From NCBI GenBank assembly GCA_030682075.1, contig JAUXRH010000171.1, positions 1 to 43,970 of the forward strand: a stretch of 43,970 nucleotides of DNA, in the 5' to 3' direction. The stretch is from Nitrosomonas sp. (lineage in GTDB: Bacteria > Pseudomonadota > Gammaproteobacteria > Burkholderiales > Nitrosomonadaceae). The position numbers were made by a program, and so were the translations under genes. The notes beneath the pieces were generated by a model, which was not told where the DNA came from, made no database searches, and saw only the letters and a list, made by a program, of their open reading frames with translations. Positions 1 to 43,970 of the stretch are shown one piece after another; positions within the stretch are counted from its first letter, which is position 1; each line of letters starts with the position of its first letter.

Positions 1-879
1 GCAGCTCAAAATCCAGGCACTGACCATGGAATTAGCATACTTGCGCCGTGTCCAGTTTGGCAAAAAGAGTGAATCATTATCTACGGCGCATCCTGATCTG
101 TTTGAAGAAACCCCGCAGCCTGATTTGGCCGGAGTGACTGCAGAAATTGAGCTGCTCGATCCATCAGCAAAAGCCGATTCGGCTAAATCAACACGTTCCC
201 GTGCTGGCCGCCAACCATTACCGGATCAACTATGGTGGTTACCAGGCACTGTTCTCTGAAAAGCAGGAAAATCCCTGTATTGAGCTGGCTTGTTGGGCAC
301 CCGCATGGCGTAAGTTCTTTGACCTGCACCAGGCCAATAGCAGCCCGATGGCTTTTGCCGCGTTGCAACGCATTGGCAACTTATATGCCATTGAGGCTGA
401 AGGTAAAGATTTGGCCATTGATGCACGCCATCGGCTTCGCAAAGAAAAAAGCATGCCTGAGTTGGAAGCGTTACATAATTGGCTGATGCGCACCCGCACC
501 CAGACAGCAAACGGCGGTGGCTCGGCCAAAGCGCTGGATCACACCCTGAAACGTTGGGCCAGCTTGTATCGCTATGCGCAAACCGGTCACCTGCCAATTG
601 ACAACAATCCAGTAGAAAACGTCATTCGGCCTATTGCCATCGGTAAAAAGAACTGGCTATTCACCGGATCAGAGCGTGCCGGTCAGCGTGCAGCCGCCAT
701 TCAAACCCTGTTCGGCACTGCCCAACTCAACGGCCTGAATCCATCTGATTGGCTCAAAGACACGCTAATAAAATTACCCACCTGGCCTAATAGCCGTATC
801 GACGAGTTACTCCCGTTATCACCAGATTTCATTGAATTGCTAAAGCAAAAAATTTGATGGATGGTGGCTGGACGCTTAC
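1..879 (+). mobile_element. IS66-family insertion sequence relic, left part outside window, right terminal repeat near 863-879
   Basis: Two frame-disrupted ORFs resemble the N-terminal part (MELAYLRRVQFGKKSE...GRQPLPD) and C-terminal part (GYQALF...CWAPAWRKFFDLHQ...PIDNNPVENVIRPIAIGKKNWLFTGSERAGQRAA) of IS66 TnpC. Right end reads ggtggctggacgcttac, the reverse complement of a GTAAGCG-type IS66 terminus. Confidence 0.8.
26..857 (+). pseudogene. IS66 transposase (TnpC-like), internally deleted and frameshifted
   Basis: The N-terminal frame (26..) and C-terminal frame (147..857) meet around 215-235; the central catalytic region between 'GRQPLPD' and 'GYQALF' is missing. Confidence 0.8.
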
Positions 880-1363
880 GATACGACTGCCAGCGTTGCA
901 ATAAAACTTCCCTGTACGCCTGTGATGCGGAATCAGGCTGCCCCGGGTTTATTGCCTGAAGCGTCTGTAATTCTTGAGTAGGCAGGTTAAAATCATCGCC
1001 TGGCATTGCCGCCAAAAAATTTGCGGCTTCATCACTGCCTTCCTTAAAGCCGAACCCACTCAGCGCATCCAGCGTGGCCTGTGGTGGAATAAATACTTGT
1101 GCAGTGACTTCAGTATCCACGGATGCCATGCCTTTTTCGCGGATAAATTCAAGAATCTTTGTTGGCGATGCGGCCAAATAGATGGCAACGCCAACGGCTA
1201 TTTCTTTTTTGTTATTCTCAGCGATATTAAAGGTAACTGTTTGCCCCTGCTCCAGACTGGCAAGGTCTTGCGCTTGAATTCCGAGCTGCCGGATCAGTTC
1301 CTGCAGGTCCAGAGTGTTTGTCGCATGCACAGAAAAAGTGCTGCTCATGATCAGAACAAGCAT
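880..1363 (-). pseudogene. Secreted hypothetical protein, 3' end truncated by the IS66 relic
   Basis: ORF 701..1363(-) starts with a signal-peptide-like segment (MLVLIMSSTFSVHA). Its last ~60 codons are antisense to the IS66 C-terminus, so the native protein ends near the IS boundary at ~880. Confidence 0.55.
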
Positions 1364-1517
1364 TCCCCTGTTCCAGATCTATATTGCTGAAACAATACGT
1401 TTATTACTGTTCTGATGTGCTTAAACATGGCTTTATATCTAGCGCCAAGTGTTCAAGAAAACAAATTGGATCTCTGTGTTACCTCAATAAGAAGGATTAT
1501 CAGGATGTCAGCAAGCA

Positions 1518-2609
1518 TTAAACATTGAATCGGAAGTGCATGACATCGCCATCTTTAACGATATATTCCTTTCCTTCGAGTCGCATTTTGCCAGCTTCCT
1601 TTGCCCCCTGTTCACCTTTGCAGGCAATGAAATCATCATAAGCAATCACTTCGGCGCGGATAAACCCCTTTTCGAAATCAGTGTGAATGACGCCGGCAGC
1701 TTGTGGCGCCGTTTCACCTTTGTGCATGGTCCATGCTCTGACTTCCTTAACGCCAGCCGTAAAATAAGTTTGTAATCCCAAGAGTTGATAGGCCGCACGT
1801 ACCAGGCGATTCAATCCAGGCTCCGCAAGATTGATATCCGCAAGAAAAATCTGTTTGTCTTCATCCGATAATTCAGCAATCTCGGCCTCAAGTGATGCGC
1901 ATATCGCCACCACCGGCGCGCCTTCACTGGCCGCATATTCCTGCACACTTGTCAGTAGGGGGTTATTCTCAAAACCATTTTCATTAACATTTGCCACATA
2001 AATCGCGGGCTTGGCCGTTAATAAGCAGAGCGGCTGGAGTAATTGCTGTTGATCCTTGTCCAGCTCCAGTGTTCGAGCTGGCTTGCCCTGATCAAGATGC
2101 ACTCGTAACATTTCCAATAGCGCACATAATTTAATGGTCTCTTTATTGCCCGATTTAGCCAGCTTGGTTTCACGCTGGAGGCTTTTTTCCACGGTGGCCA
2201 GATCAGCCAAACCCAATTCAGTTTGTATAATTTCAATATCTGATATGGGATCTACCTTGCCAACCACATGCACCACGTTATCATCAACGAAGCAACGCAC
2301 CATATTAATGATTCCATCGGTTTCACGAATATTGGCAAGAAATTTGTTTCCCAGTCCCTCTCCTTTGGATGCTCCAGCCACAAGACCCGCAATATCGACA
2401 AACTCAACGATGGCCGATTGTATTTTCTGTGGCTTCACAATCTCACTGAGGTTTTGTAAGCGTGGATCAGGTACTTCAACAATACCGACGTTGGGGTCAA
2501 TGGTACAGAAAGGGTAATTCTCTGCAGCGATTCCTGCTTTGGTTAATGCATTAAACAGGGTAGATTTCCCAACATTGGGAAGACCAACAATACCGCATTT
2601 CAGACTCAT
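1518..2609 (-). CDS. ychF: Redox-regulated ATPase/GTP-binding protein YchF
   Basis: Full-length [27 protein letters not shown]...[14 protein letters not shown]... with C-terminal TGS domain. Confidence 0.97.
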
Positions 2610-2699
2610 GATCTGATTCTCATAGATATTTCATTAAATAGGTGTTTTAAGCAATGAAGCCAGAAACAAAAGCTGGTTTATGTTTTCTATGTCTGTTAT

Positions 2700-3269
2700 T
2701 CAGGCTTTGGTATGCAATTTCAGCATTGCCGACTGGCAATCACCTTGAGCGATCAGTGGCCACACCGCCAGGCTACGCTGGATAGCCTCATCTATCAGTA
2801 GCGCTTCATCCTTGCGTGGCGGATGTAATACATAATTTACCACGGCATTCCTGTCACCCGGATGACCAATACCAATTCGCAAACGCCAGAAATCTTTCGT
2901 GTTTAAGCGGGCAGCGATATCTTTGAGGCCATTGTGACCGCCCAGGCCTCCACCTAATTTCAGCTTGGAAACTCCCGGAGGCAGATCGAGTTCGTCATGT
3001 ACAACCAGTATCTGGTCCGGCAGAATTTTATAAAAATTGCATAATGCGCCGACAGCTCGTCCGCTGGCATTCATGTAGGTTTGTGGCTTAAGTAACCATA
3101 AATCCGCGCCACCCTGGCTCACATGAGCACATAAGCCATGAAACCTCAGCTCAGCCTTAAGTGGCACATTCAATTCTTCAGCTAATCGACTGACCCACTC
3201 AAACCCAGCATTATGTCGCGTGCCCACGTACTCTTTTCCTGGATTACCAAGACCGACAATAAGTTTCAT
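2700..3269 (-). CDS. pth: Peptidyl-tRNA hydrolase
   Basis: MKLIVGLGNPGKEYVGTRHNAGF...LKPQTYMNASGRAV...GGHNGLKDI. Confidence 0.97.
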   Translation of the reverse strand: MKLIVGLGNPGKEYVGTRHNAGFEWVSRLAEELNVPLKAELRFHGLCAHVSQGGADLWLLKPQTYMNASGRAVGALCNFYKILPDQILVVHDELDLPPGVSKLKLGGGLGGHNGLKDIAARLNTKDFWRLRIGIGHPGDRNAVVNYVLHPPRKDEALLIDEAIQRSLAVWPLIAQGDCQSAMLKLHTKA

Positions 3270-3284
3270 GAAAACTCACAAAGA

Positions 3285-3318
3285 AAATCTACCGACGTAA
3301 ATTTACTCCGGTAGATTT
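3285..3318 (-). terminator. Hairpin with T-rich tail between rplY and pth (possible intercistronic terminator/attenuator)
   Basis: Arms AAATCTACCG (3285-3294) and CGGTAGATTT (3309-3318); on the minus strand the hairpin is followed by TTTTCTTT. Confidence 0.5.
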
Positions 3319-3372
3319 ACATTTCACCCATGCTTCTGACTACCCTCTGGGCACCTCTATCTTTCAGAGATG

Positions 3373-3990
3373 CTATACAGCGTCTTTCTTACCACCACCT
3401 TCTGCTTCTTCAGAAACTAAAGCACGTGGAATAACAATTGTGACAACCGGCGAATCGTCGCCTTTAGCCAACATTGAAATTTCTATATCTTTTGACAATA
3501 CCAGATCACTTAAATGCAATGTATGTCCTGCGGCTAACTCAACCAGATCTACCGTGATAAATTCTGGCAGATCTTTTGGTAAACAGGATATATCCACCTC
3601 AGTCATAACATGGCTAACATTACCACCCGAAGTTTTTACCCCAGGGGAAAGCTCAGCATTGATAAAGTGTAATGGCACTTTCATGTGAATCTTTTTATTC
3701 TGATCAATCCGCTGAAAATCCACATGTAGCACTTGTTGTTTGAATGGATGCCGCTGTGTATCTCGCAATAATACCTGTTCCTTTTTCCCGTCAACCTCTA
3801 AAGATAAGATCGAAGCATGGAAAGCCTCAAGCTTAAGCTTATGATAAAGATTGTTGTGATCCAGCTCGATTGATTGAGCTGGCGTTTCTCCGCCATAAAT
3901 GACTCCTGGCACTTTGCCAGAAATACGCAGGCGGCGGCTCGCACCTTTACCCTGCAACGTACGTTTATTTGCAGTAATTTCGATTTGCAT
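3373..3990 (-). CDS. rplY: 50S ribosomal protein L25/general stress protein Ctc
   Basis: [34 protein letters not shown]...; start chosen at the internal Met rather than the ORF start at 4005. Confidence 0.95.
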
Positions 3991-4034
3991 TTTACATCTC
4001 CACAATATGATTATCCGCGACCAGATAATCCAAT

Positions 4035-4061
4035 TAAAAAAGGCGAAACAAGATTTCGCCC
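4035..4061 (-). terminator. Rho-independent terminator immediately after prs
   Basis: Minus strand reads GGGCGAAATCTTGTTTCGCCTTTTTTAATTG: GC-containing stem followed by T6. Confidence 0.75.
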
Positions 4062-5012
4062 TTACTCCATAAACAACGAACTTAATGAACTTTCATTGCT
4101 GATCCGTAGCATCGTTTCAGCCAATAAACCTGCGATACTTAACTGGTATATTCGGCTACAAGCTTGAGCATCCTCGCGTAGCGGAATCGTATCGGTAACT
4201 ACTAACTTATCCAACTGTGAACTTTCAATATGCGCTACTGCATTACCCGATAAGACCGCGTGAGTACAATAAGCCAGCACACTCTCCGCACCTTCTTCTT
4301 TCAAGGCATCAGCTGCTCGACATAAGGTGTTTGCAGTATCCACCATATCATCAAGGATAACGCAAGTACGGCCCTTGATATCACCAATAATATTCATGAC
4401 CTGTGCTTCGTTGGGTTTTGGGCGCCGCTTATCAATGATCGCCAGATCGCATTCCAGGCGCTTCGCCATATGCCTCGCTCGCACGACGCCCCCCACATCA
4501 GGTGAAACAACAACTAATTTCTGGTAATTATGCTTCCATACATCACCCAGCAGGATAGGCATACCATAAATATTATCCACAGGAACATCAAAAAATCCCT
4601 GAATCTGATCAGAATGTAAATCCATGGTCAATAATCGGTCTATACCAACTGTTGTCAGCATGTTTGCAACTACTTTTGCAGTAATTGGAACTCGCACTGA
4701 GCGCGGCCTTCTATCCTGTCTGGCATAGCCAAAATAAGGAATCGCTGCCGTGATACGGCCCGCAGATGCGCGTTTTAATGCGTCCACCATCACCAGGATC
4801 TCCATCAAGCTATCATTGGTCGGTGCGCAAGTGGATTGCAATACAAATACATCCTTGCCACGTACATTTTCGAGGATTTCCACCATTATTTCACCATCGC
4901 TAAAACGCCCAACTTCTGCGCGCCCCAGACGAATATTAAGATGCTTTACAGCATCTTGTGCCAATTTAGGATTGGCGTTACCGGTAAAAACCATCAAACT
5001 GTCATAAGACAT
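4062..5012 (-). CDS. prs: Ribose-phosphate pyrophosphokinase
   Basis: [25 protein letters not shown]...[17 protein letters not shown]...[12 protein letters not shown]. Confidence 0.97.
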
Positions 5013-5171
5013 ATTAATGTTTCGCTATTAAAGACTGGTAATTAGGGAAAAGAACACAAGTTTACTCGACAATGCGGAACCGGTCATACGATCACAAGCT
5101 GGACATTACCCCCTTCCAGCAAATGCCGAATATTTCCGGGTTATTACATTGATTTTGGAACATTTTAAAAC

Positions 5172-5246
5172 TGGCTGGGGAGGTAGGGATCGAACCTACG
5201 AATGCCGGGATCAAAACCCGGTGCCTTACCACTTGGCGACTCCCCA
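5172..5246 (-). tRNA. tRNA-Gln (anticodon TTG), CCA encoded
   Basis: Minus strand TGGGGAGTCGCCAAGTGGTAAGGCACCGGGTTTTGATCCCGGCATTCGTAGGTTCGATCCCTACCTCCCCAGCCA folds as a cloverleaf; anticodon loop TTTTGAT. Confidence 0.95.
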
Positions 5247-5252
5247 ATATTT

Positions 5253-6092
5253 TTACTCTACAGAATGATGAATGGGGTGATAATCCAACCCTTGTGCTAC
5301 AAAGCCCTTCATATCGGCAGGAATTTGCGCAAAAGCAGCACGCACGGCCGATTCTGTCTCAAATTCTGCAAACACACACGCGCCGGAACCACTCATGACC
5401 GCTATTGTAGTATTTTCTAGCCGTTTTAGCCACTCCAGACATTTTGCCACTTCAGGATAGGCCCGGCAGACTACCGGCTCCAGATCGTTATGCCCCTGTC
5501 CTATAGAAAAGGGCGGTATTTTGATTGGAATTGTGTTTCGTGTCAATTTATTACTTGAAAAAACCTCGGCAGTTGAGACTTGTACTGGTGGAATCAATAC
5601 CAAGTACCATGCGGGGGGCAGTGCAATCGGCACGAGTTTCTCGCCAACTCCTTCTGCAAAAGCACTTTCACCAAAAATAAATATAGGAACATCTGCGCCC
5701 AGCTGAAGCCCCAATTCTATCAATTGATCTTTTCCCCAGTTTAATCCCCATAAGTGATTAAGTGCCATTAATGTTGTCGCTGCATCAGAACTTCCGCCCC
5801 CTAATCCGCCGCCTAGTGGGATCTGCTTTGTCAGAAAAATTTCAGTGCCCAGGTGAGTACCACTTTTTTGTTGCAATAATTTTGCGGCACGCACACACAG
5901 ATCTTTCTCTTCTGGCACGCCAATAGTCGGAACTGGCATTTTGATAACGCCATCTTTTCGCACTTCAAAACTTAGCTGATCAGAAAAATCCAGAAAACGA
6001 AAAACCGTTTGCAATAGATGATAGCCATCGTCTCTGCGTCCTGTCACATGCAAAAATAAGTTAACCTTAGCCGGAGCTAAAAAAGCAGGCAT
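5253..6092 (-). CDS. ispE: 4-diphosphocytidyl-2-C-methyl-D-erythritol kinase
   Basis: FLAPAKVNLFLHVTGRRDDGYHLLQTVF...PLGGGLGGGSSDAATTL. Confidence 0.97.
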   Translation of the reverse strand: MPAFLAPAKVNLFLHVTGRRDDGYHLLQTVFRFLDFSDQLSFEVRKDGVIKMPVPTIGVPEEKDLCVRAAKLLQQKSGTHLGTEIFLTKQIPLGGGLGGGSSDAATTLMALNHLWGLNWGKDQLIELGLQLGADVPIFIFGESAFAEGVGEKLVPIALPPAWYLVLIPPVQVSTAEVFSSNKLTRNTIPIKIPPFSIGQGHNDLEPVVCRAYPEVAKCLEWLKRLENTTIAVMSGSGACVFAEFETESAVRAAFAQIPADMKGFVAQGLDYHPIHHSVE

Positions 6093-6137
6093 AGTTATTG
6101 CCTAAAAAAATAACAATGAATATTTAGCATTAGCAGA

Positions 6138-6800
6138 TTATTCAGTATCCCAGTTATCAACTACCAATTTAATTTTTAATGTTTCATAGCTAAGTGCCAA
6201 TACCCTCGGGCGCTGGTGCTGAACCGATTGTGCCGGAAAATAATTAATGTAATTGATCTCCCAGCCATCCTGGCGAATGGCAACAACTTTTCCGTCTCTA
6301 TCCAAATCCTTCATTGACAATGTCGTCGGCGAATGCGTACCTTGTGCCCAGTATTGCAAACCTGTTAACGGTATCTTCCAGCCCAATACCTCTTCCGTCA
6401 ATTCTGACATATCAGCAGCATAATAAACTTTCTGTTCAGATGTCGTAAGACGAACGCTGTCATGATCACGTTCTATCTGTGCCATGATCTGCCCAAATGG
6501 TGAGAGCAGAAAGATTTCATCGCTATTCTCAGTATGCTGCCAGCGTATTCCACCTGACGAACGCTGCCTCTCATCCTGAATCGAGATTCTTCCAGTCAGG
6601 CTGAAACTTGTTGATGCGATATGCTCTGAGCTAGCTACCGGCTCTGTAATAATCGTATGGACTACACCGGACTTAGTCGAAAGTGCCGCACAACTTGCAA
6701 TTAAAGGAAAGATACAAAGAACTAATTTCCATACCGGAAATAAATGGACTCTTTTACTAATGGATTGCTGCCATAACATTTTGCACCCAATGGGTCTCAC
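6138..6800 (-). CDS. lolB: Outer-membrane lipoprotein LolB
   Basis: Lipobox (LIASC), LolB-like FSLTGRISIQDERQRSSGGIRWQH core, and position upstream of ispE. Exact start uncertain. Confidence 0.88.
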   Translation of the reverse strand: MRPIGCKMLWQQSISKRVHLFPVWKLVLCIFPLIASCAALSTKSGVVHTIITEPVASSEHIASTSFSLTGRISIQDERQRSSGGIRWQHTENSDEIFLLSPFGQIMAQIERDHDSVRLTTSEQKVYYAADMSELTEEVLGWKIPLTGLQYWAQGTHSPTTLSMKDLDRDGKVVAIRQDGWEINYINYFPAQSVQHQRPRVLALSYETLKIKLVVDNWDTE

Positions 6801-6919
6801 AAGAAAAAGTTTCTGATATCCATGGCCTCACAGGATTGCTTATAATATATAAAATTTAAATCAATGAGATGAGACGGTCATGGTCATGGCAGAGAAAGTG
6901 CCAATCCAGCAGTAATTAC

Positions 6920-7204
6920 TCAAACATTCAGCGTTCTATTAGCATCATGGTAATCAGGTAATATGATATTTAATTCAAGTGTTTCCTGATTATCGTCCTG
7001 CTCAAAGTTAACCGTTATTGCATCTTGCTCCACATTTACATATTTGCGGATTACATCCAATAATTCTTTTTGTAACTGTGGAAGATAAGATGGTTTATTC
7101 CGGAAAGTACGTTCATGAGCAACTAGAATTTGCAACCGCTCCTTTGCAAGAGAAGCAGATTTAGACTTAGACTTGGATGCCCTGAAATAATCTAATAAGC
7201 TCAT
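6920..7204 (-). CDS. minE: Cell division topological specificity factor MinE
   Basis: MSLLDYFRASKSKSKSASLAKERLQILVAHERT; follows minD. Confidence 0.96.
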   Translation of the reverse strand: MSLLDYFRASKSKSKSASLAKERLQILVAHERTFRNKPSYLPQLQKELLDVIRKYVNVEQDAITVNFEQDDNQETLELNIILPDYHDANRTLNV

Positions 7205-8013
7205 GATCTCCCTCCGAAAAACTTTCTAAGAAATCCTTTCTTACCATCAATAAACCGATGTGGCTTTTTCTCACCCAGGTAGCGTGCGACAACATCAGCA
7301 TAAGCCTGTCCAGCCTCACTCTTTTCATCCAGGATTACGGGCGTACCTTGATTTGATGCGGTTAAAACTGATTTTGACTCTGGAATAATCCCCAGCAATT
7401 CCAAAGATAATATTTCCTGTATATCTTCCAGACTTAACATCTCTCCAGATTTTACCCTGCTCGAATCATAACGTGTAACCAGCAGATATTCTTTGATGGG
7501 ATCTTCATTTACTTCGGCTCTACGTGATTTACTAGACAAGATACCCAGCATACGATCCGAGTCTCTAACTGAAGAAATCTCCGGATTAGTCACAATAAAT
7601 GCATCATCTGCATAATAAAGCGCCAGATTAGCACCTTTTTCAATGCCGGCAGGAGAGTCACAAACAATATATTCGAAATCTTTAGATAGTTCTTCTAAAA
7701 CTCGACCAACGCCCTCCTGACTTAAGGCATCCTTATCACGTGTTTGTGAGGCCGGCAAAATATAAAGTAAATTGCAGTTTTTATCACGAATCAATGCCTG
7801 ATTGAGACTCGCTTCGCCGTTAATAACATTAATAAAGTCATACACAACTCGCCGCTCACAACCCATGATTAAGTCAAGATTACGTAGACCGACATCGAAA
7901 TCAATCACCGCTGTCTTGTGGCCTTTTTTAGCCAGCCCCATCGCAATAGCTGCACTTGTTGTTGTCTTACCAACGCCACCTTTACCTGATGTTACTACAA
8001 TGATTCTTGCCAA
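7201..8013 (-). CDS. minD: Septum-site-determining ATPase MinD
   Basis: MARIIVVTSGKGGVGKTTTSAAIAMGLAKKGHKTAVIDFDVGLRNLDLIMGCERRVVYD. Confidence 0.97.
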   Translation of the reverse strand: MARIIVVTSGKGGVGKTTTSAAIAMGLAKKGHKTAVIDFDVGLRNLDLIMGCERRVVYDFINVINGEASLNQALIRDKNCNLLYILPASQTRDKDALSQEGVGRVLEELSKDFEYIVCDSPAGIEKGANLALYYADDAFIVTNPEISSVRDSDRMLGILSSKSRRAEVNEDPIKEYLLVTRYDSSRVKSGEMLSLEDIQEILSLELLGIIPESKSVLTASNQGTPVILDEKSEAGQAYADVVARYLGEKKPHRFIDGKKGFLRKFFGGRS

Positions 8014-8035
8014 TTGAGCCTCCTCAGCTTAAGTA

Positions 8036-8815
8036 TTATGCAATATCTTTAATAATCAATGCACGATCCTGCAAGTAGATCTGAACCGGTTTCTTACGAA
8101 GACTTTTATCCAGGTCCTCGCTGGTTTTATAATCTCCGGCGATAGAAATAAGCTCTGCCTGTAAGTCGAAACAAAAAATACGTGCATCTTTGTTACCTTG
8201 TACCCCTGCTAAGGCTCTTCCTCTAAGTGTATTGTATACATGTATATTACCCTCAGCCATAATTTCCGCACCCGCACTAACCTGCGATAAAATAATCAAA
8301 TCACCCTTTGCATAAATACGCTGCCCTGAACGGATTGGATGACTAATTATTGTCGTTGGTATCGCCGCTGGTAAAGGAATTGCGGTTGGTTTAACCGCCG
8401 CAGACGTCGGACTTGCGTCTGGTATAATGACTGCTGGCTTGGGTGTTTCAGCGGGCACACTACTACTATCACTACTCCGAATAGCATCAATCGCTATAAA
8501 TAATTCTTCCGCCTGCTTATTCTGTTGCTCACTACCGCCACGAATACCGATGGGAAACAAACCAATTCTGCGAAGCAGGCTCGCAAGAACCGTAATATCT
8601 AAATCCTGCGCTCGCTTGTTCAGTTCCTGCACATCAAATACCAGCGGTGAATTCCTGAAGAAATCAGGCGCCTGATTGATTTTCTCGTAAAGAGATTGCT
8701 CAACATTGTGCAAATCATTACTGTATAAAATCAATATCGGCACGAAAAGTGTGCTACTACTCTTGAATTCAAGTATGGGTAGTGTATTTGGCGTTCTTTG
8801 AGGATCAATCGACAT
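8036..8815 (-). CDS. minC: Septum-site-determining protein MinC
   Basis: C-terminal RSGQRIYAKGDLIILSQVSAGAEIMAEGNIHVYNTLRGRALAGV and position upstream of minD. Confidence 0.95.
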   Translation of the reverse strand: MSIDPQRTPNTLPILEFKSSSTLFVPILILYSNDLHNVEQSLYEKINQAPDFFRNSPLVFDVQELNKRAQDLDITVLASLLRRIGLFPIGIRGGSEQQNKQAEELFIAIDAIRSSDSSSVPAETPKPAVIIPDASPTSAAVKPTAIPLPAAIPTTIISHPIRSGQRIYAKGDLIILSQVSAGAEIMAEGNIHVYNTLRGRALAGVQGNKDARIFCFDLQAELISIAGDYKTSEDLDKSLRKKPVQIYLQDRALIIKDIA

Positions 8816-9104
8816 CCATTAAATTCCACTTGATTTCATTAATATACTGGGAACTTCAATACTGCTTTAATGCTGTTATGACCCGACATTATACTGTCTA
8901 ACAAATAACCAGGTCTTCTTTCCTGGCATCCGCCACTCAACCGTTAAACAATAACATGGCGCCATTCAGCTTTCAGTATCAGAAATGCCGAATTCTACCG
9001 GAATAAATAACACATTCTAATTTATACTGATTACGATTGTAGATTATAAGATGAAATGATAAATGAAGCACTACTACATAAAATTCCCAGCTTATTTACT
9101 TTCA

Positions 9105-9284
9105 GGGCACCTCTAAAAATCCATATTTGCGAGCAGCCGCTTTGCGGCTTGCCTGCTTACCCCGTTTCGTCACAATACTTCGTTGCTCACAAAAAATGTT
9201 TCCTTACCTATCCATCATATGCTGCGTCAATATTTTTTATCTGCGCCTGGTCTTGTTTAAAACTCTGAATTTTTAGAGGTGCCC
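9105..9284. repeat. MITE-like element 'A', copy 1 (180 bp)
   Basis: Inverted termini GGGCACCTCTAAAAATcC / gaATTTTTAGAGGTGCCC; flanked by TTCA on both sides; near-identical copies at 32608 and 39063. Confidence 0.9.
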
Positions 9285-9390
9285 TTCAGTGATCTCGTGG
9301 CAAAATGGCACTACATTCAAATACGGGATTATCTTTGATACAAAGCCTGAAACATAATATATCCAGTCAGCTGGAAATGGCATTATAGAC

Positions 9391-10641
9391 ATGCGTACAC
9401 TATTCCTGTTACTTGCAATTTGTTTATTAACCATTCCGGTAACTTTGTTGATTCTTGCCATTGAAGACGAACCTCTCGTTGTACGCCAGGTTAGTATTAG
9501 TCCTGAATATGTCGAACGTACAAAACAAATTATTGACACGCACCGAAGCCAGAAGGATAACCCGGAAGAACTCACTTCAGCCAGAATACTCTCTCAGGAC
9601 GCGGATATCGCTGCAAATTATCTGGCTAATCGCTTTGGAAGAGGCCGCGCACAAGTTTTGATGGGGGATCATCGCGCCCTTGTTTGCCTAAGTCTTCCCA
9701 TGCCGGCAAACACCGTTGATGGTTACCTAAATCTCGAAGTAACCCTGACCGAAACGACAGGCCTGCCTCATCCTCAGTCGGTACGGATTGGCAAGCTATC
9801 CATACCGGATTTTCTTACCAACTGGTTGACGACACAATTCACCCAGTGGCTGCAACTTAATCCTGGAATCCATGCCAGTGTTGATACGATTAAACTCGTT
9901 CAATTTTCGCAAGATGCGATAAGCATAATCTATCGCCGGAAAGACAATTCTTCTCAACCAGAAAGTAGCTTCCCGATCATTAGTAAGAAAGCGCAAGCAC
10001 AGTTATTCCGCTACCACACGCTACTTGTCGAAAATAGTCAACAAAGTGACGCTTCAACCGCCTCTCTTGCAGAAATTCTTCTGCCTTTGATGCGCCTTGC
10101 CGCCAAACATTCGGTCAATGGTGATGCCTTGGCAGAGAACCGGGCCGTCATTTTAGTTACAACCTTTCACGCTCTGGGTATGCCCCTAAAACTTCTTGTA
10201 CCAGAAGCCGTTAACTGGCCTCGCTCCATTAATCAGATCGTCACTATCGATGGGCGAAAAGATTTCTCCCAACATTTTATGGTTTCGGCAGCCATCTCTG
10301 CCTATGCTGATACAACATTGTCTGATGCAATTGGTCTATACAAAGAAATTGATGATTTACGTTATGGGAGCGGCTTCTCATTTAACGACATTGCAGCCAA
10401 TCGTGCGGGCACAAGGTTCGGTGAAAAAGCAGTAGCAAATCAAGCCTCCGCACAAAAGCTTCAACAATTGGTAATATCTGGACTAAAAGATGCAGACTTG
10501 ATGCCACCTTGGTCAGATCTTCCCGAACATATGTCTGAGTCAGAGTTTCATCAGCGCTTTGGTAGTATCAATACGCCAGCTTATCAACAAATGACACAAG
10601 AAATAGAAAAACGCGTCTCTGCACTACGCTTTTTACGCTAA
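9391..10641 (+). CDS. Conserved membrane-anchored hypothetical protein
   Basis: Long ORF with N-terminal hydrophobic anchor (MRTLFLLLAICLLTIPVTLLIL); no domain I can name confidently. Confidence 0.8.
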   Translation: MRTLFLLLAICLLTIPVTLLILAIEDEPLVVRQVSISPEYVERTKQIIDTHRSQKDNPEELTSARILSQDADIAANYLANRFGRGRAQVLMGDHRALVCLSLPMPANTVDGYLNLEVTLTETTGLPHPQSVRIGKLSIPDFLTNWLTTQFTQWLQLNPGIHASVDTIKLVQFSQDAISIIYRRKDNSSQPESSFPIISKKAQAQLFRYHTLLVENSQQSDASTASLAEILLPLMRLAAKHSVNGDALAENRAVILVTTFHALGMPLKLLVPEAVNWPRSINQIVTIDGRKDFSQHFMVSAAISAYADTTLSDAIGLYKEIDDLRYGSGFSFNDIAANRAGTRFGEKAVANQASAQKLQQLVISGLKDADLMPPWSDLPEHMSESEFHQRFGSINTPAYQQMTQEIEKRVSALRFLR

Positions 10642-10646
10642 TCATA

Positions 10647-12374
10647 TTAACGCATCAATCGCTTCATCGTCTCCAGCAATACCTCATTATCAGGGTGGCC
10701 TTCCAGTGCAGATTGCCATATCTCTATGGCATTTTCTTTTGCACCCTGCACCCAGAGCACTTCTCCTAAATGAGCCGCAATCTCTGGGTCTGGGCGTGCA
10801 GCAAATGCCAGATTCAAATAATTGAGTCCATCCTTGATATTACCCATACGATAATATACCCAACCAAGGCTATCCATAATGTAAGCATCTTCAGGTGAAA
10901 GCGCTACAGCTTTTTTTATCAGCCTCAGTGCTTCTGGCAAACGAACACCGCGTTCCGCCAGACTGTAGCCAAGCGCATTGTATGCATGCGCGCTATCCGG
11001 TCTCAACTGAATCAATTTTCGTAAATCCTGCTCTACGAGCTCGAATTTGCCAATTTTATCTGCCGCCAAAGCACGGTCATAAAGTAGCTCTGGATAATCT
11101 GGCAGATTTTCCAGGCCGCTATCAAGCAAATCAAATACTTCTTGATGGGTAGCACCTGATTCACGTAATAATTGTGCTTCAGCCAAGATCAAATGGGCCA
11201 TTTGCTGATCATTCGCCGCAGGCAATTGTTGCAAATACTGGCGAGCATCCTCCAAATTACCTTTCTGCGCCAATAAAGCAGCATAGCGGATCTGTGAGGG
11301 AAGAAACTGGCCACCACTTGTCACCAGACGATAGGACTCCATTGCCATATCAACACGCTGAGTCTCTTCATAAATTTGCGCAAGATGAAAATGTATCAAG
11401 CTTGTGTCTTTATAGCCCAGGCTCAACGCTTTCTTAAAACTTTCTTCGGCTACATCAAAGTCACGCAAATCCATAGATAACAAAGCAACTGTCAGGACAA
11501 CATCAACATCAGCTGGATTATTCGTCAACAAAAACTGGCGCTGCTCACGAGCCTGATCCAAATTTCTCTCCGCCATCAACAAACGGATAAAGGCAAGACG
11601 CGTATCATTGGCTTTAGGATACTTATTGACAAAATTCTGATAAAACTCAGCAGCATCGGCGTAACTCGTGCGGCGCAATATTCGTCCCTGATAAATTGCC
11701 GCCATTTCCCAATCAGGACGCAATGCCAGCGCCCGCTTCATTTCGTTCAATGCCAACTCAAACTGGCCAGCAAACCACGCAGCCTGAGAAACAACAAAAT
11801 GTGCCTCAGGTAAATCTGGATAGGGTTGCGCAAGTTGCTGTACCAATTTCAGTGTTTCAACTTTGTTATCATTATGTGACAAAAGCTTACTCAATTGCAA
11901 AAAAGCATTGCCAATTACAACGCCCTCTGCAGCCAACAATTTCTTCAAATAAGGACGCGCTTCATCCAGTTTACCCATATTTATCAGCAGTGCTGCTGCC
12001 GTCTGATTGGCATCCTCCGAATCAGGATCCAGTGCCGCCCATATTGCCACGGCTCTCTCTGCCGCAAATGGGTGATGTATCCGCAAGGCAATTTCAGTCG
12101 CACGCTGGGCAATGCGGTAATCACGTGTCGTTTCTGCCAGTCTAAGATAGCTTTTAATCGCAATCTCTGGATATCCACGCTGCAACGCAGTTTCCCCTAA
12201 CAGGAAATCAAATAATACCGGTGCTGTCAATTCCTGCTTCGGCAAGTTAGCTGCTTCTGCTGAGTCAGCTGACTCAGCTATAGTTTCGGTTTCAATCTTA
12301 GTAGGAATCTGCGCACAGGCGACGAGACCGACGAGACCAAGCGGCAGTAAAAAGCCAAGAATTTTAAAGTTCAT
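10647..12374 (-). CDS. TPR-repeat lipoprotein
   Basis: Lipobox LVAC near N-terminus; many TPR motifs (e.g. AYNALGYSLAERGVRLPEALRLIKKAVALSP). Confidence 0.85.
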   Translation of the reverse strand: MNFKILGFLLPLGLVGLVACAQIPTKIETETIAESADSAEAANLPKQELTAPVLFDFLLGETALQRGYPEIAIKSYLRLAETTRDYRIAQRATEIALRIHHPFAAERAVAIWAALDPDSEDANQTAAALLINMGKLDEARPYLKKLLAAEGVVIGNAFLQLSKLLSHNDNKVETLKLVQQLAQPYPDLPEAHFVVSQAAWFAGQFELALNEMKRALALRPDWEMAAIYQGRILRRTSYADAAEFYQNFVNKYPKANDTRLAFIRLLMAERNLDQAREQRQFLLTNNPADVDVVLTVALLSMDLRDFDVAEESFKKALSLGYKDTSLIHFHLAQIYEETQRVDMAMESYRLVTSGGQFLPSQIRYAALLAQKGNLEDARQYLQQLPAANDQQMAHLILAEAQLLRESGATHQEVFDLLDSGLENLPDYPELLYDRALAADKIGKFELVEQDLRKLIQLRPDSAHAYNALGYSLAERGVRLPEALRLIKKAVALSPEDAYIMDSLGWVYYRMGNIKDGLNYLNLAFAARPDPEIAAHLGEVLWVQGAKENAIEIWQSALEGHPDNEVLLETMKRLMR

Positions 12375-12497
12375 GAAAAATCCAGATGGTGTTCAAAAAT
12401 ACGATTATCAAGAATGAAAACAGCCTTCAATCTAACCTATATCCTAGGCTATATTCTATGCTTATCACAAGCTTTCTTTATTAACAGGGAGAAATTA

Positions 12498-13151
12498 TCA
12501 TTGGAATATTTGTGCCCCTGATTTATTTGATGCGGGCGGGTTCTGCGAAGAAAATCCCGGTGTATTTGATGCCGGTTGTTTTTGCGAAGAAAAAATATCT
12601 TTAGGGTTTGATGAAGATGAAGCTTGTTGTGGTTGCTTTTGTGTTGAATCACCTGCGTCACCCTGAGAAAAAACAAATTTCCAATCCTGATAGGTTGTCG
12701 CTTCGGAAAAATTAGCGTAGTGATCGGGAAAACTTTTCGTTTTAATCGGCATATTTTTTGAGAGACTATAAACGCCAATAATCCCAGTATTTGGCTTGGT
12801 CGCGATACTTGCGCCGTGCTCAGGCGGCGGCTCTTCAACCAACCCCCACTCATCAGTTTTTGTCATGGGGTCAAGAAATATTTTACGTAAATGGCGCTTG
12901 GTTACTGGAGCGCGTTTATCCTCCAGCAATTGCTCCAATGAACCTGGATATTGTTTGGCTCCAGCCGGGGAACTATTATAGTAGGACATAACGGCCTGCC
13001 TGAATTGATCGCCAACCAGCAATAGCTCTTTTTCCTTTTCTCGTTGTGCTTTTACCTGCCAGACCTGCCCTGTACCAGCAAGCATAATACCGGCCAGAGT
13101 AACTGCAAAAAGCGTCCAGATATAAATAAATCCTTTTCCTGAGTTAGGCAT
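12498..13151 (-). CDS. Atypical pseudopilin-like protein (secretion module)
   Basis: N-terminal GKGFIYIWTLFAVTLAGIMLAG followed by an amphipathic helix; Gln/Ser/Pro-rich C-terminus; last gene of the co-directional run. Confidence 0.65.
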   Translation of the reverse strand: MPNSGKGFIYIWTLFAVTLAGIMLAGTGQVWQVKAQREKEKELLLVGDQFRQAVMSYYNSSPAGAKQYPGSLEQLLEDKRAPVTKRHLRKIFLDPMTKTDEWGLVEEPPPEHGASIATKPNTGIIGVYSLSKNMPIKTKSFPDHYANFSEATTYQDWKFVFSQGDAGDSTQKQPQQASSSSNPKDIFSSQKQPASNTPGFSSQNPPASNKSGAQIFQ

Positions 13152-13190
13152 GCTGCTTGATCGTGTCGAAAATTTTAAAGGAAATATTGA

Positions 13191-13586
13191 CTACCACTCC
13201 TCATAGAATGAGCCATCCAAAGCCTGTCCAGAGTAACCACTATGCACATCGGAGATACCATCCTCTTCTTCATTAAAAGGTGGCACTTCTACCCATGTCA
13301 TATTACTTTCTGTTAATGGGTCAATCGGAATACTCCGTATATAACGTCTTTCAACCAATTCCTCAAGTGTGATCGGGTAGCTACCCATATCTGAATAAAA
13401 GTTGTCAATTGCATCACGCATAATGCTAAGGTCTTGCCTAAGCACCGTTTCTTTGGCTTTCTCAATTGAATTAAAATAACGCGGCGCAACAATACTAAGC
13501 AAAGTTGCAATAATCGCCATCACAACCAATAATTCAATTAATGTAAAACCCTTGTACTTATAGAGCTGATGCATTTTAATCACCAT
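13191..13586 (-). CDS. Type II secretion pseudopilin, GspG/PulG-like
   Basis: KGFTLIELLVVMAIIATLLSIVAPRYF...DNFYSDMGSYPITLEELV. Confidence 0.9.
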   Translation of the reverse strand: MVIKMHQLYKYKGFTLIELLVVMAIIATLLSIVAPRYFNSIEKAKETVLRQDLSIMRDAIDNFYSDMGSYPITLEELVERRYIRSIPIDPLTESNMTWVEVPPFNEEEDGISDVHSGYSGQALDGSFYEEW

Positions 13587-14098
13587 TCCTTATAAGTAGT
13601 GCCATTCAGAGCCGTCGATTCTGAGCGGGAATAAATGTCGAAAACATCGTCTCCTTCCTGCGGGTTATCCGGTGAACTTTCGTAACTGCGTTTACCCCAT
13701 GTATCCGCAGCCGGTGTCGCTTCTATACCCGCGACATCTAAATCCTGAAACAGGGGATCACGCGGTAATCGCCGCATAAAATAAATATATTTTTCTTCCG
13801 TACTTTTAATATCCTGCACACCCATAAATAAATCATCCAATCTGGGAGGATAACCAGATTCATCTTCTTTTTTTTCGATACGTCCATCATCAACCGCCTG
13901 TTTATAAGCATCAATCGCTGACCGAATCTGCCATAAGGCGATCCGTAGCTGCTGTTCTTTCTCGCGCTTCACAACCAGTTCTCGCAAAGGCATTGCCGAC
14001 GTTGCCAATATCGCCATAATCGCAACAACAACCATTAGCTCAACCAGCGTAAATCCAAGATTATTTGTTGGTGTTGTGAATGGTCTCATTATCCTCAC
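13580..14098 (-). CDS. Type II secretion pseudopilin, GspG/PulG-like
   Basis: LGFTLVELMVVVAIMAILATSAMPLRELVVKREKEQQLR...LPRDPLF. Confidence 0.9.
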   Translation of the reverse strand: MRIMRPFTTPTNNLGFTLVELMVVVAIMAILATSAMPLRELVVKREKEQQLRIALWQIRSAIDAYKQAVDDGRIEKKEDESGYPPRLDDLFMGVQDIKSTEEKYIYFMRRLPRDPLFQDLDVAGIEATPAADTWGKRSYESSPDNPQEGDDVFDIYSRSESTALNGTTYKEW

Positions 14099-16350
14099 TG
14101 AAGATTAATACTGGCTGCAGATGGTAACGTAACTTCTACCGACTCCCCAGTCTCGCTGTCCTCTGATGAACCACTTTGTATTGAGATTTCAGTCGTTCCG
14201 GCGTTTACTGCAATAACCTTAAACCGTAGTTGTTCCGTTCTCCCAGACTTACCCTCTTTCCCCAGCTTAAAGAAACGGGTTCCTGAGTTTTCCCCATCAT
14301 CCAGCAATTCGAGCATGCCGGAATCGTAATTCAACTCAACGTCAGAAGTAAGCGAAGCTTTCGCACCAACCAGCCCAACCCGGATTGAAAACTCTTTACC
14401 TAACGATACATTTGATGGTGCCTGCAATGTGATTGTGGGTGATGATGCGGTATTTCTTGCAAAAGGGTTCGGTGTCATTTCAGACCTATTGGCTAGCGAT
14501 AAAGTTTCCGCTGTTCTGAAGCCGGATACGCCCCCGCCTGTACCAGCGGAGGCCATTGAAAGTGATTTTGCGGCCGTCTTGCCGATTGTTGCCGGTAATT
14601 TGCCAGCATCATTTGCTGTCCCGAAATGAAATCCACTTTCCAGATTGGTTGGTTGTGTAATATTTCTTATAATACGCGGCGTAATCAGCAAGACAATTTC
14701 AGTTTTGGTTCGCTTTATCGACTGATTGGAAAGCAATCGGTCAAGTCCTGGAATATTCAGCAACCCAGCCAGTCCACTAACACCCCGCGTATCCCGATCA
14801 TCGATTAATCCGGCTAAAACTTGCGTTTCACCGTTCCTCAGTGTTAACAAGGTTTCTGCCGTACGGGTTCCGATCTTAAAAGCGGTTGCACCGTTCGGCC
14901 CGGGCACTGAGCCAAGATTATTACTTGCTTCAAGCGCAACTTTCATCGTAATGTCATCATTTAGACCAATGATCGGCTCAACATCTAACTTTAACCCGAT
15001 ATCGATAAAACTTGCCGACGCTGCAGAGCCAACATTAGCCGTATTGGTCACGGTAAAGATAGGTTCTCTTGTACCAATATGGATTTTTGCAGTTTCACGA
15101 TTTTTAACTCGGATCCGTGGATTTGCAAGCACATCAGCAAATGTAAGACTCTGTTCGAAATCGATTCTGGCCTGGCTGTCCATAGTAAAGCTCTTAAGGC
15201 CGTCAAATCCAAACTGATTTAGCGGCAACACGCCCGTTACTCCGGGTACAGCACTGAACGTAGCAGAGGTAGGTAATTTTGGACCGAGCGCGAAATTGTT
15301 ATCGCGCTGGATTTCCAATACAACAACTTCCAACATCACTTCAGGTTCAGGCAAATCATTTAGTGCAACCAGCCGTTCAACCAGACGTATTGCTTCTGGC
15401 GTGTCTCGCATAATAAACAGATTCAAGCTTTCATTGACATAAATATCCTTTGCTTTTACCAACCCCCGAACCATGGCAACCATCTGTTTGACATCGGTAT
15501 ACGCAATATGAAAACTACGCACCATCAACTCCTGATACTCATTCTGCTTGGCTGGGGTGTTGGGATAAATCAGCAATGAATTATCATTGAGCGCTTTGTG
15601 CGCCAATTGATTCGTCATCAACAGCAATTTAAGCACATCCTCAATACTATTATCACGAACAAAAATAGAGATCTTTGTTTCTTGCCGGACATCTTTATCA
15701 AAAATAAAATTAATCCCCGCCGTGCGTGCAATGATCTCAAACACAGATTTCAGGTCAGTATCTTTAAATTCCACGGTGAGTGGTTTTTTAAACGCGGTGG
15801 CCAAGGTTAATCCTAAATTTTCAGAACGTGCAATCAAGGTACTGATGTATTTTATTAATTGACGCGCTTCACGTTGCATCGAATTTTCCTGCAGCACCGC
15901 TCTCACTGCCGCCTCCGCACCGGCCAAATCATCATTCGCCAATAATTCTTTAGCATAATTAACTGAAGCAATATGATGGCGTTCCAGACTCAATGCCCCC
16001 AAGCCTGCGTTGGCACGTTCGTTTAGTGGCGCCAGTGCCAGCACACGGTAATATTTTTGTTCTGCGGAATCCAGATCGCCCGACAATCTGGTTTCCTCTG
16101 CGTCGAATAGTAATTTTCCGATTACTTCCTCACGTTGGCGCGCAAGTACCGTGCGGATCTCTTTGTTAGCCGGCTCTTCACGTGCTGCCTGCTCCAAGCT
16201 TTGCAGACCAGACTCGAACTCACCCTGAGCGATCAACTGCTGCCCGTCGGTAAATGCGATGTTCCTTGTCGAAAATGTTTTATTATTTATCGCACATCCA
16301 GCAATTACAGCCAACAGCATGGCAATGACAACATATCTCCAGATTCTCAT
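14095..16350 (-). CDS. Secretin (GspD-like) lipoprotein with N-terminal TPR region and C-terminal cohesin-like domain
   Basis: Lipobox IAGC; TPR-like repeats; secretin core (VLANPRIRVKNRETAKIHIGTREPIFT...LLTLRNGETQVLAGLIDDRD...VLLITPRIIRN); C-terminal PTITLQAPSNVSLGKEFSIRVGLVGAKASLTSDVELNYDSGMLELL. Confidence 0.9.
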   Translation of the reverse strand: MRIWRYVVIAMLLAVIAGCAINNKTFSTRNIAFTDGQQLIAQGEFESGLQSLEQAAREEPANKEIRTVLARQREEVIGKLLFDAEETRLSGDLDSAEQKYYRVLALAPLNERANAGLGALSLERHHIASVNYAKELLANDDLAGAEAAVRAVLQENSMQREARQLIKYISTLIARSENLGLTLATAFKKPLTVEFKDTDLKSVFEIIARTAGINFIFDKDVRQETKISIFVRDNSIEDVLKLLLMTNQLAHKALNDNSLLIYPNTPAKQNEYQELMVRSFHIAYTDVKQMVAMVRGLVKAKDIYVNESLNLFIMRDTPEAIRLVERLVALNDLPEPEVMLEVVVLEIQRDNNFALGPKLPTSATFSAVPGVTGVLPLNQFGFDGLKSFTMDSQARIDFEQSLTFADVLANPRIRVKNRETAKIHIGTREPIFTVTNTANVGSAASASFIDIGLKLDVEPIIGLNDDITMKVALEASNNLGSVPGPNGATAFKIGTRTAETLLTLRNGETQVLAGLIDDRDTRGVSGLAGLLNIPGLDRLLSNQSIKRTKTEIVLLITPRIIRNITQPTNLESGFHFGTANDAGKLPATIGKTAAKSLSMASAGTGGGVSGFRTAETLSLANRSEMTPNPFARNTASSPTITLQAPSNVSLGKEFSIRVGLVGAKASLTSDVELNYDSGMLELLDDGENSGTRFFKLGKEGKSGRTEQLRFKVIAVNAGTTEISIQSGSSEDSETGESVEVTLPSAASINLQ

Positions 16351-16925
16351 CGAATGTTTCCTGCCATCTGATTATTAATAGTAAGCGTTTGTTTTGTATT
16401 GAGCGGCAAATAGGTAAATGTAACAGCTTCGTCATTCACCGCATCTATTCGATACTGGTTATCGATATGACCCCCCAATTTGGCAATATGATTTTCTCCT
16501 GACTGGGAGAGAAAAACCCATGTTTCATTTTCTGCAATGGCCTTGCCAATGTATTTGAACGGCAATGGTGGCGGGGTTGGGGCTGGCGGGGGCGCAGGAG
16601 GCTGAATTTCCTGCCGAACTATCGTCGCTTGCGGCAACTCTAGTCGGGCATGCTGAGGCACCCACGAAGTCGATTTAAAAAGTTCACCTGCTTTAGCGTT
16701 AAATTTTCTTTGCCCCAGTTGATCAATCGCCAGATACTCAACCGTATTTCTTTCATTATTACGTGCTTGCCCAGATGCAACCCTTGTTGGCTGCGCAGTG
16801 GGTACGGAATCAATAATCGCTTCTTCCTCCTCCTCTCCAACCCATACGACCGCAAGCAATGTTGCCAATAGGGCGACTCCCAGTAATGTTTTGCGTTTCT
16901 TTTCCGCACTATCCATGCGTATCAT
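16347..16925 (-). CDS. Small inner-membrane/periplasmic secretion-module protein (PilP/GspC-like position; 'secretion system X' type)
   Basis: One TM segment, Pro-rich linker (PPAPPPAPTPPPLP), then a small beta domain (FKYIGKAIAENETWVFLSQSGENHIAKLG); lies between PilO-like and secretin genes. Confidence 0.65.
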   Translation of the reverse strand: MIRMDSAEKKRKTLLGVALLATLLAVVWVGEEEEEAIIDSVPTAQPTRVASGQARNNERNTVEYLAIDQLGQRKFNAKAGELFKSTSWVPQHARLELPQATIVRQEIQPPAPPPAPTPPPLPFKYIGKAIAENETWVFLSQSGENHIAKLGGHIDNQYRIDAVNDEAVTFTYLPLNTKQTLTINNQMAGNIR

Positions 16926-17509
16926 TCGTCCAGGTAAAGAACAATGTCAAGACGCACTTCAAGCTGCTCAGTTCTCACATCCTCACGCTTAATCATAATG
17001 CCTGTTATCGCCATCGCGGGTACCGCAAGAAGCGCATCCGCAATGAATGCACGTACTTGTGAATATCTTCCACGGATCGGAAGCGTCATTTCATAACGCG
17101 TCAATCTTCCCCCTTTTTCGTGTACTAAACGATAATCGCTACTGTTGATCTCCACTCCTTGTTTCTTTGCAACAAGTACCAGCTCTCTAATCCAGAAGGG
17201 GGATGAATCAATGCGAGGGAAAAATTCATAAAATTTTTGTAATGCTTGATCGTCACCCATCTTTTTTCCCGGGCCAGACGCTTGATACGATGGGGACTGT
17301 ACACGCATTATTTCTGCTCGTTCCTTAAGTGCCTGTATTGTTGCGTCTTGTGGCAACACCGCAGCAAGAAAAAAAACGATGGCAACCGCCAACAAGCCCA
17401 CACCAATTTTTCCAATGGTGCCCAGGCGCGCTACCTGCCAGCGTATCTGCAACCATATAGCTTGCAAACGCACCGGTATTAAATCATTTCTCAAAATGTT
17501 TGAACCCAT
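16922..17509 (-). CDS. PilO/GspM-like assembly protein
   Basis: One TM segment; position in a pilM-pilN-pilO-like order; R-x-S/PIRGRYSQVRAFIADALLAVPAMAITGI. Confidence 0.7.
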   Translation of the reverse strand: MGSNILRNDLIPVRLQAIWLQIRWQVARLGTIGKIGVGLLAVAIVFFLAAVLPQDATIQALKERAEIMRVQSPSYQASGPGKKMGDDQALQKFYEFFPRIDSSPFWIRELVLVAKKQGVEINSSDYRLVHEKGGRLTRYEMTLPIRGRYSQVRAFIADALLAVPAMAITGIMIKREDVRTEQLEVRLDIVLYLDE

Positions 17510-18036
17510 TCTGCGGTGACAAGAAAAACAATGGGTCGTTGGGGGTTATCCAGTTTTATTTTATAATTAACCAAATGCGCATTTTCAAAAATCAGCTCCC
17601 GCTCCAATGCTTCAACAAAATCAAGCAAGGCCGACAAATCCTTGGCTTCACCGCCAATTCGGATAGTACGGTTAGCAACGTTTGGCTGCAGCGATAACAG
17701 TGCGACTTCCTCATTGGCGGCAAATTCAACTGCGTCAAAAAGCGCTTCCCAAGGTAAATTAATCTGCCCAATAACCTCGCTGGCTTTTTTTATTTCCTGG
17801 CGGATTTCTTGGCTCACTCCGCGCTGATTAGATGTGGATGGCCTTCGCGGTGATACGTTATGCTGCTGTTTTTCAATACGCGCAACACGGGTTTCCCAAT
17901 AATCCACTTTCTCCATGGACGACGTAAATTGATATAGTATCCCGACTAAAGTGAGCAGGCCTAATACTAACAATGTAGTATCAATCGCTTGTGATTGCTG
18001 TCCAGAGTAAGGGAAACGGAGATTCAGGCGACGCAT
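17491..18036 (-). CDS. PilN/GspL-like assembly protein
   Basis: MRRLNLRFPYSGQQSQAIDTTLLVLGLLTLVGILYQF; PilN-type topology. Confidence 0.7.
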   Translation of the reverse strand: MRRLNLRFPYSGQQSQAIDTTLLVLGLLTLVGILYQFTSSMEKVDYWETRVARIEKQQHNVSPRRPSTSNQRGVSQEIRQEIKKASEVIGQINLPWEALFDAVEFAANEEVALLSLQPNVANRTIRIGGEAKDLSALLDFVEALERELIFENAHLVNYKIKLDNPQRPIVFLVTAEWVQTF

Positions 18037-18860
18037 GAATCCGCCTCACCACTTGCCCTGACAAAAGAAGGATAGTGTGCTGGCACCGATAGGTTATCAG
18101 CCGATAACGGAATCATTCTCCAGCCACAATTCTCTGGCAGTACCAAATCAGGATGTTCCGGCGCAAATACACGAACTTCCTCTACGGCCTCTTTATATCC
18201 AGAAAAAATTGCTTCCTGATCAAGCGCCATAAGTAGTTCATCCGCCACACCATGCAATACTTTCTGATTACGTATGCCTTGCCAGACACCATTCACCAAC
18301 AAGGCGATACAAATACGTCCCGTCTCGATTAGTACGAAATATGTGCGCTTTTCATCAAACAATTGCTGCCATTGATCAAAAGCTGATGCCAGATAAGGCG
18401 TTATGCCCCTGAGCTTTATTCTGTAACGTATCGCCAGTTCTTGCAATCGTGTCAGTAAATCACGTGTTATTGCGGCACAAATTGCGCCGCTGGATGGGTT
18501 CCAGGCGCTTATACTAAGCACCCATTCATCAGTCCGTTCAGCATAAATTTCATGCATACGGAAAGTGGCGTAAGCATAAACTTCATCGGGAGCCGTAATT
18601 TCCGTCTGGGGTGGCAGGGTAACATATCGAATAAAGTGGTTAGAGAGGGTGACCATCATCTCGGTACCCTCTGCTTCTTTTACCATGTGTTCTAATTGAA
18701 GCAAGGGCGGTTCCCAGACAGGCTGATCTGGATCGCGCGTGCAGAGTCCCGTAATTCCAGGTGCCGATATGGGCTTTAACCGCCGGGATGTGCGGACTAA
18801 ATCTACACGCTCCGGCGCAAAGAAAACCTGAATTTGATCACGACGCCACAATGGTGACAC
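18024..18860 (-). CDS. PilM/GspL-cytoplasmic-domain-like protein
   Basis: Position between GspE-like and PilN-like genes; actin-like fold not verified. Confidence 0.55.
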   Translation of the reverse strand: MSPLWRRDQIQVFFAPERVDLVRTSRRLKPISAPGITGLCTRDPDQPVWEPPLLQLEHMVKEAEGTEMMVTLSNHFIRYVTLPPQTEITAPDEVYAYATFRMHEIYAERTDEWVLSISAWNPSSGAICAAITRDLLTRLQELAIRYRIKLRGITPYLASAFDQWQQLFDEKRTYFVLIETGRICIALLVNGVWQGIRNQKVLHGVADELLMALDQEAIFSGYKEAVEEVRVFAPEHPDLVLPENCGWRMIPLSADNLSVPAHYPSFVRASGEADSCVA

Positions 18861-20532
18861 GATTGGCCTCCTCTAAACTCGTCAGTCCATCTCTGACCAT
18901 ATCTAATGCGCCCTCACGTAAGAAGTGGGTGCCATTGTTTTTAGCCGCTTCTTTTATGCGGCGGATGGGTTCCTGCGCAACAATAAGTTCACGGATTTCA
19001 TCATTTAAAATTAATATCTCTGCAATTGCGTTGCGTCCCCGGTAACCACTGCCCCGGCACTGTCCACAGCCTCTCCCGGCGCGAAATTTAAAATTGACCG
19101 CTCGTTCGGAATTTATTCCAGATTCAGCGATTAGCGCATCATCAGGACGCTCCTCCACGGCACAATGTGGACACAGCAAACGCACCAATCTCTGTGCGGC
19201 GATACCATTTAACGCGGAAACGAAGCTATAGGGATCTACCCCCATGTGTGAAAAACGGCCAATCACATCGAATACATTATTGGCATGTACCGTTGTAAAA
19301 ACAAGGTGTCCAGTCAGTGCGGCCTGTATTGCAATTTGCGCGGTTTCAGAGTCACGAATTTCACCCACCATGATTTTATCTGGATCATGACGTAAAATCG
19401 AGCGCAAGCCACGTGCAAAGGTTAACCCTTTTTTCTCGTTAACCGGTATTTGCAGTACACCAGGCAATTGATACTCGATAGGATCTTCAATGGTAATAAT
19501 CTTGTCATTACCCTTGTTAACCTCAGATATTGCAGCATAAAGCGTTGTTGTTTTACCGCTGCCCGTAGGACCCGTAACCAACAACATGCCATAGGGTTCT
19601 GAGCTGAGACGACGCAAAGTCGCTATTGCGGCTTGATTGAAGCCAAGCTGATTTAATGTTAAGCCATCGACATGATCGGAAAGTGCCTGTCGATCAAGGA
19701 TACGCAACACCGCATCTTCGCCAAAAATACTCGGCATAATCGATACGCGAAAATCAATTTCTCGCCCTTGTATCGAAACTTTAAAGCGGCCGTCCTGTGG
19801 CACGCGGCGTTCAGCAATATCCAGTTCCGACATCACCTTGATGCGAGAAATCACTTGCTCTGCCAGATCTGCGCCCTTCATCACACCAACGGCTGTCAAT
19901 ACACCATCAATTCGATATTTGATGGATAAAGCCCCCGTCACCATTTCAAGGTGAATATCACTGGCTTGGGATTTATGCGCATCATACAACGTGGAATGTA
20001 CCAGCCGCACCACCTGACTGGTACCTTCATTGATCGTTTTTAATGAAAGGTCTTCAATCCCGCTTTGTATCACATCTAGCTCAGCAGAAGATAAAACATT
20101 ATCCATCGCACGCATTGTTTTTTCCTGCTGCGTGAAAAAAGCGCTTAAATCCGCAGGATGCACCAAATGCCATGTCACCCCCATAGCAAAACGCTCTTCT
20201 GCCCATGACCGCAAATTGGATGAAAATGGATTACTCACTGCCAACACGTATTCTTCTTCTCTTTGAAACAATGCACACTCATGCATAACCGCTTCAGCAA
20301 AAGGCAGCCTATCGAATGACGGCGTAAGGACTCGCAACGCTCCCATGTTTAAAACAGGGAGGTGAAGCAACCGACCCAGTGCCTGGATGAGTACGTCTGG
20401 CGCATAATCGCAAATTTCTTCCAGCGCCTGGATTATCGAAATACCCTGTTTTAAGGCCTCCTGGCGCGCCTCACCCAGCTGCCTGATATCAATCGATAAT
20501 TTTTTTGTTGGCTGTGTGGATGTTTCGATCAA
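18838..20532 (-). CDS. Type II secretion/type IV pilus assembly ATPase, GspE-like
   Basis: GMLLVTGPTGSGKTTTLYAAISEVN...ITIEDPIEYQLPGVLQIPVN...LRHDPDKIMVGEIRDSETAQIAIQAALTGHLVFTTVHANN; CPHC...CGQC zinc motif. Confidence 0.96.
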   Translation of the reverse strand: MIETSTQPTKKLSIDIRQLGEARQEALKQGISIIQALEEICDYAPDVLIQALGRLLHLPVLNMGALRVLTPSFDRLPFAEAVMHECALFQREEEYVLAVSNPFSSNLRSWAEERFAMGVTWHLVHPADLSAFFTQQEKTMRAMDNVLSSAELDVIQSGIEDLSLKTINEGTSQVVRLVHSTLYDAHKSQASDIHLEMVTGALSIKYRIDGVLTAVGVMKGADLAEQVISRIKVMSELDIAERRVPQDGRFKVSIQGREIDFRVSIMPSIFGEDAVLRILDRQALSDHVDGLTLNQLGFNQAAIATLRRLSSEPYGMLLVTGPTGSGKTTTLYAAISEVNKGNDKIITIEDPIEYQLPGVLQIPVNEKKGLTFARGLRSILRHDPDKIMVGEIRDSETAQIAIQAALTGHLVFTTVHANNVFDVIGRFSHMGVDPYSFVSALNGIAAQRLVRLLCPHCAVEERPDDALIAESGINSERAVNFKFRAGRGCGQCRGSGYRGRNAIAEILILNDEIRELIVAQEPIRRIKEAAKNNGTHFLREGALDMVRDGLTSLEEANRVTIVAS

Positions 20533-21713
20533 TTGATGCTTCCTGCCAAGTCAAATATTGGCATATACATGAGGATAATAATGCCGCCAATTACCGTGCC
20601 GATGACCGCCATCAAGATGGGTTCAATCAGTTTGGTTGTCCATTCCACCCAGCGCGCAATCTCTTCATCATGAAAATTGCCAATCCGTTCCATCATATCT
20701 CCCATTAATCCTGTTCTTTCGCCAACACGCAACATACGATTACCAACCGCTGTGGTTAATCCTTCCATCTCCATTGCGCTGGAAATTGTCCTGCCTTCAC
20801 GAATATGCCTGGCCGCCGCTTCTACGCGTGGACGAAAATGGGGTTGCAGCAAACCACTGACCATATCCAGAGCCTGAGTAATCGGGATGCCGCCACGTAA
20901 CAGCATGCCTAATGTCTTATAAAAACGAGCCAGCTGATAAACGCGCATATGTTCCCCAACCGCAGGAATACGCCATAATTGCTGTAATATATACGCCCGA
21001 AATGCGGGCCGAGTCACGCTATAAGTAAGCGCACTAAAAACGATGATTACAATGGCTGTTAATTCCCAGCCACGCTCATGAACAAAATGTCCCCACTTAA
21101 TGAGCAGCACAGAAAGCCAGGGCAAATCGGTGCCAATATCCTCATAAATTGCACTGAATTTCGGCACCACAAATACCAGCAGGAACACGGAAACTAATAG
21201 GCCAATGACCAGTAGCAAAACTGGATAAATTGAAGCCCCAACCAGTTTTTTGCGCACTAAATCCATCTGCGTTTGATACGTAATAAAACGCGTCAAAGCT
21301 TCGGCTAGATCGCCTGTCCGTTCGCTTGCCCGAACAGTTGCAATATACAATGCCGGAAACGCCCGGGGACAGTCTTGCAATGCACGTGAGAAAGTAACCC
21401 CTTCATACAGCCGCGCCAGTAAATCCTGAATGATTTTACGGATACTGACATCCTGCTCCTTATCCACCAACGTCTCGATACTCTCCACCAGGCTGAGCCC
21501 TGCCGTTAATAGTGAAAGTAATTCCTGGCTAAAATGTACTAAAGGAAAACGGGTATTCGATTTTAGCGACCAACCGGTAACGCTGCGCCGCACACTCAAT
21601 ACCATGCCGCCTTGCTCAGTGACTTGAAGACGTGCCTCCTCCTCACTGTTTGCTTCCAGTTTGAGCTTCACTGTACCTTGCCCGGAAAGTACCGCTTTCA
21701 CTTCATAACGCAT
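20529..21713 (-). CDS. Type II secretion inner-membrane platform protein, GspF-like
   Basis: FSQELLSLLTAGLSLVESIETL...ARFYKTLGMLLRGGIPITQALDMV; three TM segments. Confidence 0.95.
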   Translation of the reverse strand: MRYEVKAVLSGQGTVKLKLEANSEEEARLQVTEQGGMVLSVRRSVTGWSLKSNTRFPLVHFSQELLSLLTAGLSLVESIETLVDKEQDVSIRKIIQDLLARLYEGVTFSRALQDCPRAFPALYIATVRASERTGDLAEALTRFITYQTQMDLVRKKLVGASIYPVLLLVIGLLVSVFLLVFVVPKFSAIYEDIGTDLPWLSVLLIKWGHFVHERGWELTAIVIIVFSALTYSVTRPAFRAYILQQLWRIPAVGEHMRVYQLARFYKTLGMLLRGGIPITQALDMVSGLLQPHFRPRVEAAARHIREGRTISSAMEMEGLTTAVGNRMLRVGERTGLMGDMMERIGNFHDEEIARWVEWTTKLIEPILMAVIGTVIGGIIILMYMPIFDLAGSIN

Positions 21714-21722
21714 CGCGACAAC

Positions 21723-22154
21723 TTACCAATTGGTAATATCCGCCGCTTCACCATCGCCACCCGGTTGGCCGTCTTTACCATACGAAAATAAATCAAATTC
21801 TGTATTATCCCCTGGATATTTATAGACATATGGATGCCCCCAAGGATCTGCAGGTGGCGTTTTGGAAAGATAAGGTCCATGCCATCTTGGTTCGTTATTC
21901 GGGCTGGACATCAAGGCTGCAAGTCCATGCTCGGTAGATGGATAGCTACCCATATCTAAACGATATTGGTGAAGCGCTTTCTCAAGAGAATCAATTTGAG
22001 ACTGAGCCATTCTAATCTCGGATCTGCCGACCTGTGAGAAATATTTTGGTCCAACATAGGCGGCCAGTAAACCGATAATAACCATGACAACCAGTAATTC
22101 AAGTAGCGTAAATCCGCGTGCAGCTTGCATTTTTTGTGGTATATACGAATGCAT
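21723..22154 (-). CDS. gspG: Major pseudopilin GspG
   Basis: RGFTLLELLVVMVIIGLLAAYVGPKYF...LDMGSYPSTEHGLAALMSSP...DPWGHPYVYKYPG...FDLFSYGKDGQPGG; start chosen at MHSYIPQ. Confidence 0.95.
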   Translation of the reverse strand: MHSYIPQKMQAARGFTLLELLVVMVIIGLLAAYVGPKYFSQVGRSEIRMAQSQIDSLEKALHQYRLDMGSYPSTEHGLAALMSSPNNEPRWHGPYLSKTPPADPWGHPYVYKYPGDNTEFDLFSYGKDGQPGGDGEAADITNW

Positions 22155-22310
22155 TATTTTTGCCCCCTTCGCCTTGTATTCGTTCTTTATTTGGCTGAAA
22201 TTAGTAAAGTACATGAAAAAGGTAATGAATGTAAAAAGAAATAAAATAAATAGGAAAGGAAACAGATAAAATAATTTGCGCCATAACCCATCTTCTATGC
22301 ATCAGGACGC

Positions 22311-25300
22311 TTAGAAATTGATACGAGCGCCCAGGTTAAATTGTCGCCCCCTTTGAAATTGTCTCGTTATTTCATCACCCTGCGTTACTGCGACCTTGTC
22401 ATCAAATAGATTCTGCATGGTAAGCCGCATGGATAGCCACTTATTTACATTCTGGTTTAAAACAAAGTCCAGCTGATTAAATGGTTGCTCATATTTATCT
22501 GGCGCGCCCAGCAATCCTACGGCAACGATTCGTTCACTGGCAATATTGTACAGGAGCGTTGCTTGCGTCCCCCAGGCTGGATTGGCATACCCTAGCTGAA
22601 AATTTAAAATTTGTGGGGAATGTCCCTGTAACCGCCTGCTCGATGTCGTCTGTGCTTCCAGATTCTTGGCATTAAGTAGAACGCTTGATTCTGACCAGGT
22701 GTAATTTCCTCCTGCAAAAAAGTTTTCTAACGAAGGATGGATTAAATCCAGGTTTTTTAATAAATCTACCTCAAACCCATAAACATTTGCTTTATCTGCA
22801 TTTTGATAAGTTTGCAGCCCGGCAGTTCCCGGCAATATAATCTGTTCAATCGGGTTGGTTAGATCTTTCCAGAAAAAACCGGCCAACAGATTCTCAGTCG
22901 ACGAAAAGTAATACTCCCAACGTAAGTCTAAATTGGTAATGTCCGTTTGGATTAAGTCGGGATTACCTGTCGTTTCCTGATTGGTGCTGGGATCGGTAAA
23001 TGGTGCGGGGGATAGTTCCCTGAAATCTGGCCTGGAGATTGTTTGGCTAAATCCCGTTCGTAATTGTTGCCTGTCAGAAATCACCCAGGTAGCCGCAGCA
23101 GATGGCAATCGATTGATTCTATCAATGACTGAAGTAACCGGCGTATTCGAATTGGCAACCGATTGAAACGTTTCAACACGTTGATTATTATCTTCCCAAC
23201 GCATGCCGCCACTTACTCTCAATCTTTCAAAGAATGACAAATCCAGTTTGCCGTAGTAAGAAAATAGATCTTGTGACGCATTATAGCTATCCGTCGGACG
23301 CGTGGTATCACGCAATTGAAACCCGTTTGCGCCAATATTAGTCGGCCGAAGAATCGCTTCCAGTGAAGATTGTCCCAGGACTGCTGGATTTCTCGCATCG
23401 TCCCCTACCGGGGCAAAACTGAAGCGTTGAATGGAAGAGTCTCTGGTTTTATTCTGATTAATAAAGCCACCACTGAGCGATGCTTGATAGTCTGGAGAAA
23501 ACTCCAAAGGTAGTTTTGTATCCATGCGCCAGCTTTGATCTTTATCGACCAGATCCGCGAATAAAGTCTGATTACTGTCAGCGCGTCGAGAAAAAAGGAA
23601 ACTACCCGTGTTATCTGCATCATAACGATAATCTCTGGTTTTGGGTTCTTCTCTTGTTGCGATTGCATTGGTATATAACCAATCAACTTTCAGGTCTTTT
23701 GCCCAATCTAAGCGGTGCTCGCCTCCAATCTGCTGCATAAACAATTGATTGGAAAATTGCCTCAGGCGTGTTCTGCGAATATCCGCTGTTTCAGCATCGG
23801 TAAATCCTTGACTGACCCTGGCTTCATCGATTGTCTGTCTGAGAAACATCGTTTTAGAAAAAATACGATGCTTATCTTGATATTCAGCTTCTACTGCTCC
23901 ATAACCGTTCAATTGTACTTCACTTAATGAGCGCTTGACATCGAAATCCTGAGTTAATCTCAAACTATCGCTACTGCCCGACGCGGCAAACTCCCGGTTA
24001 ACTTCATTCTGGTTCCTGAATTCCTGCCTCCAGCCTCCTGCTGCAATGTAGCCAACCCTGAAATCGCCGAGATTAAAAACATCACCGATGGATGTTTGCA
24101 GCCTGCCATCAGGCCCTCTTTTATTCTGCTTCACATCCCAGTTATCCGATAAATCTTCTCCCAAATTCTCTAGCTGAGCAGGTGACAGCCCATCAGGATT
24201 AAAAATTGTTTTTGGCTGTAAGGCTTGTCCATTTTCTGTTGCCGCCGCGATCGAATCGGGCAATGCGCGCGTACCATCATCATATCCCAGAAAATCAGTA
24301 TTACCCCCTTTATAGGTTAAGGCATTCTTAAAAGATGAGAGACTGTTATAGCCGGTTTGTCCTTCTATATTAAAGAAAAATTCATCAGGAATTCCTCGGG
24401 TACGCATTTCCAGCGTACCGCCTGCAAATTCCCCCGGGCGATCAACCGAATAGGTTTTCTGCACCAGGACACTTTCCAGAATACTGGTAGGAAAAAGATC
24501 TAATGGCACAACACGTCGGGTAGGATCAGGACTGGGAACAGAGGCGCCATTCACCAGTGTGGATGAAAAGCGTTCGCCTAATCCACGTATAAAAATAAAC
24601 TGGCCGCCAACCAGAGTCAGACCAGAGGCTCTTCTCAAAGCGCTGGCAACATCAGAGTCCCCACTACGGCTGAATTGTTCAGCACCCAGGATAGTGGTTA
24701 CTTCTGCTGACGTTCTCTGTTCCTCAATAACGGAAGTCAGCGTTCCCGCCAGGTACGGCTCCAGTACGACATATTCTGCCAACTCAACACCTGCGGGTGT
24801 TAAGCTAAAGGTAAGTTCCGTACGCTGGTCTTTTACAATGTTGACATCATCTCTTGTTTGACTGCTGTAAGCAGAGTGCAATAACGAAACGCTATAACTT
24901 CCAACAGGCGCCTCAAATTCTATTCGCCCTTGCGAATCCGTTCTGAGCTGTTGTCGCAAACCGCTCAAAAAGACTTGCACATCTTTAATCGGCTTTTGCG
25001 TTTCAGAAGACAAAACTTGTGCAATGAGGGTGCCATTACCTTGCATCTGCGGTTTTTCAGCTAACGCGGCATAATCTGGATTAGTGCCTTCCACTGAACT
25101 TTCAATATTGAGCAATGGTTTTCTGCCATCGGCATAAAAAGTTAACAGAATTTGCACATTCTCTGCGGGACGGAGCGGCAAATCAAAGTCAAATTGCTGG
25201 TCTTTTGTTTTGATCGTTATCTGATATTGACCGGGCGGTAATTTTCCAGCCACACTGCCATTTGCATTGGATTTAATTGAAGATTTACCGTCAGCCCGCC

Positions 25301-25511
25301 AATTAAAAGTTGTTGGCGATGATGAATTCATTAAGCGCGCATTTGATGTAGCGGATGTGTCGCTGTTGATTAACAACTCTGCATCAGCAATCGGGAATCC
25401 ATTCTGGAACAGGTGAATTGAAAATTCCGCTTTTTTATTATCTCCCCACACAAGAGAGCTCGCCAGGACTGAAGCAAGAAAAATTACTGAATAAAGAGAG
25501 AGTTTTTGCAT
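22311..25511 (-). CDS. TonB-dependent outer-membrane receptor with N-terminal carboxypeptidase-regulatory-like domain(s)
   Basis: Signal peptide; Ig-like/CarboxypepD_reg segments (GTLIAQVLSSETQKPIKDVQVFLSGLRQQLRTDSQGRIEFEAPVG); plug (GDSDVASALRRASGLTLVGGQFIFIRGLGERFSSTLVNGASVPSPDP); C-terminal barrel ending GRQFNLGARINF. Confidence 0.93.
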   Translation of the reverse strand: MQKLSLYSVIFLASVLASSLVWGDNKKAEFSIHLFQNGFPIADAELLINSDTSATSNARLMNSSSPTTFNWRADGKSSIKSNANGSVAGKLPPGQYQITIKTKDQQFDFDLPLRPAENVQILLTFYADGRKPLLNIESSVEGTNPDYAALAEKPQMQGNGTLIAQVLSSETQKPIKDVQVFLSGLRQQLRTDSQGRIEFEAPVGSYSVSLLHSAYSSQTRDDVNIVKDQRTELTFSLTPAGVELAEYVVLEPYLAGTLTSVIEEQRTSAEVTTILGAEQFSRSGDSDVASALRRASGLTLVGGQFIFIRGLGERFSSTLVNGASVPSPDPTRRVVPLDLFPTSILESVLVQKTYSVDRPGEFAGGTLEMRTRGIPDEFFFNIEGQTGYNSLSSFKNALTYKGGNTDFLGYDDGTRALPDSIAAATENGQALQPKTIFNPDGLSPAQLENLGEDLSDNWDVKQNKRGPDGRLQTSIGDVFNLGDFRVGYIAAGGWRQEFRNQNEVNREFAASGSSDSLRLTQDFDVKRSLSEVQLNGYGAVEAEYQDKHRIFSKTMFLRQTIDEARVSQGFTDAETADIRRTRLRQFSNQLFMQQIGGEHRLDWAKDLKVDWLYTNAIATREEPKTRDYRYDADNTGSFLFSRRADSNQTLFADLVDKDQSWRMDTKLPLEFSPDYQASLSGGFINQNKTRDSSIQRFSFAPVGDDARNPAVLGQSSLEAILRPTNIGANGFQLRDTTRPTDSYNASQDLFSYYGKLDLSFFERLRVSGGMRWEDNNQRVETFQSVANSNTPVTSVIDRINRLPSAAATWVISDRQQLRTGFSQTISRPDFRELSPAPFTDPSTNQETTGNPDLIQTDITNLDLRWEYYFSSTENLLAGFFWKDLTNPIEQIILPGTAGLQTYQNADKANVYGFEVDLLKNLDLIHPSLENFFAGGNYTWSESSVLLNAKNLEAQTTSSRRLQGHSPQILNFQLGYANPAWGTQATLLYNIASERIVAVGLLGAPDKYEQPFNQLDFVLNQNVNKWLSMRLTMQNLFDDKVAVTQGDEITRQFQRGRQFNLGARINF

Positions 25512-25871
25512 GGTGTTTTTGGTTACTTGATCGAGCGTTTATTCAAAGAATCCAAGTCAGTGTTGAGCGTGCTGTTTCAATAGGTGGTATAAATTTTGCG
25601 TGCAGAGACCCTCTTCCAATAGCATGGGTGTTCTGCTACTGACACTTTATTTTGCCTGCAAGGTGAGTATGGTTGCCTGAAGACTAAGGTGGTGCTTGTG
25701 ACGGAGGTGCTGATAAAAATGAGAAAATAAACCGTGTTTGATCGAGCAGGTAAAATAACAATCCTGCTTTTTTTCTCATGCTGAAGCGTCTTTTAATCGA
25801 TTGATGGGAGATGACGATTTCACCTATCTGGCTACCAGGTAATTTTGTTTCTACAGGAGATGGAGATTGAA

Positions 25872-27041
25872 TCAGGTGCATTGCCATGGTTCGGTTTTAC
25901 AAACCTCCATCAATCTCCGCAGTTCTGTCCCTCTTCTGAATAATTCCGCATCCTTCAAATGATCCAAATGTTTATTTGCTTCCGGGAACCGACCGCTCCA
26001 GAACAGGGCATAAGCGAGTGCATAACGAACACTTTCATCATCCAGCAAACCCATTCGATACAAACTGGATTCCATATTTGCGGCACGGTCAAATTGCTTT
26101 AATGCCAGTAGAATGGATAATCTTTGCTTGAATTTAACTTTCTGATCCCGGATACTTTCATTGAGTGTTAATGCTTTATGGAACCTGCCTGCTCGACGAT
26201 AAACTTCAGCCGCTTCAGACAACAATTCTGGATTTAAAATCGCGGCTTGCTCAAGAATGAATGCTGCCGCATTCAGCATTCCCTGGTCCAGGTAAGTATG
26301 TGCCAGAAGCTTGGCGACAACATCATTATTGGGAAATTGCAACCGGGCTATTTCCAGAATACTTAAAGCTTCCTGGTATTCCTTACTTAATCGAAGTGCA
26401 TTTCCAATCGCGACATAATCTTCTGCCGCTGCTCTGGATAATTTAAGATATTCTCTACCCAACTCGGCCGCTTGCTGATTTAATCCAAGTTGCACGAAAT
26501 AGAAAACTTTAAGCCTGAGAAAACGAAAATCAACCGGAAATAATTTCTGTCCTTCATTCAAAGTATCTATCGATTGCGTTGTCTCTTCCAGATGCCAATA
26601 AGACTGTGCCTTCATGGCAACCAGAGAAGGGTTATTCCTGGCATGCTCGGTCGCATTTTCAATCGCCCGAATAGTTTTCTGGTAGTCTTTCAGCGCATAA
26701 TAAGCCTGTGCCAGATACACAAAAATTACTTGATCCTGCTGCCCATTTTTAATCGCTGATTGCAGACTGTCTTTGGCTGCATCGAAAGCGTTCAGATTCA
26801 TATAGGCCAGCCCTTGCAAGGTATAAAATCTTGCCAGATCTGTTTTTTTGTCAGCCAGATTAACGCTCTCCAGCGCTAACAAAGCACGGTCATTATGGCC
26901 ATCCCTTAGCATCGCCGCTGCCAGCTCTATAAAATCTGTGGATTGTGGCATTTTCTCTTTGGCCCAGGCTGAACCAAAAAAGCATTCAAGCATGAGCATG
27001 ACAACAATAATCTTGATTCGCTTAGGTATAAGTTGCTTCAT
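25872..27041 (-). CDS. TPR-repeat periplasmic protein of TonB module
   Basis: Signal peptide plus TPR motifs; directly downstream of tonB in the run. Confidence 0.85.
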   Translation of the reverse strand: MKQLIPKRIKIIVVMLMLECFFGSAWAKEKMPQSTDFIELAAAMLRDGHNDRALLALESVNLADKKTDLARFYTLQGLAYMNLNAFDAAKDSLQSAIKNGQQDQVIFVYLAQAYYALKDYQKTIRAIENATEHARNNPSLVAMKAQSYWHLEETTQSIDTLNEGQKLFPVDFRFLRLKVFYFVQLGLNQQAAELGREYLKLSRAAAEDYVAIGNALRLSKEYQEALSILEIARLQFPNNDVVAKLLAHTYLDQGMLNAAAFILEQAAILNPELLSEAAEVYRRAGRFHKALTLNESIRDQKVKFKQRLSILLALKQFDRAANMESSLYRMGLLDDESVRYALAYALFWSGRFPEANKHLDHLKDAELFRRGTELRRLMEVCKTEPWQCT

Positions 27042-27065
27042 TTTTACTGTAATTTGTCTGTAACA

Positions 27066-27704
27066 TCAGGACAAATCAAAACGAATCCTTTGTTTCGCCC
27101 AAACTTTAACGTTATCACCTTTATACTTGGCGGGCTCAAAGTGCCACGCACGCATTCCCTGCATGGCCGCATCATCAAAGATTCCGGAAGGATTCGATTC
27201 CAATACCTGCATCTGATTAACGGAACCATCAATATCGACCAGTATCGACAGAACGACATAGCCTTTAATACCCTTCTGTTTGGCTGAAGGTGGGTACCTG
27301 AACGCTCCCCTTGATACGGGCCTTGGCGGAACATCGACCAGATCTTCAGTCATTACCGCATGGCCTGCTTTACCAAGTAAGGCATCATCCAGGCCATTCA
27401 TGTCGCCATTATCAAAACCAAACAACCCCAGATCAATACCAGAAAGTGCCGTATTTAAGCCCTGGAATGGCGCTGGAGACTGCGGGCGAGCTCTCGGTGG
27501 CCGCTGCTCAACTTTTTTAATCTCCTTTTTCGGCTCCTGCTTTATCTCTTTCGTCATGCTGATTTCTGTCGCTTCAGGAGATGATTCTTTTTCAAAATTC
27601 CCTGCGTAGTGATTCATCACCAGCACCAGACCAAAGACCAGAATCGGGCCTAACAGCATCGAAATTACCGCCGCCCAGTGTTGATTAAATTTTTTAGCTT
27701 TCAT
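27066..27704 (-). CDS. tonB: TonB energy-transducing protein
   Basis: N-terminal TM; Lys/Pro-rich region; C-terminal RYPPSAKQKGIKGYVVLSILVDIDGSVNQMQVLESNPSGIFDDAAMQGMRAWHFEPA. Confidence 0.9.
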   Translation of the reverse strand: MKAKKFNQHWAAVISMLLGPILVFGLVLVMNHYAGNFEKESSPEATEISMTKEIKQEPKKEIKKVEQRPPRARPQSPAPFQGLNTALSGIDLGLFGFDNGDMNGLDDALLGKAGHAVMTEDLVDVPPRPVSRGAFRYPPSAKQKGIKGYVVLSILVDIDGSVNQMQVLESNPSGIFDDAAMQGMRAWHFEPAKYKGDNVKVWAKQRIRFDLS

Positions 27705-27711
27705 CTCTCGC

Positions 27712-28116
27712 TTACCCTGCCTCTTTTTTGGTTGCGACACCGACACTTTCTGCGCCTGCTAAACGCGCCTGATCCACAACTTCAACTAACTTACCTGCAG
27801 GAACGCCTTCATCGGTAACCACCAGGACCACTTTACTGGTTGAGGTGCTTAATTGATCGCGTAATTTGCTCTGAATGAGCCATAGACGTACGGGTTCACC
27901 GTCGATGTAGGTATCCCCATTGCGATCAATAAATAACCGGATTGCTTTACTCGAAGCGGCCAGCGCACTACTTGCCTTGGGACGCTCCAAATCCAGTTGC
28001 ATGTCTTTGACAAAAGTCGTCGTTACCATAAAAAAAATCAACAAAATAAAAACGATATCAATCATCGGTCCAATATCTATCGTTGCATCTGCTTCTATCG
28101 GTTCGTTATATCTCAT
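27712..28116 (-). CDS. exbD: Biopolymer transport protein ExbD/TolR
   Basis: DIGPMIDIVFILLIFFMVTTTFVKDMQLDLERPKA; start chosen at MRYNEP. Confidence 0.93.
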   Translation of the reverse strand: MRYNEPIEADATIDIGPMIDIVFILLIFFMVTTTFVKDMQLDLERPKASSALAASSKAIRLFIDRNGDTYIDGEPVRLWLIQSKLRDQLSTSTSKVVLVVTDEGVPAGKLVEVVDQARLAGAESVGVATKKEAG

Positions 28117-28739
28117 CCTGTGGTATTCCTCCTGGAGTAATGAACAACCGTCTGGCTGCACAACAGTTCTTTAACCTGGGAAAGATCCTTTTCAATTTGC
28201 TGCTGCTTTTTCTTTAGAATGCTATGGATGAGTAGTCCAGGAATCGCAACCGCCAAACCCATCTGGGTAGAAACTAATGCCTGCGATATTCCACCCGCTA
28301 TTCCACCGGATTGGGTAAAAAGCGACATCGTCGCTAACGAATCGAACGTTTCTATCATTCCAATCACCGTTCCCAACAAACCCAGTAAAGGCGAAATAAT
28401 GATGACAATTCGTATCAGCGTAGAAAATTTTCCAATTTCCTTTTCATAATTGTAAAAAGCCGCATCCAGATGGCGGCGCAGATTCCTGACACCGCTTTTC
28501 TTTAATTCGATGCCTTGCTGTACTGCCTGCGCTACAATATTTCTGGCTGATTTGTCACCATTTTCCTGGTAAAAACTCAGCATGTCCCGAACGCCCATCG
28601 ATTTGGGCTCTTTCATGAGCCAGAATCGATAACCCAGTCCATACCAAAGTAATAAGGCACAAACAAACAATGGCGGCATGACCATTCCGCCCGTATTGAA
28701 AAAATCCTTACTCAGAAAAATATAGTCATCAATATTCAT
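28113..28739 (-). CDS. exbB: MotA/TolQ/ExbB proton-channel family protein
   Basis: IVIIISPLLGLLGTVIGMIETFDSLA...GGIAGGISQALVSTQMGLAVAIPGLLIHSIL. Confidence 0.93.
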   Translation of the reverse strand: MNIDDYIFLSKDFFNTGGMVMPPLFVCALLLWYGLGYRFWLMKEPKSMGVRDMLSFYQENGDKSARNIVAQAVQQGIELKKSGVRNLRRHLDAAFYNYEKEIGKFSTLIRIVIIISPLLGLLGTVIGMIETFDSLATMSLFTQSGGIAGGISQALVSTQMGLAVAIPGLLIHSILKKKQQQIEKDLSQVKELLCSQTVVHYSRRNTTG

Positions 28740-28757
28740 GTCTATCGCGCTTTTGCT

Positions 28758-30293
28758 TTAACTTATCTGGTTATTTAGCACCAATGGGTCACTGCTAACC
28801 GTTCGCTCCCCGGAATCATTCAGACTCGCCCCGCCCAGAAAGGCATTCGTAATTCTGAGCGCCGAATGTTCCATGTCGCGTTTAATATTTCTTGCCCAGG
28901 AGGCTAGCAAAGAGCCCAACAGTAAAGCGGGAATAGCAACCATCAACCCTAATTCCGTGGTGACCAGCGCAATGGAAATACCCCCGGAAAGTAATTTTGG
29001 ATCACCGGTACCAAACTCGGTAATCACATCAAATGTAGAAATCATCCCGGTCACAGTTCCCAGCAAACCAAGCAATGGAGACACCGATGCAATGACCAGA
29101 ATGGCCGATCCAAAACGATCCAATGGTCCTGATTCCTGCAATATTGCTTCATGAACGATACTTTCCATATGATCCCTATCATCTTTCAAGTGATGCAATG
29201 TCGCGGATAAAACACGGGTTATCGCAGATAAATTATCTTCAAAATTTTTCCTTGCTTCATCCAACCGGCCATCAGCAACCTGTTGTATCAGCCTTTCGGA
29301 TAACTGCTTTGTATTGGCGCTATTTGAGTACAGCAAAAACGTACGAATCAGGATAAGAAGTGCAGCAAACGCACCCAGTGCCACGATCACCCAGCCAATA
29401 GCACCACCTGAATTAATGATGCCCATCACGGTCTTTTCTGCAGACTCTTCAATTGCCGTCGTACGCGACTCAAATAAGAACAGCTTTAATATGTCCGGTT
29501 GCTGATTCTTGTCCAGCGCAATGGCCGTGTCCGCACTGGGTTGTTTCCATATTTTTAAATCACCGCCACCGGCTGGAACCAGACTACCGCTGCCTTCCTG
29601 ACTGACACCGTACGCGGCAATGTTCCCCAGATGAATAATGTTTCCCTGAGTTTGTTTGCCATCTTCCAGGAAAAAATTTCCCGGTTTGGACTGAACTGCG
29701 CCCAGCGCCTGTATCAGGAACAAGGCTTTTTTAAAGAAGAACCCTACTTTGGCCGGATCGTTACCCTCGGTATCTTTAATGGAAGGTGGTATGTCGATAT
29801 CATGATTCTTTAAGGTTGCCTCTGCCTGCGAATAGGTAATCTCTAAGACATCGCTGCGTTCGCTTACTGCCGCTTCAGCACGCTCTGCTTCGGCCAACTG
29901 CATACTTTGTTGATCGATTTTGGCTGAATTCATGACAGAATTCTGCTCAAGGCTGTTTATTTTTTTACTTAGCGCCTGTTCTTCGTTATTCGTGCTGGAT
30001 TTATATCTTATGAGCCGTTCATTCAGCTCCCGTTTCTGCGCTTCCAGAAAAGCATATTCACGTTTATAAGCCGTTTCCAGATTGATGGTTTCCTGATCCG
30101 ACGAACCCTGTTTTTGTGGGAGGGGTGTTGTGGCGCCTGTGGCTGCTGGCTTCGCATCCGGCAGTGGCACTGAAGCGTCCTGTCCCTCTATCTCCGGTGC
30201 CACTGTCGGCGCGGTTGCTTTGGGATTACCTTCAATGGCATTAGCCTGACTTATGGTCAGTAACAACATCGATATAAAAAATAGTTTCTTCAT
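28758..30293 (-). CDS. MotA/TolQ/ExbB family protein with long N-terminal periplasmic coiled-coil extension (TtpC-like)
   Basis: Signal peptide, coiled-coil region, then ASVSPLLGLLGTVTGMISTFDVITEFGTGDPKLLSGGISIALVTTELGLMVAIPALLLGSLL. Confidence 0.88.
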   Translation of the reverse strand: MKKLFFISMLLLTISQANAIEGNPKATAPTVAPEIEGQDASVPLPDAKPAATGATTPLPQKQGSSDQETINLETAYKREYAFLEAQKRELNERLIRYKSSTNNEEQALSKKINSLEQNSVMNSAKIDQQSMQLAEAERAEAAVSERSDVLEITYSQAEATLKNHDIDIPPSIKDTEGNDPAKVGFFFKKALFLIQALGAVQSKPGNFFLEDGKQTQGNIIHLGNIAAYGVSQEGSGSLVPAGGGDLKIWKQPSADTAIALDKNQQPDILKLFLFESRTTAIEESAEKTVMGIINSGGAIGWVIVALGAFAALLILIRTFLLYSNSANTKQLSERLIQQVADGRLDEARKNFEDNLSAITRVLSATLHHLKDDRDHMESIVHEAILQESGPLDRFGSAILVIASVSPLLGLLGTVTGMISTFDVITEFGTGDPKLLSGGISIALVTTELGLMVAIPALLLGSLLASWARNIKRDMEHSALRITNAFLGGASLNDSGERTVSSDPLVLNNQIS

Positions 30294-31060
30294 TTTCTCA
30301 AAGGATTGGGTAATTCAAAATAACCCTGACGTATCTGTTTCTTCAATGCATCAAATAGCTTTGCAATGCGCTCGACATCGCCTCTCGATTCGGCGATCTT
30401 AAATACCCAACCGCTCTCATTGATTTTTTGAGCCATTCCAGCTCGGTTATCTCTGGTTTGGAAGAAAAGAAATACTGATCCTAATTTTGCAATATCGGCC
30501 AGCACCTTTTCTCCGTTGAGTGAAATTGTTTGCTGGTAGATTCCGTTTTCCCTGCTCAACCGGATTTCATCTTCGAACAAAGACCACATCTGATTGGCTG
30601 CTCTGTTAGGGTCTACTAATTGATTAACCATATTATTTTCCAAATCATCAATTGCCTTGATGCGATCCTCCAGCTTGAAGGGAAAGCCCTGTAAAACATG
30701 CCGCTTATAATCCGCAAGTACCGCGAGTAAAACAGGCCTCAAGTTTTCGCCCGACATCTCTTCCTGCTTTGAGTCTGCGGTCACTTTCTCTATTGAATGC
30801 TGCAATTTTTCAAGGGCGATTTTTTGCCTTCTTTCTTCAACACTGATATCCGCTAACTGGGAAGATAAAGCCGACATCCTGTTGCCATGTTTTTCCTTCT
30901 CGATATCGAGCTGAGTCTGAAGCTCCTCAACTTCGCCACGAATCTTAGCGAGTGACTTGGCCAGATTTTCCAAGCTGTTCCCTAAAGCCACCGGTGCAAA
31001 CAGTAAGGCCAGCATCAACCCGATTATTATTGCAATTTTCGTTAACAGCGTTTCAAACAT
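30290..31060 (-). CDS. DUF3450 family periplasmic coiled-coil protein
   Basis: Signal peptide, coiled coil (LAKIRGEVEELQTQLDIEKEKHGNRMSALSSQLADI), conserved partner position upstream of the TtpC-like gene. Confidence 0.8.
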   Translation of the reverse strand: MFETLLTKIAIIIGLMLALLFAPVALGNSLENLAKSLAKIRGEVEELQTQLDIEKEKHGNRMSALSSQLADISVEERRQKIALEKLQHSIEKVTADSKQEEMSGENLRPVLLAVLADYKRHVLQGFPFKLEDRIKAIDDLENNMVNQLVDPNRAANQMWSLFEDEIRLSRENGIYQQTISLNGEKVLADIAKLGSVFLFFQTRDNRAGMAQKINESGWVFKIAESRGDVERIAKLFDALKKQIRQGYFELPNPLRK

Positions 31061-31156
31061 AAATCTCTCGTAGTAAATTCAGAACAATGGCACGAACATC
31101 CTTAGAGCCAACTGCAACAGCCCTTGACAAATTCAGCGCCGATCAGCAATGCCTGA

Positions 31157-31190
31157 ATATTACTGGTCCAACATTGCAGTTTTATGACAC
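31157..31190 (-). promoter_or_regulatory. Candidate PhoB-dependent promoter upstream of the DUF3450/TonB run
   Basis: Minus strand GTGTCATAAAACTGCAAT (31190-31173) - 10 nt - TAATAT (31162-31157); resembles E. coli Pho box CTGTCATAAATCTGTCAT (14/18). Confidence 0.6.
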
Positions 31191-31253
31191 GCACCGGAAT
31201 ATTTCTTTTTTATGACACAACAAAATTGAATATCAGGAGAATTACACGGACCA

Positions 31254-31417
31254 GGAGCCTGTCGGACTCAAGTCAGCGTAGTAAACAACGTGGGGAAGCG
31301 AGGGCAGATTGGCCGGATTTTGAGGCGCATCGTCATGCTATACCGCGAAAAATTGAGGCAAAGTAAGCCGGTTACCTCAATTGCACTGTAGATCAACCTT
31401 AAGTCCGACAGGCTTCC
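31254..31417. repeat. MITE-like element 'C', copy 1 (~164 bp)
   Basis: Inverted termini GGAGCCTGTCGGACTCAAG / CTTAAGTCCGACAGGCTTCC; a second, inverted copy at 43833-43970. Confidence 0.85.
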
Positions 31418-31462
31418 AGATTAACGCGATGTTATTTCAGGTTCATGCAGTTAATGTAATAA

Positions 31463-31634
31463 GGGCACCTCTTTCAAGAAACAATTATAAGTTACTGATT
31501 ATAAAAAATATAAAAAATATAAAAAAGAAAAAAAGATCTATTTTACTAACTTCATCATGTTTCTTCCTGACGCCTTGCCGCCTCCGGCCGATTACTACGC
31601 TAAAAATCCATACTTGCGATTTTTAGCGGTGCCC
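31463..31634. repeat. MITE-like element 'B' (172 bp): arm plus deleted A core
   Basis: Termini GGGCACCTCT / AGCGGTGCCC; arm sequence recurs inverted at 40985-41110; right part GCTAAAAATCCATACTTGCGATTTTTAGCGGTGCCC equals both ends of element A joined. Confidence 0.85.
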
Positions 31635-31644
31635 AAAAAATAAT

Positions 31645-31678
31645 TTGTCACAAAATTGCAATATTACTTTTATATCAT
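31645..31678 (+). promoter_or_regulatory. Candidate PhoB-dependent promoter of phoB (autoregulation)
   Basis: TTGTCACAAAATTGCAAT (31645-31662) - 10 nt - TATCAT (31673-31678); 15/18 identical to the box at 31190-31173. Confidence 0.55.
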
Positions 31679-31720
31679 TCTTACTTTTTAAGAGGAAATT
31701 CCTTCTTATTGGAGTTACTG

Positions 31721-32446
31721 ATGTCTGCAACAGTACTGGTCGTGGAAGATGAATTAGCCATCCAAGCGTTGATTTCATACAATTTGCGAAATGCAGGGCT
31801 CGTTGCTTTATGTGCTAATAGTGCCGAGCAAGCTGTATCAATGGTTAACAATGTACTGCCTGATCTGGTATTGCTTGACTGGGGATTGCCAAATATGAGT
31901 GGCATTGAATTCGCGCGCATATTGCGGCGGGAAACACGGACTAAATCTGTCCCTATCATTATGCTGACAGCTCGTGATGAAGAAAATGACAAAATATTCG
32001 GGCTGGAAGTCGGCGCAGATGACTATATCACCAAGCCATTCTCGCCCCGTGAATTAATTGCCCGAATCAAGGCAGTATTACGCCGTCGTTTACCAGAAAT
32101 ATCTGAAGAAATTATTGTAGCAGGAGGATTAAAGCTCGACCCGATAACACATCGGGTATCTGCTTACGTGGATGGCAGTTTGTCAAAATCGATCGAGGTT
32201 ATACTTGGACCGACCGAGTTTCGTCTATTACATTTTCTGATGGCACACACCGAGCGGGTACATTCACGGACACAGTTACTCGATCGCGTATGGGGTGACC
32301 ATGTCTTTGTCGAAGATCGCACAGTGGATGTTCATATTCGCAGATTGCGTAAAGCGCTGGAAGTCTCTGGAAAGGATAGTCTGGTTCAAACAGTCAGAGG
32401 CGCTGGGTATCGACTTTCGGTTGAATCTATGGAAAACGCTGAATAA
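31721..32446 (+). CDS. phoB: Phosphate regulon response regulator PhoB
   Basis: MSATVLVVEDELAIQALISYNLRNAG...GADDYITKPFSPRELIARIKAVLRRR...GPTEFRLLHFLMAHTERVHSRTQLLDRVWGDHVFVEDRTVDVHIRRLRKAL; SD GGAG before ATG 31721. Confidence 0.92.
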   Translation: MSATVLVVEDELAIQALISYNLRNAGLVALCANSAEQAVSMVNNVLPDLVLLDWGLPNMSGIEFARILRRETRTKSVPIIMLTARDEENDKIFGLEVGADDYITKPFSPRELIARIKAVLRRRLPEISEEIIVAGGLKLDPITHRVSAYVDGSLSKSIEVILGPTEFRLLHFLMAHTERVHSRTQLLDRVWGDHVFVEDRTVDVHIRRLRKALEVSGKDSLVQTVRGAGYRLSVESMENAE

Positions 32447-32450
32447 AAAA

Positions 32451-32512
32451 ATTGCGGGAAATAGTTTATTTGTTAACCATCGAATGGCCGCAAAAAAACT
32501 ATTCCCCGCAAT
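32451..32512 (+). terminator. Long imperfect hairpin after phoB (possible terminator or mRNA structure)
   Basis: Arms ATTGCGGGAAATAGTTT (32451-32467) and AAACTATTCCCCGCAAT (32496-32512), 16/17 paired, 28-nt loop; no clear T-tract. Confidence 0.45.
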
Positions 32513-32607
32513 TGACATTTCGCGTGAGTAAGGCTTTTACGTAATAAGCATCTTTCTCAATAGTTCGTCCTCATCATTGCTTCTGAACTCAGTGCATAAC
32601 CCCTTAA

Positions 32608-32787
32608 GGGCACCGCTAAAAATCCATATTTGCGAGCAGCCGCTTTGCGGCTTGCCTGCTTACCCCGTTTCGTCACCATACTTCGTTGCTCACAAAAAAT
32701 ATTTCCTTACCTATCCATCCTATGCTGCGTCAATATTTTTTATTCGCGTCTGGTCTTGTTTAGAATTCTGAATTTTTAGAGGTGCCC
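32608..32787. repeat. MITE-like element 'A', copy 2 (180 bp)
   Basis: Near-identical to 9105-9284; termini GGGCACCGCTAAAAATCC / GAATTTTTAGAGGTGCCC. Confidence 0.9.
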
Positions 32788-32924
32788 TAAAAATCACGGG
32801 CTGTCTGACGGGCGAATTTATTTCGGCAGTGATGCTTTCATTACAGGCTGTTGGAAGTCATGGTCGTGTCCTGGGATGGAATTGTAGAATGATAATGGGC
32901 TATACTATACCGCATGAATTTCCC

Positions 32925-33038
32925 CAAGGAATTGCTGATTGATTCGTCATCCTCGCGAAAGCGGGTATCCATGTTATTGATTTCCTGAATTCCCGCCTGC
33001 GCGGGAAAGACGGAATTGATTCAATCAGCGCTTCCCTG
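32925..33038. repeat. REP/inverted-repeat element with nested palindromes
   Basis: Outer arms CCAAGGAATTGCTGATTGATTC / GAATTGATTCAATCAGCGCTTCCCTGG; inner CGTCATCCTCGCGAAAGCGGGTATCC / GAATTCCCGCCTGCGCGGGAAAGACG. Confidence 0.75.
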
Positions 33039-33065
33039 GTACTTTACAATCCGAAGGAGTGATAT

Positions 33066-33719
33066 ATGAACCAGGAAATCCCCCCATTAGATCCGCATCC
33101 CTTAAGTGAATATGTTGCCTGGGCTGGTGGACGTAATCGAGACCCGCTGCTGGGTGTGTTGAAAGACAAGTTGCCGAAAGACCCGGAACGCATTCTGGAA
33201 ATGGCCAGTGGCAGTGGCATGCATATTAACTATTTTGCGCCGCATTTTAGTCATTTGCATTTTCATCCGACGGAAAAAGATATTGAGGTTTTTGATAACA
33301 TCAAAAAGTTAACCCGTGACCAGGGTAACAACAATATTGCGGATCCGGTGCATCTGGATTTGACGGACCCAGAAACCTGGTTTAATCCAGGCGCGGAAAA
33401 GTCATTTGCTGCGATCTTTTGCATTAATATCTTTCAGGTGGCACCGATTTCGATTGCCGATGGCATGATGAAATGTGCGGCACATCTGCTTAAAGATGAC
33501 GGATTTCTGCTGATTTATGGACCATTCCAGATTGAAGGCCAGTTTTCTACCGATTCCAATAAGGAGTTTCATGAGACATTGAGTTCGGTTGGAGTCCTGG
33601 AATGGGGCTTGAAGGATGTTGCCGATTTGAAAAAAGCAGCGGCAGCTCATGGGTTGGAACTGAAAGAGAAAATCGATATGCCGAGTAATAATTTCTCCTT
33701 GATCTTCGGTAAGATTTAA
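33066..33719 (+). CDS. DUF938 family SAM-dependent methyltransferase-like protein
   Basis: RILEMASGSGMHINYFAPHFSHLHFHPTEKD...FLLIYGPFQIEGQFSTDSNKEFHETL. Confidence 0.85.
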   Translation: MNQEIPPLDPHPLSEYVAWAGGRNRDPLLGVLKDKLPKDPERILEMASGSGMHINYFAPHFSHLHFHPTEKDIEVFDNIKKLTRDQGNNNIADPVHLDLTDPETWFNPGAEKSFAAIFCINIFQVAPISIADGMMKCAAHLLKDDGFLLIYGPFQIEGQFSTDSNKEFHETLSSVGVLEWGLKDVADLKKAAAAHGLELKEKIDMPSNNFSLIFGKI

Positions 33720-33721
33720 CG

Positions 33722-34456
33722 ATGGATCGGCAGGGTTGCGCGATTGTGGTCGGTGTCGGTCCTGGACGTGGGTTGGGTGCGGCTCTGGCCCGATGCTTTG
33801 CTGGAAAAGGGCTGCATGTTTTTATTGCAGGTCGTGGTGAAGAAAAACTCCAGGCGGTGGTGGCGCAGATTCAGCAAAGCGGCGGCTCAGCCACGCCGGT
33901 GGTAGCGGATGTGACGATTGAGCTGGATGTCAGCCAGTTATTTGATCGCGTTCGTGCGCGGGGTGATGTGGTCAAAGTGGCAGCCTATAATGTGGATAGC
34001 AATATTCCAGCGCCATTTCTGGAAACGGACGTGGATTTATTCACCACGTTGTGGCAACAAAATTGCCTGGGCGCATTTTTATTTGCTCAAGCAGCCGTCG
34101 GTATCATGCAAACGCAGCAACAGGGAACCTTGTTTTTTACCGGCGCAACAGCGTCATTAAGAGCCAAGCCGCCGTTCACTGCATTTGCTTGCGCCAAGGC
34201 AGGCTTGCGGGCATTGGCACAAGGTCTGGCAAGAGAATTTTCACCGCAAGGGATTCATGTCGTCCATACCGTGATTGATGGCGTCATTGATGGGGAGCGG
34301 GCGCGTAAGCAGTTTCCCGAGTACGTGCAAGCCAAGGGTGAAGAGGGCTTGTTGCAACTGGAAGCCATTGTACAAACTTATTGGGCGATTCATCAACAGC
34401 ATCCCAGTGCGTGGACGCATGAATTAGATCTGCGGCCGTTTAAAGAACCTTTCTGA
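33722..34456 (+). CDS. Short-chain dehydrogenase/reductase
   Basis: Glycine-rich VVGVGPGRGLGAALARCFAGKG near the N-terminus; FTGATASLRAKPPFTAFACAKAGLRALAQGLAREF. Confidence 0.88.
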   Translation: MDRQGCAIVVGVGPGRGLGAALARCFAGKGLHVFIAGRGEEKLQAVVAQIQQSGGSATPVVADVTIELDVSQLFDRVRARGDVVKVAAYNVDSNIPAPFLETDVDLFTTLWQQNCLGAFLFAQAAVGIMQTQQQGTLFFTGATASLRAKPPFTAFACAKAGLRALAQGLAREFSPQGIHVVHTVIDGVIDGERARKQFPEYVQAKGEEGLLQLEAIVQTYWAIHQQHPSAWTHELDLRPFKEPF

Positions 34457-34533
34457 GTAACTATTTTGCTGAATAATGGCAATCTGAATCGTTACATGGA
34501 TAATGTTGAATAAATATAAATCAGGAAAACAGG

Positions 34534-35142
34534 ATGAGTGAAAAGACAGATTGGAATTTGCAGGGCGGATATTTTGAAACCTGTAATTGTGAAACGGCCT
34601 GCCCCTGCGTCTGGCTGCAACCGCCCTCAGAAGGTAATTGCAAGTTACTGGTTGCGTGGCATATTGAGACGGGGCATTTAAATGGCGAATCGCTGGATGG
34701 ATTGAATGTTGCGTTGGCTTGTTATTCACCGGGTCACATGAAAGAAGGTAACTGGCAGGCGGCATTGTATGTCGATGAACGCGCCAGTGAGGCGCAGTTT
34801 GACGCCATTACCCAGATCTTTGCAGGTAAGCAGGGCGGACATCCAGCGATCTTGATGAGCTTTGTCAGCGAAGTGCTCGGTATCAAGAAGGTCAAGATTG
34901 ATTATCAGGAACTGGGCAATAAGCGGCAACTCAATATTCCTGAGATTGCACAGGCAGAGATTGAAAGCATTCAGGGCATTAAGGGCGGCAACGCAACGAT
35001 TAATAACCCGCCATTATGTGTCGTACCCAGTCATCCCGCCGTTGTTGCACGATCCAGCAATTATCAGTATCAGGATTATGATAAGAACTGGAAATTCAGC
35101 GATCGTAATGGCTATTATTCACCCTTTACCTACCAGCCTTAA
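34534..35142 (+). CDS. DUF1326 domain protein, predicted metal-binding
   Basis: GGYFETCNCETACPCVWLQPPSEGNCKLLVAWHIETG; CxCx3CPC cysteine cluster. Confidence 0.85.
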   Translation: MSEKTDWNLQGGYFETCNCETACPCVWLQPPSEGNCKLLVAWHIETGHLNGESLDGLNVALACYSPGHMKEGNWQAALYVDERASEAQFDAITQIFAGKQGGHPAILMSFVSEVLGIKKVKIDYQELGNKRQLNIPEIAQAEIESIQGIKGGNATINNPPLCVVPSHPAVVARSSNYQYQDYDKNWKFSDRNGYYSPFTYQP

Positions 35143-35184
35143 CAGGCAAGTCATATATTTTAAAACGCACGTTTTCAGTCTTAT

Positions 35185-35213
35185 AAATCCCCGTTTTAGA
35201 TTGGCGGGGATTT
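35185..35213 (+). terminator. Hairpin between DUF1326 and DUF2182 genes
   Basis: AAATCCCCG-11 nt-CGGGGATTTT. Confidence 0.5.
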
Positions 35214-35227
35214 TCAATTGTTTCCTC

Positions 35228-35983
35228 ATGCCTAAAACTCAATTTTCAATTTTGCTGTCTTTGCTGGCAACGATTATTGCCGCCTGGTTATATTTGTTTT
35301 ATCAGTATTGGCTAATGACGTCACTGCCAATGTCAGAAATGTGGATGCCACCATCAGAAACATCCGCCTGGCAGCGGATGGATTTCGGGTTGGTTTATGT
35401 GATGTGGGCAGTGATGATGGCGGCCATGATGCTGCCGTCGGCGGTTCCGATGATTCTGGTATTTGCCAAAATTTGTCAGCAACGCAATCTCGCCTCACAG
35501 CCGTCTACTTTTCTGTTTGTGCTGGCTTATCTACTGGTATGGTTTGTATTCAGCATGGTGCTGACCTTACTGCAGTGGCAATTGCATGGCCTGCATTTTC
35601 TGTCTCCCATGATGGATAACCAGAGCGAATACTTGGCTGCAGTCATTTTTCTGTTGGCTGGTGTTTATCAATTTACGCCATTGAAAAACAGGTTTCTGCA
35701 GAATTGCCGTTCACCCATGGGCTTTTTACTCACGGAATGGCGTGAGGGTAAGAAGGGTTCTTTTTATATGGGGCTGAAGCATGGCGGTGCGTGCCTGGGT
35801 TGTTGCTGGTTGCAAATGCTGATCATGTTTGCAGTGGGGGTGATGAATTTACTGGCAATGGCGTTGATCACATTGCTGGTTCTGGTTGAAAAAATTACGC
35901 CGGTTAATAATCAATGGATTTGCAGGGCAGGAGGTATTTTGTTTGTAGGCTGGGGCGTCTGGTTATTCCCGATAGGGCCGTAA
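35228..35983 (+). CDS. DUF2182 predicted metal-binding integral membrane protein
   Basis: MPKTQFSILLSLLATIIAAWLYLF...VMWAVMMAAMMLPSAVPMILVF...GLKHGGACLGCCWLQMLIMFAVGVMNLLAM; start trimmed from ORF start 34862. Confidence 0.88.
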   Translation: MPKTQFSILLSLLATIIAAWLYLFYQYWLMTSLPMSEMWMPPSETSAWQRMDFGLVYVMWAVMMAAMMLPSAVPMILVFAKICQQRNLASQPSTFLFVLAYLLVWFVFSMVLTLLQWQLHGLHFLSPMMDNQSEYLAAVIFLLAGVYQFTPLKNRFLQNCRSPMGFLLTEWREGKKGSFYMGLKHGGACLGCCWLQMLIMFAVGVMNLLAMALITLLVLVEKITPVNNQWICRAGGILFVGWGVWLFPIGP

Positions 35984-36085
35984 TCGATTCTTTTCCAGTT
36001 GAGGGCGTTAACCCGGAAATTTGTAATTTATTTTTAATAAAAGTTGTGTATGCTGTGACCTATTCGAGATTCAATTTGACTCATT

Positions 36086-37444
36086 ATGAACACGATTACC
36101 CCATTATCAGCATTGACCATGGATACAAAAGATCTCTTGAAAAAGGAACTGCTGGGCATTGTGGAATACCAGGAAAGACGGGAGTTAAATGCGGAACTTA
36201 ATGCGGATGCTTATGAACTACTGACCGCGCCGGCTCAGCTGTCTCATTTGGTATTAATGTCGGATCGTCAATGGGTTGATCAGGAACGTCAACTGATTGC
36301 GCAGTTATGTGCACGTTATGGGGTGACCTCGCCCGGTATGCACAATAATCATTTTAGTGCTGAATTGGGCGAATTTCGCCTGCGCTGGGAACGGCATACC
36401 GAATATTCTACCTATACGATTTACCATTTGGCGCCATTTGAAATACCTTTTGATCAATCAGCTATCCGACTGGTCCCGGGCGATTGGTTGGCCAGTTTGC
36501 CTGGTGAGGTGTTGGTCGCTATCCATATTGCACTGGATGACCGATCACGTCCGAAACGGAGTCTGACTGAGTTGGTGGGTTTATTTTCCTCTAATAACGT
36601 GATTGGTTCAAAGGTGGCTGCTGGCAGTGCCAGTGTGTGGAGCGATAATCAGATCCATCGTGATGGTTTCGGGCGCATATTGATTCATGACGAGAACTTA
36701 CGCAGTCGACAGGTTGGACGATTGGTGCAGCGTCTGCTGGAAATTGAAACCTATCGCATGCTGGCGATGTTGCCGGTACCTGCGATACGACAGATGATTC
36801 CGCAATTGGCGCGTTTTGACCAGCGTTTGGCCGGATTGATTGCGAGTAATATCGAATTGGCCAGTATCGAGGATGAGCAACGATTGCTGGATGGTCTTAC
36901 GCAGTTAGCTTCAGATATTGAGCGGATCTCTGCCCAGACCAGTCATCGATTTAATGCCTCCCGAGTATATTACGATATCGTGAAATTGCGTATTACCGAA
37001 CTACGTGAAGAGCGTATCGAAGGTTTGCAGATGTTGCAGGAATTTATGGAACAACATTTGTCATCGGCGATGGGTACCTGTGAGCTGGTTCATTCCAAAC
37101 TGGAAACGCTGTCTTTGCGCGTGGCACGGGCATCCGCATTATTACGTACCCGTGTTGATATATCCATGGAGGCACAAATCCGGGATTTGTTGAAGTCCAT
37201 GGATAGTCGAGCCCATATGCAATTACGTCTGCAAGAGACGGTTGAAGGCTTGTCTGTGGTGGTGCTGAGTTACTATCTGTTGGGTATCCTGGGTCATGGA
37301 CTAAAAGCCTATAAGGCTGCTGGTCTGGATATCAATGTGGATCTGGTGATTGGTATGGCCATTCCAGTGGTTGTCATTGGCGTTTTTGTTATCATCCGAG
37401 GTTTGCGCTGGATGGTAAGTAAAGTGTACCGTGATAAGGAATAA
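36086..37444 (+). CDS. DUF3422 family membrane protein
   Basis: FSAELGEFRLRWERHTEYSTYTIYH...; two C-terminal TM segments; DUF3422 assignment from recall. Confidence 0.85.
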   Translation: MNTITPLSALTMDTKDLLKKELLGIVEYQERRELNAELNADAYELLTAPAQLSHLVLMSDRQWVDQERQLIAQLCARYGVTSPGMHNNHFSAELGEFRLRWERHTEYSTYTIYHLAPFEIPFDQSAIRLVPGDWLASLPGEVLVAIHIALDDRSRPKRSLTELVGLFSSNNVIGSKVAAGSASVWSDNQIHRDGFGRILIHDENLRSRQVGRLVQRLLEIETYRMLAMLPVPAIRQMIPQLARFDQRLAGLIASNIELASIEDEQRLLDGLTQLASDIERISAQTSHRFNASRVYYDIVKLRITELREERIEGLQMLQEFMEQHLSSAMGTCELVHSKLETLSLRVARASALLRTRVDISMEAQIRDLLKSMDSRAHMQLRLQETVEGLSVVVLSYYLLGILGHGLKAYKAAGLDINVDLVIGMAIPVVVIGVFVIIRGLRWMVSKVYRDKE

Positions 37445-37503
37445 GACCCTTGGCAGCCTGATTGTCAGTCGATGTTACGATCAGAGGCAGCACAAAGTGT
37501 GCG

Positions 37504-38943
37504 CTAACATTCCGTGATACTGACGGCCAGTCCCCCAAGTGACGTTTCCTTGTATTTGACCGACATCTCCAGACCGGTCTGTTTCATGGCGGCGACACAA
37601 TTATCCAGTGACATGAAATGCTGACCGTTGCCTCGGATGGCTAATGATGCGGCGGTATAGGCTTTAATCGCACCAAAGCCATTGCGTTCAATACAGGGCA
37701 CCTGGACCAGACCGCCAACCGGATCACAGGTCATGCCGAGGTGATGTTCAAGCGCTATTTCCGCAGCATTCTCGATTTGTTCTGTTGTACCGCCTTTAAT
37801 CGCACATAAACCGGCTGCCGCCATGGCAGAAGCAGAGCCGACTTCACCCTGACATCCTACTTCTGCGCCGGAAATCGAGCTGCGATGTTTGATCAACCCG
37901 CCGATTGCGCCTGCAACAAGCAGAAAATCCCGAATCTGATCCACGCTGGCATCCTCATACGTGACCGCATAATAAATAATCGCAGGTATTACCCCAGCAG
38001 CGCCATTGGTCGGTGCAGTAACCACCATATGACCTGCTGCATTCTCTTCATTTACCGCCATGGCATAGGCACATAACCAATCATTAAGATTGGCTTTTTG
38101 TGGGTTTTCACGAAGTTGATGGAATAATGCTTTGGCCCGTCGTGGGATGTTAAGCCCACCGGGTAGACGACCTTCAGCCGCCAGGCCATTCTCAACACAG
38201 GCGCGCATCGCACGCCAGGTTGCATCCAGGCCATTATTTAATTCAGTTTCTGAGATGCGTTCAATTTCATTGCTGCGCTTCATGGCGGCAATAGATAAAC
38301 CACTTTGTGCCGACATCCGCATCATTGAATTGGCCGAATCAAATGGATAGCCACATGAAACCGATGTTTCGATTTTAAGTGGCGCAACTAACCGACCAAT
38401 TTCTGACAGCGTGGTGATAAAGCCACCGCCGATGGAGAAGTAGGTTTCTGTCAGTAACTGATTGTCTGTTTGATCAAGAAGCACAAGATCAGGTCTGATT
38501 TGTATTGGATTCGGTGGTTTTCTAATGGATCGGTCAATCAGTTCAAGAATAATGCCATTCGGATGTTCCGGCAGCGGATCACCGCGATCAAAAATAATAT
38601 CTTCGACCGGGCAAAAGCGAATGGATGTCGTTTCATTCAGCACAATGTGGTCACATGCCCAAAGCTGATTGACAAGCTTATTGATATCCTGATCAGCAAG
38701 CTGTGGCGGTGTGAAGCCGTGAATGCCAAGGAGGATGGCACGATCGGTTGCATGACCTTTGCCAGTAAATGCCAATGAACCTCTCAGTGTACAACGTATC
38801 TGCAGATGAGAAGTTTCAGCAAGTGACGAAATGAAAGATTGAATGCGCAGGCGAAAGTCTTTGGCAGCGACCATAGGCCCCATGGTATGGGAGCTTGATG
38901 GGCCAATGCCAATTTTAAAAAGGTCAAGAACGCTGATAAACAT
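37504..38943 (-). CDS. sdaA: L-serine ammonia-lyase (dehydratase), single chain
   Basis: MFISVLDLFKIGIGPSSSHTMGPMVAAKDF...CQGEVGSASAMAAAGLCAIKGGT...GMTCDPVGGLVQVPCIERNGFGAIKA. Confidence 0.96.
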   Translation of the reverse strand: MFISVLDLFKIGIGPSSSHTMGPMVAAKDFRLRIQSFISSLAETSHLQIRCTLRGSLAFTGKGHATDRAILLGIHGFTPPQLADQDINKLVNQLWACDHIVLNETTSIRFCPVEDIIFDRGDPLPEHPNGIILELIDRSIRKPPNPIQIRPDLVLLDQTDNQLLTETYFSIGGGFITTLSEIGRLVAPLKIETSVSCGYPFDSANSMMRMSAQSGLSIAAMKRSNEIERISETELNNGLDATWRAMRACVENGLAAEGRLPGGLNIPRRAKALFHQLRENPQKANLNDWLCAYAMAVNEENAAGHMVVTAPTNGAAGVIPAIIYYAVTYEDASVDQIRDFLLVAGAIGGLIKHRSSISGAEVGCQGEVGSASAMAAAGLCAIKGGTTEQIENAAEIALEHHLGMTCDPVGGLVQVPCIERNGFGAIKAYTAASLAIRGNGQHFMSLDNCVAAMKQTGLEMSVKYKETSLGGLAVSITEC

Positions 38944-39062
38944 AGGTAACTAGAAGATATTTATTATGGTGAATTTGTAACTGTTCAGCTTATCACTGTT
39001 TAACACGATAACAGTGGGAAGCATGCAGGTTGGCGCGTGTGAACTGCGCATATTTTTCTCAT

Positions 39063-39242
39063 GGGCACCTCTAAAAATCCATATTTGCGAGCAGCCGCTT
39101 TGCGGCTTGCCTGCTTACCCCGTTTCGTCACCATACTTCGTTGCTCACAAAAAACATTTCCTTACCTATCCATCCTATGCTGCGTCAATATTTTTTATTC
39201 GCGCCTGGTCTTGTTTAGAACTCTGAATTTTTAGAGGTGCCC
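39063..39242. repeat. MITE-like element 'A', copy 3 (180 bp)
   Basis: Near-identical to 9105-9284; flanked on both sides by TCAT. Confidence 0.9.
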
Positions 39243-39510
39243 TCATGTTGAAGTCAAACAATGGCAATCGGATAGTTGCCGGATAAAACCGAATAAGTAC
39301 GTTAATTTTTGATAGGTGCTAGTATCCTATATGTGCATATTGCACTCAACTGATTTCTAATGATGCATTACTGCAGACGGTTGATTATGACTGCATGTGG
39401 ATAGGTTTTATTGCTTTTGTAGCCTGGAGCATGACAGACGTCAGGATGCTATCAAATCATAAATCTACTTTCTTTTTAATATCCCGTGTTTCTTAAGGCT
39501 GTATCAAAAA

Positions 39511-40806
39511 ATGAAAATGACAACAAGAATAATTATCTGGATGATTGTCGGCCTGGTACTGGGCAGCGTGATAAATGTATTTGCCCGCGATGTGGCCTTT
39601 ATTCAGGATTATTTTGTAAATGGCTTATTTCATGTGTTGGGCACAATATTCATTAATTTATTAAAAATGCTGGTGGTTCCACTGGTTACCTTTTCACTCA
39701 TTTGTGGCGTATGTGGGATTGGTGATATTAAAAAACTGGGGCGTGTCGGGTTAAAGTCATTTTTATTGTTTTTATTTACGACGGCATCCGCAATTACATT
39801 GGCACTTTTTGTTGCTGTCCTGGTTGCGCCAGGTAAAGATTTTGACTTGACCAAAACGGAACAAGCCGTATTTGAGGCGCCACAGGCACCGCCTTTATCT
39901 CAAGTCTTTATTGATCTGGTTCCAAGTAATCCAGTGGCAGCTTACGCTGAAGGAAATATGTTGCAGATCATCTTTTTTACGATTTTATTTGCAGTGTGTA
40001 TTTTGATGATTGGAGAACGCGGACGCAGTATTGTGGTGAGTGCTGAAAAGCTGAATGAAGTGATGATGAAAGTTGTCGATGTTGTTATGTCTATTGCGCC
40101 CTATGGGGTGTTTGCCTTAATGGCTAAAACATTCTCTTTACAGGGACTGGGATTAATTTTGCCGATGATTGGTTATTTTGGCGTGGTTGTTTTGGTGCTA
40201 TTGCTACATGGAACCGGGACACTCATGTTGTTGTTGAAATTTATGGGACGGGTCAGTCCGTTAAAGTTTCTAAAAAAGATGCGGGCGGTACAGATATTTG
40301 CTTTTAGCACATCCAGTTCCAATGCAACTATTCCTGTTACGCTCAGAGCGGTAGAAAAACGGCTGGGTGTTGATAATTCCACCGCATCCTTTGTTGTTCC
40401 TTTTGGTGCTACCATTAATATGGATGGTACGGCGATCATGCAAGGGGTTGCGACGGTTTTTGTCGCCAATGTTTATGGCATAGAGCTGGGTCTGGCCGGT
40501 TATCTGACCGTCATTGGCATGGCCGTTTTAGCTTCAATAGGGACGGCAGGGGTACCGGGCGTTGGGCTGATTATGCTGGCCATGGTATTTAATCAGGTTG
40601 GCTTGCCGATTGAAGGGATTGCCCTGATCGTGGGGGTGGACCGTTTGCTGGACATGATGCGTACAGCGGTTAATGTGACCGGTGATGCGGTGGTGACAAC
40701 CATCGTTGCGCGAGGTGAAAATAGTATATCAATGAGTATCTTTAATGATCCTGATGCGGGAATGATAGAAGACGTGTATTTGCCCTCTGGAGAGGCGCGC
40801 ATATAA
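39511..40806 (+). CDS. Dicarboxylate/amino acid:cation symporter (DAACS family)
   Basis: KMLVVPLVTFSLICGVCGIGDIKKLGRVG...FSTSSSNATIPVTLRAVEKRLGVDNSTASFVVPFGATINMDGTAIMQG. Confidence 0.95.
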   Translation: MKMTTRIIIWMIVGLVLGSVINVFARDVAFIQDYFVNGLFHVLGTIFINLLKMLVVPLVTFSLICGVCGIGDIKKLGRVGLKSFLLFLFTTASAITLALFVAVLVAPGKDFDLTKTEQAVFEAPQAPPLSQVFIDLVPSNPVAAYAEGNMLQIIFFTILFAVCILMIGERGRSIVVSAEKLNEVMMKVVDVVMSIAPYGVFALMAKTFSLQGLGLILPMIGYFGVVVLVLLLHGTGTLMLLLKFMGRVSPLKFLKKMRAVQIFAFSTSSSNATIPVTLRAVEKRLGVDNSTASFVVPFGATINMDGTAIMQGVATVFVANVYGIELGLAGYLTVIGMAVLASIGTAGVPGVGLIMLAMVFNQVGLPIEGIALIVGVDRLLDMMRTAVNVTGDAVVTTIVARGENSISMSIFNDPDAGMIEDVYLPSGEARI

Positions 40807-40812
40807 AATTCA

Positions 40813-41110
40813 GGGCGCCGCTAAAAATCCATATTTGCGAGCAGCCGCTTTGCGGCTTGCCTGCTTACCCCGTTTCGTCACCATACTTCGTTGCCCGCAA
40901 AAAATGTTTCCTTACCCATCCATCATATGCTGCGTCAATATTTTTTATTCGCGCCTGGTCTTGTTTAGAACTCTGAATTTTTAGCGTAGTAATCGGCCTT
41001 CGACCGCAAGGCGTCAGGAAGAAACATGATGAAATTAGTAAAATAGATCTTTTTTATTTTTTATATTTCTTATAATCAGTAACTTATAATTGTTTCTTGA
41101 AAGAGGCGCC
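40813..41110. repeat. Composite MITE-like element: full A core plus inverted B arm (298 bp)
   Basis: Begins GGGCGCCGCTAAAAATCC, contains the A core to ~40984, then the reverse complement of the B arm, ends CTTGAAAGAGGCGCC. Confidence 0.85.
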
Positions 41111-41125
41111 TTTTATTTGGAAATA

Positions 41126-41656
41126 CTATTTATTTTGGCGCCATGGAGCAATATTGGCGCCAATAATCGATGTTTCTTCAGTGATCTGTGTGCCGTCAAA
41201 ATCAACTTGTTGACCCGCGTCTATGACGCGTATCTGGGAGCCGATATGAATCTCAATTTGGCCATCGGTTATCGCGATGCTGCCACCATCCTTCTGTTTT
41301 TGTAGACTAAAACGTGTGCCGATGTTCTTGATTCGGGCATTGCCTGCAATTGCGATCAGCTTGCTGGTATCCGCATCTTTATTTTTAATATCAAAGTAGA
41401 TGCTTCCCTGTAATAATTCGATTTCTGGTGGCTGGCTATTGCTAACGGTCATCGCGCTATTAGCATTCATATCGATACTAATGTCAGGCCCAACGGAAAC
41501 GTTTTGGTACTGTCCCGCTGCAGTTGCATGAAACTGGTTTGATAGCGGTGGCGGCAGGATAAAAACCACAGCACCGACTAACATGGCCGCGAGGGCACTA
41601 AGAAAGGGGATGACGAGTTTCTTGCGACTGAAATTGGATGCTTTGGATTCGGTCAT
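41126..41656 (-). CDS. FecR-like protein, C-terminally short
   Basis: TM near N-terminus; FecR-type core (ISIDMNANSAMTVSNSQPPEIELLQGSIYFDIKNKD...IAGNARIKNIGTRFSLQKQKDGGSIAITDGQIEI); ends at ...APWRQNK, 16 bp from the composite repeat. Confidence 0.75.
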   Translation of the reverse strand: MTESKASNFSRKKLVIPFLSALAAMLVGAVVFILPPPLSNQFHATAAGQYQNVSVGPDISIDMNANSAMTVSNSQPPEIELLQGSIYFDIKNKDADTSKLIAIAGNARIKNIGTRFSLQKQKDGGSIAITDGQIEIHIGSQIRVIDAGQQVDFDGTQITEETSIIGANIAPWRQNK

Positions 41657-41739
41657 ATTTTATTCTCGGTCTTGGTATGATTTATCCAATTATTCATAAT
41701 TACAGATACATGAATTCATGGAAAATTTGGATAGACTGT

Positions 41740-42159
41740 TTATTGTTCTGATGGATCAGTGATAAAGCCGATTCTTGCTAATCCGGCTTTGGCACCCATA
41801 CTCATTACCCGTGCGACATGCTCATATTGAACTTGCTTATCTGCCCGGATATGTAGTTCCGTATTGGGTGTTCTGGCAACGGTCGCAGTAAAACGTGGTG
41901 ATAGTTGTTCCAGTGCAATGGGCAAACCGTTCCAGAAAAGTTGACCATCTTTACGAATGGCTAATTCAATATGTTCAGGCTGAGTGAGATTGGGTTCACT
42001 TGAGGTTTTTGGCAGATCAATCTTTACCGAATGTGTGAGTAAGGGCGCGGTGATAATAAAGATTATCAATAACACTAACATAACATCGACCAATGGTACC
42101 ACATTGATCTCAGCCATTGGTGCCTGGCGTCCACTGTCATTTATGCTGCCAAATGCCAT
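41740..42159 (-). CDS. exbD: Biopolymer transport protein ExbD/TolR (second set)
   Basis: APMAEINVVPLVDVMLVLLIIFIITAPLLTHSVKIDLPKTS. Confidence 0.94.
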   Translation of the reverse strand: MAFGSINDSGRQAPMAEINVVPLVDVMLVLLIIFIITAPLLTHSVKIDLPKTSSEPNLTQPEHIELAIRKDGQLFWNGLPIALEQLSPRFTATVARTPNTELHIRADKQVQYEHVARVMSMGAKAGLARIGFITDPSEQ

Positions 42160-42917
42160 TATTGATCTCCTTCAGCGGGGGGTGATTTTAATATTGGTGA
42201 AACGTTAGGTGATGACCGTACTATATTTTCCGACTGATCCTTTATATCACCGACGGTAGTCAGTATAAATAGATCGTGCGCAAAGGCATCCAGACGTGCC
42301 AGCCAGATACGATTACGTCGGACAAAAGCGTTGTAAGCCAATACTGCCGGAATAGCAACGGCTAATCCTAATGCGGTCATAATCAACGCTTCTCCCACTG
42401 GGCCAGCGACCTTGTCTAAGGTTCCCTGGCCGGAAAGGCCAATCTGTACCAGTGCGTGGTAAATAGCCCATACGGTGCCAAACAAGCCGATATAAGGTGA
42501 TGCTGAGCCAGCCGATGCAATCAGTGTAAGACCATTTTCAACGCGGGTTGCTTCCTGATCAATACCATTGCGCAGTGCACGGGTAAGAAATTCACTGGTG
42601 CCACCAGCGGCGGCCAGTTTTTGTGAATCATGTATTTTTGAATCAGCTGCCGCATCTATTGCCAGCTTTGCAACTTGTGCAAATGCATTATCCGGAACCG
42701 AGCTATTTAATTTCACGCGGATTTCTTGCAGAGAATCAACACCCCAAAAGTGTTTGAGAAAAGCTTCTGCGCGTTTTTTCGCAATAAAATTAGCGATACT
42801 TTTGGTAATGATAAGATACCAACTCGTAATAGAGAGTGAGACTAACAGTACCAGAACACCGATGCCGACCGCATCTATTTGAGCGAGAAAGTGAGCAAAA
42901 CCAAGTTCTTTTTCCAT
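42159..42917 (-). CDS. exbB: MotA/TolQ/ExbB proton-channel protein (second set)
   Basis: ASAGSASPYIGLFGTVWAIYHALVQIGLSGQGTLDKVAGPVGEALIMTALGLAVAIPAVLAYNAFVRRN. Confidence 0.94.
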   Translation of the reverse strand: MEKELGFAHFLAQIDAVGIGVLVLLVSLSITSWYLIITKSIANFIAKKRAEAFLKHFWGVDSLQEIRVKLNSSVPDNAFAQVAKLAIDAAADSKIHDSQKLAAAGGTSEFLTRALRNGIDQEATRVENGLTLIASAGSASPYIGLFGTVWAIYHALVQIGLSGQGTLDKVAGPVGEALIMTALGLAVAIPAVLAYNAFVRRNRIWLARLDAFAHDLFILTTVGDIKDQSENIVRSSPNVSPILKSPPAEGDQ

Positions 42918-42921
42918 TTAA

Positions 42922-43629
42922 TTAATTTCCTTGCAGTACGAAATTGAAGGGTTGTAGGGCGATAGCGCGTACCGGTTGGCCATCACGGAGTGGCGGTCTA
43001 CACTGCCAGGTTTTTACTGCGGTCAATGCTGCTTCATCCAGACGTGAGTAGCCACTGCTATCAACTACTTCTGCAGTATTCACGCGGCCATTTTCATCGA
43101 GTTCTACTCGTAGTACCAGCTTGCCTTCTTCACCCATTCGCCGGGAAATCGGCGGATAGGCCGGTGCGTTCAGTGTGGGGCAAGAAACAGACAATTCGGA
43201 GGTTAAAGTAACCGGCCCGGCCTGCATCTGGGCGGGTGGTGTTACGACTTCTGGTTCAGGTGTGAGATCAACTTCCGGCGTCAGCAGGGGTTCTGGTTCA
43301 GGCATTGGCGCAACAGATTCTTCTTTGGGTAATGCGGGTACATTTGCCACCAAGCGGGGTTGCTTTGGTTTGGGTTCTGGTTTTTTTATCGGTTGCAGCT
43401 TCGCAGGCGGAGGTTCAGGCGCTTTCTTTGGTGCTGTCTCTGGTACTGACGCAGCAATGAAATCAGCGAATAGCGTTACCATATGCTCTGGCGGCGGAAT
43501 CAACCGATGCTTCCACAGTCCATAAAACAATGCGCCATGAATAGCAATGACAAACAACAGGCCTGGTAAAGAGATGAAATTCTGCTCTTTACCAAAGTAA
43601 TCTGTGTTTTTCTGGGATAATGATTGCAT
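42922..43629 (-). CDS. tonB: TonB energy-transducing protein (second set)
   Basis: N-terminal TM; Pro/Lys/Glu-rich linker; YPPISRRMGEEGKLVLRVELDENGRVNTAEVVDSSGYSRLDEAALTAVKTWQCRPP. Confidence 0.93.
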   Translation of the reverse strand: MQSLSQKNTDYFGKEQNFISLPGLLFVIAIHGALFYGLWKHRLIPPPEHMVTLFADFIAASVPETAPKKAPEPPPAKLQPIKKPEPKPKQPRLVANVPALPKEESVAPMPEPEPLLTPEVDLTPEPEVVTPPAQMQAGPVTLTSELSVSCPTLNAPAYPPISRRMGEEGKLVLRVELDENGRVNTAEVVDSSGYSRLDEAALTAVKTWQCRPPLRDGQPVRAIALQPFNFVLQGN

Positions 43630-43832
43630 TATCTGACAGCCAACGCTCGAAAAACTTCAGGTTTGTCTGATTGCTTGACTAGAAACCTTTTCTGAATTGT
43701 TTCGATGAAATTAATTCTAGTGATTGCTAATGTTGCAACAATTGCCATAGGAAGCGTGGTCGCCCAATTAGGTGCTGAGTAAAGATTACGGTTAAAACCG
43801 AGTTTTAACATCTTTTAATAAAGCGCTGGCTA

Positions 43833-43970
43833 GGAGTCTGTCGGGCTTAAGGTTGATCTACTGCGCAAATGGGACAAGCGGTTCATATTACCCTGATTTT
43901 TCGTTGCATAGAATGACTATGCGCCTCAAAATCCGGCCAATCTGTCCTCGCTTTCCCACTTTGCTCGCTA
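43833..43970. repeat. MITE-like element 'C', copy 2, opposite orientation, cut by window end
   Basis: GGAGTCTGTCGGGCTTAAGGTTGATCTACTG...GCGCCTCAAAATCCGGCCAATCTGTCCTCGCTTTCCCAC matches the reverse complement of 31254-31417. Confidence 0.85.

Follow-up and report, generated by a model that had tools for sequence, protein, structure and literature searches.

The binding sites of PhoB have been mapped in E. coli (PMC10294691), and a structural model describes the action of PhoB and RNA polymerase at Pho promoters (PMC3348028). In Caulobacter crescentus, TonB-dependent receptors and the type II secretion system (T2SS) belong to the phosphate-starvation genes, and a receptor gene and a gene of a secreted protein adjoin the T2SS (PMC11208175; PMC2996285). 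In Flavobacterium, TonB-dependent transporters are induced by phosphate depletion, and secreted lipoproteins are encoded downstream of them (PMC8115612). No study of the Pho regulon in Nitrosomonas was found in the literature search.

The DNA considered here (43,970 nucleotides, hereafter the window) is contig C132 of a 2.73-Mb Nitrosomonas genome. A phoB gene and a run of TonB genes diverge in it from a common intergenic region, and a Pho-type box precedes each of them.

Two promoters with Pho boxes

On the minus strand, upstream of the DUF3450 gene, the box GTGTCATAAAACTGCAAT (31190-31173) is followed by a 10-nt spacer, GTTGGACCAG (31172-31163), and the -10 element TAATAT (31162-31157). On the plus strand, upstream of phoB, the box TTGTCACAAAATTGCAAT (31645-31662) is followed by the spacer ATTACTTTTA, also of 10 nt (31663-31672), and the -10 element TATCAT (31673-31678). 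Both boxes are direct repeats with an 11-nt period and two half-sites; in relatives, three half-sites in phase are frequent. Such a distance of 10 nt to the -10 element is that of Pho promoters, in which a consensus -35 element is not needed. The boxes are identical to each other at 15 of 18 positions and match the E. coli consensus at 14/18 (DUF3450) and 12/18 (phoB). All these positions, spacers, -10 elements and match counts were given in an earlier note on this DNA, and re-reading of the sequence and recomputation returned exactly the same values. A weak additional match is located on the minus strand at 31217-31197 (10.1 bits, E 4.2), 28 nt upstream and off the 11-nt register.

When only E. 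coli data were used as the criterion (at least 12/18 consensus matches, a 10-nt spacer and TAnnnT), 3 sites were found in the window against 0.48 expected from simulation, and at 14/18 or more there was 1 site against 0. The bare observation is thus only moderately significant on this criterion, and the comparative evidence is decisive. A PWM trained on 78 sites of relatives (upstream of DUF3450, phoB and psiE genes), with the window left out, ranked the DUF3450 box first (30.1 bits) and the phoB box second (23.5 bits), the next site in the window having 15.0 bits; 0.03 sites of at least 18 bits are expected per 44 kb. With this score and its 12/18 match to E. coli, the phoB box is weaker than the phoB boxes of most relatives. 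In the whole genome, the exact pattern TGTCAYAAAAYTGCAAT was found at these two promoters and nowhere else. A profile scan of the same genome gave three strong matches, at the DUF3450 gene (E 6e-5, the best genome-wide), on contig C285 (E 0.0013) and at the window phoB (E 0.0013, the third), after which the fourth match drops to E 0.66.

The GTDB loci matching the DUF3450 protein of the window belong almost all to Nitrosomonas. In a first set, consisting of 42 loci with a DUF3450 relative, the best site was taken upstream of each DUF3450, phoB and psiE gene, and nearly every locus had a TGTCAT-type box, 10 nt and TAnnAT. In a second set, which shared loci with the first and contained the window among its 30 DUF3450 loci (29 genomes), a site of at least 16.9 bits was present upstream of DUF3450 in 29 of 30 loci; in the single locus lacking it, the start of the protein could not be placed. 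When boxes were picked by the E. coli consensus alone and the -10 element was ignored, TAnnnT was found at spacing 10 in 31 of 50 cases, at spacing 21 (a shift of one 11-nt repeat in the upstream direction) in 22 of 50, and at any other spacing in no more than 6 of 50. A box of like geometry (12.5 bits) also precedes the DUF3450 gene of Methylomonas. Conservation of the boxes in orthologous regions had been proposed in the earlier note as a check of its reading, and the boxes are indeed kept across relatives. It may be concluded with high confidence that this region contains a divergent pair of real, conserved promoters activated by PhoB, in which the Pho box would replace the -35 element.

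Genes behind the minus-strand promoter

The run behind the minus-strand box begins with the DUF3450 gene (30290..31060, PF11932) and continues on the same strand with genes of a long ExbB (28758..30293, PF01618), an ExbB (28113..28739, PF01618), ExbD (27712..28161, PF02472), TonB (27066..27746, PF03544) and a TPR protein (25872..27041, TPR families), all overlapping or abutting. The gene of a TonB-dependent receptor (22311..25511, PF00593 and PF07715) follows 360 nt further on. This order, from DUF3450 to the receptor, is kept across Nitrosomonas loci and in one Methylomonas locus; of 36 other Nitrosomonas genomes sampled, 28 have DUF3450. The data support Pho control of the six genes from DUF3450 to TPR. 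The receptor is likely to come under Pho control by read-through only, and it could instead have its own promoter. No excess of promoter-like or terminator-like sites was detected at 21600-31800.

By sequence, the receptor has no relative in the PDB. Downstream of it, 19 Nitrosomonas loci (among L003-L044) encode a secreted-looking protein of 532 amino acids without a Pfam family; the corresponding gene is divergent to the cluster in Methylomonas, and the copy of the genome studied lies at G000:C177:1374-2963. This protein also has no PDB relative by sequence, and its fold was predicted with low confidence, giving only weak matches to beta-helix structures. Another group of TonB, ExbB and FecR genes is located at 41126-43629 of the window, on the minus strand.

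The T2SS genes (gspG, gspF, gspE, secretin and pseudopilin genes up to a TPR gene; 10647..22214, minus strand) are adjacent to the receptor here. One reading, which follows the proposal of the earlier note, is that the DUF3450 Pho box drives a long transcript across the receptor gene and on into the T2SS, all these genes being one phosphate-starvation unit. Such a transcript agrees with the common direction of all the genes from 31060 to 10647, with the 97-nt gap between the receptor and gspG, where no strong minus-strand terminator was found, with the same position of gspG directly after the receptor in L007, L016 and contigs of G010 and G015, and with the membership of the Caulobacter T2SS in the PhoB regulon (PMC11208175). 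Against it, nearly every Nitrosomonas genome searched has gspF of the window type, four genomes that lack DUF3450 among them, and the T2SS locus is mostly far from the TonB cluster across the genus. The adjacency of gspG and the receptor is confined to the window and the four relatives named, some of which are probably the same genomes. Moreover, the region upstream of gspG lacks a convincing Pho box: in the window its best site has 1.5 bits, and other Nitrosomonas loci score below 11 bits in all cases but one (G007, 17.0), while several of these upstream regions read as an ordinary TTGACC-17-TAnnAT promoter. A single phosphate-starvation transcript is therefore unlikely in our opinion.

As judged from these comparisons, the T2SS forms a locus of its own, which occurs genus-wide and is no part of the conserved Pho unit; its place next to the receptor gene, here and in a few relatives, is no more than adjacency. 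In this strain, read-through across the 360-nt and 97-nt gaps could bring secretion under Pho control; since in most relatives the T2SS lies elsewhere and lacks a convincing Pho box, such control is not supported as a conserved trait. Thus, from the earlier proposal that PhoB autoregulates and also drives the TonB and secretion genes, the parts on phoB and the TonB run agree with the conserved boxes, and the part on the T2SS, usually situated elsewhere and present even without the TonB cluster, is not supported.

The regulator and the intergenic region

The assignment of the boxes to PhoB is based on the genes that they accompany. The C285 match serves a gene of a PstS-like phosphate-binding protein (PF12849), and the strong profile matches in eight relatives include genes of PstS-like proteins (PF12849), OprO/P porins (PF07396), psiE (PF06146), phoB and DUF3450. 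The PWM, which had no pstS or porin site in its training set, gave 20-29 bits to pstS and porin sites, and it alone recovered the Pho box at a PstS-like gene adjoining the cluster in several relatives. A later profile, R1, was trained partly on pstS-like and phoR-linked phoB sites of relatives, and therefore the blind recovery is credited to the earlier PWM (DUF3450, phoB and psiE sites) only. Between phoB and DUF3450, relatives carry psiE and, in one case, a gene of glycerophosphodiester phosphodiesterase (GDPD). In the region of G028:C1:825540, a strong Pho box was noticed at an OprO/P porin gene close to phoR. These data agree with the reading of both elements as Pho-box promoters, the plus-strand one serving phoB and the minus-strand one the DUF3450/TonB run.

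More than 20 PhoB-like matches in the genome leave some room for another regulator of the OmpR family that would read TGTCAT-type direct repeats and use these boxes in place of PhoB. This is very improbable in view of the genus-wide presence of the motif at pstS, phosphate porin, psiE and phoB genes, i.e., at a Pho regulon by content.

psiE is absent from the intergenic region of the window, which holds repeats. The dispersed repeat CGCTAAAAATCCATAyTTGCGA has five near-exact plus-strand copies in the window (9111, 31598, 32614, 39069 and 40819), and the copy at 31598 is situated a short way before the phoB box. Between the promoters there is also an inverted GCCTGTCGGACT pair (31257 and 31413), with ends about 150 nt apart (31257-31414). 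The segment bounded by GCCTGTCGGACT, occupying the place where relatives often have psiE, is possibly a small mobile element. A similarity of the boxes arising by coincidence or from repeats spread through the intergenic region, to which the copy at 31598 and the inverted GCCTGTCGGACT pair might point, is hardly credible, as both boxes are outside the repeats and recur at the same spacing in species whose DUF3450 is only 63-73% identical.

Two types of phoB and known systems

The window phoB (31709..32446, plus strand; TIGR02154, 335.7 bits with a cut-off of 296.2) is of a long type: 7 residues are inserted in the DNA-binding domain. Its reading frame starts with TTG at 31709, and there is an ATG near 31721. 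The protein keeps D53, the phospho-acceptor, as well as the DNA-contact residues checked. No phoR adjoins this gene or is present elsewhere in the window, and the only PhoR of the genome is encoded on C154. A second phoB of the same genome (G000:C266:125-826, L114) is of a short type, 70% identical, and has no Pho box.

Typing of phoB in 36 Nitrosomonas genomes, including this one, distinguished a short, E. coli-like PhoB and a long PhoB, whose DNA-binding domain is extended by 6-7 residues; the counts given here are not phylogenetically independent. Both types were present in 22 genomes, only the long one in 10 and only the short one in 4, three of the latter being at most 83% complete. The short phoB is beside phoR in the stretch examined in 25 of 26 cases, and the remaining gene, that of the genome studied, is near a contig end. 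By PWM scoring of upstream regions, none of the 26 short genes has a Pho box (the best site has 3.7 bits), whereas 33 of 36 long genes have one of at least 15.4 bits. Of the three long genes below this threshold, two (G001 and G036) still have a recognisable TGTCAT repeat, with a different -10 element. Because of this distribution, autoregulation would belong to the long, insertion-bearing paralogue, the box-carrying one of the two in the genome. In the earlier note, autoregulation was attributed to the window phoB, whose box is present and conserved; it was overlooked there that this gene is an insertion-bearing paralogue with no adjoining phoR and that a second phoB, lacking a Pho box, is located on another contig.

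Short, phoR-linked phoB genes of some other genera of the order carry boxes (scores of 28.6 in L082 and 17.8 in L092), and this points to a loss of the Pho box from the short type within Nitrosomonas. The window phoB was also considered as a duplicate tied to the DUF3450 cluster. This was rejected: the insertion occurs in phoR-linked phoB genes of G011 and G018 as well as in genomes with a single phoB, and the split is therefore one between the long and short types. After removal of the insertion columns, the long PhoBs form one side of a branch with weak support (56/49).

D53 is replaced by G in the DUF3450-linked long PhoBs of L005, L010 and L028 (N. communis and two near strains), and the receiver of these proteins may be inactive. 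G018, which shares the L028 sequence and is the one genome of the 36 in which the DUF3450-linked long copy has lost D53, has a second long phoB beside phoR, with a box.

At promoters where the Pho box is next to the -10 element, phosphorylated PhoB usually acts by recruiting RNA polymerase. Most probably, the single PhoR becomes active when phosphate is low and phosphorylates PhoB, which would recruit the polymerase here in the same manner. Binding at 31645-31662 would increase transcription of the insertion-bearing phoB in a positive feedback, and binding at 31190-31173 would switch on the genes from DUF3450 through ExbB, ExbB, ExbD and TonB to TPR and, probably, the receptor behind them. The induced TonB machine would then energise the uptake of a phosphorus-bearing compound, as the putative substrate, across the outer membrane. 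Nitrosomonas thus probably makes this TonB uptake system when phosphate runs out. A two-tier phosphate switch, to which we give somewhat less than an even chance, can tentatively be proposed: the short, phoR-linked PhoB without autoregulation would provide a steady response, and the long PhoB would be an autoregulated, inducible amplifier coupled to the TonB uptake machine. The 10 genomes with only the long phoB imply that the long PhoB is capable of functioning with the only PhoR present.

Ammonia oxidisers are essential to nitrification, of which they perform a key step, in soils and waters as well as in treatment plants. The present data predict that, when phosphate is short, they produce an outer-membrane uptake system that is dedicated to this situation and powered by TonB. 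The autoregulatory Pho box on one of two phoB paralogues, and not on the phoR-linked one, is a natural case in which the split of paralogues makes a question of two-component circuit evolution testable.

Comparison with known systems reveals both common and distinct features. The TonB energiser with additional ExbB-like and DUF3450 parts is similar to Vibrio TonB2 with TtpC and a DUF3450-type protein; TonB2 is tied there to iron uptake (PMC6957404), whereas the Nitrosomonas run is under a Pho box. Two PhoB response regulators per genome are also known as PhoB1/PhoB2 in arsenite oxidisers, where they were reported with arsenite oxidation (PMC3834237); in Nitrosomonas, one of the two phoB genes adjoins a TonB system, and no arsenic genes were identified in this window. 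The 532-residue protein recalls, by analogy, CC0170 beside the Caulobacter receptor gene (PMC2996285) and the Flavobacterium lipoproteins downstream of low-phosphate TonB transporters (PMC8115612). The likeness to Flavobacterium is similarly one of analogy, its systems being SusCD-like complexes of Bacteroidetes. Unlike in Caulobacter, it is the DUF3450-ExbB-ExbD-TonB energiser that has the Pho box in Nitrosomonas, where the T2SS is usually a separate locus and lacks a convincing Pho box. As in the E. coli PhoB regulon, direct-repeat Pho boxes with an 11-nt period are located upstream of phoB and pstS, and phoB is autoregulated in E. coli and, as predicted, here. However, E. coli has one phoB beside phoR, and the putatively autoregulated phoB of Nitrosomonas is a paralogue without an adjoining phoR, which has its upstream region in common with a TonB operon. 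TonB receptors under Pho control are thus of a kind already known from Caulobacter and Flavobacterium. Two features appear to be new within the literature searched: Pho control of a TonB energiser in an ammonia oxidiser, and the division of autoregulation between two phoB types.
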